Assembly: GCF_014230305.1 (NCBI RefSeq)
Contig: NZ_JACLAU010000008.1
Coordinates: 1-64,000, forward strand
DNA length: 64,000 bases
Source of the DNA: Novosphingobium aerophilum
GTDB taxonomy: Bacteria; Pseudomonadota; Alphaproteobacteria; Sphingomonadales; Sphingomonadaceae
Direction: 5' to 3'
Shown piece after piece: positions 1 through 64,000 of the stretch; positions within the stretch are counted from its first letter, which is position 1, and every line of letters starts with the position of its first letter. The notes under the pieces were generated by a model that was not told where the DNA came from, searched no databases, and worked only from the letters and a program-made list of their open reading frames with translations. A program made the position numbers and the translations under genes.

Positions 1-257
1 GGCTCCCCCCTATCGAGCAGGCTCGGCGCGAGCTGGTCGAGGCCGTTTGAGGGAGCCCACTGCTGGCGCAGTGGGTCCGGGCACCATCACCGCGAGATCA
101 GCGCACCAGCAGGGGCTGTGCTGCACAAGCTCGAAGGGTTCCGCACAGCCCCTGCTGCATCCAGCGGTGACATCTCTATCTGGCGGAAATAGTGTCTTCT
201 CTAACCAGCCAGAACAGCGATCCGATCCGGGGAGGGCAGGCTTGCGCCATCGCCTCG
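1..257. other. Non-coding left edge with strong inverted repeats
   Basis: No convincing gene is seen here. Two perfect inverted repeats stand out: a 7-bp stem with a 6-nt loop at 56-75 (CCCACTG / CAGTGGG) and a 15-bp perfect stem at 107-121 / 143-157 (CAGCAGGGGCTGTGC and its complement) around a 21-nt loop. No run of T follows either stem, so a classic rho-independent terminator is not supported. Their role is unknown. The region lies downstream of the leftward gene at 258-827. Confidence 0.6.
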
Positions 258-827
258 TCAGAACGGCAGCTCTCCCTGCCTGCCTTGCTGCGGCGCACGT
301 GGCGGCGCCCCTTTCCCCAGCAGCACCAGGGCTGGACCGTCGAGCGTGTAGACCACGTGCCGCTGCCCACCCCGGTTGACATGATCGACGGCGTAACCCT
401 GGTAGTGCCGACGCAACAGACCCCCCTTGACGAGCTCTGACACCGAGCGACTGATGTTGGTCCGGGCCGATGCCCGAGCCCGGCTCGCCACTTCCAGCGC
501 GATCGCCCGATCGGCGGCCTGGTGCTCGGGCGGCAGAAGCCCGTCCCGCACAAGTTCGGCTCTCACCCGCTCGATCAGGTCCTGGCGCTGGCTGTCCCGG
601 CCCGCCATCTGCGCCAGGGCATCGCCGAGCCAGTCCCGCAGCAGCACGGGCCTACCGCCGGAATCGACCCACGGTCCGGCACGACCTCGCTCATCCGCGG
701 CTTCGGCGATGAGAGTCAGCAACATGAAGGCATAGCGCGGACGGCTGCTGACGCGGGCCAGCGTTCCCAGAAGACCCGCCACTTCGGCCCGTGGCGCCCG
801 TACGACATGGCAAGGTGCATGGAACAT
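258..827 (-). CDS. Hypothetical protein, probable winged-helix DNA-binding fold
   Basis: I do not recognise this 189-residue protein as a named family. It is rich in Arg and Ala. Its C-terminal half (about residues 110-165) has a helix-rich stretch followed by a short beta-hairpin-like segment ending in VYTLDG, reminiscent of a winged-helix domain, and the tail is basic (GAPPRAPQQGRQ). No membrane segment or signal peptide is seen. The ATG at 827 has no good Shine-Dalgarno sequence, so a GTG start slightly downstream is possible. The gene stands alone, and its upstream region (828-1161) carries repeated AAGTGTC words, which would suit a DNA-binding replication, partition or autoregulatory protein. 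That role is inference only. Confidence 0.5.
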   Translation of the reverse strand: MFHAPCHVVRAPRAEVAGLLGTLARVSSRPRYAFMLLTLIAEAADERGRAGPWVDSGGRPVLLRDWLGDALAQMAGRDSQRQDLIERVRAELVRDGLLPPEHQAADRAIALEVASRARASARTNISRSVSELVKGGLLRRHYQGYAVDHVNRGGQRHVVYTLDGPALVLLGKGAPPRAPQQGRQGELPF

Positions 828-1161
828 GAGGAGACGGAATCAAGCACATTGAGGGAATCGTGTGAATCCCTTTTCCATCAACGCTGTCAGTGAGTCGCCT
901 ATGACACTTTACCGGCGATGAAGTGTCGTCCGCGCCACCTGGCCATCGAGGGCCCGGCCCGGACGTCCCCTGCCCCGCACCCGTGCGATCGCCACTGGAC
1001 CGGACAAAGACCGGGCCAGACGGGGATCAGCCCTGCAAGCTGGCCTGGGTGACCCGGCAAAGTGTCATCACGGGCATTTCCCGTGCTGCCGGCCAGACCA
1101 CTCCGGTTGACAGCCCCACGGATTTTCATATCATGTTATATAACGTGCTATGGAGATTGCG
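828..1161. other. Intergenic region with AAAGTGTCAT repeats and a promoter
   Basis: No gene is seen. The heptamer GACACTT/AAGTGTC occurs three times: at 903-909, inverted at 921-927, and again within 1059-1068. The 15-mer ATGACACTTTACCGG (901-915) is repeated in inverted form at 1054-1068 with one mismatch. A TTGACA hexamer lies at 1107-1112, ahead of the palindrome at 1132-1147 and the MarR-GNAT gene. The spaced repeats look like protein-binding iterons or operators, perhaps for the 258-827 product. Confidence 0.45.
1132..1147. promoter_or_regulatory. Palindromic operator-like site before the MarR-GNAT gene
   Basis: CATGTTATATAACGTG is a 16-bp palindrome with one mismatched pair, and its core GTTATATAAC (1135-1144) is perfect. 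It sits about 15 bp upstream of the chosen start and downstream of a TTGACA box at 1107-1112. This is the position and symmetry expected for an autoregulatory MarR operator. Binding is inferred. Confidence 0.5.
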
Positions 1162-2133
1162 ATGCAGGACGTTCTGGTCGACATGGGGCCGGCCTTTCTC
1201 GGCAGCAGGCTCAAGCGTCTGGCCGAACGGCTCCAGGCCGGAGCGATGCGGGTGATCGAGGAGGCAGGCCTTCCGCTGCAGCCCGGACATATGGCGGTTC
1301 TTGCCGCGCTGCGCGGCCGGGCCCTGACCATCGGGCAGCTGGCCGAGGCGATCGGGATCAGCCAGCCCGGGGTGACCCGTGCGGTGGGGCAGCTGGAGAA
1401 GCTGGGGATCGTCGCCGGGGTTCCGGCCGCCGACCAGCGCACCCGGATGATCGGCCTCACGCCGGCTGGCCAGGCGGCAGCGTACAGGGCGGCCACGGAC
1501 CTCTGGCCGCGGATCGGGCTGGCCGCCGAAGAGGTTCTGGGCGGTGGCGGGCATGGGTTCCTTGCCCAGCTGACGGCCATCGAACGGGCGCTGGATCAAG
1601 CCTCGATTGCGGAACGGGCCGCTCACGCGAGCGCCGGGGGGCTGCGCATTCGCGAGTTCGAGGACAGTCTGGCCGGTGACTTCCATGACATCAACGCGCA
1701 GTGGATCACCGCCATGTTCGCGCTCGAGCCGACCGATCGCGACGTGCTGGAACATCCGCAGCAGCGGATCATCGCGCCCGGCGGGACGATCCTGTTCGTC
1801 GAGGCGCCCGGTCTGGGGGTGGTGGGCACCTGCGCGCTGCAACGGACCGGACCGGGGCGTTTCGAACTGACCAAGATGGGCGTTCGCGACAGTGCCCGCG
1901 GGCTCAAGGCCGGGGAGTTCCTGCTTCAGGCCATGATCGAGCGGGCCGGGGCGATGGGGGCCGAATTGCTTTATCTGCTGACCAACGCCCGCTGCGAGGC
2001 CGCGATCCATCTTTACCGAAAGCTCGGCTTCGTGGACGATGCGCAGATCATGGCCGAGTACGGTGCCCGGTATGAACGGTGCAATGTTGCCATGCGCTTT
2101 GCCGGTCTGCCCGCCCCGCCCCTCGCCCGGTAG
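1162..2133 (+). CDS. MarR-family regulator fused to a GNAT acetyltransferase domain
   Basis: The N-terminal part (about residues 10-145) is a MarR winged-helix domain, with LTIGQLAEAIGISQPGVTRAVGQLEKLG as recognition region and a wing around DQRTRMIGLTPAG. The C-terminal part (about 160-310) is a GNAT acyltransferase domain with a typical motif around LKAGEFLLQAMIERA and the terminal LYRKLGFV signature. Such MarR-GNAT fusions are a known bacterial architecture thought to couple ligand or acetylation state to transcription, but the substrate cannot be predicted. The ATG at 1162 is preferred over one 12 nt upstream because GGAG lies 6 nt before it. A palindrome just upstream suggests autoregulation. 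The racemase at 2202 follows 68 bp downstream and may be co-transcribed. Confidence 0.85.
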   Translation: MQDVLVDMGPAFLGSRLKRLAERLQAGAMRVIEEAGLPLQPGHMAVLAALRGRALTIGQLAEAIGISQPGVTRAVGQLEKLGIVAGVPAADQRTRMIGLTPAGQAAAYRAATDLWPRIGLAAEEVLGGGGHGFLAQLTAIERALDQASIAERAAHASAGGLRIREFEDSLAGDFHDINAQWITAMFALEPTDRDVLEHPQQRIIAPGGTILFVEAPGLGVVGTCALQRTGPGRFELTKMGVRDSARGLKAGEFLLQAMIERAGAMGAELLYLLTNARCEAAIHLYRKLGFVDDAQIMAEYGARYERCNVAMRFAGLPAPPLAR

Positions 2134-2201
2134 GGCCGCGGCATCGTCAGCGCGTCAGGAAATCGGCGGCCCGGCCGCGCGGCAAGGATAGGAGAACGGT
2201 C

Positions 2202-2897
2202 ATGCGCACTCTCGGAGTGATCGGCGGGCTCAGCTGGGAGAGTACGGCCGAATACTATCGCCTGATCAACCAGGGCGTACGGGACCGCCTGAGCCCCAGC
2301 GCCTCGGCCCGGTTGTTGCTATGGTCCTGCAACTTCGCCGAGATCGAGGCGCTGCAAATGCGCGGCGACTGGGACGGCCTCGCGGCGGCGATGATCGAGG
2401 CAGCGCAGCGGCTCGAGACCGCCGGAGCCGAGGGCCTGCTCATCGCCAGCAACACGATGCACCGCACCGCGGACCGGGTCGAGGCGGCGATCGGCGTGCC
2501 CTTGCTGCACATTGTCGATCCGGGAGCGCTGGCCATCCGCAACCAAGGGCTGGGCACCGTCGGCCTGCTCGGCACCCGGTTCACGATGGAGCAGGACTTC
2601 TATCGCGGCCGCCTGGCGGAGCGTCACGGGCTGGAGGTGATCGTCCCCGACGACACCGACCGCGCGACCGTGCACCGGGTGATCTACGAAGAGCTGATCG
2701 CCGGCGTGCTGCGCGAGGAATCGCGCGAAGCCTATCGCCAGGCGATGCGCCGGCTGGTCGATCGCGGGGCCGAGGCGGTGATCCTCGGATGTACCGAGAT
2801 CGCCCTCCTGGTCGGACCCGGTGATTGCCCCGTGCCGTTGATCGACACGACCGCGCTCCACGCCGCGGCCGCGATTGACTTCGCCCTGGGCGGCTGA
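2202..2897 (+). CDS. Aspartate/glutamate racemase family protein
   Basis: The 231-residue protein begins with the family's GVIGGLSWEST motif. It keeps the two cysteine-containing regions of cofactor-independent Asp/Glu racemases, but with a notable difference: the first catalytic position reads ASNTMH (about residue 83), where the canonical family has a Cys-bearing CNT(M/A)H, while the second, ILGCTEI (about residue 196), keeps its Cys. A Ser-for-Cys or otherwise altered first site would affect two-base racemisation, so isomerase or lyase activity on another acid is possible. The ATG at 2202 has AGGAG 8 nt upstream. The gene follows the MarR-GNAT gene in the same direction. Confidence 0.8.
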   Translation: MRTLGVIGGLSWESTAEYYRLINQGVRDRLSPSASARLLLWSCNFAEIEALQMRGDWDGLAAAMIEAAQRLETAGAEGLLIASNTMHRTADRVEAAIGVPLLHIVDPGALAIRNQGLGTVGLLGTRFTMEQDFYRGRLAERHGLEVIVPDDTDRATVHRVIYEELIAGVLREESREAYRQAMRRLVDRGAEAVILGCTEIALLVGPGDCPVPLIDTTALHAAAAIDFALGG

Positions 2898-2931
2898 ACC
2901 CCAGCCCATTTGCCTCCTAGGGCCGATGACC

Positions 2932-3402
2932 TCAACCGTGGATGCGTGCGAGCAGTTCGATCAGCTTGCGCACCTCGGCGCGGGTGAAGCGGGCCTTGAG
3001 CCAATCCTCGTGCGCGCCGATCGCGGTGCGGGCCTCCGCGAGAGCCGCTTGGCCCGCCGGGGTGAGGTGGAGCGTCTGCTTGCGGCCGTCGACCGCGGAC
3101 TTGCCACGCACCACGAAGCCACGGTCCTGCAGGCGGTTGACGATCGCCATCACCGTGGCGCGGTCCATCTGCAAACGGGCGGAGAGCGCGGTCTGGGCCA
3201 GGCCCGGTTCGGCGGCGACCAGCCACAGCACCGACACCTGCTTCTGCGTGAGATTCAGCGCGGCGAAGGTCTCGGTGAAATGGCGATAGACGGCCCCGTG
3301 GGCGAGGCGCAGGTGGAAGCCGACGATCCCGTCCAGATCGGCTGGGAGATTGGACGCAGGGGGCGGTGCATCGCCCGCGCCAGGGCCATCCCATTCGCTC
3401 AC
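2932..3402 (-). CDS. MarR-family regulator, probable regulator of ligM (DesR-like)
   Basis: This is a MarR winged-helix protein of 156 residues. The dimerisation helix spans about 25-50, the recognition region is LAQTALSARLQMDRATVMAIVNRLQDRG (given here only as location, about residues 67-94), and the wing is VDGRKQTLHLTPAG. It is divergent from ligM and shares the 3403-3590 intergenic region with its palindromic promoter. In Sphingobium sp. SYK-6 a MarR-type repressor, DesR, controls vanillate and syringate O-demethylation genes, so the same role is proposed here from family and position. A GTG start at 3402 preceded by GGGGAA is chosen. A TTG at 3429 is the alternative and would add nine residues. 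Confidence 0.8.
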   Translation of the reverse strand: MSEWDGPGAGDAPPPASNLPADLDGIVGFHLRLAHGAVYRHFTETFAALNLTQKQVSVLWLVAAEPGLAQTALSARLQMDRATVMAIVNRLQDRGFVVRGKSAVDGRKQTLHLTPAGQAALAEARTAIGAHEDWLKARFTRAEVRKLIELLARIHG

Positions 3403-3483
3403 GATCGTTCCCCGCCCTGACCCGCACAACCGCTGTCCATGGCCGATACCCTACCCTGCGGGCCTCCGGCGTCAACTTGTCCC

Positions 3484-3512
3484 TTGCCAAAAGCCGTATG
3501 TGTTGCATACAA
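3484..3512 (+). promoter_or_regulatory. ligM promoter with overlapping MarR-type operator
   Basis: TTGCCA (3484-3489) is followed after 17 bp by ATACAA (3507-3512), a plausible sigma-70-like promoter for ligM. The inverted repeat GTATG-TGTTG-CATAC (3496-3510) lies in the spacer and over the -10 element, so a bound MarR protein would block transcription. The position between a MarR gene and its likely target supports this, but binding is not demonstrated. Confidence 0.5.
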
Positions 3513-3530
3513 ATATCGGGAGAGCCGTGA

Positions 3531-4985
<1,455 letters not shown>

Positions 4986-5055
4986 GGCGCTCCGGCCCAA
5001 GCCGGCTCGTTCGGCCTGGGCCCGCCTGTCGCACCCTGTCGCGCCGGAGACAAGC

Positions 5056-5943
5056 ATGGTCGCTCCCGTGATCCATCCCGCTTGGGAACGCCCGCCACTA
5101 GGCATTACCGAAGGCTACTCGATCGAGATCACAGCCCGCGATGTCCCGGCCCTGCAGGAGGCCGCGCCCGCGATGCCGGTCGATACCCCGGTGGCCGTGA
5201 CCTTCCTGCCCGGCGAGGCCCAGCCCGACCGGATCGCCGCCGCAGTGGCCGTGCGCGAGCTAGGGTTCGAGCCGATGCCGCACTTCTCGGCGCGGCGGCT
5301 GGTCTCGGCGGAGGAGTTCGAGGAGTACCTTGGCGCTGTTGTCGAGCGCGCCGGAGTGCGGCGCTGCTTCGTCGTCGCCGGAGACCCGCCGGAGCCGCAG
5401 GGCCCCTTCGCCGACAGCATGGCGCTGATCGCGACCGGCACCTTCGAACGCAACGGCATCCGCGCGATCGGCGTGGGCGGGCATCCGGAAGGACATCCGG
5501 TGATGTCCCGGGAGGAATGCTGGCAGGTGCTGGACACCAAGGTCGCCGAGATCACCGCGCGGGGCATGGCGCCGCTGGTGGTCACCCAGTTCGGCTTTGA
5601 TCCGGACGCTGTCCTGGGCTGGCTGGCCGAGGCGCGGGCGCGAGGGATCGAGGCTCCGGTCCGGATCGGGGTGCCCGGTCCGGCCGGGATCAAGCGGCTG
5701 ATCGCCTTCGCCGCGCGCTGCGGGGTGGGCGCTTCGACGAGCGTGCTGAAGAAGTACGGGATCAGCCTGGGCAACCTGCTCGGCAGCGCCGGGCCCGACC
5801 GGCTGATCGAAGCCTTCGCCGCCGGTCTCGCGGTCGAGCACGGCCGGGTGCGGCTGCATTTCTATCCGTTCGGGGGCGTCGGCCGGACGGTCGAATGGAT
5901 CCGGGCCTACGATCACGGGCACGGCCTGATCCGGCCCCGCTGA
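5056..5943 (+). CDS. metF: Methylenetetrahydrofolate reductase, MetF family
   Basis: In the LigM pathway this flavoenzyme runs in the oxidative direction, converting 5-methyl-THF from demethylation to 5,10-methylene-THF. The 295-residue protein is a TIM-barrel of MetF type. Visible marks are the acidic YSIEITARD segment near the N-terminus (Glu24 in the position of the MetF catalytic Glu), the folate-site [13 protein letters not shown] region and [10 protein letters not shown]. It is more divergent from housekeeping MetF than usual, as also described for the MetF encoded with ligM in SYK-6. The ATG at 5056 follows GGAGA. The gene begins 70 bp after ligM and 28 bp before purU, consistent with one operon. 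Confidence 0.85.
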
Positions 5944-5971
5944 GCCCGCTCAACCAGGGAGAACTCCGTCG

Positions 5972-6829
5972 ATGACCCAGACCATCACCCTGCGCCTGCA
6001 ATGCGACGACCGCCCCGGACTGGTCGCGCGGGTGGCGAACGTGCTCGCCCGGGTCGGCTGCAACATCGAGGATGCCCAGCAATACAATGACCGGCTGTCG
6101 GAGCGGTTCTTCATGCGGGCAACCTTCGTCACGCCCGCAGGCATGGACCTGGCGGCGGTGCAGCGGGCCTTTGCGCCCGAGGCGCAGGCGGCGGGCATGG
6201 ACTGGACCATGACCGACCAGGCCATCCCGCGGAAGGTGCTGCTGATGGTCAGCCGGTTCGACCATTGCCTGGGCGATCTGCTATACCGCCACCGGCTGGG
6301 CGAATTGCCGATGGCGGTGGTCGGGATCGCCAGCAACCACCCGCGCGAGGTGCTGCACACCTCGCTGATCGGCGAGATCCCTTATCACCACCTGCCGGTC
6401 ACGCGCGACACCAAGCCGCAGCAGGAGGCGCAGATCAAGGCGCTGGTCGAGGCCACCGGGGCCGAGCTGGTCGTGCTCGCCCGCTACATGCAGATCCTGT
6501 CGGACGATCTTGCCGCCTTCCTGTCGGGCCGGTGCATCAACATCCATCATTCCTTCCTGCCCGGATTCAAGGGCGCCAAACCCTATCACCAGGCGCACGA
6601 GCGGGGGGTCAAGATGATCGGCGCCACCGCGCACTACGTGACCACCGATCTCGACGAAGGCCCGATCATCCACCAGGACGTCGAGGCGATCAGCCATGCC
6701 GACACCCCGGACGATCTGGTCCGCAAGGGCCGCGACATCGAACGCCGCGTCCTGGCCGAAGCGGTGCGGCTCCACCTGCATGACCGGGTGTTCCTCAACG
6801 GCAGCCGGACGGTGGTTTTCCCGGGATAG
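5972..6829 (+). CDS. purU: Formyltetrahydrofolate deformylase
   Basis: PurU hydrolyses 10-formyl-THF to formate and free THF. The 285-residue protein has an N-terminal ACT domain (about 1-80, starting [20 protein letters not shown]) and a formyltransferase-like catalytic domain (about 88-285). The catalytic set is present: Asn190 and His192 in [16 protein letters not shown] and Asp228 in [16 protein letters not shown] precedes the ATG. Placed after ligM and metF, it would close the C1 route by regenerating THF for LigM. In the SYK-6 ligM operon the third gene is ligH, a formate-THF ligase, so purU in this slot is a different solution that releases formate without ATP recovery. Confidence 0.92.
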
Positions 6830-6900
6830 AGTCTTTTCCACTTGCGGGGAATCGGCCGCGGGCCGGGGCCGGGCGGGTTCAGTGCAACGGAAACAGCGCC

Positions 6901-6929
6901 TGGCGGCTGCACCCCCCCGGGGGGGGCGG
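6901..6929. repeat. C7/G8 homopolymer palindrome between convergent genes
   Basis: Seven C residues (6912-6918) are followed directly by eight G residues (6919-6926). The tract lies between the ends of purU and the leftward kdpE. No T-tract follows, so a terminator role is uncertain. The homopolymer may be length-variable. Confidence 0.4.
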
Positions 6930-7604
6930 TCAATCGAGGCGGTAGCCGATGCCCGGCTCGTTCCGGATCAGGCGTGGCTGGGCTGGATCATCCTCCAGCT
7001 TCAACCGCAGCGCCCGCACCACGACGCGCAGGTACTCGACGTCCTGCTGGTGCGCCTTGCCCCAGACGCTCTCGAGCAGGGCGCCATGGGTCAGGATGCG
7101 CCCGCCTGCGGCGACAAGCTCGGCCAGCACGGCGAACTCGCGGGGGGTCAGGGCCACCGGGCGATCGTGGACGGACACTTCGTGGCGGGACCGGTCGAGA
7201 CGGATCGGTCCATGAGTCAGGACTCCATCGCGGCCCGCCTGGGTGCCTGCCCCGCGCAGCGCGACCCGAAGCCGGGCGAGCAGCTCGTCGCCATCGAACG
7301 GTTTGGTGACATAGTCGGCGGCCCCCAGATCGAGCGCGGCGACCTTTTCCTGGACATCCGCCCGCGCCGAGATGACGATCACCGGCACCGCGGCCAGCGC
7401 GCGCAGGGCGGGCAGCAGTTCGAGACCATCGCGGTCGGGCAGGCCGAGATCGAGCAAGACGGCATCGATCCCCCCTGCCCCAAGCGCAGCCATCGCGGCG
7501 CGGGCATCGGGCGCCGGCACGGGCGCGTGCCCGTCGCGCTGGAGGATGACGCTCAACAGCCTGAGAATCGCGGCCTCGTCGTCCACACACAGAATCCGGC
7601 TCAT
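6930..7604 (-). CDS. kdpE: KdpE-like OmpR-family response regulator
   Basis: The 224-residue protein has a receiver domain (1-115) with acidic pocket DDE at 8-10, phospho-acceptor Asp52 (LLDLGLPDRDG) and Lys in YVTKPF. An OmpR-type winged-helix domain follows (about 125-224), with LTPREFAVLAELVAAGGRI and the terminal GIGYRLD. It is the partner of the adjacent KdpD-like kinase, whose stop overlaps this start by 4 bp. In KdpDE systems the regulator answers K+ limitation and normally activates kdpFABC. No Kdp ATPase genes are in the window, and the upstream gene is kup, so kup is the likely target. Confidence 0.85.
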   Translation of the reverse strand: MSRILCVDDEAAILRLLSVILQRDGHAPVPAPDARAAMAALGAGGIDAVLLDLGLPDRDGLELLPALRALAAVPVIVISARADVQEKVAALDLGAADYVTKPFDGDELLARLRVALRGAGTQAGRDGVLTHGPIRLDRSRHEVSVHDRPVALTPREFAVLAELVAAGGRILTHGALLESVWGKAHQQDVEYLRVVVRALRLKLEDDPAQPRLIRNEPGIGYRLD

Positions 7605-9049
7605 CCGCTTGCTCCCGAGGAACGGGGCAGGCTCAGCGCAAACCGGGCGCCACCCAACGGGCTCTCGCCCACCGACACCTTGGCCCCCATGGCTTCGGCA
7701 AAGCCCTTCACGATCGCCAGCCCCAGCCCGCTGCCCTGGCTGTGATCCGTGCCGGCGAGACGCTGGAACCGGGCGAAGATGCGCTCGCGTTCTGCCACCG
7801 GCACACCGGGACCATCGTCGTCGACGGTCAGCACGATCCGGTCATCCTCCGGTTCCGCGGCAATGGTCAGCGCACGCCGCGCGTGACGCAGGCCGTTGTC
7901 GATCAGATTGGCCAGAACGTGCTGCAGCAGCACGGGATCGGCGTGGACAAAGGGCAGATCGGCCGGGACCCTCCGGGTGACGGCCAGTCCGGGGGGGATC
8001 ACCAGCGCAGCGCAGGCCGAAGCCGTTGCGTCGACCAGATCGCAGCTTTCGTTCGCCGCCCGCAGCGAGCCGTCTTCCAGACGGGCCGCCCCCAGCAGAT
8101 CGGCCATGGTCCGGTCGAGTCGGTGCGCCGCGGCGAGGGCATCGTCGACCGCGGGGTCCCGCCCCCCGGATCCGCGCTGGGCGATCAGTTCGAGGCGACC
8201 GGTGATGATGGTCAGCGGGGTGCGGAAGTCATGCGCCAGCGAGGCCAGGAAAGTACGGCGCAGCCGCTCGCTCTGTTCCAGCACCGCCCGTTCGCCACGT
8301 TCCCGGTCCAGACTGGCGCGGTCACGGCACTGGCCCAGCAGCCAGGCCAGCTGCTGCACCTGTTCCAGCTCGGACATGGTGCGCGCGCCGCCCTCCGGCC
8401 GGCGGGCCAGGGCCAGCACGGCCAGGTCCGGCCGGCTCTTCGCCACGACCGGGACGAAGCTCCAGTCGGCCGCCCCCATGATCTCAGTGCCGTGACCGGT
8501 CATGTCGCCATTGTGCAGCGCCCAGGCCGCCGCCGCCAGATCGAGCGAGGTGAAGACCGCATCGCGATTGGCGGTGGTCAAGGCTTCGATCAGCCGGGCC
8601 GGGCCGTAACGCCCGCCGACGAAGGCCATCCCTTTGGCCAGGGCGTCGTTCGCATCCCCCGCCGCCAGGACGGCGGAGAGCTGCGCCAGCTCCGCACTGG
8701 CCTGGGCGCGGGCGTTGGCTTCGGCCTCGCGCGCGAGGAGCCGGGTCGCCAGGCGGCTCGTCACGACCGCGACGGCGCCCAGCACGCAGACGCTGACCAG
8801 ACCGTCCAGCCGATCGATCCGAAAGGTGTAGCGCGGCTCGACCAGCAGGTAATTGTAGGCGGCCGTCCCCGCCAGCGCGGCCAGCAGACCAGGCCACAGC
8901 CCTCCACGCGCCGCGGCAAGCAGCACCGGCAACAGGAAGAGCAGCGCGGCCGATGCCAGCCCGAGCACCGGCAGCAGCGCGGTGGTCACGGCCGCCACCG
9001 CGGCAACGGCCGCCAGCGCGAGCAGGAATGAGCCGGGCAGTCGAGTCAC
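7601..9049 (-). CDS. kdpD: KdpD-like sensor histidine kinase lacking the KdpD and Usp domains
   Basis: The 482-residue membrane kinase begins with about four hydrophobic helices (residues 8-103) containing the KdpD DUF4118 signature AAYNYLLVEPRYTF. A GAF-like region (about 120-240), the dimerisation domain with phospho-acceptor His273 (SLAHDFRTPLT), and an HATPase domain with NLIDNGLRHA, DDDGPGVP and GSGLGLAI follow. Full KdpD is near 890 residues and carries an N-terminal KdpD/UspA region that senses ATP and c-di-AMP. That whole part is missing, with the Met start only seven residues before the first helix. It sits 9 bp after kup and overlaps kdpE, so all three are likely one operon. Confidence 0.82.
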   Translation of the reverse strand: MTRLPGSFLLALAAVAAVAAVTTALLPVLGLASAALLFLLPVLLAAARGGLWPGLLAALAGTAAYNYLLVEPRYTFRIDRLDGLVSVCVLGAVAVVTSRLATRLLAREAEANARAQASAELAQLSAVLAAGDANDALAKGMAFVGGRYGPARLIEALTTANRDAVFTSLDLAAAAWALHNGDMTGHGTEIMGAADWSFVPVVAKSRPDLAVLALARRPEGGARTMSELEQVQQLAWLLGQCRDRASLDRERGERAVLEQSERLRRTFLASLAHDFRTPLTIITGRLELIAQRGSGGRDPAVDDALAAAHRLDRTMADLLGAARLEDGSLRAANESCDLVDATASACAALVIPPGLAVTRRVPADLPFVHADPVLLQHVLANLIDNGLRHARRALTIAAEPEDDRIVLTVDDDGPGVPVAERERIFARFQRLAGTDHSQGSGLGLAIVKGFAEAMGAKVSVGESPLGGARFALSLPRSSGASG

Positions 9050-9058
9050 GGCCTCGGG

Positions 9059-10963
9059 CTATAGCTCGATCTGGCTGCCAAGTTCGACCACACGATTGGG
9101 GGGGATGTTGAAATAGGCGGTGGGATCGGCCGCGTTGCGGTGCAGGAACATGTAGATAACCGTCATCCAGCGGGGCAGCAGCGGGCGCGCGGCAAAGCGG
9201 ATCGCGCTGCGTCCGACGAAGAACGAGGTGCCGCCGGGCCCGTCGAGCAGCCCAGGACTGCGCGCCAGATCGCTCGGCACATCGACCCTGTCCATATAGC
9301 CATAGCGCAGCCGGGCGCGGACGAAGGTTGCATCGAAGGGGTCCAGGGACAGCCGCTCGTCCGGCGCGACCCAGGGTTGCGGCAGGGTTTCGACCCGCAG
9401 CAGGATCGAACAGCGGTGCAGGGCCTTGTTGTGCTTCAGGTTGTGCAGCAGCGCGGCGGGGACCTGCGTCAGGTCCTGGGTCAGGAACACCGCGGTCCCT
9501 TCGATCCGGACCGGCGGCCGGACCGACAGGGCGTGGACGAACTCGTCGAGGGCGATCCCCATCCGGCTGCTCCGCTCGGTCACGGCACGCCGCCCGCGCA
9601 GCCAGGTGACCATGACCAGCCCGACCATCCCCGCCACGACGAGCGGAACCCAGCCCCCTTCGGTCACGCGCAGGATGTTGGCGCCGAAGAAGAACACGTC
9701 GAGCGCCAGGAACGGCGCGATCAGCAGGGCTGCCCAGCCCAGATCCCAATGCCAGTGTCGCCAGGCGATGATGAAGGCCAGGCAGGTCGTGACCACCATG
9801 GTGCCGGTCACGGCGATGCCATAGGCGGCGGCCATCGCCGAGCTGCTGCGGAAGGCGAAGACCAGCACCGCCACGCCGCCCAGCAGAATCCAGTTGACCG
9901 CGGGGAGATAGATCTGGCCGATCTGCTGGGCCGAGGTCTGGCGGATCGTCAGGCGCGGCAGCAGGCCCAGCGCGGTCGCCTGGTGCGTGAGCGAGAAGGC
10001 CCCGGTGATGACCGCCTGGCTGGCGATCACCGTCGCGGCCGTGGCGAGCACGACCAGCGGCGCGCGCAGCGCATCGGGGGCGAGCAGAAAGAACCAGTCG
10101 GCATTGGCCAGAACCTGGCCCCGGGCCTCGGCCTGGGCCAAGGCCTGCAGCGCCAGCGCTCCCTGCCCCAGGTAGTTGAGCGTGAGGGCCGGCCAGACCA
10201 GACCGAGCCAGCCCAGCTGGATCGGCAGCCGGCCGAAATGGCCCATGTCGGCAATCAGCGCCTCGGCGCCGGTCACGGTCAGGAAGACCGCGCCGAGCAC
10301 GAAGAGCCCGGTCACCCCATGCCCGTGCAGGAACTCTATGGCCTGCATGGGGTTCAAGGCGGCCAGAACCCCGGGAGCCTTGGCGATCTGCCACAGCCCC
10401 AGAGCGGCGAGGGCCACGAACCAGATCAGGCAGATCGGCCCGAACAGCGCCGCCACCCCGGCCGTGCCGCGCGCCTGGAAGGCGAACAGACCGCACAGGA
10501 TGCCCACCGTCACGCCCAGGATGACCGGTTCGGACATGCTTTCCAGACCGGGGATCGTCCGCAGCCCCTCAACCGCGGAAAGCACCGAAAGCGCTGGGGT
10601 GATGATCGCGTCGCCATAGAACAGGGCGGCGCCGGTGGCGCCGAGCAGCAGCACGATCCGCCAGCCCCCACCGGTCGCGCGCCGGGCCAGCGCCATCAGC
10701 GACAGGACCCCGCCCTCGCCGTTGTTGTCCATGCGGGTCAGGAAGGCGACGTATTTGAGCGTGACCACTATGATCAACGCCCACAGGGCGAGGGACAGGA
10801 CCCCCAGGATTTCCCCGAAGGAAATGCCGTCGGCCCCCGACTGGGCCAGCGCCTCGCGGAAGGCATAGAGCGGGCTCGTCCCGATATCGCCATAGACCAC
10901 CCCGATCGCGCCGAGGGTCAGGATGCCAAGCGATTGGTTGGGCAGATCGGGCGAGTTTGACAC
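9059..10963 (-). CDS. kup: Kup-family low-affinity potassium transporter
   Basis: Kup proteins are inner-membrane K+/H+ symporters. The 634-residue protein opens with the diagnostic ALGAIGVVYGDIGTSPLYAFRE-type motif (TLGAIGVVYGDIGTSPLYAF region, residues 16-35), continues with about twelve hydrophobic segments to residue 440, and ends in a soluble domain of about 180 residues. These match the family in length and order. The upstream 494 bp holds the promoter region it shares with xylB. Downstream are the kdpD-like and kdpE genes on the same strand, an arrangement suggesting that K+ sensing is coupled directly to Kup. Confidence 0.93.
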   Translation of the reverse strand: MSNSPDLPNQSLGILTLGAIGVVYGDIGTSPLYAFREALAQSGADGISFGEILGVLSLALWALIIVVTLKYVAFLTRMDNNGEGGVLSLMALARRATGGGWRIVLLLGATGAALFYGDAIITPALSVLSAVEGLRTIPGLESMSEPVILGVTVGILCGLFAFQARGTAGVAALFGPICLIWFVALAALGLWQIAKAPGVLAALNPMQAIEFLHGHGVTGLFVLGAVFLTVTGAEALIADMGHFGRLPIQLGWLGLVWPALTLNYLGQGALALQALAQAEARGQVLANADWFFLLAPDALRAPLVVLATAATVIASQAVITGAFSLTHQATALGLLPRLTIRQTSAQQIGQIYLPAVNWILLGGVAVLVFAFRSSSAMAAAYGIAVTGTMVVTTCLAFIIAWRHWHWDLGWAALLIAPFLALDVFFFGANILRVTEGGWVPLVVAGMVGLVMVTWLRGRRAVTERSSRMGIALDEFVHALSVRPPVRIEGTAVFLTQDLTQVPAALLHNLKHNKALHRCSILLRVETLPQPWVAPDERLSLDPFDATFVRARLRYGYMDRVDVPSDLARSPGLLDGPGGTSFFVGRSAIRFAARPLLPRWMTVIYMFLHRNAADPTAYFNIPPNRVVELGSQIEL

Positions 10964-11457
10964 GGACGGAGCCTCCTGATGGTCAGGCTGCCTTGGTCCG
11001 GATCGACGTTAGCGCGCCATGCGGATCGCCCACGCGGCGCGTAAACAACGCATAAAAATGGGGCTTGGGTTGCTGGCAAACACTGGCCTGGAACCCCCAC
11101 CCCCATCCCCTCCCCGACGGGGAGGGGAGCGAGACTGGCCCTGCCCCTCCCCAACGGGGAGGGGAGCGAGACTGGCCCTGCCGCAGGCTGGGCTAGTCGC
11201 AGCGGGGAGGAGGCTCGACCGTCGAGTTGGCATTCGACCCGATCACCACAGAAATGCCCGGTGGACCGGCGTTGGGCATGTCCATAAAATAGAACCTTTG
11301 TTTTAAATAAGGCCTTGCTATAGTCCCCGGCAGCTGCCGGCTGCGGAACAGTCGGATGAAGCCGGGGCCGGGCGCGATGGGGCGAACCGGCCGGCAGGGG
11401 AGAGTGGAGCGATGGCGGTGCAGGTGATTCCGGTGCGGCAGGGGGCGCGCTGAACCC
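10964..11457. other. Divergent intergenic region between kup and xylB
   Basis: No gene is seen. It contains the 37-bp tandem hairpin repeat (11107-11180), a G/C-rich stretch shared in inverted form with 44700-44760, and an AT-rich patch at 11281-11324. There TTGTTT (11298-11303) and TATAGT (11319-11324) form a weak promoter-like pair with a 15-bp spacer, directed at xylB. An 11-bp word CGACCCGATCACC occurs at 11236 and again near 44749, showing that parts of this region belong to a dispersed repeat family. Confidence 0.45.
11107..11180. repeat. Tandem 37-bp hairpin repeat, two copies
   Basis: Copies at 11107-11143 and 11144-11180 differ by one base. Each starts with a 9-bp perfect stem (CCCCTCCCC / GGGGAGGGG) around a 3-nt loop (GAC or AAC), then AGCGAGACTGGCCCTG. 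This resembles REP-type palindromic elements of sphingomonad genomes. It lies between the divergent kup and xylB genes. Confidence 0.75.
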
Positions 11458-12906
11458 ATGTTCCTCGGGATCGATATCGGCACCAGCGGGGTCAAGGCGG
11501 TCATCACCGGGGCGGATGGTGCCGTGCTGGCCCAGGCCAGCGCGCCGCTCACCGTCTCGCGCCCGCAGCCGTTGTGGTCCGAACAGGACCCGGACAGCTG
11601 GGTGGCGGCGACCCATGCTGCGGTCCTGGCCCTGTCGGCCGACCTGCGCGCGGGGGTGCAGGGCATCGGCCTGGCCGGGCAGATGCACGGCGCCACTCTG
11701 CTCGGCGCCGACGATCGCCCGCTGCGCCCCGCGATCCTGTGGAACGATGGCCGCAGCCAGGCCGAATGCGCCGCGCTCGAGGCAGCAGTGCCAGACCTGC
11801 GCGCGATCACCGGCAACCTCGCCATGCCGGGCTTCACCGCCCCCAAGCTGGCCTGGGTCCGCGCCCATCAGCCAGACCTGTTCGCTGCAACCCGCAGCGT
11901 GCTGCTGCCCAAGGACTATGTCCGCCTCGCCCTGACCGGCGACAAGGCCAGCGACCTGTCCGATTCCGCCGGGACGCTGTGGCTCGATGTCGGGGCGCGG
12001 CGCTGGTCCCCGGCGCTCCTCGCGGCGACCGGCCTCGACGAAAGCCATATGCCCCGGCTCCACGAAGGACCCGAGGTGACGGGGACACTACGCCCCGAGA
12101 TCGCCCGCGAATGGGGCATGACCCCTGTCCCGGTGGTAGCCGGAGCCGGCGACAATGCCGCCGGGGCGCTCGGCGTCGGCGTGCTGGCGGAGGGCCAGGG
12201 CATGCTCTCGCTCGGCACCTCGGGGGTGATCTTCGTCGCCACGGCCGCGTTCCGGCCCAATCCGGCCGAGGCGGTCCATGCCTTCTGCCATGCCCTGCCC
12301 GGGCTGTGGCACCAGATGAGCGTGCACCTGTCCGCCGCGTCGTGCCTCGACTGGGCGGCCCAGGCCTGCAACCTGCCCGGCCCGGCCGAGCTGCTCGCGC
12401 TCGCCGAGCAGGGGGCGGAGCGCGCCGGGGACGAGCTGTTCCTGCCCTATCTCTCGGGCGAGCGCACCCCGCACAACGATCCGAAGATCCGCGCCGCATT
12501 CCTCGGCCTGGGCAACCAGACCACCACCGCCGACCTGGCCGCCGCCGTGCTGGAGGGCGTCGCCTTCGCCCATGCCGACGGGATCGATGCCCTGCGCCGC
12601 GCCGGCACCCCGATCGCCGAGCTGGCGGTGATCGGCGGCGGCTCGCGCTCGGCGCACTGGGGCCGCATCCTCGCCAGCGCGCTCGACGTCCGGCTGGTCT
12701 ACCTTGACGGGGGTGAGGTCGGCCCCGCGCTGGGCGCCGCGCATCTGGCCCGCATGGGGGTGACCGGCGCGGGCGCCAGCGAGGCCTGCCCGCGCCCGCC
12801 GGTGCGCGCCGTGATCGAGCCCGACCCCGCCTTTGCCGCCCGCCTTGCCCCACGCCGCGCGCGCTTCCGCGCCGCCTATCCCGCCCTTTCGGCCATCACG
12901 GAGTAG
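11458..12906 (+). CDS. xylB: Xylulokinase
   Basis: XylB phosphorylates D-xylulose to xylulose 5-phosphate, which enters the pentose phosphate pathway. The 482-residue FGGY-family kinase has the N-terminal ATP/sugar motif [15 protein letters not shown], the substrate-contact GLAGQMHG, the FGGY signature region [15 protein letters not shown] with catalytic Asp232 (Asp233 in E. coli XylB), and the C-terminal [17 protein letters not shown] adenine site. Length equals the E. coli enzyme. xylA starts 4 bp after the stop, so the two are co-transcribed. No xylose transporter or XylR regulator is adjacent. Confidence 0.95.
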
Positions 12907-12910
12907 TCCC

Positions 12911-14218
12911 ATGTCCGCCGCCTATTTCGCCGAATTCGCCCCGGTCCGCTACGAAGGCCCGGACAGCGCCAATGACCTGGCCTATCGCTGGTACGACAAG
13001 GACCGCGTGGTCTTCGGCAAGCGCATGGAGGATTACCTGCGCTTCGCCGTGTGCATGTGGCACACCTTCTGCTGGCCGGGCAGCGACGTGTTCGGTGCCG
13101 GGACCTTCAGCCGCCCCTGGCTGCAGGGCCCGCAGGACGAGGCCGCCGCCCGGGCCAAGCGCGAGGCGGCACTGACCTTTGTCGACAAGCTCGACCTGCC
13201 GTTCTACTGCTTCCACGATGTCGACGTGATGGCCCCGGCCGAGGACATTGCCGCGTTCCGCGCCAGCTTCGCCCGCGCGGTCGATCATTTGGAAGAGCTG
13301 CAGGACCGGCACGGGCGCAGGCTGCTGTGGGGCACGGCCAACCTGTTCAGCCACCCGCGCTATCTGGCGGGTGCCGCCACCTCGCCGCGGCCTGAGGTCT
13401 ATGCCTGGGCGGCGAGTCAGGTGCGCGACGCATTGGAAGCGACGCACCGCCTGGGCGGGGCCAACTATGTGCTGTGGGGCGGGCGCGAGGGCTATGACAC
13501 GATCCTCAACACCGACCTCAAGACCGAGCAGGCCAACTTCGGCCGGTTCCTCAGCCTGGTGGTCGAGCACAAGCACAGGATCGGGTTCACCGGCACGATC
13601 CTGATCGAGCCCAAGCCGCACGAGCCGACCAAGCACCAGTACGATTTCGACACCCAGACGGTCTACGGCTTCCTCAAGCGCTTCGGGCTGGAGGACGAGG
13701 TCAAGGTCAACATCGAGGCCAACCACGCCACCCTGTCGGGCCACACCTTCGAGCACGAGATCGCCATGGCCGGCGCCCTCGGCGTGTTCGGATCGATCGA
13801 CGCCAACCGCGGCGATCCGCAGAACGGCTGGGACACCGACCAGTTTCCCAACTCGGTCGAGGAGCTGACCCTGGCCTGTCTCGAGATCGAGCGCGCGGGC
13901 GGGTTCACCACCGGCGGGTTCAACTTCGATGCCAAGGTCCGGCGCCAGTCGGTCGATGCGGTGGACCTGCTGCACGGGCACATCGGCGGGGTCGACGTGA
14001 TCGCCCGCGCCCTGCTCCGCGCCGAGGCGATCGTCGCCGACGGCCGGATCGACGCCTTCCGCGCCGAGCGCTACGCCGGCTGGCGGGGCGATCTGGGCCG
14101 GACGATCGGTTCGGCCAGCCTGGCCGAGATCGCCGATCTGGCCGTGGCACGTGATCTTGCGCCGGGGCCGGTCTCGGGGCGGCAGGAGTGGCTGGAAAAC
14201 CTGCTCAACCGCTTCTGA
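12911..14218 (+). CDS. xylA: Xylose isomerase
   Basis: XylA interconverts D-xylose and D-xylulose in the cytoplasm. The 435-residue TIM-barrel carries the catalytic pair His102 and Asp105 in YCFHDVDV, the metal and substrate region [32 protein letters not shown], and [20 protein letters not shown] with the second metal site. Length and motifs fit the class II isomerases (about 440 residues). The start ATG is 4 bp after the xylB stop; a longer open frame extends upstream within xylB but is not needed. The gene ends 30 bp before the convergent hydrolase gene. Confidence 0.96.
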
Positions 14219-14248
14219 GGCGAGCGGGCGCGATGGGGCGCCGCGCCG

Positions 14249-16018
14249 TCATCGCCGGATCAGCGGCAAGGTGACGGACGAGGGACGCGCGCGGTCGCTG
14301 AGGATAGTGATCGCCCGGGGCTGGGCCTGGGGATCACGCGCACGCTCGCGCCAGTCGGAGCCGGTCAGGGTGACCTGCAGGCGATGGCCCGGCTGGAAGG
14401 TCCAGCTGGTCGGCATGATGTCGAACTGCAGCCGCGCGGGCTCCCCGGGGGTCAGGGCCTCGGCATCCTCGGCGAAGGCGCGGTGCCAGGGATAGCCGCC
14501 GGGCAGGGTCCAGGGCGCCGTGCCGGTCTTGCGCAGACTGGCCTTGAGCCGCCCTTCGGTGATCACCTTCACTGTTCCATCGGGGGCGACATCCTCGACG
14601 TAGAGGAACAGGTTGGCGTCGGGCGTGTCGGCCGCGATCCACAGGTCGGCCACGCCATGCCCGGTGTACTCCGCGGCGGCCGCGAAAGGCCGGCCCGCGA
14701 TCGACCAGCCGTGGCCGGGATTGTGGCAAGGCTGCATGGTTGGGCCGAACCCGCTCTTCTCGCAGGTCACCGCATAGTCGACCGCGAATTCCCGCCTTAC
14801 CGCAGCGCCCGCGAACGCGCCTTCGACCAGCCCCTTCGTGGTGAGGGCGAAGCTGGCCGGCTTTGCCTCGGGCAGGGGCCAGACCGCGCTCGACCGCCAG
14901 ACGTTCGGACCCACCACGAAGTAGTGGACCGGATCGTCGCGATCGATCCCGGTGTCGATGCCCTTGAGATGGCGATCGAAGAAGCGCAGCGCTTCCTCGG
15001 CCAGGGCAAAGCCGTCGTTCTCGCAATGCAACCAGTCGCCAATCAGGATGCGCGCGCCGGGAATGTTGGCCTGGGCGATCAGGCCCTGATCCCGCAGCTC
15101 GTCGCGCCACCCGCCGACCACGTAGAGCGGCACGCCGCCCTGGATCATCTGCGGCCTATAGCTCGACGCGCTGCCCTCGGCCCAGAAGGGGCTCTGCAAC
15201 TGGGGGGAGAAGCTGTCGCGGTAAGGCAAGGCCTTCCACACCTCGAACAGCGGCACCGCCCGCTGGTGCTGCTCGGCGGCCTGGCGGAGCAGCACCTTGT
15301 CGGGATCGGTGTCGACGGGCTTGACCGCCATGTCCTGCGCGATCGTGCGGGTGGGCCCGGTGCCCCACTGCGCGAAGATTCCGCCGCGGCGCATGGCATC
15401 GTACTTGTTCCAGGAAAAGCACCCGGCGAACACGGCCTTGAGGTGCGGGGCGTTGACGGTCATCGCCTGCGCAGCGGCATCGCCGGTGTTGGAGCAGCCA
15501 TACTGCCCGACCATGCCGTTCGACCAGGGCTGGCGGGCGAGCCATTCGATCAGCTCATAGGCATCATGCGCCTCGTTGCGATCGTGATAGCCGCGCATGG
15601 TCCCGAACGACTGGCCATTGCCGCGCCGCGCGACCTGGACCACGACATAGCCATAGTCGGTCAGCCGGGGCATGGTAACAAAGCCCGCCGCGCGCGATCC
15701 CACCCCGTCGGCGGGCTGCTGGGTGGCGCTGAGCGAATGATGCCAGATCACCGGGAACCGGCTGTCGACCGGCTTGCCGCCCTGCGCCGGGCGGGCGACC
15801 AGCACGGCCACCTTCGTCCCGTCGCGCAAGGGCAGGTAGAACGAGCTGGTGACCTGCTCGGAATAGGTCCGGGGGGGCTGGTAATGCCCGAAGGACGACG
15901 GGACCGACGCGGGAGAGAGCGCCGGCCCCGCCGCGGGGGAAGATGTGGCGGTCTGCGCCCCTGCCCCGGTCGTCGCCGTCGCCAGCATCACGGCCAGGGC
16001 AGCGAGCGCCGCCCGCAT
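14249..16018 (-). CDS. Secreted CocE/NonD family hydrolase
   Basis: The 589-residue protein has a signal peptide (residues 1-21, ending GAGA-Q) and an alpha/beta-hydrolase core followed by a C-terminal jelly-roll domain (about 400-589). This is the layout of X-Pro dipeptidyl-peptidase S15/CocE-type hydrolases, which include cocaine esterase and beta-lactam acylases. The nucleophile is Ser176 in GQYGCSNTG, and GDWLHCENDG probably supplies the His. The start ATG shares one base with the stop of the upstream TonB receptor (TGATG), so both are translated together. The likely job is periplasmic cleavage of an ester or amide brought in by that receptor. The substrate is unknown. Confidence 0.85.
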   Translation of the reverse strand: MRAALAALAVMLATATTGAGAQTATSSPAAGPALSPASVPSSFGHYQPPRTYSEQVTSSFYLPLRDGTKVAVLVARPAQGGKPVDSRFPVIWHHSLSATQQPADGVGSRAAGFVTMPRLTDYGYVVVQVARRGNGQSFGTMRGYHDRNEAHDAYELIEWLARQPWSNGMVGQYGCSNTGDAAAQAMTVNAPHLKAVFAGCFSWNKYDAMRRGGIFAQWGTGPTRTIAQDMAVKPVDTDPDKVLLRQAAEQHQRAVPLFEVWKALPYRDSFSPQLQSPFWAEGSASSYRPQMIQGGVPLYVVGGWRDELRDQGLIAQANIPGARILIGDWLHCENDGFALAEEALRFFDRHLKGIDTGIDRDDPVHYFVVGPNVWRSSAVWPLPEAKPASFALTTKGLVEGAFAGAAVRREFAVDYAVTCEKSGFGPTMQPCHNPGHGWSIAGRPFAAAAEYTGHGVADLWIAADTPDANLFLYVEDVAPDGTVKVITEGRLKASLRKTGTAPWTLPGGYPWHRAFAEDAEALTPGEPARLQFDIMPTSWTFQPGHRLQVTLTGSDWRERARDPQAQPRAITILSDRARPSSVTLPLIRR

Positions 16019-18720
16019 CAGAAGGCCTTCCGCACCGAGACCGCGAAGAGCCGGCCGGTCGGGTCGGCGGCGGTGGCATCATACCCGCCGCTGCCATTGC
16101 CGCTCGGCGCGATGTTCACGTAGGGCGGCCGTTCGTTGAACAGGTTGCGGACCTCGAAGGTGAGCGTCATGCCCTTCTCGAAGAAGCCCGAGGCGGTGCG
16201 GTCACCGATCCGCCAGTTGAGCGAGAAGTCCACCGGATTGAACGCGCGCACGTTCTGCACTGGATTGGCGGCGATGTTGCGATAGCCGTTGACGTGGATC
16301 CACTGCACCCGCGCCCCGATCGGCCCGTGCTCATACGTCAGGATCGACCGGACCTTGAGCCTGAGCGGGTTGAAGATCGTGTTGAGCCGATCGACCGTCG
16401 GCGCACTCGGCGCGACCGAGATCCGGTAGCTCGTCAGGTAGGTGCCGCCGACCATCAGGCCCAGCTTGTCGCCATTGCCGAGGGTGGCCGAATAGTCCGC
16501 GGTGAAGTCGATCCCCCGGGTGCGCGAGGCGCCCAGGTTCTGGCCGCGGCCATCGACGAACAGCGTGACGTTGGCCGCACTGCCCCCGGGCAGCGCGCCG
16601 ACCACGCCGACGCCCGAGTTGATGTAGTTCTGCACCTGGGTCGCCGCGGCCGCACCCTGGAAGATCACGTTGGTGCCGGCGTAGAACGCCTGGTCGCCCA
16701 GGATCGCCAGGTTGGACAGGTTGGCGATCACCTGGTTCTTGTAGTTCACGTCCCAGTAGGTCAGCCCGAAGTGGAGCCCGCGCACCGGATCGAGATCGGC
16801 GCCGATCGACCAGGTCTTGGCGGTTTCAGGCTTGAGCCCAAGGTTCTGCCCCGACAGCGCCACGCCCACCAGGGTGCCACCCGCCGGGTTCGAATAGTTC
16901 TGGACGAACAGGTTGTTCGAGTTGCCGTAGATTTCCGGGATGGTCGGCGCGCGGAACGAGGTGCCATAGCTGCCGCGCAGCTTCAGCCCGTCGACCGGGG
17001 TCCAGTTGACGCCGAACTTGGGGTTGGTGGTCCCGCCCACGTCGCTGTACTTGTCGTGGCGGACGGCGGCGTTCAGCTCGAGCTTCTGGAATCCGGGCAC
17101 CGCGTTGTCGGCGCCGAACACCGGCACGTAGAGCTCGCCATAGACCGAGTCGACCACGCGGCTGAAGTTGCGGAAGACCAGCGGAGTGGTCGGCGCGCCG
17201 CGGGCCGAGCCCAGCGACACAGCGAAGTCCTGCCGCTGGTAACCGGCCGCCAGCTTCACCGATCCGCCGGGCAGATCGACCAGCGAACCGTTCAGCCGCG
17301 CCTCGTAGGTCCGCAGGCGGCCGTTGGTCGGGGCCAGGAATATCTGGTTGGCCAGGGTCGGATAGAGCGCCGGATTGGTCCGGCGCAGGCCGTAGGGATC
17401 GAAGGCGGCGTTGGGATCGCTGCTGGCCAGGGCCGCGTTGAGCGCCGCGTTGTTGATCGCGGCGACCGAGGTCGAATTGTCGTTGGTCTTGCCGAAGCCG
17501 GCCAGCGCCTCGAACTGGAAGTCGTGGGGCAGCTTGATCGACAGCTTGGGCGTTATCTGCCAGCTCTGGGCATAGCCCCAGGAGTCGGGCGACGGCAGCT
17601 CGCGGAACATGTAGTCGATCGTGTAGCTGGTCCCGGTGAAGCCGGCGGGACGGACGAAGAAGGCATTGGTCTGCGGTACCGTGATGGTCGCAGCCGTCCA
17701 GGCCGACTTGCGGTAGAATTCGCGCCGCGAATAGAACCCGTCGAGCGACAGCTTGATCGAATCGTTCACCTCGAAGGTGGCCGTGCCGTTGACCGAATTG
17801 TACTGCTGGCGGGGCATCAGGTCCTGGTTGGCGAGCAGCTCGCACTTGTTGCTGGTGCCCGCCACCAGCGTGCCCGCGGTCGCCTGGGTCACCCCTGCGG
17901 CGGGAATGGCATAGGTCTGTCCGGCGGCGCGGATCGTGCCGGGGCTGCAGCGCGTGGTGCGGCCGTCCGGCCCGCCGAAGGGCGTCTGATCGGACACGAA
18001 GAAGTTGCGGTTGTCGCCCGACAGGTTCGATCGCTCGACATGCTCGTAGGCAATCATGATCTGCCCGCGCGAGAAGACCTTGCCCAGGGCCGCGCCCAGG
18101 GTGATCTCGTGCAGGTCACCCTGCTGGGCGATACCAGTGCGGGCGAAGACCTCGGCGCCGTTCAGGCTGCGCCGCGGGATCAGGTTGACCACGCCGGCCA
18201 CCGCGTCCGACCCGTAGATCGCCGAGGCGCCGTCCGCCACGACCTCAACCCGCTCGACACCCAGCGAAGGCATGACCGAGGGATCGATCGACCGGCTGTT
18301 GTACGTCACGCGGTGCCCATCGATCAGCACCAGGGTGGCATAGGGCCCGATCCCGCGCAGGTTGACCGAGTTGCCGAAGGTGATGTTGCCCGAACCGCCC
18401 GACTGGCCACGCGAGTTCTCGGACACGCCGAGATCGAAGTTCTGCGGGATTTCCTTGATCATGCGATCGACGGTGACCGCCGTCGAGCTTTCGATCTGGG
18501 CGCGGCCCAGCGAGATGATCGCCGATCCGACCGGGGCCTGGCCACGGATCGAGGTGCCGGTCACGACGATTTCCGTTTCGGGCGCGGCCTCGGCGCTGGC
18601 CGTCGGCTTGTCGGCCGGAGCGGTCGACCGACTCTGGGCCGCCGCGACGCCGGGCGCCACCAGCGCGAGAGCCAGCGCGAGACTGGACCCGTGCGAAACG
18701 AGCTTGCCGGAAATTGCCAT
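16018..18720 (-). CDS. TonB-dependent outer-membrane receptor
   Basis: The 900-residue protein has a signal peptide (to about residue 30, AAA-QS), a TonB-box-like TEIVVTGTSIRG, a plug domain (about 60-180) with the RGIGPYATLVLIDGHRV and VERVEVVADGASAIYGSDAVAGVVNLI motifs, a long beta-barrel and a C-terminal Phe. It belongs to the IroE/TieA-like clade that sphingomonads use for plant-derived organics rather than iron. The ATG at 18720 has GGAGGAA upstream. It is followed by the hydrolase with a TGATG overlap and is preceded by a MarR gene (18930-19421) on the same strand, so MarR control is plausible. A near-palindrome at 18876-18899 lies in its upstream region. Confidence 0.93.
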   Translation of the reverse strand: MAISGKLVSHGSSLALALALVAPGVAAAQSRSTAPADKPTASAEAAPETEIVVTGTSIRGQAPVGSAIISLGRAQIESSTAVTVDRMIKEIPQNFDLGVSENSRGQSGGSGNITFGNSVNLRGIGPYATLVLIDGHRVTYNSRSIDPSVMPSLGVERVEVVADGASAIYGSDAVAGVVNLIPRRSLNGAEVFARTGIAQQGDLHEITLGAALGKVFSRGQIMIAYEHVERSNLSGDNRNFFVSDQTPFGGPDGRTTRCSPGTIRAAGQTYAIPAAGVTQATAGTLVAGTSNKCELLANQDLMPRQQYNSVNGTATFEVNDSIKLSLDGFYSRREFYRKSAWTAATITVPQTNAFFVRPAGFTGTSYTIDYMFRELPSPDSWGYAQSWQITPKLSIKLPHDFQFEALAGFGKTNDNSTSVAAINNAALNAALASSDPNAAFDPYGLRRTNPALYPTLANQIFLAPTNGRLRTYEARLNGSLVDLPGGSVKLAAGYQRQDFAVSLGSARGAPTTPLVFRNFSRVVDSVYGELYVPVFGADNAVPGFQKLELNAAVRHDKYSDVGGTTNPKFGVNWTPVDGLKLRGSYGTSFRAPTIPEIYGNSNNLFVQNYSNPAGGTLVGVALSGQNLGLKPETAKTWSIGADLDPVRGLHFGLTYWDVNYKNQVIANLSNLAILGDQAFYAGTNVIFQGAAAATQVQNYINSGVGVVGALPGGSAANVTLFVDGRGQNLGASRTRGIDFTADYSATLGNGDKLGLMVGGTYLTSYRISVAPSAPTVDRLNTIFNPLRLKVRSILTYEHGPIGARVQWIHVNGYRNIAANPVQNVRAFNPVDFSLNWRIGDRTASGFFEKGMTLTFEVRNLFNERPPYVNIAPSGNGSGGYDATAADPTGRLFAVSVRKAF

Positions 18721-18875
18721 CAGTTCCTCCCTCATGCCCGCAACGGACCAGGCGAAGGACAATCGGCGCGCCGTCACGCGGCGTTATGACCATCCTCTCC
18801 CCGGCCGGTCCGTTTGCCGGACTCGCGCCAACCGGCGCCCATTCCGCCGGTTCTGCCCATTAATCGAACAATGGT

Positions 18876-18899
18876 GGAAAATGTCAACTATCGTTTTCC
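18876..18899. promoter_or_regulatory. Inverted repeat upstream of the TonB receptor
   Basis: GGAAAA (18876-18881) and TTTTCC (18894-18899) flank a 12-bp centre that contains TCAACTA. The same heptamer appears inverted (TAGTTGA) in the marR/dctQ promoter region at 19468-19474. It may be an operator for the adjacent MarR protein. The element lies about 155 bp before the TonB gene start. Confidence 0.4.
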
Positions 18900-18929
18900 C
18901 GCACGGTTGAACCGGACGGACGGACCGGT

Positions 18930-19421
18930 TCACAATTCGCGGACAACCGCGTCGTACATCCGGTCCAGCACGTCGTTGAGCATCTGGTGCTCGGCCTCGG
19001 TCAGCGAGTGGAGCACGGCGCCCTCCACCTCTTCCATCCGGGCGAACAGGCGGTCGAGCTGGCGGTCCCCCTCCGGGGTGACGTAAAGCGCATGGCGACG
19101 CCGATCATCGGGCGAACGGCGGCGCTCGGCCCAGCCGTATTTCTCCAGCTCGTCGATGATGGTCACCGTAACCGACTTGTCGAGCCCGACCTCGCTGGAC
19201 AGCTCGCTTTGCGAAATGCCCGGGTTCGCCGCGACGATCGCCAGCGACGAGAACAGCCCGGAGCGCAGTCCCATGTCGGCATTGGCGGCGGCGAACTTGC
19301 GCGACAGTTGGTTCTGGACGCGGCGCAGGCGAAAGCCGACGAAGTCTCCCAGCCGGCCAAGCGCCAGGTTGGACCGTTCGGTCTCGCCGCCGCGCGCCGT
19401 AAGGTTGGAATTGGTTGCCAT
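18930..19421 (-). CDS. MarR-family transcriptional regulator
   Basis: The 163-residue protein has the MarR architecture: a dimerisation helix at about 20-50, a winged helix with PGISQSELSSEVGLDKSVTVTIIDELEKYG as location of recognition (residues about 67-96), a wing SPDDRRRHALYVTPEG, and a C-terminal dimerisation helix. It is divergent from the TRAP/CoA-transferase operon (137 bp between starts) and is followed on its own strand by the TonB receptor and hydrolase. That position makes it the likely ligand-responsive repressor of both units, with a CoA thioester or the imported acid as possible inducer. The inducer is inference. Confidence 0.85.
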   Translation of the reverse strand: MATNSNLTARGGETERSNLALGRLGDFVGFRLRRVQNQLSRKFAAANADMGLRSGLFSSLAIVAANPGISQSELSSEVGLDKSVTVTIIDELEKYGWAERRRSPDDRRRHALYVTPEGDRQLDRLFARMEEVEGAVLHSLTEAEHQMLNDVLDRMYDAVVREL

Positions 19422-19454
19422 GCCGGATGCCTGCCGCTGGATTCACGGAGATGA

Positions 19455-19488
19455 TTGACAGCAAAAATAGTTGAAATAATCTACTGTC
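19455..19488 (+). promoter_or_regulatory. Promoter and operator-like repeat for the TRAP operon
   Basis: TTGACA (19455-19460), a 16-bp spacer and TAATCT (19477-19482) form a good promoter pointing at dctQ. It is embedded in an inverted repeat GACAG (19457-19461) / CTGTC (19484-19488), and its spacer holds TAGTTGA (19468-19474), the inverse of TCAACTA in the 18876-18899 site. A MarR dimer bound here would cover the promoter. Confidence 0.5.
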
Positions 19489-19558
19489 ACGAATGTCGCC
19501 CTATTAGAGGCGTCGACCATGGCGCTGTCAACCGGGGCGGCTGCGGAGAAGGAGCAGG

Positions 19559-20116
19559 ATGGACCACAGCCAGCCTGAAGCGCCGGAAGCCTCCGGCCCG
19601 GACGGGCCAACCGGGGCGTCTCCCGGAGGGATTCCCCCAGCCGGATGGCTGCGCCTGGTCTATGGGCTGGGTGGCTGCGGCCTGCTCGGCGCGACGGCAG
19701 CCGACGCGATCGCGGTGGCCGGGCGCCACGCCGGCTTCCACCTGCTCGGATCGATCGAGCTGGTCCAGGCCGCCGCCGTGCTGCTGGCAGGATCGGCCAT
19801 GCTGATCGCCACGGTCCAGGGCGAACATGCATCGGTCCACATGGTCACCGAACGTCTCGCAAGGCCCACCGCCGCGCGGTTGGCGCGACTGGCGGCGCTG
19901 ATCAGCGGGCTCGTGTTCCTGGCGGTCGCGGCCGGCTCCGCCTGGGTGGCGGGCGACCTGTGGTCCGGTTTCGAGCGGACCGAGCTGCTGCACATCCCGA
20001 TCCGCTGGCTACGGGCCGCCTGGATCGGCTTTGCCCTGCTGATCGCGCTCACCTTCCTGCGCCGGGCCATCCGGGCCGGGGGGCTGGACGGGCATCGCGG
20101 GGATCACCGGCGATGA
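19559..20116 (+). CDS. dctQ: TRAP transporter small membrane subunit (DctQ type)
   Basis: This 185-residue protein is the small integral-membrane component of a tripartite ATP-independent periplasmic transporter. It has four hydrophobic segments at about 32-52, 66-86, 108-130 and 148-166, a charged cytoplasmic tail, and an unusually long proline-rich N-terminus of about 28 residues. It is identified mainly by topology and by its position before dctM and dctP. AAGGAG lies just before the ATG. The stop overlaps the dctM start (ATGA). With DctM it would drive Na+- or H+-coupled import of an organic acid captured by DctP. Confidence 0.82.
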   Translation: MDHSQPEAPEASGPDGPTGASPGGIPPAGWLRLVYGLGGCGLLGATAADAIAVAGRHAGFHLLGSIELVQAAAVLLAGSAMLIATVQGEHASVHMVTERLARPTAARLARLAALISGLVFLAVAAGSAWVAGDLWSGFERTELLHIPIRWLRAAWIGFALLIALTFLRRAIRAGGLDGHRGDHRR

Positions 20117-21417
20117 CCCCCGAGCTGATAGGCGCGATCGGCATCGCCATCCTCCTGCTGCTGCTCGCCGGCGGGGTGCCGATCGGGATCGGCCTGATGC
20201 TGGTCGGGATCGGCGGGCTGGCGGTGATGATCTCGCCCGAGGCGGCGCTGGTGAAGGCCGGGGTGGTCTCGTTCGAGGTGATCTCCAAGTACGAGCTGGG
20301 GGTCCTGCCGCTGTTCCTGCTGATGGCCCACATCTGCTTCGCGGCGGGGGCGAGCCGGGACTTCTTCGATGTCGCGGCCAAGTTCCTCGGCCACCGCCGC
20401 GGCGGGCTCGCGCTCGCCTCGATCGGAGGCTGCGCCGGGTTCGGCGCGATCAGCGGGTCGAGCCTCGCCACCGTCTCGACGATCAGTTCGGTCGCCCTGC
20501 CCGAGATGCGCCGCGCCGGCTATCATCCCGGCTTCGCTTCGGGCGCGCTCGCCGCCGGGGGGACGCTCGGCTCGCTCACCCCGCCCTCGGGCGCGCTGAT
20601 CGTCTTCGGGATCATCGCCGAACAGTCGATCGGCAAGCTGTTCGCCGCCGCGATCGTCCCCGGCGCCACCCAGGCCCTGTCCTACATGCTGACCATCACC
20701 CTGCTCTGCCTGTGGCGGCCCGAGCTGGGCCCGGCCACGGCGCGCGTGCCGTGGCGCGAGCGGCTGCCCGCGCTGCGCCAGGTGGCCGATATCCTCGCCC
20801 TGATGATCTTCGTCATCGGCGGGCTGATGATCGGCTGGTTCACCCCCACCGAGGCGGCCTCGGTGGGGGTGGTCGGCGCCCTGACCCTGCTCGCGGTGCG
20901 CGGCGGCTTCACCCGCGCCGCGGTCGGCGGAGCCCTGCGCTCCACGCTGCGCACTGCCGGGATGATCTATGTGGTGATCATCGGCGCGCTGCTGTTCGCC
21001 ACGTTCATTTCGGCGAGCGAGATCACCGAGGCCCTGTCCGGCGCGGTGACCCAGTTGCACGCCAGCCCGGTGGTGGCGATCATCGCGATGACCCTGATCC
21101 TGCTGCTGCTGGGATCGTTCCTGGACGGCGTGGCGCTGATGCTGCTGACCACGCCGATCTTCCTGCCGATTGCCGAACAGCTGGGCTACAGCCCGATCTG
21201 GTTCGGGATCTTCCTGGTCCGGACGATGGAGATCGGCTTCGTCCATCCGCCGCTGGGCCTGAACATCTATGTGATCCAGGGTCTGGCCAAGGACCTGTCG
21301 CTGGGGACGATCTTCCGCGGGGTGATCCCCTTCCTGGTCGCCGATTTCTGCCACCTGGCCCTGATCATCGCCGTGCCGGCGCTGACCCTCTGGCTGCCCG
21401 GAGTGGTCGCCGGATGA
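20113..21417 (+). CDS. dctM: TRAP transporter large permease (DctM type)
   Basis: The 434-residue protein has about twelve membrane segments and the DctM signatures: GVPIGIGLMLVGIGGL at the N-terminus, FGAISGSSLATVSTISSVALPEM, GGTLGSLTPPSGALIVFGIIAEQSIGKLF (positions about 155-183) and GWFTPTEAASVGVVGAL. This subunit carries the substrate and coupling-ion path. The ATG overlaps the dctQ stop by 4 bp. The same frame stays open far upstream but the family start and overlap fix this ATG. Confidence 0.93.
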   Translation: MTPELIGAIGIAILLLLLAGGVPIGIGLMLVGIGGLAVMISPEAALVKAGVVSFEVISKYELGVLPLFLLMAHICFAAGASRDFFDVAAKFLGHRRGGLALASIGGCAGFGAISGSSLATVSTISSVALPEMRRAGYHPGFASGALAAGGTLGSLTPPSGALIVFGIIAEQSIGKLFAAAIVPGATQALSYMLTITLLCLWRPELGPATARVPWRERLPALRQVADILALMIFVIGGLMIGWFTPTEAASVGVVGALTLLAVRGGFTRAAVGGALRSTLRTAGMIYVVIIGALLFATFISASEITEALSGAVTQLHASPVVAIIAMTLILLLLGSFLDGVALMLLTTPIFLPIAEQLGYSPIWFGIFLVRTMEIGFVHPPLGLNIYVIQGLAKDLSLGTIFRGVIPFLVADFCHLALIIAVPALTLWLPGVVAG

Positions 21418-22481
21418 GCCCGCTGCGCACCCTGCTCGTCCTCGCCCTTGGCGCGGCTCTCGCCGCCTGCGGCCGTCCCGCCGATCCCGGCGTCACCACC
21501 CTGACCACAACCCTGACCTACGCCAGTCCCTATCCGCCGACCCACCCCTTCTCCAAGGCCGACATCACCTGGATGAAGCACGTCGAGCAGGCGAGCGGGG
21601 GACGCATCCGGATCAAGCCCTACTGGTCGGGGGCGCTGCTCTCGTCCGACATGTCGATGATCGAGATCCGCCATGGCCTGGCGGACATCGGCCTGATCAC
21701 TCCGATCTATGCGCGGGGCGGGGCGCACATGCTGCGCGCGCAGTCGGGGTTCTATGGCGGCATTCGCAGCCTGCAGGACCAGGTGGCGGTCTACGATTGC
21801 CTCGATCGCCGCTTCCCGGCCTTCGGCAACGAGCTCAAGGGGCTGCATGTCCTCGCCGCGCAGGGCGGCAACTTCCCCGGCGTGCTGACCCGCAACCGCC
21901 CGGTCCACAGCCTGGCCGATCTCAAGGGCCTGCGCCTGCGCGCCCAGAGCGACGCGATCGATGTGCTGCGCGCGCTCGGGGCCGATCCGGTCAACATGCC
22001 GATGGGCGAGGTCTACTCCGCGCTCGCCAAGGGGGTGATCGACGGGGTCGTCGCCCCGGCCGACACGATCAAGAGCCTGCACTTCGCCGAGGTGGCCCAT
22101 CACTTCACCAGCCTGCGCTTCAGCCGCGGCGCCTATCCGGCGAGGGCCATGTCGGACCGCGCCTGGCAACGCCTCTCCCCCGCCCAGCAGCGCCTCCTGG
22201 CCGAATCGCGCCGGGTCTGGGAAGCGGCGCTCGCCAAGGAGGTGCTCAAGGCCGAAGCGGCCGGGGTGGCCTACGCCTCGGGCCACGGGGTGGAGATGAT
22301 CCCCTTCCCCGCCGGCGAGCAGGCCCGGCTCGATACGCTCTACAACCGCTTCGCGCTCGACCAGGCGCAGCGCCTGTCCGCTGTCGGCATCGACGGCGTC
22401 CCCGTGTTCCGCGAGGCCCAGCGCCTCATCGCCGCCGGCCCGATCGCCTGCGCGCCCAGCCCTTCCGGAGTAACCCCATGA
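21414..22481 (+). CDS. dctP: TRAP transporter substrate-binding lipoprotein (DctP type)
   Basis: The 355-residue protein starts with a lipoprotein signal ending in the lipobox LAACG, so it is probably anchored in the periplasm by Cys18. The DctP domain is recognised by YPPTHPFSKA, the SGG-RIKPYWSGAL segment, the ADLKGLRLRAQS motif bearing the conserved arginine that usually binds a ligand carboxylate, and GEVYSALAKGVIDGVVAP. The ligand is therefore probably a carboxylic acid. Lipid-anchored DctP proteins are less common than soluble ones. The ATG overlaps the dctM stop and the stop overlaps the next gene (both ATGA). Confidence 0.9.
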   Translation: MSPLRTLLVLALGAALAACGRPADPGVTTLTTTLTYASPYPPTHPFSKADITWMKHVEQASGGRIRIKPYWSGALLSSDMSMIEIRHGLADIGLITPIYARGGAHMLRAQSGFYGGIRSLQDQVAVYDCLDRRFPAFGNELKGLHVLAAQGGNFPGVLTRNRPVHSLADLKGLRLRAQSDAIDVLRALGADPVNMPMGEVYSALAKGVIDGVVAPADTIKSLHFAEVAHHFTSLRFSRGAYPARAMSDRAWQRLSPAQQRLLAESRRVWEAALAKEVLKAEAAGVAYASGHGVEMIPFPAGEQARLDTLYNRFALDQAQRLSAVGIDGVPVFREAQRLIAAGPIACAPSPSGVTP

Positions 22482-23728
22482 GCAACGGCAGCGACCTCAC
22501 CCACAGGCCGCTCGAGGGCCTGACCGTCATCGACCTGACCCGCGCCCTGGCCGGCCCCTATGCGACGATGCTGCTGGCCGGCCTCGGCGCCAAGGTGATC
22601 AAGGTGGAGGAACCCAAGGGCGGCGATCTCGCCCGCGAGAACAGCCCCTATGTCGGCCGCGACGGGGTGATCGTGGAACGGCGGCACGAGGACGACATCT
22701 CCATCTCGCACCTCACTCGCGCGCGGGGCAAGTATGGCGTGTCGCTCGACCTGAAGAGCGAGGCGGGCAAGGCGGTCTATTTCGATCTGGTGCGCAAGGC
22801 CGATGTCGTGGTCGAGAACTTCACCGCCGGCACCGCTGACCGGCTGGGCATCGGTTACCAGGCGTGCAAGGCGGTCAACCCGCGGGTGGTCTTCGCCTCG
22901 CTGTCGGGCTTCGGCGCGACCGACCGCGACGGCAAGGCCATGGACGTGATCATCCAGGCGCTGTCGGGCGCGATGTTCACCAGCGGCGAGCCTGGGCACC
23001 CCCCGGTCCGCATCGGCATCCCGATCGCCGACATGCTCGCCCCGGTGTTCACCGTGATCGGCATCCTCGCCGCGATCGAGCAGCGCCACACCTCCGGGGT
23101 CGGCCAGCATGTCGACGTCTCGATGCTCGGCGCCCTTACCTCGTTCGTGGCGATCGAGAACTGGTCGGCCATGGCCGCCGCCGGGCTCCCCGCGCGCACC
23201 GGGCTGACGGTCCAGCGGCTCTCCCCCTTCGGCGTGTTCGAATGCGCCGACGGCTATGTCGCGGTGGTGGCGGTGCACGAACCGCTCGCCCGCGGCCTGT
23301 TCGCGGCGATGGGCCAGCCCGAGCTGTCGGACGATCCCCGCTTCTGCAGCCGCGATGCCCGCGTCGCCAATGCCACCGAGCTGGAAGCGCGGATCAACGC
23401 CTGGTCGCGGACCCTGCCGATGGTCGAGGTGCTGCGCGCGCTGGAAGCGCAGGGCGTGCCGGTCGCCCCGGTGCGCCATCCCGAGGACGCGCTGGTCGAT
23501 CCTCGGGTGGTGGCGCGGCAGGAGACCATGGCGGTCAAGCACCCGAGCTACCGGTCCAGCATCGATCTGCGCACGGCCGGCGTGCCGATCCAGTTCTCCG
23601 GCGCCACCACCGGCTTCGACGATGCCCTGCCGGTGCGCATCGGCGAGCACAACCAGGCGATCCTGCGCGATTTCCTGGGCTATGACGAGGGCCGGATCGC
23701 CGCCCTGGCCGAGGCCGGGGCGATCTGA
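22478..23728 (+). CDS. CaiB/BaiF family CoA-transferase, first of three
   Basis: The 416-residue class III CoA-transferase begins LEGLTVIDLTRALAGPYATMLLAGLGAKVIKVE (residues about 12-44) and keeps catalytic Asp185 in IPIADML, which forms the acyl-aspartate intermediate. Other family marks are LDLKSEAGKAVYFDLV, VVENFTAGTADRLGIGY and the GVGQHVDVSML region. Length is normal for the family. It would activate an imported acid by moving CoA from a donor thioester, or exchange CoA after the pathway. It overlaps dctP by 4 bp and shares one base with the next start. Donor and acceptor are not predictable. Confidence 0.9.
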   Translation: MSNGSDLTHRPLEGLTVIDLTRALAGPYATMLLAGLGAKVIKVEEPKGGDLARENSPYVGRDGVIVERRHEDDISISHLTRARGKYGVSLDLKSEAGKAVYFDLVRKADVVVENFTAGTADRLGIGYQACKAVNPRVVFASLSGFGATDRDGKAMDVIIQALSGAMFTSGEPGHPPVRIGIPIADMLAPVFTVIGILAAIEQRHTSGVGQHVDVSMLGALTSFVAIENWSAMAAAGLPARTGLTVQRLSPFGVFECADGYVAVVAVHEPLARGLFAAMGQPELSDDPRFCSRDARVANATELEARINAWSRTLPMVEVLRALEAQGVPVAPVRHPEDALVDPRVVARQETMAVKHPSYRSSIDLRTAGVPIQFSGATTGFDDALPVRIGEHNQAILRDFLGYDEGRIAALAEAGAI

Positions 23729-26082
23729 TGCTCGACCGCTTCCGGCGGGCCTTTGCCGATCCGGACGGCGAAGTGGCACGCGCCCTGGCGGAGGGACGGC
23801 GGCCGATCCGCGTGCTGGGCACCGACGCCCCGCGGGCCCGGCTGATCGCCGCGGGCTTCCAGCCGGTCCGTCTGGTCGCCCCGCCCCTGCAGGTCACCCC
23901 CCGCGCCGACGCGGTGATGGGCGCGGCCGAGATGGGGCCGCGCGGGCGGCGGCTGCTCGAAGCCCTGCTCACCCTGCCTCACCCCGACGTTCCGGTGCTG
24001 ATCACCCAGGCCGACAGCGTGCAGCCGCAATTGTTCGCCGCCCTTCGTGAACTCGGCCGGCTGGGAGAGGCTGTGCCGCAACACATCCACTTCCTCGACC
24101 TGCTCCACCTCGATCGCCCGGCCTCGACGGCTTACAATCGGGCCCGGCTGGCGCAGCTTGACACCTGGCTTGCCGGGTTCGGGGCTTCGCCCGGCGCCAC
24201 CGATCCCGATCTGACCGCGCTTCTGGCCCAGGCGGCAGAGTTGCAGGGTGCGGGGCGGCTATCGGGCAGCGATGCGCTCGCCGTGGCTGGCGGATGTGCG
24301 GTGCTCCCGGTCGACGAGGCGCGCGCCGCCCTGTCCGACCTGCTTGCTGCCGACCTGCTTGCGGCCGACCTGCCGGTGCGTGCTTCCGTCCCCCGGATCC
24401 TGGTCTGCGGCACCGCGCACGAGGACGCCCGGCTTTGCGGCGCGATCGAGGCGGGCGGCGGCGCGATCGTCGGTGCGGTCCATGCCTGGTCGCTGACGCC
24501 CTTGGCACTCCCCGCCCGCGTCGCCGATCCGACCGCCACGGCCGCCCGGGTCGCCGCCGACGCTGCCCGGCTGCGCCCCGATCTGGTGCTGCACCTGACG
24601 ATCGACGGGGACGAGGCGGCGCCGTGGGATGTCCCTGCCCTGCGCCGCATGCTGCCGGCGGATCAGGGTTTCGCCGCGCTGCGCTGTTCGAGCGCGCCGG
24701 ACGACCGCTTCACGCGTGATCTCGCCGTCGCGCTGGGCCGGGCCGAGCCCGCCGCGGCGCCGTCCCGCCCGGCCCGGCCGACCGCCTCGCGCCCGGCCCC
24801 CCAACGCAGCCGCAAGGCGCTGAGCTCGACCGGCGACGTCAACGCCTGGCAGCGCGACTGGTTCGCTTCGGTGCGCGCAGCCGTGGCGGCCGGATCGCCC
24901 TTCGCCGTGGTCAATGCCAATGCTCCGCAGGAAATCCTGCGCGCGATGGACGTGCCCTTCGTGGTCAACCAGTGGTGGGCCTCGATCGTCGCGGCCAAGC
25001 AGCAGTCGCGGCGCTATCAGGGTCTGCTCCGCGCGCACGACTATCCTGCCGATGTCGAGGCCTATTCGGCGCAGGGCCTGGCCGCCCTGTTCGACGACGA
25101 TCCGGACCACGCCCCGTGGGGCGGCCTGCCCCGGCCCGATTTCGTCCACGCGGTGGCCTCGTCGGACCCGACGCTGAAGCTGTTCACCCAGTGGGGCGCG
25201 GCCAGCGGGGCGGACTGCTACGTCTACGAACGCACGATCGATCCGCGCCCCGATCTCTATGCCGACTGGTGGGACCAGTTGCCGGACCATTGGGAGACCG
25301 CGGTCGAACCCGAACGGGTCGACCTGATGGTGGCCGAGATGCGCGAGGTCATCGCCCGGGTCGAGGCCCGCACCGGGCGGCGGTTCGATCCGGCCCGGTT
25401 CGCCGAAGTCATGGCCCTGGTGAACGAGCAGGAGGACTATTACCGCAAGACCCGCGATCTGGTCGCCCGCACGGTGCCCGCGCCGATCGGGGTGGTCGAT
25501 TCGATGCCGGCGACCATGGTGCCGCAATGGCATCGCGGCACGGTCTGGGCGCGCGACGCCGCCCGGGCGCTTTACGAAGAGGTGCGCGAGCGGGCGGAAG
25601 CCGGACTGGGCGCCTGTCCGGATGAGCGCATCCGCCTGATGTGGGTCGGGCGCGGGCTGTGGAGCGAGATGGCGTTCTACCAGAAGTGGGAGGACAGCCA
25701 CGGCGCCGTGTTCGTCTGGTCGATGTACCTCGCCCTGGCCGCGGACGGCTATCTGCGCGACCTGTCACAGGGACAGGATCCGCTGCGCGCGCTGGCCAGC
25801 CGGATCGTCTGCATGGGGGACGAACTGCGCATGCCGACCTGGGCCGGCCCCTGGCACGTGCATGAGGCGCGGACCCACCAGATCGACGCCGCCGTGGCGC
25901 TGCAGGACGCCGATCCCTTCGTGGTCCGCGCCCTGCGGGCAGCCGGAATCCCCGTCCTTGAGCTGACGGCCGACAACTTCAACCGCGAGGGCGAGGATGC
26001 CGCAGCGATCGAGGCGGCGATCACCGCCTTCGTCGAGGGCCCCGCCACCGATCGGGCGGCGCAGCGCCATGCCGGCGGCTGA
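23728..26082 (+). CDS. Tandem 2-hydroxyacyl-CoA dehydratase (HGD-D)-like protein without the usual cysteines
   Basis: The 784-residue protein looks like two fused halves (about 1-345 and 375-784) of the HgdB/BcrB-type 2-hydroxyacyl-CoA dehydratase or benzoyl-CoA reductase subunit family. In the second half FAVVNANAPQEILRAMDVPFVVNQWW matches the family's N-terminal strand (residues about 391-416), DERIRLMWVGRGLW the central strand, and ALRAAGIPVLELTADNFNRE the C-terminal strand. Positions where the family normally has Cys ligands for a [4Fe-4S] cluster read YSAQGL, ASSDPTLK and THQIDAA, without Cys; the first half reads ITQADSV at the equivalent place. No ATPase activator gene is present. A proline/arginine-rich linker at about 340-370 joins the halves. 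The reaction is unknown: CoA-ester binding is likely, radical chemistry is doubtful. Confidence 0.72.
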   Translation: MLDRFRRAFADPDGEVARALAEGRRPIRVLGTDAPRARLIAAGFQPVRLVAPPLQVTPRADAVMGAAEMGPRGRRLLEALLTLPHPDVPVLITQADSVQPQLFAALRELGRLGEAVPQHIHFLDLLHLDRPASTAYNRARLAQLDTWLAGFGASPGATDPDLTALLAQAAELQGAGRLSGSDALAVAGGCAVLPVDEARAALSDLLAADLLAADLPVRASVPRILVCGTAHEDARLCGAIEAGGGAIVGAVHAWSLTPLALPARVADPTATAARVAADAARLRPDLVLHLTIDGDEAAPWDVPALRRMLPADQGFAALRCSSAPDDRFTRDLAVALGRAEPAAAPSRPARPTASRPAPQRSRKALSSTGDVNAWQRDWFASVRAAVAAGSPFAVVNANAPQEILRAMDVPFVVNQWWASIVAAKQQSRRYQGLLRAHDYPADVEAYSAQGLAALFDDDPDHAPWGGLPRPDFVHAVASSDPTLKLFTQWGAASGADCYVYERTIDPRPDLYADWWDQLPDHWETAVEPERVDLMVAEMREVIARVEARTGRRFDPARFAEVMALVNEQEDYYRKTRDLVARTVPAPIGVVDSMPATMVPQWHRGTVWARDAARALYEEVRERAEAGLGACPDERIRLMWVGRGLWSEMAFYQKWEDSHGAVFVWSMYLALAADGYLRDLSQGQDPLRALASRIVCMGDELRMPTWAGPWHVHEARTHQIDAAVALQDADPFVVRALRAAGIPVLELTADNFNREGEDAAAIEAAITAFVEGPATDRAAQRHAGG

Positions 26083-27277
26083 ACCCTCCGCTCTGGCTGG
26101 CCTGCGGGTGATCGACTTCTCGCGCTTCCTGCCCACAGCCTATGCGGGCTGGGTCGCGGCCGAGATGGGCGCCGAGGTGATCCGCGTCGAACACCCGCGC
26201 GAGCTGGCCAAGGCCGAGGCGATGTTCGGCCGCGATGCCGATCCGCAGGCCGCCGCCCGGCGTCGGGCCCGGCCGACCTATCACCGCGGCAAGCGCAGCC
26301 TGCGGATCAACCCGGGCAGCGCGGCCGGGCGCGAGGTGCTCCATCGGCTGATCGCCTCGGCCGACGTGGTAATCGAAGACTATCGCCCGGGCGTGATGGC
26401 GGCGATGGGCTATGGCCACGAGGCCATGGCCGCGCTCAACCCGCGCCTCATCACCCTGTCGGTCAGCTTCGCCGGCCAGACCGGGCCGCTTGCCGATCGG
26501 GCCGGGCATGACCCGCTGGCACTGGCGCTGGCGGGAGCTCTCGCCCGCCTCAATGGTCTGCCCGAACCCTCGCTGCCCGGCTTGCAGGTGGCCGATACCC
26601 TGACCGGGATGAGCGCGACCATTGCCCTGCTGCTGGCCCTGCAGGCGCGCGAGCGCCGGGGCACGGGCGAACAGGTTGACGTGGCCATGTCCGACGCGGC
26701 GCTGCAGTTGTTGCTGGTCTCGCTGGGGCGCCATGACGATCTGGACGAGCTGCCCCGTCCCGGCACCTGGCACCCCAAGGGCGGGGTGTGGCGCTGTGCC
26801 GATGGGCTCTACCTGTGCACCACCGACATGGAACCCGCCTATTGGGCGCGGTTCTGTGCCGCGATCGACCGGCCGGACCTGGCTGCGCGCCAGCACGAGG
26901 CGGCGGCCCATCCCGCGATGGAGCAGGAGATCGCCGCGATCATGGCGACGCGGACCCGGGACGAATGGTCCGCCCGTCTCGCCGCTGCCGGAACCCAGGC
27001 CATGCCGGTCTATTCCCCGGCCGAAGCGGTGGCCCATCCGCATCACCTGGCCCGGGGCATGGTGCGCGAGGTGCAAATGCCGGGGCCAGGCGTAGGGCCG
27101 GAACAGGCGTCGGTCCGGCAATTGTCCCTGCCCTTCGTGTTCGGCACGACCCGCGCGGTCGCGCCGAGCCCGGCGGGCGCACCGGGAGCGGACAATGCCG
27201 CGATCCTGGACGCGCTGGGCTTCGATCCGGCGGACCTGGCGGCGCGCGGCGCCTTCTCGACGGAGCGCGAGGCATGA
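26069..27277 (+). CDS. CaiB/BaiF family CoA-transferase, second of three
   Basis: This 402-residue class III CoA-transferase has LAGLRVIDFSRFLPTAYAGWVAAEMGAEVIRVE at its N-terminus (about 9-41) and catalytic Asp176 in LQVADTL. It is the most divergent of the three copies, with a shortened, Arg-rich segment at 60-75 (AAARRRARPTYHRGKRSLRI). It overlaps the HGD-D-like gene by 14 bp and the next gene by 4 bp. Similar divergence in CaiB-type proteins often signals a different acceptor acid, or an acyl-CoA racemase-like activity as in AMACR. Neither can be chosen here. Confidence 0.88.
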   Translation: MPAAEPSALAGLRVIDFSRFLPTAYAGWVAAEMGAEVIRVEHPRELAKAEAMFGRDADPQAAARRRARPTYHRGKRSLRINPGSAAGREVLHRLIASADVVIEDYRPGVMAAMGYGHEAMAALNPRLITLSVSFAGQTGPLADRAGHDPLALALAGALARLNGLPEPSLPGLQVADTLTGMSATIALLLALQARERRGTGEQVDVAMSDAALQLLLVSLGRHDDLDELPRPGTWHPKGGVWRCADGLYLCTTDMEPAYWARFCAAIDRPDLAARQHEAAAHPAMEQEIAAIMATRTRDEWSARLAAAGTQAMPVYSPAEAVAHPHHLARGMVREVQMPGPGVGPEQASVRQLSLPFVFGTTRAVAPSPAGAPGADNAAILDALGFDPADLAARGAFSTEREA

Positions 27278-28458
27278 GGCCGCTGGACGGGATCCGCGTG
27301 GTCGATTTCACCCACGCGATCGCGGGGTCGACCTGCACCCAGATGCTGCTGCAACTGGGTGCCACGGTGATCAAGATCGAGCCCCCCGGCACCGGCGATG
27401 CCTTCCGCCACTACACCGAGCATGCCGGCCCCCCGGGCATGAGCGTGCCCTTCGCCGCGCTCAACGCCGGCAAGCGCTCGGTCGCGCTCAACCTCAAGAC
27501 CGGGCGCGGGCAGGCTCTTGCTCGGCAGCTCGCGGAGGGCGCCGACATTGTCGCGGAGAACTTCCGGCCGGGCGTGATCGCGCGGCTCGGGCTCGGCTGG
27601 GACGTGCTGCATGCCGCCAACCCGCGCCTTGTCATGATCTCGCTGAGCGGCTTCGGCCAGGACGGGCCGCTGCGCGACTGGGGCGCTTACGACCACATCG
27701 CCCAGGCGGTCTCGGGCATGGCGCTGATGAACGGCTTCGACGAACGCCCGTTCAAGATCGGCCTTCCGGTGGTCGACAGCTTCACCGGCTACCTCGGCGT
27801 GATCGCGGTGCTCGCCGCCCTGCGGGAGCGTGACGTGACCGGTCAGGGCAAGCGGATCGACGTCGCCATGCTCGACGCGGCGATCAAGATCATGGGCACG
27901 GCGGCCGCGATGTGGTCGTACACCGGGGTCGCGCCGCAGGGCACCGGGAACCGCGGCTTCCGGCTGGTCGCCACGGCCGAGTACTATGCCACGGCCGAGG
28001 GCTGGATCGCCCTCGGCGCGAACATGCAGCACCAGATCGAGGCGCTGTTCCGCGTGCTGGGCCATGCCGAACTGATGAGCGACCCGCGCTTCGCCACCCA
28101 CGCCGCACGGGTCGAGCACTATGCCGCGCTCAAGGGCTGGCTGACCGAGCATCTGCTGAGCCGCCGCGCCGCCGATCTCGAGGCGGAACTGACCGCGGCC
28201 GGGGTTCCGGCGGCCCGGATCCGCGACATCGGCGAGGCCCTGACCCATCCGCACGTCATGGCGCGCGGGTTGGCCGAGGCGGCCGAGATGCCGGGCCACG
28301 ATCGTCCGCTGACCGTGCTGGGGCCGGGTTTCGGGGTGGAACCCGATCCCGTGCCCCGCCACGTCCCGAGCCTTGGCGAGCACACCGGGTCGGTGCTCGC
28401 CGAGCTCGGCCTCACCGCCGCGGAGATCGCCGCGCTGGCCGATGAGGGCGTGCTGTGA
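27274..28458 (+). CDS. CaiB/BaiF family CoA-transferase, third of three
   Basis: The 394-residue protein starts LDGIRVVDFTHAIAGSTCTQMLLQLGATVIKIE (about 4-36) and keeps catalytic Asp168 in LPVVDSF. It has the classical family blocks SVALNLKTGRGQALARQLAEGADIVAENFRPGV (about 69-101) and MISLSGFGQDGPLRDWGAYDHIAQAVSGM. The start overlaps the second transferase by ATGA and the stop overlaps the CapA-like gene by GTGA. Two adjacent class III transferases could form a heteromeric enzyme, as in the benzylsuccinate CoA-transferase BbsEF, or act at different steps. Confidence 0.9.
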   Translation: MRPLDGIRVVDFTHAIAGSTCTQMLLQLGATVIKIEPPGTGDAFRHYTEHAGPPGMSVPFAALNAGKRSVALNLKTGRGQALARQLAEGADIVAENFRPGVIARLGLGWDVLHAANPRLVMISLSGFGQDGPLRDWGAYDHIAQAVSGMALMNGFDERPFKIGLPVVDSFTGYLGVIAVLAALRERDVTGQGKRIDVAMLDAAIKIMGTAAAMWSYTGVAPQGTGNRGFRLVATAEYYATAEGWIALGANMQHQIEALFRVLGHAELMSDPRFATHAARVEHYAALKGWLTEHLLSRRAADLEAELTAAGVPAARIRDIGEALTHPHVMARGLAEAAEMPGHDRPLTVLGPGFGVEPDPVPRHVPSLGEHTGSVLAELGLTAAEIAALADEGVL

Positions 28459-29555
28459 GCGACCTGCTGCTGCTGGGAGACCTGATCCTTGACGTGCCGG
28501 AGCCGGATCACTGGCTGTCGGGCCTGGCCCCGCTGACCCGTGCGGCCGGGCTGGTGATCGGCCACCTGGAGGTGCCGCACACCACCTGCCAGGAGGAGAT
28601 GCCCGGCGACGTGCCCGCCCCCGGCGCCGACCCCGCCCATCTCGACGCCCTGGCACGCGCGGGGATCGGTGCGGTCTCGCTGGCCGGCAACCACATGATG
28701 GACTGCGGCCCGGTCGGGCTGGCGGACACGATCGCCGGGCTCGCCCGCAACGGGATCGCCCACGCCGGGGCCGGACCCGGCCTGGCTGCGGCGCGGGCGC
28801 CCGCCTGGCTCGACTGGGCAGGACGTCAGGTCGCCCTGCTGAGCTACAACTGCGTCGGGCCCGAGCTGTGCTGGGCCACGGCGGACCGGCCCGGGGTCGC
28901 CCCCATCATCGTCCGGGCCGAGGATGGCGGGCCGAGCCGCCCACAGGCCAGCCTGCGCGAGATCGATCCAGCCTCGCTGGGCGCGATGCAGGCCGACATT
29001 GCCGCGGCACGAGCCCGGGCGGATGTGGTCGTGGTCGCGCTGCACAAGGGCATCACCCACCGGGTTGCCGAACTGGCACCCTACGAACGCCCGGTGGCCC
29101 AGGCCGCGATCGACGCCGGAGCCGATGTGGTCGCCGGGCATCACGCCCACATCACCCGGGGGATCGAACTCTATCGCGGCAAACCGATCTTTCACGGCCT
29201 CGGCAACGGCTGCGTCGTCACCCATGCCCTGGCCCCGGCGCAGGACCATCCCGCCCGCGCCGAATGGGCCGAGCGGCGCAAGGTGCTGTTCGGGTTCGAA
29301 CCCTTGCCCGACTATCCGCTGGCCCCGTTCCACCCCGATGCCCGGCACGGGATGATCGGACGGCTGCGGATCGCGCCGGACGGGACGATCACGCCGGGCT
29401 TCATTCCGCTGTGGTTCGAACCCCCCGGCCGTCCGGTCCCGGCCGAGTGCCGGGCGGCAGAGGTGGCCGCCTACATCGCCTGGATCGGTTCGGAAGCCGG
29501 ATTGCCGGGTCTGACGCTGCGCTCGGACCGCGCCGGCGGCTACGATCTCGCCTGA
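28455..29555 (+). CDS. CapA family protein (metallophosphoesterase-like)
   Basis: The 366-residue protein matches the PgsA/CapA family, which has a calcineurin-like fold. Marks are LLLGDLILD near the start, the AVSLAGNHMMDCGPVGLADTI block with the conserved NH, VVVALHKG, and AGADVVAGHHAHITRGIELYRGKPIFHGLGN with the conserved HxH pair. Classical CapA acts in poly-gamma-glutamate or capsule synthesis and has a membrane anchor. Here no signal peptide or membrane segment is seen, so the protein is probably cytoplasmic. A GTG start overlaps the previous stop (GTGA). It closes an eight-gene coupled operon, suggesting a hydrolase or phosphatase role in the pathway. Confidence 0.85.
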   Translation: MSDLLLLGDLILDVPEPDHWLSGLAPLTRAAGLVIGHLEVPHTTCQEEMPGDVPAPGADPAHLDALARAGIGAVSLAGNHMMDCGPVGLADTIAGLARNGIAHAGAGPGLAAARAPAWLDWAGRQVALLSYNCVGPELCWATADRPGVAPIIVRAEDGGPSRPQASLREIDPASLGAMQADIAAARARADVVVVALHKGITHRVAELAPYERPVAQAAIDAGADVVAGHHAHITRGIELYRGKPIFHGLGNGCVVTHALAPAQDHPARAEWAERRKVLFGFEPLPDYPLAPFHPDARHGMIGRLRIAPDGTITPGFIPLWFEPPGRPVPAECRAAEVAAYIAWIGSEAGLPGLTLRSDRAGGYDLA

Positions 29556-29565
29556 CCCGCCGCGC

Positions 29566-30528
29566 TCAGCGCAGCAGGGGACGCGGCACCGACCAGTCGG
29601 GGACCTTGCAGAGCCCGCAGTCGGCGCCCACGAAATACCGTCGCGCGGCCCGATCACCCTTGAGCATGGCGTCGAGCCAGCGGGTCGCGATCACGCCATA
29701 GGCCCCGCCGTTGGGCGCGGTGCGGAAAGTCCCGCCGTGGCCGGTCGGAGCATGGGCGAAGAACACCGGCACATGGACGATCCGCGCCACGTCATCGATC
29801 GCCTGGGGCCAGGCGATGTCGCCTGGTCCGCCAAGGATGTAAGCGATCGGGGCGTGCAGCCTGGCCAGTTCGGACTTGGCCACGTTCAGTCCGGTGCGGC
29901 CGTCGGCGCTGTTGTTGAACACGCCGGAGTTGAACAGCGCGGTCGCCTTGATCCGGGGATCGGCCGAGATGCGGATCGCCTGCAGGCCGCCGCACGAATG
30001 CCCCATCACCGCCACGCGCGCCGGATCGACATGGCGATAGAACGGACTGGCCGGATCGGCGTTCTGCCGCTCCAGCCAGTCGAGCCCGGCGAGGATCTGC
30101 TCGGGACTGGTCGCGTCCGGCCCGCGCCGGGCCAGTTGGGCCGGGCGATTGGGATCGGGCGGCGGCATTTCGGTGATGCGTACCGGCGGGACCAGCGCAG
30201 GCTCTTCGCGCGGAGGGCCGGGGACCACGATGACATAGCCGTGGCTCGCCACCTCGCGGAGGAACCCGGCATGGGCCAGACCATCGTCGCGGCAGGCGCC
30301 GTTGCCCCACAGCACGATCGGCAGGGGCCGGTCGGGGAGGCGCGCCGGGCGGTAGACCGTGTGGTCCGGCAAGGCCGGGAGGTACTCCGCCACCGCCGGC
30401 GCGGGGCCGGTTCCGCCCGGTTGTCCGACCACCCCGAACGGCTTCGGTGGCACCTTGGCCTCCTGCGCGCCCAGGCTGGTGGCGGTGAGCGCCAGCATGG
30501 CGAGGCCGATCCATTGCCTGCGCTCCAT
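29566..30528 (-). CDS. Secreted alpha/beta hydrolase (dienelactone hydrolase-like/PETase-like fold)
   Basis: The 320-residue protein has a signal peptide (about 1-21, SLGAQ) and an alpha/beta-hydrolase core. IVLWGNGACRDDGL supplies the oxyanion region, the nucleophile elbow is GHSCGG (about residue 169), ILGGPGDIAWP gives the acid region, and the catalytic His is in APTGHGGTF. These resemble polyester/chlorophyllase-like hydrolases. GGAGAG precedes the ATG at 30528; a longer open frame upstream has no signal peptide. It converges on the CapA-like gene (10 bp apart) and is divergent from iorA. The substrate is unknown. Confidence 0.8.
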   Translation of the reverse strand: MERRQWIGLAMLALTATSLGAQEAKVPPKPFGVVGQPGGTGPAPAVAEYLPALPDHTVYRPARLPDRPLPIVLWGNGACRDDGLAHAGFLREVASHGYVIVVPGPPREEPALVPPVRITEMPPPDPNRPAQLARRGPDATSPEQILAGLDWLERQNADPASPFYRHVDPARVAVMGHSCGGLQAIRISADPRIKATALFNSGVFNNSADGRTGLNVAKSELARLHAPIAYILGGPGDIAWPQAIDDVARIVHVPVFFAHAPTGHGGTFRTAPNGGAYGVIATRWLDAMLKGDRAARRYFVGADCGLCKVPDWSVPRPLLR

Positions 30529-30560
30529 GCCATCTCTCCGCTGATCGCAGCCATGACAGT

Positions 30561-30596
30561 GATTGCGATTCGATATAGCATAATGCGGGAGCAATC
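30561..30596. promoter_or_regulatory. Inverted repeat in the hydrolase/iorA divergent region
   Basis: GATTGC (30561-30566) and GCAATC (30591-30596) are exact inverted copies around a locally AT-rich 24-bp centre containing TATAGCATAAT. This is the most promoter-like part of the 199-bp region between the divergent genes. Its function is a guess. Confidence 0.3.
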
Positions 30597-30727
30597 GTGG
30601 CGGGGCAAGCGGGCTGCGTGCCTTGACGGACAGGGGCGCCGAAAGCGGGTTCACCTGGGCCCGCCAGCCCATTATCCTCACGCCCGAAGCATCGAAGCCG
30701 CAGCCCCGCGGCCGCTGGAAGGAACGC

Positions 30728-31225
30728 ATGAAAACGGCACTCAAGGTCAACGGCCGGACCCGTATCGTCGATGCGCCGGGCGATAAGCCCCTGCTCTGGG
30801 TCCTGCGCGAGGAGCTGGAGCTGAGCGGGCCCAAGTTCGGCTGCGGCCAGGGCCTGTGCGGCGCCTGCACCGTGCTGCTCGACGGGCAGGCGGTGCGGTC
30901 ATGCTCGACCCCGCTGAGCGCGGTGGGCAAGGCCGCGATCACCACGATCGAGGGGGTGGGCGCCAGCGAGGTCGGCCAGAAGGTCGCGGCGGCCTGGGTC
31001 GATCAGGACGTGCCGCAATGCGGCTATTGCCAGGCCGGCCAGATCATGAGCGCGGTCGCCCTGCTCAGCGCCAACCCGCGCCCCGGGGAGGCCGAGATCG
31101 ACGCCGCGATGAGCGGCAACCTGTGCCGCTGCGGCACTTATCACCGCATTCGCGCGGCGATCCGCCAGGCCGTGACCGGTCAGGTGGCCGGTTCGCTCAA
31201 CCCGGGAGGCGACCATGCCGGCTGA
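30728..31225 (+). CDS. iorA: Isoquinoline 1-oxidoreductase-like small subunit, two [2Fe-2S] clusters
   Basis: The 165-residue protein is the iron-sulfur subunit of a molybdenum hydroxylase of the xanthine oxidase family. The plant-type [2Fe-2S] cluster is held by Cys39, Cys44, Cys47 and Cys59 ([13 protein letters not shown]), the second by Cys98, Cys101, Cys133 and Cys135 (QCGYCQAGQ and CRCGTY). The ATG at 30728 is chosen because the family begins with the ferredoxin domain; its RBS is weak (GGAAC). The gene overlaps iorB by 11 bp. Electrons would pass from the Mo site through these clusters to an acceptor encoded elsewhere. Confidence 0.92.
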
Positions 31226-33395
31226 AACCGATCGTCGCTTCGTCCTCAAGGCCCTGCTCGGCGCGGGCGGCGCGCTGGTGTTCGACATTGAGCTGGCGCT
31301 GGGCGCCGCCCCGGCCGCCCCGGCCGCCGCGGGCGAGCCGGCCGCCAGGCTCAATGCCTTCGTCCGGCTGCATCCCGACAACAGCGTGACGATCACGGCC
31401 AAGAACCCCGAGATCGGCCAGGGCATCAAGACCATGCTGCCCATGCTGATCGCCGAAGAGCTCGACGTCGCGTGGGAAGCGGTGAAGATCGAGCAGGCCG
31501 TGGCCGACCAGGCACTGTTCGCGCCGCAGTTCGCCGGGGGCAGCATGGCGACCCCGCTCAACTGGCTGCCGATGCGCCAGGCCGGAGCGGCGGCGCGGGC
31601 GATGATCCTGGCCGCCGCGGCGCAGGAATGGTCGCTGCCCGTGGCCGAGCTGTCGACCCTGGCGGGTGACGTGCTGCACGTCGGCTCGGCCCGGCGCGCG
31701 CCCTATGCCGCTTTCGCGGCAGGGGCGGTGCGCCAGGCGGTCCCCGCCGCGACCGCGCTGAAGCTGAAGGACCCGGCGGACTTCACGATCATCGGCAAGC
31801 CGACCAAGGGCGTGGACACCCCGGCGATCGTTGCGGGCAAGCCGCTGTTCGGCATCGACACCCGCCTGCCCGGCATGCTCCACGCCGCGCTGCTCACGCC
31901 GCCGGTGCGCGGAGCCGTGCTGAAATCGCATGATGCCGCCGCGGCCCTTGCCCGGCCGGGCGTCCGCAAGGTGGTGGCCCTGACCCGCCTGGGCGAGGCC
32001 GATGCGCCGGTCGACGCGCTGGCCGTGGTCGCCGACAGTTGGTGGACCGCCAGCGAAGCCCGCAAGGCGCTGCAGGTCGAGTGGGACGCCGAGGGGCGCG
32101 ATCGCCATTCCGACGCCAGCTTCGCCGCCGCCGCCCGAACCGCGCACGAGGGCCGCCCGCAGGCCGTGGTGCTGGCCAAGGGCGATGCCGCGACAGCCCT
32201 GGCCGGGGCAGCCCGTCGGCTTGCCGCGACTTACACCTATCCCTTCGTCTCGCACGCCACGCTCGAGCCGCAGAACTGCACCGCGCTGTTCCATGCCGGC
32301 AAGCTGGAGCTCTGGGCACCGACCCAGATGCCGGGCGGCGGGCAGGATCTGCTGGCCAAGACCTTCGGTCTCGCCCCGGCCGACATCACGGTACATATCA
32401 CCCGCTCCGGCGGGGGCTTTGGTCGCCGCCTGCAGAACGACTACATGGTGCTCGCGGCGGCGATCGCCCGCGAGGTCCCGGGTCGTCCGGTCAAGCTGCT
32501 GCTCGATCGGCAGGAGGACTTCAAGCTCGACTTCTTCCGCGCCGCCGGGTTCCACCGCTTCGAGGCCGGGCTGGATGCCGATGGCAGGCTGGTGGCCCTG
32601 CGCGACCACCTCGTCACCTTCGGGGCCAAGGGCAAGCCGGGACGCGGCGCCGATCTGCCGGCCAATCTGGTTCCGGCCGATCTGGTCGATCACGTCGATC
32701 TGGGCCAGACCGTGCTGGAGACGAACATCCCGCTCGGCTGGCTGCGGGCGCCCGGCTCGAACGCGCTGGCCTTCGCCTCGCAGGGGTTCCTCGACGAAGT
32801 AGCCGAGGCCGCGGGGCTGACCCTGCCCGACCTGATGCTGCAACTGCTGGGCACCGGGCGCCTGATCCCGCCGCCTGCGGGCGGACGCGGCCCGGGCTTC
32901 CACACCGGCCGCGCCGCCGGGGTGATCCGCGAGGTGCTGCGGCTGTCGGGCTGGAGCGGCGCCCGCAAGGGCCGCGGTTTCGGCTTCTACTTCAGTCACA
33001 ACGGCTATTTCGCGGCCGTGGCCGACGTGGCGAAAGGCGAAGCCGGGATCCGGGTGGAGCGGGTCTGGATCGGGGGGGATATCGGCAACACGATCATCAA
33101 CCCGCTGAACGCCGAACAGCAGATCCGCGGATCGGTGATCGAGGGCATGGGCCATGTGCTGTCGGGCCTGAAGGTGCCGGTCGACGGCGGCGCGATCGGC
33201 GTGGCCAATTTCGACAGCTACCCGCTGCCGCGGATCGATGCCGTGCCGCCGATCGAGATCGGGATGGTCCGCAGCGACTTTCCCCCCACGGGCCTCGGCG
33301 AACCGGCCATGCCGCCCGCCATCGCCGCGATCGCCAACGCGATCAGCAGCCTGACCGGCCAGCGCCTGCGCTCCCTGCCCTATGCCGAGAGCTGA
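31215..33395 (+). CDS. iorB: Isoquinoline 1-oxidoreductase-like molybdopterin subunit
   Basis: The 726-residue protein is the catalytic subunit that hydroxylates an aromatic N-heterocycle or oxidises an aldehyde with water as oxygen donor. It starts with a Tat-type signal ([17 protein letters not shown]), as in periplasmic IorB-like enzymes. Mo-cofactor regions include [33 protein letters not shown] and the C-terminal [14 protein letters not shown] holding the catalytic Glu. GGGAGG precedes the ATG. No FAD subunit is present, which fits the two-subunit Ior class rather than xanthine dehydrogenase. No pterin-loading chaperone (XdhC-like) is adjacent. The substrate is not predictable. Confidence 0.92.
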
Positions 33396-33416
33396 GGCGG
33401 GGTTTGCCGCAGGGGC

Positions 33417-33884
33417 TCAGTCGACGCGATAGACCGACAGGCTGACCGTCGCCCCCACCTTGCCTCCGCTGGCCAGGAACAGGGCACGGTTGACCCAGTC
33501 GTAAGCCGGGGCACCGGTCTCGAGGCGGATCAGGGTGCGCATGTAGTAGGCGGTGGGCGGGACGGCTTCCCCGGCCGCGATCCTGGCGCCGACTTCGGGC
33601 GGAGCGTGGCGCAGGCCCTGGCTGAGCACCTCGATCACGACCCCGTCCGGCGTCTCGATCGCATAACGGGCATCAAGATCGGCCAGCCCGCCGGTGAGCA
33701 CGGTCTGCCAGTCGGCCCCGATCGGCAGGACCCGGCCCTGCAGCAGCGGTCCCTGCGCCTGCCCTCCCACGATCGGGATGATCCGCCGGGTGCCGGCCGG
33801 GCTCTGGCCCATTTCCACGGGTGCGGCCAGCTCGACCACCAGATCGAAGGCGTGAACCAGCGTCGGCACCGGGTTGGCGATCAT
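33417..33884 (-). CDS. DUF3237 family protein
   Basis: The 155-residue protein is a DUF3237 member, a small beta-rich family of unknown function often found beside aromatic-catabolism genes. Visible marks are VHAFDLVVEL at the start, GADWQTVLTGGLADLDARYAIET (about residues 57-79) and the C-terminal AYDWVNRALFLASG. There is no signal peptide or membrane segment. Its start overlaps the stop of the FAD monooxygenase (ATGA), so the two are made together. A role in handling the monooxygenase product is inferred from position only. Confidence 0.8.
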   Translation of the reverse strand: MIANPVPTLVHAFDLVVELAAPVEMGQSPAGTRRIIPIVGGQAQGPLLQGRVLPIGADWQTVLTGGLADLDARYAIETPDGVVIEVLSQGLRHAPPEVGARIAAGEAVPPTAYYMRTLIRLETGAPAYDWVNRALFLASGGKVGATVSLSVYRVD

Positions 33885-35170
33885 GCCGGAACCGCGGCGA
33901 CCCTGGCCCCGGCCGGGATGATCGGCGGTGCGGCGTTGAGCTGCTCCTTGGCGAAGCCGGCGGCGCGCTGGTATGCGAGCATGAAGTCCGCCCGTTCCTG
34001 GGGCGGCACCACATCATCGATATGGGTGAAGTCCCCGCCGCAACGCTCATCCACCAGATTGAGCAGGCCGAACGGGCCGGCCCCGCGGTTGCGCAGCGCG
34101 ACCTGGCCGATTGGCCCGCACAGCTCGGCGTCATAGGCCGCGAGCGCCGCCGCGGTGACCCCGTGGTCGAGCATGATCCGGCCGAGCACGCGCCCGTCGA
34201 CGATCGCCTGCGAGGCGCCGTTCGATCCGGTGGGATACATCGGATGGGCCGCGTCCCCCAGCAGCGCGACCGGCCCATCGACCCAGGTGGGCAAGGGATC
34301 GCGATCGATCATCGGGTTCTCGTAAGCCACCTCAGACCCGGCCAGCAGGGCGGGCAGGTCCAGCCAGTCATAGACAAACCCGTCGAACAGGTGCGCGAAT
34401 TCGGCCAGTTCGACTGGGCGGAACCAACCCGCCTTTTCCCAGTCATGGTCCGCGTCATAGGTCTGCTCGGCGATCCAGTTGATGTCGGCCAGACCGTCGG
34501 CATCGGGCTGCGAGATGGGATAGAGCACCACCCGGTGGCGGCTCGAGCCGAGCCCGACGAACGAGGATCCGGTACGGATCGGCCGACCCCGGGCGGTACC
34601 CCGCCACATGATCGTGCCGCCCCAGTTGATCGGCGGCTGGTCCGGGTGCATCCGGGCGCGCACCGCCGAATGGATCCCGTCGGCACCGATCAGCAGCCGT
34701 GCGGGCAGCTCGCCCGGTCCGGTGGGGCCATCCACCAGCGCGGTCACCGTGCCGTTGGCCTCGTGGCGATAACCGGTCACCTTGTGTCCCAACCGCACCG
34801 CCTCCGGCCCCAGCCGCTCCAGCACCTTGCGATAGAGCAACAGGTGGAACCGCCCGCGATGGACCGCATACTGGTGCCAGCGATAGCCGGCGAGCTTGCC
34901 GCGCGGTTCGGAATAGATCTCGCGACCGTTGCGCCCGACCAAGGCCCATTCCCGCGCGGCGATGCCGACCTCGTCCAGCTCGTCCTCGCCGATGCCCAGA
35001 TCGTGCAGCTCGCGCACGGCGTTGGGCTGCAGGTTGATCCCGACGCCGAGCGGCTTCAGGTCGTGGACGCTTTCCAGCACCACGCAGTCGACCCCGATCT
35101 GATGCAGGGTCAGCGCCAGCGCGAGCCCGCCGATGCCGCCGCCCGCGATGACAACCTTGCCCGTGGTCAT
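33881..35170 (-). CDS. FAD-dependent aromatic monooxygenase
   Basis: The 429-residue protein is a class A flavoprotein hydroxylase (PHBH/salicylate hydroxylase fold). The N-terminal dinucleotide motif is VIAGGGIGGLALALTL, the mid DG motif is LLIGADGIHSAVR, and the GD motif is ALLGDAAHPMYPTGSNGASQAI. Single-component enzymes of this type use NAD(P)H to hydroxylate a phenolic or heteroaromatic acid, but the substrate cannot be told. It overlaps the DUF3237 gene downstream, and an amidohydrolase gene lies 134 bp upstream on the same strand. The three may form one operon for an aromatic ring step. Confidence 0.88.
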   Translation of the reverse strand: MTTGKVVIAGGGIGGLALALTLHQIGVDCVVLESVHDLKPLGVGINLQPNAVRELHDLGIGEDELDEVGIAAREWALVGRNGREIYSEPRGKLAGYRWHQYAVHRGRFHLLLYRKVLERLGPEAVRLGHKVTGYRHEANGTVTALVDGPTGPGELPARLLIGADGIHSAVRARMHPDQPPINWGGTIMWRGTARGRPIRTGSSFVGLGSSRHRVVLYPISQPDADGLADINWIAEQTYDADHDWEKAGWFRPVELAEFAHLFDGFVYDWLDLPALLAGSEVAYENPMIDRDPLPTWVDGPVALLGDAAHPMYPTGSNGASQAIVDGRVLGRIMLDHGVTAAALAAYDAELCGPIGQVALRNRGAGPFGLLNLVDERCGGDFTHIDDVVPPQERADFMLAYQRAAGFAKEQLNAAPPIIPAGARVAAVPA

Positions 35171-35304
35171 GGCCTGCCTGCTGTCATGGCTCTGGGTCCG
35201 CCCGTCTTGCGTCGGGCTCCCGAGTCCCGCCCGGTGGCCCTATCGCCTCGGGGGACGGGGGGCAACGCTGCTGTGGTCGGGCGCCGGCGCATCGCCCCGA
35301 ACGA

Positions 35305-36177
35305 TCAGGCCAGCCCCAGCACCCGGGCGGCATTGTCCTTCATGATCGCGGGCAGCACCTCGTCGCGGAATCCTGCCTCCCGGGCAGCGGCGATCCATTT
35401 CCGCGGGTGGATCAGGGGAAAGTCCGATCCGAACAGCATCTTGCCGCGCAGTTGGGTGTTGGCATAGCGGATCACCTGCTCGGGGAAATAGCGCGGGCTC
35501 CATCCGCTCAGGTCGATGTAGACGTTGGGCTTGTGCAGCGCCATCGACAGGCTCTCGTCCACCCAGGGCCAGCTCGGATGGGCCAGGATGATGCGGATAT
35601 CCGGAAAGTCCACCGCCACGTCGTCGACCAGGATCGGCTGCCCGTACTTCAGCCGCAGTCCGCCGCCCCCCGCCATGCCGGTGCCCATGCCGGAATGGCC
35701 GGTGTGGAAGATCGCCGGCAGCCGGTAGTGGTTGATCACCTCATAGATGGGATAGGCGACGCGGTCGTTCGGGCTGATGTCCTGCATGATGCTGTGGAAC
35801 TTGAACCCCTGCACCCCGTGGTTCTCGATCAGGTCGCGCGCCTCGCGGGCGCCCAGCTTGCCCTTGTGGGGATCGATCGAGGCGAAGGGGATGCAGATGT
35901 CGGCATGCTGCGCGGCGAAGTCGGCGATCTCGTAATTGGACAGACGCTTTGCCCCGAGACCGCATTCGGCGTCGACCGTGAACAGGCAGAAAGCGATCTG
36001 CTGGGCGCGGTAGAGCTCGACGATCTCGGGCAGCCTGGGCCGCTCGCGCGGGGCCTTGAAATAGGCGCTGGCGGCATCGAAGAACTGGCCCATCACCGGG
36101 TCTTCGGGATCGTGGCAGCTGACTTCGGCGTGGACGTGCACGTCGATCGCCGTGATCGTATCGAGGTCGATCGCCAT
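35305..36177 (-). CDS. Amidohydrolase-family protein (ACMS decarboxylase/LigI/CouO type)
   Basis: The 290-residue TIM-barrel protein belongs to the amidohydrolase-2 family. Metal-binding signatures are IDVHVHAE (His13 and His15 type), GFKFHSIMQ, AIFHTGHSG, IILAHPSWPW and LFGSDFPLIHP. Relatives include gamma-resorcylate and 5-carboxyvanillate decarboxylases, 2-pyrone-4,6-dicarboxylate hydrolase, and the 4-hydroxyphenyl-beta-ketoacyl-CoA hydrolase CouO, all in aromatic catabolism. Decarboxylation or C-C/C-O hydrolysis are equally possible here. The ATG at 36177 is chosen by family alignment and its RBS is weak. It is followed on the same strand by the FAD monooxygenase. Confidence 0.82.
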   Translation of the reverse strand: MAIDLDTITAIDVHVHAEVSCHDPEDPVMGQFFDAASAYFKAPRERPRLPEIVELYRAQQIAFCLFTVDAECGLGAKRLSNYEIADFAAQHADICIPFASIDPHKGKLGAREARDLIENHGVQGFKFHSIMQDISPNDRVAYPIYEVINHYRLPAIFHTGHSGMGTGMAGGGGLRLKYGQPILVDDVAVDFPDIRIILAHPSWPWVDESLSMALHKPNVYIDLSGWSPRYFPEQVIRYANTQLRGKMLFGSDFPLIHPRKWIAAAREAGFRDEVLPAIMKDNAARVLGLA

Positions 36178-36344
36178 CGGAGGGGATGCCCTTTCAGGTG
36201 CGGCATGGCCAAGGCCTCTGCTGCACCCGTTCCCACCCCGGCTGTCAATCCCCGGCGGTCTTGCCGGGCCGATCCGGTCGCGGCTTGCGCCGAACCCGAA
36301 AATCGTTTTCACTCGGAGTTCGGTTCACTGTCTCGGGGGCGAGG

Positions 36345-37430
36345 ATGGCGGAAGACGACGGATACACGGCGTTCGAGTTCGAGGGACGCTGGCAGGACTA
36401 TGCGCCGATCGCGTTCACCAACCTGCTGCTGACGATCGTCACGCTGGGCATCTACCGCTTCTGGGGCAAGGCCCGCACGCGCCGCTACCTGTGGTCGCGC
36501 ACCCGCTTCATCGATGACCGGCTGGAGTGGATGGGCAGCGGGCTGGAGCTGTTCAAGGGCGCGATCATGGCGCTGCTCCTCGTGGTGCTGCCGCTGCTGC
36601 TGCTCAACACGCTGGCCCAGTCGCTGATCCTGCGGCAGCAATTCCTGCTGGGCGGGCTGGTGGCGTTCATCCAGATCACCGTGGTGCTGCTGCTGGTTGG
36701 CGTGGCCATGTTCCGCAGCCTGCGCTACCGCCTGTCGCGCACCTATTGGCGCGGCATTCGCGGCGGCAGCGACGATCCCGGCCTGCGCTATGGCTGGTCC
36801 TATCTGTGGAAGAACACCGTCGGCTATCTGGCGCTGGGGCTGCTGCTGCCCTGGGCCATGGTCAGCCTGTGGAACGAGCGCTGGAATGGCATGAGCTTCG
36901 GCCAGTACCGCTTCTCGGCCGGGGGGCAGGTGGATGGGCTGATGAAGCGCTATCTGCTGTGCTACCTTGCTCCGTTCATCGGCTTCGTCGGTATCTTCAT
37001 CGCGATCGCCGTCATGGCCGCCACCCAAGCCATGAGCGGGAATGGCAACCCGGCCTCGCCCGGCGCCGCCGGAATTTTCGTCGGCTTCGTCGGCATTCTC
37101 AGCTTCTACCTGATCTTCGGGCTGGTGGTCATGGCCTATTACGCCAAGTTCTTCCGCCAGATGGTCGATGCGATGGACCTGGGCCCGCTCAGCTTCCAGT
37201 TCGATGCCAGCACCAAGGACTGGCTCAAGCTGCTGCTGGGCGATGTCGGACTGGTGCTGGTGACTCTGGGGATCGGCCTGATCTTCCTGGATTATCGCCA
37301 CTGGAAGTTCCTGATCGATCACCTCGAGGCCTTCGGCGAGATCGACATGGACGCGATCAGCCAGTCGACCACGGCCGAGGTGCGCCAGGGCGAGGGCCTG
37401 CTCGACGCCTTCGACATGGGCGCGCTGTGA
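36345..37430 (+). CDS. DUF898 (YjgN family) inner-membrane protein
   Basis: The 361-residue protein has about seven to eight hydrophobic segments (around 24-43, 70-92, 100-122, 160-180, 204-228, 240-268 and 300-322) and the DUF898 motif TLGIYRFWGKARTRRYLWS near the N-terminus. The family is membrane-bound and of unknown function. GAGG precedes the ATG at 36345. The stop overlaps the GTG start of the M48 protease gene (GTGA), and this pairing of DUF898 with an M48 peptidase suggests a joint envelope or quality-control role. Confidence 0.85.
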   Translation: MAEDDGYTAFEFEGRWQDYAPIAFTNLLLTIVTLGIYRFWGKARTRRYLWSRTRFIDDRLEWMGSGLELFKGAIMALLLVVLPLLLLNTLAQSLILRQQFLLGGLVAFIQITVVLLLVGVAMFRSLRYRLSRTYWRGIRGGSDDPGLRYGWSYLWKNTVGYLALGLLLPWAMVSLWNERWNGMSFGQYRFSAGGQVDGLMKRYLLCYLAPFIGFVGIFIAIAVMAATQAMSGNGNPASPGAAGIFVGFVGILSFYLIFGLVVMAYYAKFFRQMVDAMDLGPLSFQFDASTKDWLKLLLGDVGLVLVTLGIGLIFLDYRHWKFLIDHLEAFGEIDMDAISQSTTAEVRQGEGLLDAFDMGAL

Positions 37431-38512
37431 GCGCGGGTGGGGACGGCGGAGACGAGCAGGCCGTCCCCGCCATCCTGTTCGACGGCCGCTCGGCCCGACG
37501 ACACGAGATCGCGATAGGCCGTGACGCAGGCGACCTGCTGATCGTCCACGAGACCGGCGCGATCGAACGGATTGCCCTCGCCGCGCTCGAACGGCAGGGC
37601 TCAGGCCCTTGGGGGGACCGGCTGGTCCGACCGGACCAACCCGGCTGGCGGCTCGACATCCCGGGCGGACTGCCCACCGCGCTGGCGGCCGCCCTGCCCG
37701 CCCCCCATCGCTATGGCCGGTGGATCGATCGGATGGGCCTGGGCCGCGCAGCCGTGGCCTTCGCCGCGATCAGCGCGGCGCTGGTCGGCGTGGTGCTCAC
37801 CGCGCCGCAATGGCTGGGCCCGCTGGTGCCGCTGCCGGTCGAGCGGCGGATCGGCGAGGCGCTGGTGGGAGACCTGGCCTCGGCCACCTGCCACACCCCC
37901 GCCGGCGATGCCGCGCTGGCCAAGCTGATGGCCAGCGTCGACCTGCCGGGCCAGGCCCCGGTCCGGGCCCAGGTGCTCAAGGTCGGCATGATCAACGCCG
38001 CCGCCCTGCCCGGCAACCGGGTGGTCCTGTTCTCCGGCCTGTTCGACGAGATGAAGGACCCGGATGCGGTGGCCGGCGTGGTGGCGCACGAGCTGGGCCA
38101 TGCCCGCAAGCGCCACGTCATGCAGGCGCTGCTGCGCGAACTGGGCCTGTCGGTGGTGCTCGCCGGAACCAGTGGGGCGGTTCCCGTCCAACTCGCCAAG
38201 GTGACCGGCCTGCGCTACTCCCGCGAAGCCGAGGGCGAGGCCGATGCCTTCGCCCGCGATCGCCTGTCGGCCGCCGCCATCTCCCCCGCCGCGACTGGCG
38301 CCTTCTTCGCCAAGGCGGCCAAGGAGGAGCCTGCCGGGCCATGGATGGTCATGCTCGCCTCCCACCCCGCCTCGGCCGACCGCGCAAAAGCCTTCGGGGG
38401 CGCCGTCGACCGGTCGCGCCGGTATCGCCCGGCCCTGTCCCCGGCCGAATGGCAGGCCCTGTCCCGGATGTGCGACGAGGACAAGCGGGTGCGTCCGCTG
38501 CTGGACTTCTGA
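37427..38512 (+). CDS. M48 family metallopeptidase, membrane-anchored
   Basis: The 361-residue protein has an N-terminal soluble segment of about 100 residues, one membrane segment at about 108-128, and an M48-type zinc protease domain outside or facing the periplasm. The active site is VAHELGHARKRH (His221, Glu222, His225), with a likely third ligand in REAEGEADAFA near residue 280. Relatives include HtpX and BepA-like proteases that handle membrane or outer-membrane proteins. A GTG start overlaps the DUF898 stop. No better start lies downstream before the transmembrane helix. Confidence 0.87.
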   Translation: MSAGGDGGDEQAVPAILFDGRSARRHEIAIGRDAGDLLIVHETGAIERIALAALERQGSGPWGDRLVRPDQPGWRLDIPGGLPTALAAALPAPHRYGRWIDRMGLGRAAVAFAAISAALVGVVLTAPQWLGPLVPLPVERRIGEALVGDLASATCHTPAGDAALAKLMASVDLPGQAPVRAQVLKVGMINAAALPGNRVVLFSGLFDEMKDPDAVAGVVAHELGHARKRHVMQALLRELGLSVVLAGTSGAVPVQLAKVTGLRYSREAEGEADAFARDRLSAAAISPAATGAFFAKAAKEEPAGPWMVMLASHPASADRAKAFGGAVDRSRRYRPALSPAEWQALSRMCDEDKRVRPLLDF

Positions 38513-38537
38513 ACCGCCTCCCCTCGGGCTGCGCGCA

Positions 38538-39008
38538 TCACACCGGCAGCGCTGTCGTGTACTTGGTCTGCGACAGCGCGAAGTGCGAGGCGGCGCCGCC
38601 CACCGCGGGATGGTCGAGCAGGACCCGCATCAGGAAGTGTTCGTAGTCGGCCACGTCGGCCACGACCACCCGCAGCAGGTAGTCCCACTCGCCCGACATC
38701 GAATGGCATTCGACGATCTCGCGCCGGCTGCGCACGAAGTCCTCGAAGGGCCCCCGCACCTCGCGCGCGTGGCTGCTGACCCGGACGTTGCAGAACACGT
38801 TGACGCTGCGCCCCACCGCCTCGGGATCGACCAGCCGGACCGTCGGCCCCAGCACCCCGGCCGCCTCCAGGCTGCGGACCCGCCGCCAGACCGAGGCGGG
38901 CGAGCTGCCGACCCGCTCGGCCAGGTCGGCATTGCTCAGCGCGGCATCGGCCTGGAGTTGCTCGACAATCCGGCGATCGATCGGATCGAGAGAAATTTGC
39001 TTCGACAT
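38538..39008 (-). CDS. Lrp/AsnC-family transcriptional regulator
   Basis: The 156-residue protein has an N-terminal helix-turn-helix (LDPIDRRIVEQLQADAALSNADLAERVGSSPASVWRRVRSLEAAGVL region, about 7-53) and a C-terminal RAM ligand-binding domain (about 68-150). It is divergent from phhA with 93 bp between starts. In pseudomonads the phenylalanine and tyrosine catabolic genes are often controlled by amino-acid-sensing regulators, so control of phhA-maiA by an aromatic amino acid is a reasonable inference. The ATG at 39008 gives a normal family length. Confidence 0.88.
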   Translation of the reverse strand: MSKQISLDPIDRRIVEQLQADAALSNADLAERVGSSPASVWRRVRSLEAAGVLGPTVRLVDPEAVGRSVNVFCNVRVSSHAREVRGPFEDFVRSRREIVECHSMSGEWDYLLRVVVADVADYEHFLMRVLLDHPAVGGAASHFALSQTKYTTALPV

Positions 39009-39101
39009 TCCGCCTTATCCCGAAAATCTGTTTCATCTTTCTGCCATGGGACGCCAAGAATTGAAACGCATTTGCAGTGCCTCTGCGCTAGTCTTGGAAC
39101 C

Positions 39102-39974
39102 ATGGGAGAACCGCTGCAGGCACGCCCCGCGGGCGCGGCGCCGGACTGGACGATCGATCAGGGGTGGGAGCACTACACTCCCGCCGAGCACGCGCTGTGG
39201 GATCACCTCTTCGCGCGGCAGGCCGCCATGCTCAGGGGTCGGGCCGCGCCCGAGTTTCTGGCCGGGCTTGACGTGCTGCGGATGGACCGCCCCGGCATCC
39301 CGAACTTCGCCGACCTGTCCGACCGGCTGATGGGCCTGACCGGCTGGCAGGTGGTGGCCGTGCCCGGGCTGGTCCCGGACGAGGTGTTCTTCGCCCATCT
39401 CGCCGAACGCCGCTTCGTGGCGGGCAACTTCATCCGCACGCCGGACCAGATCGACTACCTGCAGGAACCCGACGTGTTCCACGACGTGTTCGGCCATGTC
39501 CCGCTGCTCGCCAACCCGGTCTTCGCCGATTACATGCAGGCCTATGGCGCGGGCGGCCTGCGTGCCGGGGGGCTGGGGGTGACGGCGATGCTCGCCCGGC
39601 TCTACTGGTACACGGTCGAGTTCGGCCTGATCGCGCGGGACGGCGCGTTGCAGATCTATGGCGCGGGGATCGTCTCGTCCTATGGCGAAAGCCGCTATGC
39701 GCTGGAGGACCCGGCCCCCAACCGGATCGGCTTCGACCTGCGGCGGCTGATGCGCACCCATTACAAGATCGACGCCTATCAGCAGACCTATTTCGTGATC
39801 GACAGCTTCGAGGATCTGCTGCGCCAGACGCTCGAGACCGATTTCGGCCCGCTCTATGCCGAGCTGGCCGACACCCCCGAATACGCCCCCGATGCCGTCC
39901 TCCCGTCCGACCGGGTGTACAACCGCGGCCAGGCCGCGCATCCTTCGCCTTCGTCCCCAGGAGCCTGTGCATGA
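39102..39974 (+). CDS. phhA: Phenylalanine 4-monooxygenase
   Basis: PhhA hydroxylates Phe to Tyr with tetrahydropterin and O2. The 290-residue protein has the bacterial catalytic domain with iron ligands His127 and His132 in FHDVFGHVP and Glu173 in [22 protein letters not shown] and [12 protein letters not shown] are further family blocks. The start is chosen for family length; no strong SD precedes it and a TTGAAA box lies at 39061-39066. The stop overlaps the hpd start (ATGA). The pterin-recycling partner PhhB is not in the window. Confidence 0.94.
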
Positions 39975-41071
39975 CCGACCACCACGACCATCCGGCCGAC
40001 AATCCGCTGGGCCTCGACGGGTTCGAGTTCGTCGAATTCGCCGCGCCCGAGCGCGGGCTGCTCGAACCGGTCTTCGCCGCCATGGGCTTTGTCCAGGTCG
40101 CCCGGCACCGGTCGAAGGACGTCCAGTTGTGGCGCCAGGGCGGGATCAACCTGATCGCCAATTACGAACCGCGCAGCCCGGCCGCCTACTTCGCCGCCGA
40201 GCATGGGCCCTCGGCCTGCGGCATGGGCTGGCGCGTGAAGGACGCCGCCCGGGCCTATGCCGAGGCGGTGGCGCGCGGGGCCGAGCCGGTCGAGGTGGCC
40301 ACCGGGCCGATGGAGCTGCGCCTGCCCGCGATCCGCGGGATCGGGGGATCGCTGATCTACCTGATCGACCGTTATGGCGAAGACCTGTCGATCTACGATA
40401 TCGACTTCGTGTTCGAACCGGGCGGCGATCGCCATCCGGCGGGCGCGGGGCTGCGGTTGATCGATCACCTGACGCACAACGTCTATGGCGGGCGCATGGC
40501 GCACTGGGCCGCCTTCTACGAGCGGATCGCGAACTTCCGCGAGATCCGCTATTTCGACATCAAGGGCGAATACACCGGTCTCACCTCCAAGGCGATGACC
40601 GCCCCGGACGGCAAGATCCGCATTCCGCTGAACGAGGAGGGCGCCGGCGGCAACGGCCAGATCGCCGAATACCTGCGGGCCTACAACGGCGAGGGCATCC
40701 AGCACATCGCCTTCGCCTGCGACGATCTCTACGCGGTGTGGGACCGGCTCAACGCGCTCGGCACCCCGTTCGTCCCGGCCCCGCCCGAAACCTATTACGA
40801 GCTGCTGGCCGAACGCTTGCCCGGCCATGGCGAGCCGGTCGAGGAACTGCGGTCGCGCGGACTGCTGCTTGATGGATCGACCGAGGCCGGCGATCCGCGC
40901 CTGCTGCTGCAGATCTTCAGCCAACCCCGCATCGGGCCGGTGTTCTTCGAATTCATCCAGCGCAAGAAGGACGAGGGCTTCGGCGAGGGCAACTTCACCG
41001 CTCTGTTCAAGTCGATGGAGCTCGACCAGATCCGGCGGGGCACGCTCACCGTCGAGGGAGCCGAGGCATGA
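39971..41071 (+). CDS. hpd: 4-hydroxyphenylpyruvate dioxygenase
   Basis: Hpd converts 4-hydroxyphenylpyruvate to homogentisate. The 366-residue protein has two vicinal-oxygen-chelate domains, with Fe(II) ligands His166 (DHLTHNV), His245 (IQHIAF) and Glu327 (FFEFIQR). Length matches bacterial enzymes (about 355-380). It is translationally coupled to phhA before it and to the VOC gene after it by ATGA overlaps. The aminotransferase that makes its substrate from Tyr is not in the cluster. Confidence 0.95.
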
Positions 41072-41619
41072 CCCACCCGATCCAGCTCGGCGGCATCCAC
41101 CACGCCGCCTACCGCTGCCGCGACGCGCGCGAGACGGTCGAATGGTACGAGCGGATGCTCGGCATGACCTACACCACCGCCTTCGCCGAGGATCACGTGC
41201 CCTCGACCGGCGAGTACGATCCCTACATGCACGTCTTCCTCGATGCCGGGAACGGCAATGTGCTGGCCTTCTTCGAGCTGCCGCAGCAGCCCGAGATGGG
41301 GCGTGATCCGAACACCCCGGCCTGGGTCCAGCACCTGGCCTTCCGCGTGGCGGACGAGGCGGCGCTGCTGGCGGCCAAGGCCCATCTCGAGGCGAACGGC
41401 GTCGACGTGCTGGGTCCAACCTGGCACGGCGTGTTCCGGTCGATCTATTTCTTCGATCCCAACGGCCACCGGGTCGAGCTCGCCACCGACATCGGCACCG
41501 AGGCCCAGTATGCCGAGCTGCGCCGCGTCGCGCCGCTGATGCTGGCCGAATGGAGCGAGACCAAGCAGGCCCCCCGCCATGCCGACTGGCTGCACCGGCA
41601 GCCGGGGGACGAAGGCTGA
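41068..41619 (+). CDS. VOC-family (glyoxalase/extradiol dioxygenase-fold) protein
   Basis: The 183-residue protein is a single vicinal-oxygen-chelate unit with candidate metal ligands His11/His12 ([10 protein letters not shown]), His89 (WVQHLAFRV) and Glu137 ([13 protein letters not shown]). It sits between hpd and fahA, coupled to hpd by ATGA and 4 bp before fahA. This is the position where homogentisate 1,2-dioxygenase might be expected, but it is not an HmgA-type cupin by sequence. A metal-dependent dioxygenase, isomerase or binding function in the homogentisate branch is possible. Confidence 0.8.
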
Positions 41620-41623
41620 TCCC

Positions 41624-42910
41624 ATGCCGCTTGACCACACCCACGAAGCCGCCGCGACCAGCTGGGTCGAATCCGCCCGGGATCATCCGGTCTTTCCAGT
41701 CCAGAACCTGCCGCTGGGGATCTTCGCCCCGGCGGACGGCAGGCCGCGGATCGGCACCGCGATCGGCGCGTGCATCCTGGACCTGGCCGCCCTGGCCGAA
41801 CGCCTGCCCGAGGCGGTGCGCCCGGCCCTGGCCGCGCCGACGCTGAACGCCCTGATGGACCGGCCCCCGGCCGAACGCGTGGCCCTGCGCCATGCAGTCT
41901 TCGCGCTGCTGACCGATCCGGCTCGGCGTGCCGCGGCCGAGCCCTGTCTCCACGCCGCGGCCGACTGCACGCTGCACCTGCCCTTCGCGATCGGGGACTA
42001 CACCGATTTCTACGTGGGCATCCACCACGCCACCAACATCGGCCGGCAGTTCCGCCCGGACAATCCGCTGCTGCCCAATTACAAGCACGTGCCGATCGGT
42101 TACCACGGGCGCGCCTCGTCGGTCCGGCCCTCGGGCGTGCCGGTGGTGCGTCCCAAGGGCCAGCGCAAGCCGCCCGAGGCCGAACAGCCGGTCTATGGCC
42201 CCTGCGCCCGGCTGGACTATGAGCTGGAGCTGGGCGTGTGGATCGCCCAGGGCAATGAACCGGGCGATCCGATCGCGATCGCCACGGCGGGCGATCATGT
42301 CGCGGGCTTCTGCCTGCTCAACGACTGGTCGGCGCGCGATCTCCAGGCCTGGGAGTATCAGCCGCTCGGGCCGTTCCTGGCCAAGAACTTCCACACCACG
42401 GTTTCCCCCTGGGTGATCACGGCCGAGGCCCTGGCCCCGTTCCGCGCGGCGCAGCCGCCCCGCCCGGCCGGCGATCCGGCCCCGCTGCCCTATCTGTGGG
42501 ATGCCGGCGATCAGGCGCGCGGTGCGCTCGCCGTCGATCTCGAAGTGCTGATCTCCACGGCGGCGATGCGCGCCGCGGGTCTGCCGCCGCACCGGCTGAG
42601 CCATGGCCCAGCCACCAACATGTACTGGACCGTCGCGCAGATCGTCGCGCACCACGCCTCGAACGGCTGCGATCTGCGTCCCGGCGACCTGCTGGGCACC
42701 GGCACGATCTCGGCCCCCACGCCCGATGGCTATGGCAGCCTGATGGAGCTGTCGACCGGCGGCAAGACCCCGGTCACCCTGCCTTCGGGCGAGACCCGCA
42801 GCTTCCTGGAGGACGGGGACGAGGTGATCCTGGCCGCCACCGCGCGCGCCGCGGGCTTCGCCCCGATCGGCTTCGGGGAATGCCGCGCCACGGTGCTGCC
42901 GGCCCGATGA
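41624..42910 (+). CDS. fahA: Fumarylacetoacetase
   Basis: FahA hydrolyses fumarylacetoacetate to fumarate and acetoacetate, the last step of Tyr breakdown. The 428-residue protein has an N-terminal SH3-like domain (to about 120) and a catalytic domain with DYTDFYVGIHHATNIG, PIGYHGRASSV, the metal-site acid in LDYELELGVWI, and NDWSARDLQAWEYQPLGPFLAKNF (about residues 235-258). Length agrees with the eukaryote-like FAH family (about 420). The ATG is 4 bp after the VOC stop. The stop overlaps maiA (ATGA). Confidence 0.95.
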   Translation: MPLDHTHEAAATSWVESARDHPVFPVQNLPLGIFAPADGRPRIGTAIGACILDLAALAERLPEAVRPALAAPTLNALMDRPPAERVALRHAVFALLTDPARRAAAEPCLHAAADCTLHLPFAIGDYTDFYVGIHHATNIGRQFRPDNPLLPNYKHVPIGYHGRASSVRPSGVPVVRPKGQRKPPEAEQPVYGPCARLDYELELGVWIAQGNEPGDPIAIATAGDHVAGFCLLNDWSARDLQAWEYQPLGPFLAKNFHTTVSPWVITAEALAPFRAAQPPRPAGDPAPLPYLWDAGDQARGALAVDLEVLISTAAMRAAGLPPHRLSHGPATNMYWTVAQIVAHHASNGCDLRPGDLLGTGTISAPTPDGYGSLMELSTGGKTPVTLPSGETRSFLEDGDEVILAATARAAGFAPIGFGECRATVLPAR

Positions 42911-43551
42911 GCGGGCTGGTCCTGCACGGCTACTGGCGGTCGAGCGCCAGTTACCGCGTGCGCCTGGCCCTGGAGCTGAAGGGCATCGCGTACCGGCAGG
43001 TGACCCACGACCTGCGCCTGGGCGAACAGTCCGCGCCGGACTATCTCGCCCTCGCCCCGCATGGGCTGGTCCCGGCCCTTGAGCATGACGGCCGCGTCCT
43101 GATCGAAAGCCCGGCGATCCTGGAATGGATCGAGGCGCGTTGGCCGAGCCCGCCGCTGCTCCCGGCCGATCCCGACGCCGCCGCCGTGGTCCGCGCCATG
43201 GCCGCGCTGGTCGCCTGCGACATCCATCCGCTGAACAACCTGCGCGTGCTGCAGGCCTTGCGGGACGATCTGGGCGCCGGAGAGGATCAGGTCCAGGCCT
43301 GGATCGCGCGGTGGATCCATGCCGGCTTCGCCGCACTGGAGGCGCTGATCGCGCGGCACGGGGGCACCTTCGCCTATGGCGACAGCCCGAGCCTGGCCGA
43401 CTGCATGATCGTCCCCCAGGTCTACAACGCCCGCCGCTTCCAGGTTCCGCTCGACGCCTATCCCCGCCTGGTGGCCTGCGACGCTGCGCTCTGCGCCCTC
43501 CCCGCCGCGGCCGCCGCCCATCCCGACCGCCAGCCTGACGCCCAACCCTAA
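42907..43551 (+). CDS. maiA: Maleylacetoacetate isomerase (zeta-class GST)
   Basis: MaiA isomerises maleylacetoacetate to fumarylacetoacetate using glutathione. The 214-residue protein has the thioredoxin-like N-terminal domain with WRSSASYRVRLALELKG (zeta-class active site, with Ala where many have Cys), the cis-proline region LVPALEHDG, ESPAILEWIE, and the all-helical C-terminal domain with CDIHPLNNLRVL. It follows fahA with an ATGA overlap and ends 4 bp into the convergent lipoprotein gene, whose stop overlaps it. Confidence 0.93.
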   Translation: MSGLVLHGYWRSSASYRVRLALELKGIAYRQVTHDLRLGEQSAPDYLALAPHGLVPALEHDGRVLIESPAILEWIEARWPSPPLLPADPDAAAVVRAMAALVACDIHPLNNLRVLQALRDDLGAGEDQVQAWIARWIHAGFAALEALIARHGGTFAYGDSPSLADCMIVPQVYNARRFQVPLDAYPRLVACDAALCALPAAAAAHPDRQPDAQP

Positions 43552-44429
43552 CGCGGCGCGGTCACACTGGCGGCAAAGGCCGCGACATCGTCCACCACCG
43601 GCGCGCGATCGCGCCACGGCTTGGCGATCGCGGTGAGGATGCCGACATGACCCACCCGGGGATAGCGGCGCAGGCTGGCCGGCGTGCCGACCTGGGTCAG
43701 CCGGGCGGCCAGACTCTCCGAGTTGGCCGGGCGCACCGTGGTGTCCTTGTCCCCCGTGGCGAGCAGGGCCGGCGGCGCGCCAGGGGCGACATGAGTGACG
43801 GGCTGGGTGTCGCGCGCCTCCGCCGCGCCCTGGAAGGCGGCGGCGGCGATCGGACCGTCGAACGGATCGAAGTCATAGGGCCCGGCCAGCCCGGCAAAGC
43901 CGCGGATGGCCGACCGATCGGGCCCCAGCCAACGCGGATCGTAAGCCAGCATGGCGGCATTGTAGGCCCCGGCGCTGTGCCCGACGAGCACGATCCGTGA
44001 CGGATCGCCGCCCCATTCCCCGGCATGGGCGCGAACCCAGCGCACCGCCGCCGCCCCGTCCTCGACGAAGGCGGGATAACGCACCTCGGGGACGAGCCGG
44101 TAATCCGGGATCGCGACGACAAAGCCGCGCGCCGCAAAGGCACGGCCGACAAAGCCATAGCCGTCCTTGGTCCCCGACCGCCACGATCCCCCATAGAGGA
44201 AGACGATGATCGGCCGCGCCGGCCCGCCCGAGGCGCCGCGCGGCGCATAGACATCGATCATCCCACGGCGCCCGGGGGCATAGGCCGCATCGTGAACCAC
44301 GCGTACCACACCCTCGTCACGGGGCACGACGGTGTTGAACATGATCAGCCGCGAACAGCCCGAGGTGAGCAGCAGCAGCATCAGCGCCGCCGCCTGGCGC
44401 GCCGGCGATCGGGGTGCGGGCCGGGTCAA
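43548..44429 (-). CDS. Alpha/beta hydrolase lipoprotein (carboxylesterase, BD-FAE-like)
   Basis: The 293-residue protein starts with a lipoprotein signal ending in LTSGC (Cys about residue 25), so it is probably membrane-anchored in the periplasm. The hydrolase core has the oxyanion motif FLYGGSW, nucleophile GHSAGAY, acid in ATGDKDTTV, and the catalytic His in RVGHVG. These fit the hormone-sensitive-lipase/feruloyl-esterase-like class. A TTG start at 44429 is favoured: it overlaps the stop of the small ORF upstream (TTGA) and gives a proper signal n-region. A downstream ATG (within MLLLLTSGC) would leave almost no n-region. Confidence 0.82.
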   Translation of the reverse strand: MTRPAPRSPARQAAALMLLLLTSGCSRLIMFNTVVPRDEGVVRVVHDAAYAPGRRGMIDVYAPRGASGGPARPIIVFLYGGSWRSGTKDGYGFVGRAFAARGFVVAIPDYRLVPEVRYPAFVEDGAAAVRWVRAHAGEWGGDPSRIVLVGHSAGAYNAAMLAYDPRWLGPDRSAIRGFAGLAGPYDFDPFDGPIAAAAFQGAAEARDTQPVTHVAPGAPPALLATGDKDTTVRPANSESLAARLTQVGTPASLRRYPRVGHVGILTAIAKPWRDRAPVVDDVAAFAASVTAPR

Positions 44430-44587
44430 GGCTGGCGCAAGAGGTCTGTGCGCCAACTGCCCATAGCGAGCAGCGCCGGAAACAGCGACAGTGCGGCCCG
44501 GCTGGCGGAGGACCCGGTGGCGCCATGCCAGAACGCCAGCGCCGCGATGATCGCCGCCACCATCAGCAAGGGAACCACTTTGGCCAT
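44426..44587 (-). CDS. Small hypothetical membrane protein, 53 residues
   Basis: This short ORF has an ATG at 44587 with GGAGAT about 8 nt upstream. It encodes MAKVVPLLMVAAIIAALAFW, then a short loop (HGATGSSASR) and a second hydrophobic stretch (ALSLFPALLAMGSW), ending WRTDLLRQP. Two membrane helices are predicted by eye. Its TGA overlaps the TTG start of the lipoprotein hydrolase, so the pair is probably translationally coupled. I do not recognise a family. Confidence 0.6.
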   Translation of the reverse strand: MAKVVPLLMVAAIIAALAFWHGATGSSASRAALSLFPALLAMGSWRTDLLRQP

Positions 44588-44990
44588 CGGCGGCATCTCC
44601 AGCCCGTGCGCCCCCCGACGCTAGCCGAGCCGCCGGCCCGCGGCAACATCCCGGGGCGGCCGGACAAGCGGGCGGCGTGACCCCATGGGGCCGCAGGCGC
44701 AACGGAGGGAAGGGTTGGGGGTGGGGGTTCGAGGCTTGCGTTTGCAAACGACCCGATCACCATTGCAATCTGTCTTCGCACCCCGCGTCGTCCCGGGCTG
44801 GCCTGCCCTGACACAGATCGAGGACCCGGGACCCGGCTTCTCTGTTCGCGCCGCTGCCGCAGAGGGCAGCCGGGCCCCGGATCAGGTCCGGGGCGACGAT
44901 CAAGGAGAGAGGGGCCAAAGCCCGATTCTGCTCGCTTTTGCCCCGTCCATACCCGGGGCCGCCCAGGCCGTCTCGATCCGTCCCCCGGCC
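44588..44990. repeat. Repeat-rich non-coding region upstream of the small ORF
   Basis: No gene is seen in 403 bp. It contains a perfect 12-bp palindrome CGTTTGCAAACG (44739-44750) and a stem-loop CCCCGGA-TCAGG-TCCGGGG (44875-44893). A GGGTTGGGGGTGGGGGTTC segment (44713-44731) resembles the complement of 11090-11115. The shared CGACCCGATCACC word next to both copies indicates a dispersed element, as commonly seen between sphingomonad genes. It separates the putA end from the leftward small ORF. Confidence 0.55.
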
Positions 44991-47900
44991 CTAACCGATC
45001 ATCATCAGGCTGGCGTTCCCGCCCGCTGCCGTGGTGTTGACCGACAGCGTCACCTCTTCCAGCAGCCAGTCGCACGCATAGGCCAGCCCGCGCGCGGGGT
45101 CGGCGGCGTGGACCGGGACGACCGGGCCCGGCAGCGCGGCCACCTCGCGGGTGATGGCCCGCACCCGGTCGGCATCGCCCTCGACCAGGCAGGCCGCGAA
45201 GGGGCCCTCACCCGCGATCGCGAACTGCGCCGCCACCATGGGCGGCAGGCCCGGCGGCAGCGCCGCGCCCCGCACCACGCCCCGGTTTCCGGTGGCGAGC
45301 ACTGCGGCCATCTGCTCGATCAGGCCGGCCGGGCTCGCCGGGTACAGCAGCACCTCGCCGCGCGGATGGAGGCTGTAGACATTGCGTTCGCCGACCGGAC
45401 CCGGCAGCACCTGTTCGGCCCCGAGCGCCGAGGCGGCGGCATAGCGCCGTGCTTGCTCCGCCCCGGCGCGATCGCCGGTGGCGTCCAGCCAGTCGGCCAG
45501 GGCGTGGATCGGGGTCGCCAGGTGCGATGTGCGAAGCGGGCTGACCGGCGGCCGCGCCACCAGCCGGCCCAGGATCAGCGGCCCGCCCGCCTTGGGCCCG
45601 GTGCCCGAAAGGCCGCGCCCGCCGAACGGCTGCACACCGACCACGGCGCCGATCATGTTGCGGTTGACGTAAAGGTTGCCCGCCCTGATCCGCGCGGTGA
45701 CCGCCGCTACCGTCTCGTCCAGCCGGGTGTGGAGCCCGAAGGTCAGGCCATAGCCGGTGGCGTTGAGATCGTCGATCAGCCGGCCGAGCTGCTCGCGGCG
45801 GAAGCGGACGACATGCAGCACCGGGCCGAACACCTCGCCGCCAATCTCGCCGACCGCCCCCACCTCGATGATGGTCGGGGCGACGAAGGTGCCATGCCGT
45901 GTCCCGTCGGGCAGAGGCAGGCGCTCCACCGCGCAGCCCCGGGCCTGCATCGCGGCCACGTGACGCTCAATGGTGTCGCGCGCGGCGGCGGTGATCACCG
46001 GACCGATGTCGACCTTAAGGGCATCGGTGCGGCCGATCCGCAGTTCGTGCAGGGCGCCGCGCAACATGGCCAGGGTGCGATCGGCGACCTCCTCCTGCAG
46101 GCAGAGCACGCGCAGGGCGGAGCAGCGCTGCCCGGCGCTGTCGAAGGCCGAGGCGATCACATCCGCCACCACCTGCTCCGCCAGGGCCGAGCTGTCGACC
46201 ACCATGGCGTTCTGCCCGCCGGTTTCGGCGATCAGCGGGATCGGCTGCCCCGCCGGAGACAACCGCCCGGCCAACTGGCGCTGGATCAGGCGGGCCACTT
46301 CGGTCGATCCGGTGAACATCACCGCCGCGGTCTCGGGAGCAGCGACCAGCGCCGCGCCGATCTCGCCATCTCCGGTGACCAGGTGCAGCGCGTCGGCCGG
46401 CACCCCGGCGGCGTGGAGCAGGCGCACCGCCTCGGCGGCGATCAGCGGGGTTTCCTCGGCGGGCTTGGCCAGCACCGGATTGCCCGCGGCCAGGGCCGCA
46501 GCGACCTGCCCGACGAAGATCGCCAGCGGAAAGTTCCACGGACTGATGCAGACCACCGGCCCCAACGGAACCTGCGCCGCGCCAAAGGTGGTGCGCACCT
46601 GCGCCGCGTAGTACCGGAGGAAATCGATCGCCTCGCGCACTTCGGCCACGGCGTTGGGCAGGCTCTTGCCGGCCTCGCGCACGATCAGGCCGAGCAAGAC
46701 GGGCATCCGGGCCTGCAGGGCATCGGCCGCGCTGTCGAGAATGCGGGCGCGGCTGAAGACCGGTTCGGCCGGCCACCGCGAACCGGCGGCGCGGGTGACT
46801 GCGGCTCGGGCGAAGGCGGGGTCGGCATCGACCACATGCCCCACCACGTCGCGGTGATCGGCGGGATTGTGGACCGGCCGCGCGGGGGCCGTACAGCCCG
46901 GCGGCACGGCATCCCAGGCCGTGGCGGCGCTTTCAGCCAGGGCCAGCGACAGGGCCGCGAGCGCATCCTCGTTGCTCAGGTCGATCCCCGGCGAGTTCGG
47001 CCAATCGGGATAGAGCCGGGCCGGCAGGGCGATCCCGTCATGCGGCGCGCCCGGTACGGGCATGGCGCGGACCAGGTCCGCCGGATCGGTGACCAGTTCG
47101 TCGATGCCAACCGCCGGATCACCAATCCGGTTCACGAAACTGGAATTTGCGCCATTTTCGAGCAAACGACGAACCAGATAGGCAAGAAGCGTCTCGTGCG
47201 TGCCCACCGGGGCATAGATCCGGCACGGCCGGTCGAGCCCCTCGGCACCGACCACCTGCTCGTACAGCGGCTCACCCATGCCGTGGAGGCACTGGAACTC
47301 ATAGCGGTCGATGGCAAAGTCGGGACCGGCCAGGTGATAGATCGTTGCCAGGGTCTGGGCATTGTGCGTGGCGAACTGCGGGAACACCGCATCCGGTGCG
47401 GCGAGCAACTGCCGCGCGCAGGCGATATAGCTGACATCGGTGTGGACCTTCCGGGTGTAGACCGGGAAGCCGGGGAGGCCATCGACCTGGGCCCGCTTGA
47501 TCTCGGCATCCCAGTAGGCGCCCTTGACCAGCCGGACCATGATCCGCCGCCCGGCGCGACGCGCCAGATCGATGATCCAGTCGATCACGAAGGGGCAGCG
47601 CTTGCCATAGGCCTGGATGACGAAGCCCAGCCCGTCCCAACCGGCCAGACCCGGGTCTAGCGCGAGGCTTTCCAGGAGGTCGAGCGACAGCTCCAGCCGA
47701 TCGGCCTCCTCGGCATCGATGTTGAGCCCGATGCCATAGGTCTGGCACAGCCCGGCCAGCGTCCGCACCCGCGGCAGCAGCTCGGCCATGACGCGGTCGG
47801 CCTGGGCCCGGGCATAGCGCGGATGCAGCGCCGACAGCTTGATCGAAATGCCCGGCCCCTCATGGATCCCGCGCCGTTCGGCCGCTGCGCCGATCACGTG

Positions 47901-48608
47901 GATGGCGTTTTCGTAATCGCGGTAATAGCGCTCGGCATCGGCGGCGGTGGTGGCCGCCTCGCCCAGCATGTCGTAGCTGTAGCGAAAGCCCTTCGCCTCC
48001 AGCGTGCGTGCCCGGGCGACCGCCTGCTCGATCGTCTCGCCGGTGACGAACTGTTCTCCCATCATCCGCATGGCCAGATCGACCCCGCGGCGGATCACCG
48101 GTTCCCCGGCGCGCGCCACCAACCGGGCCAGCGCCGCGCCCAGCCCGCGCTCGTCGACCGAGCCGACCAGCTTGCCCGTCACCGCAAGACCCCAGCTCGC
48201 CGCGTTGACAAACAGCGAACGGCCTCCGCCGAGGTGCGCGGTCCAGTCGCCATCGGCGATCTTGTCGCGGATCAGGGCGTCACGGGTGGCATCGTCGGGA
48301 ATGCGCAGCAGCGCCTCGGCCAGGCACATCAGGGCGACGCCCTCCTCGCTCGACAGCGAGTATTCCTGGACCAGCGCCTCGACCCCGCTGCCCCGGCGGT
48401 TCTGGCGCAAGCCGGTGACCAGTCGGCTGGCCGTGGCGCGGATCTGCGCGCAGAGCGGCTCGGGCAGGGTCGCCGCCTCGAGCAACGGCCGCACGGCCTC
48501 CGCCTCGTCCAGGCGATAGGCTGCGGTGATCGCCCGCCGAAGCGGGGTGGGCTGGCGCAATGAAGGAGCGAACTGCGCGAAGGGCGGGGCGAAGGTTGGT
48601 TCTGTCAT
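44991..48608 (-). CDS. putA: Bifunctional proline dehydrogenase/P5C dehydrogenase
   Basis: PutA oxidises proline to glutamate in two FAD- and NAD-dependent steps with channelling between them. The 1205-residue protein has an N-terminal helical domain, a PRODH barrel (about 170-440; GLNIDAEEADRLELSLDLLE, VRLVKGAYWDAEIK, YTRKVHTDVSY, FATHNAQTLA) and an ALDH-type P5CDH domain (about 500-1000; CISPWNFPLAIFVGQ, LIAETGGQNAMV, catalytic Cys in SAGQRCSALRV). A C-terminal extension follows. There is no N-terminal ribbon-helix-helix domain, so this PutA cannot repress its own gene. The ATG at 48608 is chosen; one at 48620 lies inside a TATGAT box. Confidence 0.95.
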   Translation of the reverse strand: MTEPTFAPPFAQFAPSLRQPTPLRRAITAAYRLDEAEAVRPLLEAATLPEPLCAQIRATASRLVTGLRQNRRGSGVEALVQEYSLSSEEGVALMCLAEALLRIPDDATRDALIRDKIADGDWTAHLGGGRSLFVNAASWGLAVTGKLVGSVDERGLGAALARLVARAGEPVIRRGVDLAMRMMGEQFVTGETIEQAVARARTLEAKGFRYSYDMLGEAATTAADAERYYRDYENAIHVIGAAAERRGIHEGPGISIKLSALHPRYARAQADRVMAELLPRVRTLAGLCQTYGIGLNIDAEEADRLELSLDLLESLALDPGLAGWDGLGFVIQAYGKRCPFVIDWIIDLARRAGRRIMVRLVKGAYWDAEIKRAQVDGLPGFPVYTRKVHTDVSYIACARQLLAAPDAVFPQFATHNAQTLATIYHLAGPDFAIDRYEFQCLHGMGEPLYEQVVGAEGLDRPCRIYAPVGTHETLLAYLVRRLLENGANSSFVNRIGDPAVGIDELVTDPADLVRAMPVPGAPHDGIALPARLYPDWPNSPGIDLSNEDALAALSLALAESAATAWDAVPPGCTAPARPVHNPADHRDVVGHVVDADPAFARAAVTRAAGSRWPAEPVFSRARILDSAADALQARMPVLLGLIVREAGKSLPNAVAEVREAIDFLRYYAAQVRTTFGAAQVPLGPVVCISPWNFPLAIFVGQVAAALAAGNPVLAKPAEETPLIAAEAVRLLHAAGVPADALHLVTGDGEIGAALVAAPETAAVMFTGSTEVARLIQRQLAGRLSPAGQPIPLIAETGGQNAMVVDSSALAEQVVADVIASAFDSAGQRCSALRVLCLQEEVADRTLAMLRGALHELRIGRTDALKVDIGPVITAAARDTIERHVAAMQARGCAVERLPLPDGTRHGTFVAPTIIEVGAVGEIGGEVFGPVLHVVRFRREQLGRLIDDLNATGYGLTFGLHTRLDETVAAVTARIRAGNLYVNRNMIGAVVGVQPFGGRGLSGTGPKAGGPLILGRLVARPPVSPLRTSHLATPIHALADWLDATGDRAGAEQARRYAAASALGAEQVLPGPVGERNVYSLHPRGEVLLYPASPAGLIEQMAAVLATGNRGVVRGAALPPGLPPMVAAQFAIAGEGPFAACLVEGDADRVRAITREVAALPGPVVPVHAADPARGLAYACDWLLEEVTLSVNTTAAGGNASLMMIG

Positions 48609-48863
48609 GCCCTCGATCATAGCACGATTGGTATGTGCGATTTTCCTAAATTATGAGGATGGAGATAATCTATGGACCATTTTTGCCGTCTGAATCTGTC
48701 ATTTCGACCATTAAGTTGGCCTATCTTAGTCAATATGTCCTTCAGCTGAACAGACTTTCCGGGTTCACGGCGGAAATCCCTTGCGATCCAAGGGACGGCC
48801 CATAGCCAGGCGCGAGGGCGCGGCAGCCATCAGCGGCATGGCTCAGGCCCCGCAGGGCGCGGC
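48609..48863. promoter_or_regulatory. AT-rich putA upstream region
   Basis: This 255-bp region is strikingly AT-rich compared with its surroundings, especially 48609-48750. On the minus strand TATGAT lies only about 12 bp before the putA ATG, so the transcript may have a very short leader. TCCTAAATTATGAGGA (48644-48659) is an imperfect palindrome of the type bound by Lrp-like regulators. On the plus strand a 25-codon ORF (48672-48749) has GGAG 7 nt upstream but no recognisable product. A stem CCCTTG-CGATC-CAAGGG occurs at 48778-48794, just past the aroE end. Confidence 0.4.
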
Positions 48864-49769
48864 CTAGTCGAAGGACGCCGCCTCGAAGGCGAAGAAGCTG
48901 GCCCGCATGCGATCCTGGTCGGCCTTGCTGCCGGTGAAGATCGCGAAGGCGTCGATCGCCTGATGGACGGCCATTCCGCTGCCGTCGAGCGTCCGGCACC
49001 CCCTGGCCCGGGCTTCGGCGAGGAAGGCGGTTTCGAGCGGGAAGTAGATGATGTCGGCCACCCAGTGCCGGGCCTCGATGGCGGCGGCGGGGATCGGCAT
49101 CCCGGGCAGCTTGCTCATGCCCACCGGGCTGGCGTTGAGCAACCCGTCGGCCTGGCGGGCGCTCTCTTCCGGACTGTCGGTCACGCGGACCCGATCGGCG
49201 CCATAGCGGGCAGCCAGTTGTCCGTGCAACGCGGCGGACCGGGTCGGGTCGGGATCGTAGAGCATCACTTGCGCGGCATCGAGCAGACCCAGCAGCGCAT
49301 GGGCGGTAGCCGACCCGGCACCGCCGCAACCCAGTTGCAGAACCGTCCCGGGCCGGGTGTCCGGCAAGCCCAACTGGAACCCGGCCGCGAAACCGGTGAC
49401 ATCGGTGTTGTGGCCGATCCGCCGGCCATCGACGAAGGCGATGGTGTTGACCGCGCCGATCCCGGCCGCGGCATCCGACAGGCCATCGAGCAGGGGGATC
49501 ACCGCCTGCTTGAACGGGAAGGTGACGTTGAGTCCGGCGAAGCCCAGCCGCTGCGCCGCCGTCACGACCTCGCCCAGATCGGCATCGGCCCACCCGCGAT
49601 CGGAAAAGTCGAACAGCGAATAGACCATCCGCAGCCCGTGAGCCTCGGCTTCCTGCTCCTGAAGCCAGGGGGTGCGCGATTCGAGAATCCCGCGCCCCAG
49701 CAATCCCGCCAGAATACGGCCGTCGCGAATGGGTTGGGAACGGAGGGGCGCGGTCACGGGCAGGTCCAT
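48864..49769 (-). CDS. aroE: Shikimate/quinate dehydrogenase, AroE family
   Basis: The 301-residue protein reversibly oxidises shikimate to 3-dehydroshikimate, and possibly quinate to 3-dehydroquinate. The AroE catalytic pair is visible: Lys87 in NVTFPFK and Asp123 in HNTDVTGF. GIGAVNT and the cofactor-binding QLGCGGAGSATAHAL follow. The N-terminus (GLLGRGILESRTPWLQEQEAEAHG region, 22-45) lacks the usual GxPIxHSxSP wording of biosynthetic AroE, as in catabolic quinate/shikimate dehydrogenases. The gene lies 52 bp downstream of the TonB receptor and inside the quinate cluster, so a catabolic role is favoured. Confidence 0.85.
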   Translation of the reverse strand: MDLPVTAPLRSQPIRDGRILAGLLGRGILESRTPWLQEQEAEAHGLRMVYSLFDFSDRGWADADLGEVVTAAQRLGFAGLNVTFPFKQAVIPLLDGLSDAAAGIGAVNTIAFVDGRRIGHNTDVTGFAAGFQLGLPDTRPGTVLQLGCGGAGSATAHALLGLLDAAQVMLYDPDPTRSAALHGQLAARYGADRVRVTDSPEESARQADGLLNASPVGMSKLPGMPIPAAAIEARHWVADIIYFPLETAFLAEARARGCRTLDGSGMAVHQAIDAFAIFTGSKADQDRMRASFFAFEAASFD

Positions 49770-49821
49770 GGGCAAAGTGGCCTGCCCCGGCGCCAGGGCC
49801 GGGGCAGTCAGGGGCAAAGCG

Positions 49822-52794
49822 TCAGAACCGGGTCCGGAAGCCGACCGACACGATCCGCAGCAGCGGGCTGCCGGCGAAGGTGTCGTACCCCTGGGTCGAG
49901 GAGTAGAACGGCGGCTTGGTGTTGAACAGGTTCTGCACGTCGACATAGACCTGCGAGTCGGCCAGCGCCTTGGGCAGGTCCCACGCCAGGTGGAAATCGA
50001 CCGTGGTATAGGCCTTGACCGGATCGCCGCCCGCGCCGGTGGGCACGCCGTTGACCGAGACCACCGGGTTGACCGCGGTTGCCGACCAGTTCTTGTACCC
50101 GCCCGTGTGGTTGACGAACAGGGTGCCCGAGACCGGGCCATAGGTCACCCCGACATCGCCGCGCAGGTCGAGCCGGATCGACGGGAAGGTGCCGTTGAAG
50201 CCGGTCGTGTTGAGCACGGAGAAGGTCGGCCCGCCCCCGAAGTTCTGATCGAACCGGGTCTTCAGCGACATCGCCGCGCCGAGGGTGAAGCTGCCCCAGT
50301 CGGTGTTGTGGCTGTAGCGGGCATCGGCATCGAGCCCTTCGACCTTCAGGTTCAGGACGTTCCGCTGGCGGAAGTCGTAGACGTAGTAGGTCGTCGCCGG
50401 GATCGAGGTGGTGAGCGGACGGGTGCCGACGATGTTGGCGATCTGCGCCGGGGTCGCCCCGGTGGGATAGACCGTCAGCAGGTTCTGGAGGCCCGCAATG
50501 TTGACCGCCGAGCCGGCCAGCGGCGCGGTCACGCCACCGGTGAACTCATTGTGCCAGAACGTAGCCGACAGGCGCAGCCCGGGCACGGCCTTGGGCGCGA
50601 AGTCGACCCCGATCGACCAGCTCGTGCCCTTCTGCGGGACCAGTTCGTTGTTGCCGCCGTTGATCTGCAACCCCTGGATGGTCGGCGTGCCGATGGTGCA
50701 GGTGGTGGTGTTGCACGACACGCCGGGGATGCTGGTCACCCCCGGATAGGCGGCGATCGGCACGGCCAGGTTGGTCGGCCCGCCGGCCACGCTGGTTTCC
50801 GCCGTGGTGCCGCGACCGTCGGCGCCGAAGCTGGTCAGCGCCGGAGCCACGAACGAGCGCGACCAGTTGCCGCGGATCTTCAGCCCTTCGATCACTTCCC
50901 AGTTGACGGCGATCTTCGGGTTGGTGGTCGAACCGAAGTCCGAATAGTCATCGACGCGGCCGGCGAAGTTGATGTCGAACGCATGCACCATCGGCACGCC
51001 CATGTCGGGCGAGACCAGCGGCAGCAGCACTTCGACGAAACCCGCCTTGACGTTGCGGCTGTAGTCGAGGTTGATCGTCGACGAACCGGTGCTGGCCGGC
51101 CCGATGCCGAGCGGCTGCGAGACGTTCTGGCGGATCGTGTAGCCGATGTACTCGCCGCCGAGCGCCAGCTTGGCCGCCCCGCCGGGCAGGGCGAACATGT
51201 CACCGCCGAGCTGCAGGCGATAGTTCTGCAGCCCCTGGCGGGTGAAGCGGTAGGTGGTCGTGTCGGTCAGCCGGGCACGCGTCGCGGCCGAGGTGCGGTT
51301 GGCCGCCCCGGCGTTCCACACGTCCAGCGCGTTGGCCGCGGTCAGCGGCAACTGGGTGACGATCAGCCCGGTCGCCGGCACCGAGATGGTGGTCAGGCTG
51401 CCGCCCTGGTTGGTCGTGCCGTTGAGGGCCAGCAGCGCGGCCGAGACGTTCAGGCGCCCGCTGTCGCGCACGAAGCTGTTCGAGAAGCCGACCGTCGCGC
51501 CGGCGGTGACGCTCCACGCATCCGACAGCTTGTACTCGGCCTTGGTGTTGACGAAGTAGTGTTCCTCACCGGATTCGATCTTCGCACCGGGGCCGAACAG
51601 GTCATCTCCCGAGAAGCGGACCTGTTGCGTGGTCGAGGTCTGCCCCGGCATGGCGACGTAGAACGGGTTGATCTGCCCAGCCCCGACCGTGGTGTTGCCC
51701 GGCCCGAACACCGTGGCGAGGATAGCCCCGCCGCCGGTCCCGGCCGTGCCGCGCGAGACGCGCTGCAGGTTCTTGCGGTTCGAATAGAGCACGTCGGCAT
51801 TCAGGGTCAGGCGATCGCCCACTTCCTGCTGCGCCTTGACCATCAGGTTGTGGCGGCGTTCGCGCGGGATCTGGTCGACGTTCTGGTTGATATCGCAGAA
51901 GGCGTTGGCCTGGGCGTTGGACACCGGGTTGCCATAGGTCCGCGTCACCGGATCATAGCGGAAGATGTTGGTGGTGCCGCCTGGCTGGATCGAGGCCGGA
52001 TCGCAGTTGAACGAGGCCAGGTTGGCGCGGTTCTGTGCGGTCGCGGTCGACAGGTCGAGCCCGGCCGCCGCCGCATCGGCGCGGTGGTCCGAGGCCAGGA
52101 AGCTGCGGTCGGCGACGCGCAGCGGATCGCGGTGCGAATAGTTGTAGCCTGCGGTCAGCCAGCCGGTGCTCCAGCTATGGCCGGCGACGACGCCGGTCTG
52201 GAAGGTGCGGTACTTGTCGCCGAAGCCGGCCTGGCCGGTGACCTGCACGCCATCGAACTTGCGGCGGGTGATGAAGTTGATCACGCCGGCGACCGCGTCC
52301 GAGCCATAGACCGACGAGGCGCCTTCGGGCAGGACCTCGACCCGTTCGATCATGTTGGCGGGCACCATGTTGGGATCGCCCAGCGCGTGGTTCACGCCCG
52401 ACAGGGGCATGCGGTGCCCGTCGATGATGTTGAGCGTGGAGTTCGAGGCCGAAGCGCCCAGCCCGTGGATGGTCGGGGCATTGGTGCCCGACTGGCTGGC
52501 CGAGCCGAACGAGCCCTGGCCGACCGCCCCGAGGCCGACCACTGCGGGAACCGAGCGGAGGATCTGCTGCACGGTCTGGGCGTTGGTCTTCTCGATCAGG
52601 TCACGGCTGACGCTGATCAGGTTGGAGCCGACCGGGGCCACACCCTTGATGCTCGAACCGGTGACGACGATCTCTTCAGCGGCGGCGGCGTCATCGGACT
52701 TGGCATTCGGAGCCGACTGCGCCTGGGCAGCGGTAGCGGCACAGAGTGACAGCGCGAGCACGGAACTGCAGGCCGCAAGGCGGTACTTGATCAT
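49822..52794 (-). CDS. TonB-dependent receptor, probable importer for the quinate pathway
   Basis: The 990-residue protein has a signal peptide (about 1-28, AQA-QS), a TonB-box-like EEIVVTGSSIKG, a plug domain with VERVEVLPEGASSVYGSDAVAGVINFI (about residues 140-167), and a large beta-barrel ending in FRTRF with terminal Phe. GGAGGGG precedes the ATG. An operator-like motif identical in form to those before other quinate genes lies at 52868-52885. It is followed by the aroE-like gene. Together these suggest outer-membrane uptake of quinate, shikimate or a larger ester such as chlorogenate. The ligand is inferred from context. Confidence 0.9.
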   Translation of the reverse strand: MIKYRLAACSSVLALSLCAATAAQAQSAPNAKSDDAAAAEEIVVTGSSIKGVAPVGSNLISVSRDLIEKTNAQTVQQILRSVPAVVGLGAVGQGSFGSASQSGTNAPTIHGLGASASNSTLNIIDGHRMPLSGVNHALGDPNMVPANMIERVEVLPEGASSVYGSDAVAGVINFITRRKFDGVQVTGQAGFGDKYRTFQTGVVAGHSWSTGWLTAGYNYSHRDPLRVADRSFLASDHRADAAAAGLDLSTATAQNRANLASFNCDPASIQPGGTTNIFRYDPVTRTYGNPVSNAQANAFCDINQNVDQIPRERRHNLMVKAQQEVGDRLTLNADVLYSNRKNLQRVSRGTAGTGGGAILATVFGPGNTTVGAGQINPFYVAMPGQTSTTQQVRFSGDDLFGPGAKIESGEEHYFVNTKAEYKLSDAWSVTAGATVGFSNSFVRDSGRLNVSAALLALNGTTNQGGSLTTISVPATGLIVTQLPLTAANALDVWNAGAANRTSAATRARLTDTTTYRFTRQGLQNYRLQLGGDMFALPGGAAKLALGGEYIGYTIRQNVSQPLGIGPASTGSSTINLDYSRNVKAGFVEVLLPLVSPDMGVPMVHAFDINFAGRVDDYSDFGSTTNPKIAVNWEVIEGLKIRGNWSRSFVAPALTSFGADGRGTTAETSVAGGPTNLAVPIAAYPGVTSIPGVSCNTTTCTIGTPTIQGLQINGGNNELVPQKGTSWSIGVDFAPKAVPGLRLSATFWHNEFTGGVTAPLAGSAVNIAGLQNLLTVYPTGATPAQIANIVGTRPLTTSIPATTYYVYDFRQRNVLNLKVEGLDADARYSHNTDWGSFTLGAAMSLKTRFDQNFGGGPTFSVLNTTGFNGTFPSIRLDLRGDVGVTYGPVSGTLFVNHTGGYKNWSATAVNPVVSVNGVPTGAGGDPVKAYTTVDFHLAWDLPKALADSQVYVDVQNLFNTKPPFYSSTQGYDTFAGSPLLRIVSVGFRTRF

Positions 52795-52867
52795 GGTAAC
52801 CCCTCCCATTTTCTGTTTGCTGGGTCATCGCCCGGACAGAGGCGACTCCCTTGGTGACGATTGTTAT

Positions 52868-52885
52868 GTGAACCAGTTAGTACAT
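52868..52885 (-). promoter_or_regulatory. Quinate-regulon operator S1, before the TonB receptor
   Basis: Read on the minus strand this is ATGTAC-TAACTG-GTTCAC, one of four related sites (ATGWAC-N6-GTNCAY). A perfect TTGACA directly abuts it upstream, and ATAACA lies 17 bp beyond, so the motif fills the promoter spacer. This geometry fits repression by the TetR protein at 59467-60159. Confidence 0.6.
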
Positions 52886-52934
52886 GTCAACGTGCAAACG
52901 CACCCGCGCGGCCTGGCACGGGTGCGTCGCGGCG

Positions 52935-54200
52935 TCAGTCGATGGAGACCCGCTCGACCGGGCCGAGCAGGAACAGGTAGGCCAGGGCGCCGACCACGCC
53001 GAGCGCCCCGATATAGGCCAGCGCGCCATAGAAGCTGCCGGTGGCGCCGACCACGAAGCCGACCACCAGCGGGGTGATGATCCCGGCCAGGTTGGTGAAG
53101 AAGTTGAACAGGCCGCCGGTGAGCCCCATCATCTCACGCGGGGCGACATCGGACAGCAGCGTCCAGCCGAGCCCGGCCAGGCCCTGCCCGAAGAAGGCCA
53201 GCGACATGATCGCGATCACTGCGGCGTTGCTCTCCAGCACGTTCGCCAGCATCATCGAGGCGCACAGCAACAGGCCGGCGATGATCGGGGCCTTGCGCCC
53301 GATCGAGGGCGAGCCGGTCCGCTGGATCAGCCAGTCCGAGGCGACTCCGCCCAGCATGACCCCCAGCGAGGCGGCCAGGTAAGGCAGGGAGACCATGAAG
53401 CCCGACTTGATGAAGTCCATCCCGCGCTCTTCGGCAAGATAGCTCGGGAACCAGGTCAGGAAGAACACGAGCGTCGAGTTGCTGCAGAACTGGCCGATCG
53501 AGGCCCCGGCGATCTGGCGGGTGGTGACAAGACGGCGCACCCGCGCCCACGAGAAGGCCAGGCTGGGCGCGCCGGCCGAAAAGCCCCCGCCCGCGGCGAT
53601 CAGGTCGCGCTCGGCCTGGTTGGCCCTGGGGCTCTCGTTCGGCTCGCGATAGATCGCGTGGAACACGAAGGCAAAGGCGATGCCCAGGCCGCCGACGACC
53701 CAGAACAGCGAACGCCAGCCGAAGTGCCCCATGACCCAGGCGAGCACAGGGATCAGAAAGCCCAGGCCGATGTATTCGCCCACGGTATAGACCCCGGTGG
53801 CCTTGGCGCGTTCCTGCTGCGGGAACCAGGTCGACAAGACCCGGCTGTTGGCGGGAAAGCACGGCGCTTCGGCGATGCCGAGCGCGAGCCGGGCGGAGAC
53901 GAGCCCGGCGACGCTGGTCATGAAGCCGTGGATCGCCGTCGCCAGCGACCACAGCCCGAGCGACAGGGCATAGGTCAGGCGGGTGCCCAGCCGATCGATC
54001 ACATAGCCCCCCGGGATCTGCGCCAGTGCGTAGGTCCACGAAAAGGCGGAGAAGATCAGGCCCATGACTTCCGGCGAGATCTTCAGTTCGGCGACCAGTG
54101 CGGGCTTGGCGACGCCCATCACCGACCGGTCGAGGTAATTGATCAGCGTGGCCATGCTGATCAGCATAAGGATGCCAAGGCGGGCGCGGGTCGGCTTCAT
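52935..54200 (-). CDS. MFS transporter, ACS/quinate-shikimate type
   Basis: The 421-residue inner-membrane protein has twelve hydrophobic segments and anion:cation-symporter-type signatures: INYLDRSVMGVAKPAL at helix 1, the RLGTRLTYALSLGLWSLATA loop region, GIAEAPCFPANSRVLSTWFP and GEYIGLGF. Relatives carry galactonate, glucarate, phthalate or quinate. Its ATG overlaps the stop of aroQ (ATGA), so it is made with a quinate enzyme and probably imports quinate, shikimate or dehydroshikimate into the cytoplasm. It shares the divergent promoter at 54700-54760. Confidence 0.88.
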   Translation of the reverse strand: MKPTRARLGILMLISMATLINYLDRSVMGVAKPALVAELKISPEVMGLIFSAFSWTYALAQIPGGYVIDRLGTRLTYALSLGLWSLATAIHGFMTSVAGLVSARLALGIAEAPCFPANSRVLSTWFPQQERAKATGVYTVGEYIGLGFLIPVLAWVMGHFGWRSLFWVVGGLGIAFAFVFHAIYREPNESPRANQAERDLIAAGGGFSAGAPSLAFSWARVRRLVTTRQIAGASIGQFCSNSTLVFFLTWFPSYLAEERGMDFIKSGFMVSLPYLAASLGVMLGGVASDWLIQRTGSPSIGRKAPIIAGLLLCASMMLANVLESNAAVIAIMSLAFFGQGLAGLGWTLLSDVAPREMMGLTGGLFNFFTNLAGIITPLVVGFVVGATGSFYGALAYIGALGVVGALAYLFLLGPVERVSID

Positions 54201-54646
54201 GCGCCGCGCCCGCTGCGCCAGATCAGGTGCTGCACCGCCAGCGGATAGCCGTGGACGCCCAGCCCCGAGACGATCCCGGTGACCACCTGGGTCATGATCG
54301 AGCGCGAGCGCCACTCGGCCTCGCGCCGGTGGATGTTCGAGATGTGCACCTCGACCACCGGGCAGTCGACCAGCTTGAGGGCGTCGAGCACCGGATAGGC
54401 GGCATAAGTGAAGGCCGCGGGGTTGATGACGATCCCGGCCAGGCCCTTGCGGCCCTGCTGGATCCAGTCGACCATCTCGTGCTCGGCATTGGTCTGGCGG
54501 AAGTCGATCGCGAAGCCGGCGGGCTCGGCCGCGGCGCGGCACATCGCCTCCACATCGGCGAGCGTCTCATGGCCGTAGATCTCGGGCTCGCGTTCGCCCA
54601 ACAGGTTGAGGTTCGGTCCGCTGAGGACCAGAATCGTCTTTGCCAT
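54197..54646 (-). CDS. aroQ: Type II 3-dehydroquinate dehydratase
   Basis: AroQ dehydrates 3-dehydroquinate to 3-dehydroshikimate. The 149-residue flavodoxin-like protein carries LSGPNLNLLGEREPEIYG with catalytic Tyr24 and neighbouring Arg19, IVINPAAFTYAA, VEVHISNIHRRE and the C-terminal GVHGYPLAVQHL. Type II enzymes serve both biosynthesis and catabolism, and here the neighbours are catabolic. Start ATG 54646 lies beyond SD-like GGGG. It is first in the aroQ-MFS unit and is divergent from the quinate dehydrogenase over operator S2. Confidence 0.93.
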   Translation of the reverse strand: MAKTILVLSGPNLNLLGEREPEIYGHETLADVEAMCRAAAEPAGFAIDFRQTNAEHEMVDWIQQGRKGLAGIVINPAAFTYAAYPVLDALKLVDCPVVEVHISNIHRREAEWRSRSIMTQVVTGIVSGLGVHGYPLAVQHLIWRSGRGA

Positions 54647-54701
54647 CGCTCCCCCGTAAGCCTCGTTCCCTGACGCTCGCTGATGGCGTTCTAGCGAAAC
54701 C

Positions 54702-54753
54702 GTCTTGCCAAGCAAACCGTTATGTACGAACTAGTCCATAAAATTGGCAAGAC
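54702..54753. promoter_or_regulatory. Quinate-regulon operator S2 in a divergent promoter
   Basis: The core ATGTAC-GAACTA-GTCCAT (54722-54739) belongs to the four-site motif ATGWAC-N6-GTNCAY. It is nearly centred inside a perfect 10-bp inverted repeat, GTCTTGCCAA (54702-54711) and TTGGCAAGAC (54744-54753), which gives a TTGCCA -35-like box in both directions. It lies 33 bp before the chosen start of the quinate dehydrogenase gene on one side and about 75 bp from aroQ on the other, so one regulator can control both. Confidence 0.65.
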
Positions 54754-54778
54754 CACCATATTGCTTGGGAGAAGCGCA

Positions 54779-56740
54779 ATGTCACCGCGTCGCCTCGTGC
54801 TGGCCTCGGCGTTGCTGTCGGGAGCCCTATGGGCCGGGGCCGGGCTGGCGGCGCCGGCCGGGGAATGGCAGACCTATGGGCACGACAAGGGCGGACAGCG
54901 CCACTCGCCCCTGCGCCAGATCACCCCCGCCAATGTCGCCTCGCTCAAGCCGGCTTGGACCTATCACATGCGGCCGGAGAGCACGGCCACGGCCGGGACG
55001 CCCGACGCCAATGCCGAGGCCCAGCGCAGCGCCGAGGGTGGCGCCCCGGTGCCGGGCCGCGCCGGCCGCAGCCGTTTTGCCGGATCGCAGGTCACCCCGC
55101 TGGTGGTGGGCGGGCGCATGTTCATCACCACGCCCTACGGCCGGGTGGTGGCGCTCGACCCGGCGACCGGCAAGGAGCTGTGGGTCACCCCGATCCCCGG
55201 TCCGGGCCAGCCCAGCCTGCGCGGGGTGGAATACTGGCCGGGTGACGGCAAGCTCGCCCCGCGGATCGTGTTCGGCACGCGGGACGGCCGCCTGATCGCG
55301 CTCGATGCCGCGACCGGCCATTTCGCCCAGGGCTTCGGGACCAGCGGCGTGGTCGACATGAAAACGCCCGAGGTGCTGCAGGGCGCCGCGGCCCGCTTCT
55401 ATGGCATGACCAGCCCGCCGATCGTGTTCGGCAACCTGGTCATCACCGGCTCGGCGGTGCAGGAGTTCCCGCCCCGCGGCGCCGCGGGCGACGTGCGCGC
55501 CTGGGACGTGCGCACCGGCCGGCTGCTGTGGACCTTCCATTCGGTGCCGCGCCCGGGCGAACCCGGCCATGACACCTGGGAACCCGGCAGCGCCGACAAG
55601 CGATCGGGCGTCAACGCCTGGGGCTTCCTCACCGTCGATCAGGCGCGCGGCATCGTCTACATGCCGTTCGGCGCCCCGGCCTTCGATCGCTATGGCGGCG
55701 ACCGCAAGGGTGACAACCTCTACGGCACCTCGCTGGTCGCCGCCGATGCGCGGACCGGCAAGTACCTGTGGCACTTCCAGGTGGTCCATCACGACATCTG
55801 GGACAACGATCTGCAGGCCCCCCCGCTCCTGTTCGACTGGACCGGCAAGGACGGGCGCAAGCGTCCGGCCGTGGCGGTGGTGTCGAAGAACGGGCTGCTG
55901 TTCGTGCTCGACCGGGTGACCGGCAAGCCGCTGCTGCCCGTGGCCGAGCGGCCGGTTCCGGCCAGCCAGGTCCCGGGCGAGCAGACGGCGCCCACCCAGC
56001 CGATGCCGCTCGCCACCCCGCCGCTGGCGCGGACCGGCTTCAGCCTGGCCGAGATCGCCGACCTCACCCCCGAGCTCAAGCAGGGCTGCACCGACTGGAT
56101 CACGAAGAACGCGATGAAGCCCGGCGCGCTTTACGTGCCGGTGGGTTTCAATGAGGTGACGATCTCGTTCCCCGGGCTGCAGGGCGGCGCCAACTGGGGC
56201 GGGGCGACCTTCGATCCCGCGCGGGGCCTGCTGCTGGTCAACACCAGCGACCTGGGCCAGGTCACCGCGCTGGTCCCCTCGACCGGGCCCCTGCCCTATG
56301 AGCGGGGCCCGGTCAGCGGCCGGTTCAAGCTGGAGGGCACGCGGCTGCTGTGCCAGGCCCCGCCGTGGGGGCGGCTCAGCGCGGTCGACGTCCGCACCGG
56401 GGCGATCCGCTGGCAAGTGCCGCTGGGGGTGACCGACGAACTGCCCGAGGCCGTGCGCCTGACCGGCCGCCCCAACATCGGCGGCGCGATTACCACCGCC
56501 AGCGGCCTGACCTTCATCGGCGCCTCGGACGATTCGCGCTTCCGGGCCTATGAGACGGCCACGGGCAAGCTGCTGTGGGAGACCCGCCTTGGCGCCGCCG
56601 CCCATGCCACGCCGATCACCTACACCGACGTCGGTGGGCGGCAGCTGGTGGCGATCACCGCCACCGGCGGATCGTTCCTCGACAGTCCGCTGGCCTCGGA
56701 CACGATCACCGCCTTTGCCCTCCCGGAGGACCGCAAATGA
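54779..56740 (+). CDS. quiA: PQQ-dependent quinate/shikimate dehydrogenase, periplasmic form
   Basis: The enzyme oxidises quinate to 3-dehydroquinate, or shikimate to 3-dehydroshikimate, in the periplasm. The 653-residue eight-blade propeller starts with a cleavable signal (about 1-25) and then GEWQTYGHDKGGQRHSPLRQ, the usual start of glucose/quinate-type quinoproteins. Family blocks include FHSVPRPGEPGHDTWE and HHDIWDNDLQAPPLLFDW. The five-helix membrane domain of Acinetobacter QuiA (about 800 residues) is missing, so electrons probably go to a soluble cytochrome, such as the one at 57994. GGGAGAAG precedes the ATG. A glucose or polyol substrate cannot be excluded, but operator S2 and neighbours favour quinate. 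Confidence 0.8.
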   Translation: MSPRRLVLASALLSGALWAGAGLAAPAGEWQTYGHDKGGQRHSPLRQITPANVASLKPAWTYHMRPESTATAGTPDANAEAQRSAEGGAPVPGRAGRSRFAGSQVTPLVVGGRMFITTPYGRVVALDPATGKELWVTPIPGPGQPSLRGVEYWPGDGKLAPRIVFGTRDGRLIALDAATGHFAQGFGTSGVVDMKTPEVLQGAAARFYGMTSPPIVFGNLVITGSAVQEFPPRGAAGDVRAWDVRTGRLLWTFHSVPRPGEPGHDTWEPGSADKRSGVNAWGFLTVDQARGIVYMPFGAPAFDRYGGDRKGDNLYGTSLVAADARTGKYLWHFQVVHHDIWDNDLQAPPLLFDWTGKDGRKRPAVAVVSKNGLLFVLDRVTGKPLLPVAERPVPASQVPGEQTAPTQPMPLATPPLARTGFSLAEIADLTPELKQGCTDWITKNAMKPGALYVPVGFNEVTISFPGLQGGANWGGATFDPARGLLLVNTSDLGQVTALVPSTGPLPYERGPVSGRFKLEGTRLLCQAPPWGRLSAVDVRTGAIRWQVPLGVTDELPEAVRLTGRPNIGGAITTASGLTFIGASDDSRFRAYETATGKLLWETRLGAAAHATPITYTDVGGRQLVAITATGGSFLDSPLASDTITAFALPEDRK

Positions 56741-57648
56741 TCCGTCGCACGCTCTGCGCCCTAGCCCTCGCTGCCGCGCTGATGGGGCAAACCCCACCCC
56801 CGGCCGCGCCCCAGCCCGAGCGCCGGCCCCCGCCGGGCTATCAGGATCCCTATGCCGGCAAGAAGCGCCTGCTGATCGTCGCCGACCTGTCGACCGGCAA
56901 CCAGTCCGCCCACATGGCGGTGAGCCACGCGGTCGCGGTGATCGAACAGTTGGGCCGCGAATCCGGCGCCTATGTTGCCTTCATCCGCACCGACACCGAT
57001 TGGGTGACCAAGGGCGAGACCTGGGGCAAGGGCAACTATGCCAAGGGCGGCAGGAGCCAGGCGCGGGGCAAGAACCTCGACTACTTCGACGCGGTGCTGT
57101 TCTACACCAACGGCGAAACGAACATGACCCCCGAGCAGAAGCAGGACCTGCTCGACTATGTCGCCAAGGACGGCAAGGGCTTCATCGGCGTCCATACCGC
57201 CACCGCCACGGCCTATGCCTGGCCCGAATATGGCGAGATGCTGGGCGGGGTGTTCGACAACCATCCCTGGATGATCGCCGAGGCCAAGGTGATCGTCGAG
57301 CGCCCGGACTTTCCGGCGATGAAGGGCTGGAAAACCGGGATGGTGTTCCGCGACGAGCACTACCAGATGCGCCCCGCACCCTATTCGCGCGACAAGGTCG
57401 ACGTGCTGGCTCGGCTCGATCCGGCCAGCGTCGACCTCAAGGCGCCGATGGTCCACCGCACCGATGCGGACTTCCCGGTGGCCTGGATCAAGTCCTACGG
57501 CGCGGGCCGGGTGTTCTACACCGGGCTGGGCCACACCGACGCGTCATGGGACGATCCCCGGGTGCGGACCATGACGCTCGAGGCGATCAAATGGGCCATC
57601 AACGGCGGCCAGACGCCGCGGCCGCATCCGCTGCCGATGGGAAAGTAG
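56737..57648 (+). CDS. ThuA-like domain protein, exported
   Basis: The 303-residue protein has a short signal peptide (about 1-17) and a ThuA-like class I glutamine-amidotransferase-fold domain. Marks are RLLIVADLSTGNQSAHMAVSHAV, DAVLFYTNGETNMTPEQKQ, GFIGVHTATATAY, GGVFDNHPW and VFYTGLGHTDASW. ThuA-like proteins act in trehalose and other sugar pathways or as putative hydrolases, with no settled activity. The ATG overlaps the quinate dehydrogenase stop (ATGA). This places it in the quinate operon, where a role on a cyclitol such as a lactone or keto form is imaginable. Confidence 0.82.
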   Translation: MIRRTLCALALAAALMGQTPPPAAPQPERRPPPGYQDPYAGKKRLLIVADLSTGNQSAHMAVSHAVAVIEQLGRESGAYVAFIRTDTDWVTKGETWGKGNYAKGGRSQARGKNLDYFDAVLFYTNGETNMTPEQKQDLLDYVAKDGKGFIGVHTATATAYAWPEYGEMLGGVFDNHPWMIAEAKVIVERPDFPAMKGWKTGMVFRDEHYQMRPAPYSRDKVDVLARLDPASVDLKAPMVHRTDADFPVAWIKSYGAGRVFYTGLGHTDASWDDPRVRTMTLEAIKWAINGGQTPRPHPLPMGK

Positions 57649-57993
57649 GCTACGTGGTCAGGGTCCTGGCGGATGAGTGGCAAGGTGGGGTGGGAGCGGT
57701 CGTTGAGCGAGAGCTGCGGATGGATGTGCCATGAAGCCTGTCCCATATCCCCAACCCCGCTCAGGCTGAGCCTGTCGAAGCCCACGCGCCGACGCCGGCC
57801 CCAAGCTCCCGCGACCATGCCTCCAGATGGAATCGCTGCGAACACCCACCTGAGCCGTCGCGCGTGGCCTTCGACAAGCTCAGGCTGAGCGGGCTTTGTT
57901 TATTTCGAGTTTCCATTTCTCACGTCCGCAACAGGGCGCCAGCGGTGGTTCGACGATGTCGACGCGGCCCATGGCAGCGCAACGGCCCGGCGC
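57649..57993. repeat. Inverted REP-like elements between convergent genes
   Basis: No gene is seen in 345 bp. CCCGCTCAGGCTGAGCCTGTCGAAG-type sequence at 57756-57780 is repeated in inverted form at 57869-57893 with few mismatches. The word CAGGCTGAGC followed by TGTCGAAG is a well-known intergenic repeat of sphingomonads and related bacteria. The two copies can pair as a long stem and lie between the ends of the ThuA gene and the leftward cytochrome gene, where they may serve as a bidirectional transcription stop. Confidence 0.65.
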
Positions 57994-58326
57994 TCAGCCT
58001 TTCGCCGGGCCGTAGTTGCGCGTCAGGTAATCGACGATGGTATCGTAGTCCTTGTCCTCGACCGGGGCGCCGCGGCTGATCATCTGGTCGACGAGCTGGG
58101 CCCAGGCCTCGCTGTCGAGGTGCTTGCCGGTGATCAGGCTGGGGGCATGGCACTGCCCGCAAGCCGCTGCCGTCACCTCGCGCCCCGGCCCCGGCGCAAA
58201 GGCGGCGAGGACCTGGGCGGGATCCAGTGGCGGCGGCGGTGCGGCCTGCGCCGGAACCGGCTCCGCCCGCAGCAGCAGCACTCCGGCCAGCAGCGAGGCA
58301 CCAAGGAGCAGGAGCGACCGGCTCAT
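57994..58326 (-). CDS. Small periplasmic cytochrome c, monohaem
   Basis: The 110-residue protein has a signal peptide (about 1-29) and one haem-binding CGQCH motif (Cys56, Cys59, His60), with a possible axial Met in VDQMISRGAPV. The C-terminal DYDTIVDYLTRNYGP resembles the cytochromes attached to or paired with quinoprotein dehydrogenases. Its start overlaps the esterase stop (4 bp), so it is in the S3-controlled unit. It is a good candidate for the electron acceptor of the periplasmic quinate dehydrogenase. Confidence 0.85.
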   Translation of the reverse strand: MSRSLLLLGASLLAGVLLLRAEPVPAQAAPPPPLDPAQVLAAFAPGPGREVTAAACGQCHAPSLITGKHLDSEAWAQLVDQMISRGAPVEDKDYDTIVDYLTRNYGPAKG

Positions 58327-59336
58327 CGCGTCCCCGGGGCAGCCGGCATGTCGAGCTGCCGGTGCAGGAAATCGAAGCTGGCATTGACGGCACGCAGGGT
58401 GGCGGCGCGGGTCTCGGCCGGGGTCTTGCCCATGAAGCTGTGGTCCACCCCGGGAATGTAGATCGCGCTGACCGGAACCCCCGCGGCCTTCATCCGCTCT
58501 TCCAGCAGGTGCGACTGCTCCACCGGGACCGTCTTGTCCTCGGTCCCGTGGATCAGCAGCGTCGGCGGATCGCTGCGATCAAGGTAGGTGACCGGGCTAA
58601 CCAGCGCCAGCTTGTCCGCCGGACAGCCGCCGGTGCAGCCCAGCAGCCCCTCGATCCCGCCGTCCCGTCCGCTCGGGCGCTGGGCGGCCAGGGCAGTGGC
58701 ATCATAGACCCCGTACCAGCCGACGAAGGCCTGGACGCACTCACTGCCCGCCGGCGCCTTGGTGCCATCGGGATCGAGCCGCGCGTCGCCGCAGGACAGG
58801 GCGAGCAGACCGGCGAGATGCGCCCCGGCCGAGCCGCCGATCACCCCGGTGCGGGCCGGATCGATGCCGAAGCGGTCGGCATTGGCCTTGAGGAAACGCA
58901 AGGCCGCGCGCACGTCATGACCCTGGGCCGGGAAGGCGGCCTCGCGCGCATGGCGATACTCGATCGCGGCGACCACGAAGCCCTCGCCCGCCAGCCGCGC
59001 CAACAGGGCGGGCAGATCGGCGATCGCGCCGAAGTGGCGGCTGTCGCTGTTCATCCAGCCCCCGCCATGGACATAGAGGATCAGGGGTTTGGGCCCGGCC
59101 TTGCGCGGCGGCATGTAGAGATCGAGCGTCAGGCGCCGCCAGCCGGAGATCGCGGCATAGCGCAGGTCGGCGTGCGAGGTCACCCCGCCGGGCCAGGTCT
59201 TGACCGCGCCGGGGTTGAGATCGTCCGACAGGGGACGGTCCGCCACGACAAAGGTCCGTTCCGGCGCCGCCGAGGCCGGCAGGGCGGCACACGCCATGGC
59301 AGCCGCAGCGGCAACGATTGTCAGGGCTCTGGCCAT
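58323..59336 (-). CDS. Secreted alpha/beta hydrolase (BD-FAE/feruloyl-esterase-like)
   Basis: The 337-residue protein has a signal peptide (about 1-23, ASA-A) and an alpha/beta-hydrolase fold. The oxyanion motif is HGGGWMN, nucleophile GGSAGAHL, acid in HGTEDKTV and His in PGVDHSFMG. These fit the BD-FAE group that includes bacterial feruloyl esterases. GGGAG precedes the ATG, and operator S3 lies 27 bp upstream. It is co-transcribed with the cytochrome c. A role in cleaving hydroxycinnamoyl-quinate esters in the periplasm is inferred from fold and regulon. Confidence 0.85.
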   Translation of the reverse strand: MARALTIVAAAAAMACAALPASAAPERTFVVADRPLSDDLNPGAVKTWPGGVTSHADLRYAAISGWRRLTLDLYMPPRKAGPKPLILYVHGGGWMNSDSRHFGAIADLPALLARLAGEGFVVAAIEYRHAREAAFPAQGHDVRAALRFLKANADRFGIDPARTGVIGGSAGAHLAGLLALSCGDARLDPDGTKAPAGSECVQAFVGWYGVYDATALAAQRPSGRDGGIEGLLGCTGGCPADKLALVSPVTYLDRSDPPTLLIHGTEDKTVPVEQSHLLEERMKAAGVPVSAIYIPGVDHSFMGKTPAETRAATLRAVNASFDFLHRQLDMPAAPGTR

Positions 59337-59362
59337 CTCCCGCACCTCTCCCGTCATATTAT

Positions 59363-59380
59363 GCGCACCAGTTCGTACAT
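59363..59380 (-). promoter_or_regulatory. Quinate-regulon operator S3, before the esterase-cytochrome unit
   Basis: Read on the minus strand this is ATGTAC-GAACTG-GTGCGC, the weakest match in the right half. A CTGCCA -35-like box lies 3 bp upstream (59384-59389 region), and CATAAT follows the core. The layout is the same as at S1, S2 and S4. Confidence 0.55.
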
Positions 59381-59466
59381 AATTTGGCAGGCACGGACAA
59401 GGGCTGTGGAGGGGCTGTGGAGGGACCGCCGGCCCCATCGCGCGTGCAACCCGCCGCAGGGGGGGA

Positions 59467-60159
59467 TCAGGCCCGGGTCACCCAGCTCAGCACGCAGCCG
59501 ATGATCAGCTCCCGCCGTTTGGCGCGGACCGTGGGTTCGGCGAAATCGACCCCGAAATTGTGCAGGAAGGTGTGGCGGTTCGATACGCTGTAGAAGCTCA
59601 GCGCGCTGATCATCGCGTGAAGATCGACCGGATCGATCCCGGCCCGGAACACCCCGGCCTCGACCCCCTTGTCCAGGATCGCGCCCAGCGACGCGATGAT
59701 CGTGCTGTTGCGCTGCTTCATGCTGGCGATCTGGGCGATATGCTCGCCGTAATGAACGTTCTCGTTCATCACCAGGCGCACGAAATCGGGATTTTCGAAG
59801 TGATAGTCGACATTGTGCCCGATGATCGCCCGCAGGGCCTCGGCCGGCGGCAGGTTCTCGAACCGCGCGTCCTGTTCCTGGGCGCGGATCCGTTCGTAGG
59901 CCCGTTCCAGCACGGCCCGGTAAAGCTCGTCCTTGCCGCCGAAATAGTAATAGATCATCCGCTTGGACGAAGCGGTCTTGTCGGCAATCTCGTCGATCCG
60001 CGCGCCGGCCAGCCCCTTGTCGGCGAATTCACGCGTGGCGACCTGCAGGATATTGTCCCGCGTCTCGGCCGCTTCCCGGCTGCGCTTGCTGTCTTTCCTG
60101 CCCTCGGCCAAGGCGGCACCCCTTGCGATCACCGGCCCTCTATGGCCGATTGGCCCCAT
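59467..60159 (-). CDS. TetR-family regulator, candidate repressor of the quinate regulon
   Basis: The 230-residue protein has a basic N-terminus, a TetR helix-turn-helix (about 34-80: TRDNILQVATREFADKGL, then IDEIADKTASSKRMIYYYF and KDELYRAVLERAY) and a helical ligand-binding domain. The C-terminal part resembles TetR members that sense aromatic or CoA-ligand compounds. It follows quiC by 28 bp on the same strand and so is probably last in the carboxylesterase-quiC-tetR unit, itself under operator S4, which would give autoregulation. The ATG at 60159 is chosen; the open frame upstream is antisense-type filler. Confidence 0.85.
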   Translation of the reverse strand: MGPIGHRGPVIARGAALAEGRKDSKRSREAAETRDNILQVATREFADKGLAGARIDEIADKTASSKRMIYYYFGGKDELYRAVLERAYERIRAQEQDARFENLPPAEALRAIIGHNVDYHFENPDFVRLVMNENVHYGEHIAQIASMKQRNSTIIASLGAILDKGVEAGVFRAGIDPVDLHAMISALSFYSVSNRHTFLHNFGVDFAEPTVRAKRRELIIGCVLSWVTRA

Positions 60160-60187
60160 TGCGCAATAGGCTGGCCACACCCGGCGG

Positions 60188-62041
60188 TCAGGGCAGCGGC
60201 TCCACCCGGTAGCGGGATTGCGCGGCGAGGCGGATCGGGGCGTTGGGGGCGCCATAGCCCTCGTAGCCCGATCGCTCGACGAATTCGAAGAAGAAGCTCT
60301 TGTTGAAGGCCCGGCTGTAGAACTGGCGATAGCGGTTGCCGCGGGCATCCTCGTCAACCAGGATGTCGAGCTCACGCAGGGTGGCACTTTCCGCGGGGGA
60401 CAGGCCGAACCGGGCGCGGGCATCGTCCTGATAGTTGGCCGGGATGGGCAGGCAGCCCAGCCCCCGCGCCCGGACCGCGCGGGCCAGGGCGGGCAGGTCG
60501 CCGGCATGGAACGCCAGATGCTGGAACCCCGCCCCGAAGGTCTGGCTGAGGAAGCGCGAGGACAGGGCGTCGCGGGCATCCGTGGCGTTCATCGTCAGGC
60601 GGAAGGTGCCGGATGCATTCTGGATCGCCTGGCTCACGACCAGCCCGTTGGGATCGATCACGTCCTGGGCCTCCTGCACCTGCACGTCGAACAGGGCGCG
60701 CCAGTACAACTGCCACGACAGGAACTCGTCGTTGTGGACCGCCACGGCGAGGTGGTCGAACCCCTCGATCGCGCCCTCGCCCGCTGGCTCGACCGGGACA
60801 AGGTCGAACTCGCTGGCCCAGATCGCCTCGGCCGAACCATGATCGAGGACATAGACAAGACTGCCCCCAACCCCGCGGATCGCCGGCATCGAGGGGATGT
60901 CGGTCACCTCGGTCTTGCCGCCAAGGGCCTCGGCCCGGCGGATCGCGGCGGCGCTGTTGCGCACCACCAGGCCAATCGCGCAGATCGCCGTACCATGAGT
61001 CAGCCGGTAGGCGCGGGCGAAGCCGTCATCCGCGAAGTTCAGGACCAGATTGGTCGTCCCGCACCGCCACAGGGTGACCTGCTTGCTGCGGTGACGGCCG
61101 GCGCAGGCGAAGCCCATCGCCGCGATGGTCTGCTCCAGCGCGGTGCGATCCTCGGGCGCGACGGCGAATTCGACGAATTCCACGCCCAGGATTTCGGCCT
61201 TGCCCGGCATGCGGGTGGGCTGACCCAGGTTGCGGGCGGCGGCATCGCGCAGGGCATTGAGCGAGCGCACCCCGTCGCGTGCCACCAGGGCAGCCGAGGT
61301 GGACCGGAACCGGTCGTTGAAGATCTCGAGGCTGAGCGGACCGGTGTAGCCGATCCGCGTCAGCTCGGTGACATAGCCTTCCACGTCGAACCCGCCCTGC
61401 CCCGGCAGGTTGCGGAAATGACGGCTCCAGTAGAGCCGGTTCATGTCGAGGACGGGCGCGTCGGCCAGTTGGACGTAGACGATTTTCGCCGGATCGATCT
61501 CGCGGATCGATTCGTTCGGGACCGCCCGGGCCAGCGAATGGAAGCTGTCGAGCAGCAGGCCGAAATGGGGATGATCGACCTCGCGGACGATGTCCCAGGC
61601 CACCCGGTGGTCCCACACGTGCGTCGCCCAGGCCAGCGCCTCGTAGCCGACCAGCAGGCCACGGTCGGCGGCGATCTCGCCCACCTCGCGCAGGTCGGCG
61701 ACGATCCGGGGACGATCGTCCGAGGCCAGGGGCGAGCAATTCGAACAGAGCAGCAGACGATCGCAGCCAAGCTCGGCCATCACGTCGAACTTCTGCCGCA
61801 GCCGGTCGAAGGCCCGGGCCCGGAGCGGGTCGGGCATGCCTTCCAGATCCCGGAACGGCTGATAGAGCGAGCAGGTCAGCCCGAGATCGCCGATCAGCGT
61901 CCGGGTCTCCCGGGCGGACAGGGGCGAGGCGAGGAAATCGACATCGAAGATCTCGATCTCGTCGAACCCCGCCGCCGCCGCCGCACGGATCTTGTCCTCG
62001 AGCGTGCCGCTCAGCGAAACGGAGGCAATGGCGTTGGTCAC
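60188..62041 (-). CDS. quiC: 3-dehydroshikimate dehydratase fused to an HPPD-like domain
   Basis: QuiC converts 3-dehydroshikimate to protocatechuate. The 617-residue protein has an N-terminal sugar-phosphate-isomerase-like TIM barrel (1-270) with metal ligands Glu134, Asp165, Gln191 and Glu239, the same residues reported for Pseudomonas putida QuiC1. A C-terminal 4-hydroxyphenylpyruvate-dioxygenase-like domain (about 280-617) follows, retaining His430, His508 and Glu586 as a possible metal triad. It is the bacterial fused form, not the single-domain fungal type. A GTG start at 62041 is preceded by GGAG at 7 nt. It lies 40 bp after the carboxylesterase and 28 bp before tetR. Confidence 0.93.
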   Translation of the reverse strand: MTNAIASVSLSGTLEDKIRAAAAAGFDEIEIFDVDFLASPLSARETRTLIGDLGLTCSLYQPFRDLEGMPDPLRARAFDRLRQKFDVMAELGCDRLLLCSNCSPLASDDRPRIVADLREVGEIAADRGLLVGYEALAWATHVWDHRVAWDIVREVDHPHFGLLLDSFHSLARAVPNESIREIDPAKIVYVQLADAPVLDMNRLYWSRHFRNLPGQGGFDVEGYVTELTRIGYTGPLSLEIFNDRFRSTSAALVARDGVRSLNALRDAAARNLGQPTRMPGKAEILGVEFVEFAVAPEDRTALEQTIAAMGFACAGRHRSKQVTLWRCGTTNLVLNFADDGFARAYRLTHGTAICAIGLVVRNSAAAIRRAEALGGKTEVTDIPSMPAIRGVGGSLVYVLDHGSAEAIWASEFDLVPVEPAGEGAIEGFDHLAVAVHNDEFLSWQLYWRALFDVQVQEAQDVIDPNGLVVSQAIQNASGTFRLTMNATDARDALSSRFLSQTFGAGFQHLAFHAGDLPALARAVRARGLGCLPIPANYQDDARARFGLSPAESATLRELDILVDEDARGNRYRQFYSRAFNKSFFFEFVERSGYEGYGAPNAPIRLAAQSRYRVEPLP

Positions 62042-62081
62042 GTCGGTCTCCAGCAGGCGGTCGGCGGCACGCCGCCAGGGA

Positions 62082-63734
62082 TCAGTCGCGCGGGGTGGTC
62101 GGTCGCGGCGCGGGGCCGCCAGCCGGCTTGTGTGCGGCCAGCCAGGCCTGTCCCGTCACGTTGAGCGGCTTCACCGAAACGCTGTCGCCCAGCCACAACA
62201 GCGTATCGTTCTTTGCGGTCCAGGGCTTCCACGGCATGGCCGCCGTGTCCGGGCTGCCGGTCTCGGCCATGGCGATCAGGGCGGTCATCATCCGGCTCGA
62301 CAGGGTGCGGTCCCACTCGGTCCACTGACGGGTCTGGCGGAACATGTTGTACTTGTCCTGGGTGCCGAGCCAGTAGGGAATGTCCGCGGTGTGGTAAGCG
62401 CCGACCGTCGCCGTGTCCTGATCGGCCAGCCGCACGCCCGGGACATAGGGGTGGCGGCGGGTGTACTCGTTGATCCACACCGGGACGCCGTGCCCCGCGA
62501 CCTCGACCGCACAGGCACGGGCGTTCGCCGCCAGTCCGGCATCCTGCGCAGCGCGGCGCGCGGTAGCCCGCACGTCGGCATCGGTCTTGACCGGGTAGAG
62601 CTTGAGGAAGGCCGGGGCATCGGCCCCGAACAGTTGCCCGGCCGCGGCATTGTAGTCGGCCACGGTGCTGGCCCCGGTCAGTGCTCCGAAGCCGAACGAC
62701 AGGTCATCCTCGTTGAAGCCGGCGATCATCGGCACCTTGGCGAAGTTTCCCGCGGCGACCGCCTCTGCGGCCTGCTGGGGCAGGACCCGTCCGTCGATGA
62801 TCGGTCCGGAGATGCGCACGCCGCTGACCGACAGGCCAAGCTGGGTTTCGGACTGCACAGCGAGGATGCGGTCGGCCGGCACATTGCGCAGCGCCGCCAG
62901 GTTCTTCGCGCCGAGCCGTTCCTGCAGTGCCAACCCGACCTTCTCGGCATCGGCCAGCGTGGCCTTGGGCGCGCGCAGGTTGCACCCGCTCGACATCACC
63001 GCAGCGCGGAACAGCCCGCGTGCCGCCGGGGACAGGATCTGCGCGGCGACCGATCCGGCCCCGGCCGATTGCCCCATGATCAGCACCTTGTCGGGATCGC
63101 CGCCGAAGGCCGCAATGTTGTCGCGAATCCAGCGCAGCGCCAGGGTCTGGTCCATCAGCCCATAGTTGCCCGAGGCCCCGCCCTGCTCGGCGGTCAGTTC
63201 GGGGTGGGCAAGGAAACCCATCGCCCCGACACGGTAGTTGAAGTTGACGAAGACCGCGCCGGCCTTGGCCATGGCCTCGCCATCGTAGTTGGCCATGCCG
63301 GACGAACCGATGGTGAAACCGCCGCCATAGATGAACACCACCACCGGCCGCTTGGCCCCGGCCTTGACCCCGGGCGGCGCCCAGATGTTCATGGTCAGGC
63401 AGTCCTCGCCGGTCGCCTCTTCCCCGAAATAGTGGTTGATGTCGTGCGGGCGGAGCACCTGGATGCAGGCCGGCCCCTTGCGATCGGCGTTGAACACCCC
63501 CGACCAGGCCGACGGCTGCGGCGGCGCCCAGCGCAGATCGCCGACCGGCGGCTTGGCGAAGGGGATGCCCAGCCAGGCGCTGACCCCGGATGGCAGAGCC
63601 GTTCCGGCAACCTGGCCGCTGCTGGTCTGAACCGGCCCGGACATCAACGCGTGCATCGACTTGTCGCTCTGCGCCGCGGCCATCGAACCGACCAGCGCCA
63701 CCCCGACCGCCACTCCCAGGATCTTCGGATTCAT
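62082..63734 (-). CDS. Type-B carboxylesterase, secreted
   Basis: The 550-residue protein has a signal peptide (about 1-21, MAAAQ) and a full type-B carboxylesterase domain. Marks are the GIPFAKPPVGDLRW opening, the EDCLTMNIW motif with a disulfide Cys, FIYGGGF oxyanion loop, nucleophile Ser223 in GQSAGAGS, and the catalytic His in GAYHTADI. Aryl-ester, feruloyl and chlorogenate esterases occur in this family. GGGAGAAA precedes the ATG, and operator S4 lies 93 bp upstream. Being first in the unit with quiC suggests it hydrolyses an ester of quinate or shikimate. Confidence 0.9.
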   Translation of the reverse strand: MNPKILGVAVGVALVGSMAAAQSDKSMHALMSGPVQTSSGQVAGTALPSGVSAWLGIPFAKPPVGDLRWAPPQPSAWSGVFNADRKGPACIQVLRPHDINHYFGEEATGEDCLTMNIWAPPGVKAGAKRPVVVFIYGGGFTIGSSGMANYDGEAMAKAGAVFVNFNYRVGAMGFLAHPELTAEQGGASGNYGLMDQTLALRWIRDNIAAFGGDPDKVLIMGQSAGAGSVAAQILSPAARGLFRAAVMSSGCNLRAPKATLADAEKVGLALQERLGAKNLAALRNVPADRILAVQSETQLGLSVSGVRISGPIIDGRVLPQQAAEAVAAGNFAKVPMIAGFNEDDLSFGFGALTGASTVADYNAAAGQLFGADAPAFLKLYPVKTDADVRATARRAAQDAGLAANARACAVEVAGHGVPVWINEYTRRHPYVPGVRLADQDTATVGAYHTADIPYWLGTQDKYNMFRQTRQWTEWDRTLSSRMMTALIAMAETGSPDTAAMPWKPWTAKNDTLLWLGDSVSVKPLNVTGQAWLAAHKPAGGPAPRPTTPRD

Positions 63735-63826
63735 GGCTATTTCTCCCGAACACGGGCTCCATCCGCTGCGGCGGAACGGTCCCTTTTGCCGCAAGGCATA
63801 CGCCGTTTGATCGCAAAGGCAATATC

Positions 63827-63844
63827 ATGAACTAAATGGTTCAT
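63827..63844 (-). promoter_or_regulatory. Quinate-regulon operator S4, before the carboxylesterase
   Basis: ATGAAC-TAAATG-GTTCAT is a perfect 6-6-6 inverted repeat and the most symmetric of the four related sites. A TTGCCA box lies just upstream on the minus strand (63852-63857). It would govern carboxylesterase-quiC-tetR. Confidence 0.6.
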
Positions 63845-63857
63845 ACACATTTTGGCA

Positions 63858-64000
63858 AGGCCGGTGGTCGGTCCCGGCCCAGGGGCAGGCGGCCACTGGA
63901 GCCATCGTGCCGGACGGGACCGGGTCTGGCCTTGACCACAATTCGATGCCATCCCCGGCCGACGGACCGCCGTGCCGGTTCCGGCCTGGTGCCCCGAGGA
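63858..64000. other. Right edge, no gene recognised
   Basis: The last 143 bp are G+C-rich and hold no convincing start, RBS or domain on either strand. The window may end before the next gene begins. Confidence 0.5.

Follow-up and report, generated by a model that had tools for sequence, protein, structure and literature searches.

The window, by which we mean the whole stretch of DNA analysed, comprises 64,000 nucleotides of Novosphingobium aerophilum (assembly GCF_014230305.1, contig NZ_JACLAU010000008.1, positions 1 to 64,000, forward strand). At 23728..26082 (forward strand) it encodes a 784-residue HGD-D-like protein in which a beta-type and an alpha-type half are fused and the cluster cysteines are absent. 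The gene lies within a run of start/stop overlaps on the forward strand that begins with dctQ (19559) and proceeds through dctM, dctP, caiB1, the HGD fusion, caiB2 and caiB3 to a CapA-like gene ending at 29555, with the CaiB1 stop overlapping the start of the fusion. The products are the small permease DctQ (19559..20116; PF04290), large permease DctM (20113..21417; PF06808) and substrate-binding protein DctP (21414..22481; PF03480) of a TRAP transporter, the class III CoA-transferases CaiB1 (22478..23728), CaiB2 (26069..27277) and CaiB3 (27274..28458), and a CapA-like (PGA_cap) protein (28455..29555; PF09587, E 7.5e-52); the start codons of DctP and of the three CaiB proteins were assigned. 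A sequence-only reading of the locus had proposed an operon with three CoA-transferases on the strength of the overlaps, and the family profile PF02515 is indeed above cut-off in all three at E 1.2e-79 or better (CaiB1 3.6e-105, in a scan from the codon after Met; CaiB2 1.2e-79; CaiB3 4.8e-113). The Asp of the IGIPIAD motif of CaiB1, which we take to be the catalytic Asp, is kept in 77 of 77 CaiB1 rows. Divergent from the operon and upstream of it is a gene for a MarR-type regulator (18930..19421, reverse strand; PF01047) with relatives in 32 related loci, and between this gene and dctQ, at 19455-19482, TTGACA and TAATCT stand 16 bases apart, by eye a sigma-70-like candidate promoter. Elsewhere in the window are a LigM-type vanillate/3-O-methylgallate O-demethylase (3570-4985, well above the NCBIfam cut-off), a row of phenylalanine 4-monooxygenase, 4-hydroxyphenylpyruvate dioxygenase, glyoxalase-family and fumarylacetoacetase-like genes (38244-42910), and a two-gene molybdenum hydroxylase with 2Fe-2S and Mo subunits (30623-33395), which adjoins the operon and among the related loci is found only in L017.

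NCBIfam and PDB matches relate the CapA-like protein to the epimerase MslH, whose Ca ligands are Glu44, Asn87, His259 and His261 and whose dyads are His88/Asp91 and His295/Asp11. In the alignment of the two proteins Asn87, His88, Asp91, His259 and His295 are matched and His261 is replaced by Gly; Asp11 and Glu44 fall outside the printed alignment. Given the His261 replacement and an NCBIfam score of 103.5 against a cut-off of 700, we rejected assignment as an MslH-type epimerase. Because the protein resembles MslH and recurs beside the system in two phyla, the pathway may include a stereochemical step.

Several reverse-strand neighbors also recur: a Peptidase_S15/CocE-like hydrolase (14249..16018; PF02129; relatives in 27 related loci), a TonB-dependent receptor (16018..18777; 70% identical to the annotated TonB receptor of L003; relatives in 24 related loci), a PETase-like alpha/beta hydrolase (29566..30945, start provisional; PF12740 barely above cut-off; 16 related loci) and an Amidohydro_2 protein (35305..36312, start provisional; PF04909; common to L017 and ten actinobacterial loci). 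Across the related loci, tannase-like proteins occur in 25 (the DUF6351 Pfam match itself being below cut-off), PaaX in 28, pca genes in three (L045, L054, L071) and relatives of the hydroxycinnamoyl-CoA hydratase/lyase of L002 in four (L002, L044, L070, L077). Leaving the receptor aside, these neighbors point loosely to ester-derived, perhaps aromatic, acids as substrate.

The PF06050 profile finds HGD-D in both halves of the fusion protein, a predicted structure and fold comparison do the same, and together with the open reading frame they uphold the proposed tandem HGD-D fusion of 784 residues. Residues 1-338 (23728..24741) are predicted to adopt a HadC (beta)-like fold and residues 366-782 (24823..26073) a HadB (alpha)-like fold, and the two are likewise predicted to pair as beta and alpha subunits do. 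According to PMC11971306, the active-site [4Fe-4S] cluster of BzdO is held by Cys95, Cys128, Cys380 and a water or hydroxide, HadB coordinates its cluster in the same way, and the BzdO cluster water is flanked by Glu65 and His131, the latter position being Ala in HadB. In alignments to both proteins, the column of HadB C84/BzdO C95 is Glu444 in the fusion (codon 25057-25059), that of C117/C128 is Ser479 (codon 25162-25164) and that of C346/C380 is deleted, so that none of the three alpha-type cluster cysteines is kept. Nor is the catalytic Glu beside the cluster (HadB Glu55, BzdO Glu65), a column that is Glu in 6 of 6 canonical rows and Gln415 in the fusion (codon 24970-24972). In canonical enzymes the beta subunit, the counterpart of the N-half, carries an electron-relay cluster. 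The three columns that are Cys in five of five canonical beta subunits are Gly70, Ser97 and Asp295 (codon 24610-24612) in the fusion, and the beta-type set is likewise not kept. The absence of Fe-S cysteines noticed earlier is thus borne out by alignments, predicted structure and a 101-row tree, and alignment of the Cys columns reveals no complete set.

The Cys-less HGD-D protein is not a one-off and belongs to a widespread group. The fusion is matched in 33 of 396 Sphingomonadales genomes; 19 of these matches are strong, all in the window's own genome family (own genome included), and 14 are weak and partial. Among the relatives listed from a search that found 410, those that carry a name are mostly from Novosphingobium and Sphingomonas. 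A full-length alignment of 119 sequences (the window protein and 118 of 120 listed relatives) has no mostly-Cys column among those occupied by the window protein, the highest being 227 (59/119), and Asp96, Asp295 and Glu444 are each at least 97% conserved. A scan of genome contigs yielded 325 relatives, and the best 80, which were kept, come from Sphingomonadales, Povalibacter, Alteromonas, Caulobacter, Niveispirillum, many Actinobacteria and Chloroflexi. The two halves are encoded as one chain in most proteobacterial loci and by separate adjoining genes in most actinobacterial ones. In one Novosphingobium MAG (L018, 8922-9916) the N- and C-half are not in one open frame, unlike in close relatives, and the N-half match is split into two pieces, which would fit either sequencing error or decay.

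In a tree of 101 alpha subunits, 95 rows group together as a clade with a long stem (support 0.953) and six canonical rows lie apart. This superclade consists of 81 rows with Glu or Asp at position 444, the window protein included (the Glu group), eight rows that keep C84 and C117 and have lost C346 (two-Cys relatives), four rows in which the two ligand columns read Pro and Gly, L105 with Ala and Asp there, and L085, from a Chloroflexi MAG, which retains all three alpha cluster cysteines. Support is 0.70 for the 81-row group and 0.09 for the node joining the two-Cys and Pro/Gly rows, so any order or number of Cys losses read from the tree is tentative. The L085 MAG (also L099) has the three cluster cysteines yet Gln at the catalytic Glu, and six activator matches in its genome; no N-half was recognised beside its alpha-type gene. 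The four Pro/Gly rows (L004, L102, L103 and L104) represent a second Cys-less lineage, and the L004 gene sits with two CaiB, two MmgE/PrpD-like and one enolase-superfamily gene.

Position 444 is Glu or Asp in 81 of 81 rows of the Glu group, and position 415 is Gln in all 81, in all eight two-Cys rows and in L085 and L105; in the Pro/Gly rows it is Ala, Ala, Thr and Pro. Also conserved within the Glu group are Asp or Glu at 480 (79/81, with Ala or Pro in the other two), Asp at 729 (80/81) and His at 717 (79/81). In the N-half, 68 of the 69 Glu-group rows have Asp at column 295 and one has Glu, and all seven rows of the other superclade relatives have Asp. Cys persists at position 97 in 30 of the 69 rows, though not at the other two beta columns, and position 630 is Cys in 68 of 95 rows, so some thiols survive outside a complete set. 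Many invariant polar and aromatic residues are kept at pocket positions of the C-half. Segments corresponding to the BzdO acyl-CoA channel are mildly better conserved than the remaining C-half, a difference equalled by 39 of 418 circular shifts, and CoA binding by the C-half therefore stays putative.

The radical dehydratases are a classic example of radical chemistry that is strictly anaerobic. The sequence-only reading found no ATPase activator nearby, and this now extends to the whole genome, where profile searches gave 0 matches to TIGR00241 and 0 to PF01869. TIGR00241 is above cut-off in 3 of 50 genomes of unstated completeness with related loci (50 of an initial 70 loci). One of the three is the L085 genome, which has six activators; in the remaining two genomes the activator adjoins a separate HGD-D pair on another contig, the alpha subunits of which (L100, L101) have all three cysteines. 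With the positives so accounted for, 47 of 49 Glu-group genomes have no activator over the cut-off, one of the 47 having a weak match (20.9 versus 125.4 bits). The activator is also absent from all 18 Sphingomonadaceae genomes with relatives, two-Cys ones included. The host had been presumed an aerobe, which is likely: its genome has two haem-copper oxidase matches and no match to anaerobic ribonucleotide reductase. On a Rhizobium leguminosarum plasmid (L005, 7863-13291), two activase genes accompany a canonical HGD-D pair in the vicinity of rhodanese-like and sulfate permease genes, a surprising setting for oxygen-sensitive chemistry.

Co-inheritance was assessed in the 69 related loci that are 16 kb or longer. 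All 69 have CaiB1 (at least 50% identity), 68 of them within 4.5 kb; the N-half is recognisable in 68 and a CapA-like gene in 49. TRAP genes accompany 33 of the 36 proteobacterial long loci and none of the 32 actinobacterial ones. The CapA-like gene also occurs beside the two-Cys loci L002 and L003 and in L085. Set against the 69 of 69, the best CaiB1 match in 14 loci outside the group, six of them only about 4.3 kb long, is 36%, indicating that CaiB1 goes with the Cys-less group. Mean identity between the window and Actinobacteria is 54% for CaiB1, 53% for the C-half, 49% for the CapA-like protein and about 30% for the N-half.

Among the closest known systems is HadBC, the (R)-2-hydroxyisocaproyl-CoA dehydratase (3o3m, 3o3n, 3o3o), from which the window protein differs in lacking cluster cysteines, in having Gln for Glu, no activator match and a fused beta-alpha chain, and in its likely aerobic host. 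The class I benzoyl-CoA reductases BzdNO and MbdON (8s02, 9g87) are another such system, but the BzdO residues Cys95, Cys128, Cys380 and Glu65, as given in PMC11971306, are not kept and no ATP module was found. In the double-cubane-cluster protein DCCP (7yyl, 7yzm, 6eno) and its family the double cubane is held by Cys, whereas the window protein has no Cys set. The two-Cys relatives (L002 and L003, on Croceicoccus and Novosphingobium plasmids, and L010-L015) share the superclade, CaiB genes and DctP alongside and Gln at the catalytic Glu with the window; unlike it they keep C84 and C117 (though not C346), have separate half genes in L002 and L003, and carry a different CaiB, matching CaiB1 at 36% or less. 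By sequence, the protein falls outside the working radical family on four counts: both Cys sets, the catalytic Glu and the activator. It represents a widely distributed, cluster-less branch of a known fold.

A predicted radical-family fold with neither cluster cysteines nor an activator match makes a different, oxygen-tolerant reaction on CoA-linked acids likely, and since activator, beta cluster and alpha cluster are gone, the Glu is changed and the C-half is as conserved as CaiB1, we infer that this reaction is redox-neutral. We give about an even chance to the specific proposal that the cluster-less HadC/HadB-like protein is a redox-neutral, oxygen-tolerant enzyme acting on an acyl-CoA predicted to come from CaiB1. 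An organic acid would enter via the TRAP transporter and be loaded with CoA by CaiB1; the C-half would bind the thioester at the site that takes the substrate in HadB, and Glu444 together with conserved polar residues (e.g. His602, Arg603 and Asp729) could carry out acid-base elimination, hydration or isomerisation with no electron input, after which the CoA would be recycled by CaiB2 or CaiB3. For the N-half a chiefly structural role may remain, in keeping with its faster divergence (about 30% versus 53% for the C-half). The earlier suggestion of an acyl-CoA enzyme or scaffold free of cofactors agrees with every result obtained, its enzyme half being the leading reading, although a metal or some other cofactor may take part.

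A rival idea is that carboxylates near the old ligand sites (Glu444, Asp480, Asp729; Asp295) hold a single metal that polarises the thioester, making the protein a Lewis-acid lyase or hydratase. The conservation of E/D444 (81/81), D/E480 (79/81), D729 (80/81), His717 (79/81) and D/E295 (69/69) suits such a site, but the Ala or Pro replacing Asp480 in two rows and the lack of the usual His-rich metal motifs at the ligand columns do not, and we consider it rather unlikely. That the fusion is no enzyme at all, and serves as a CoA-binding scaffold or regulatory partner holding CaiB1 or its acyl-CoA, would explain both the strict CaiB1 pairing (69 of 69 long loci) and the loss of the known catalytic features; the many invariant polar and aromatic pocket residues of the C-half, and its conservation to the level of the enzyme CaiB1, exceed what a passive scaffold needs and make this reading unlikely.

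Had and Fld operons comprise a CoA-transferase, a dehydratase and an activator. The same gene logic minus the activator, together with aromatic-catabolism neighbors in a few loci (pca genes, hydroxycinnamoyl-CoA hydratase/lyase relatives) and PaaX in 28, could speak for a Had/Fld-type 2-hydroxyacyl-CoA dehydratase that works radical-free on a substrate whose beta-proton is acidic, for instance an aryl-lactyl-CoA. Such neighbors are found in a minority of loci, however, and PMC11574389 describes the beta-proton of 2-hydroxyacyl-CoA as weakly acidic and beyond removal by ordinary protein bases, so that this version is improbable. An ordinary radical dehydratase or reductase, with its cluster on unusual ligands and reduced by another partner, would accord with PF06050 membership and the existence of some two-Cys relatives, but six Cys columns and the catalytic Glu all differ in the window protein and its genome has no activator match; we find this scarcely credible.

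Returning to the redox-neutral acyl-CoA enzyme, we tentatively suggest, as a possibility short of our favored expectation, that in a widespread aerobic branch of an ancient, oxygen-labile radical family conserved carboxylates replaced the cluster thiolates, whereby a two-cluster dehydratase driven by ATP became an acyl-CoA enzyme that works alone, is oxygen-proof and has a new center, acid-base or single-metal, at the same spot, and that the relatives with three, two and no alpha cysteines are surviving steps of this change. The usual public name of the relatives, '2-hydroxyacyl-CoA dehydratase', is probably wrong for these aerobes, since the branch is without cluster cysteines, catalytic Glu and, in nearly all surveyed genomes, an activator, yet is highly conserved and tied to one CoA-transferase. 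The cluster-less branch spans Proteobacteria, Actinobacteria and Chloroflexi and turns the role of an Fe-S radical scaffold once its metal is lost into a testable question; L085 (three alpha cysteines, six activators), the two-Cys relatives and the Glu group can serve as a natural series for the study of cofactor loss.
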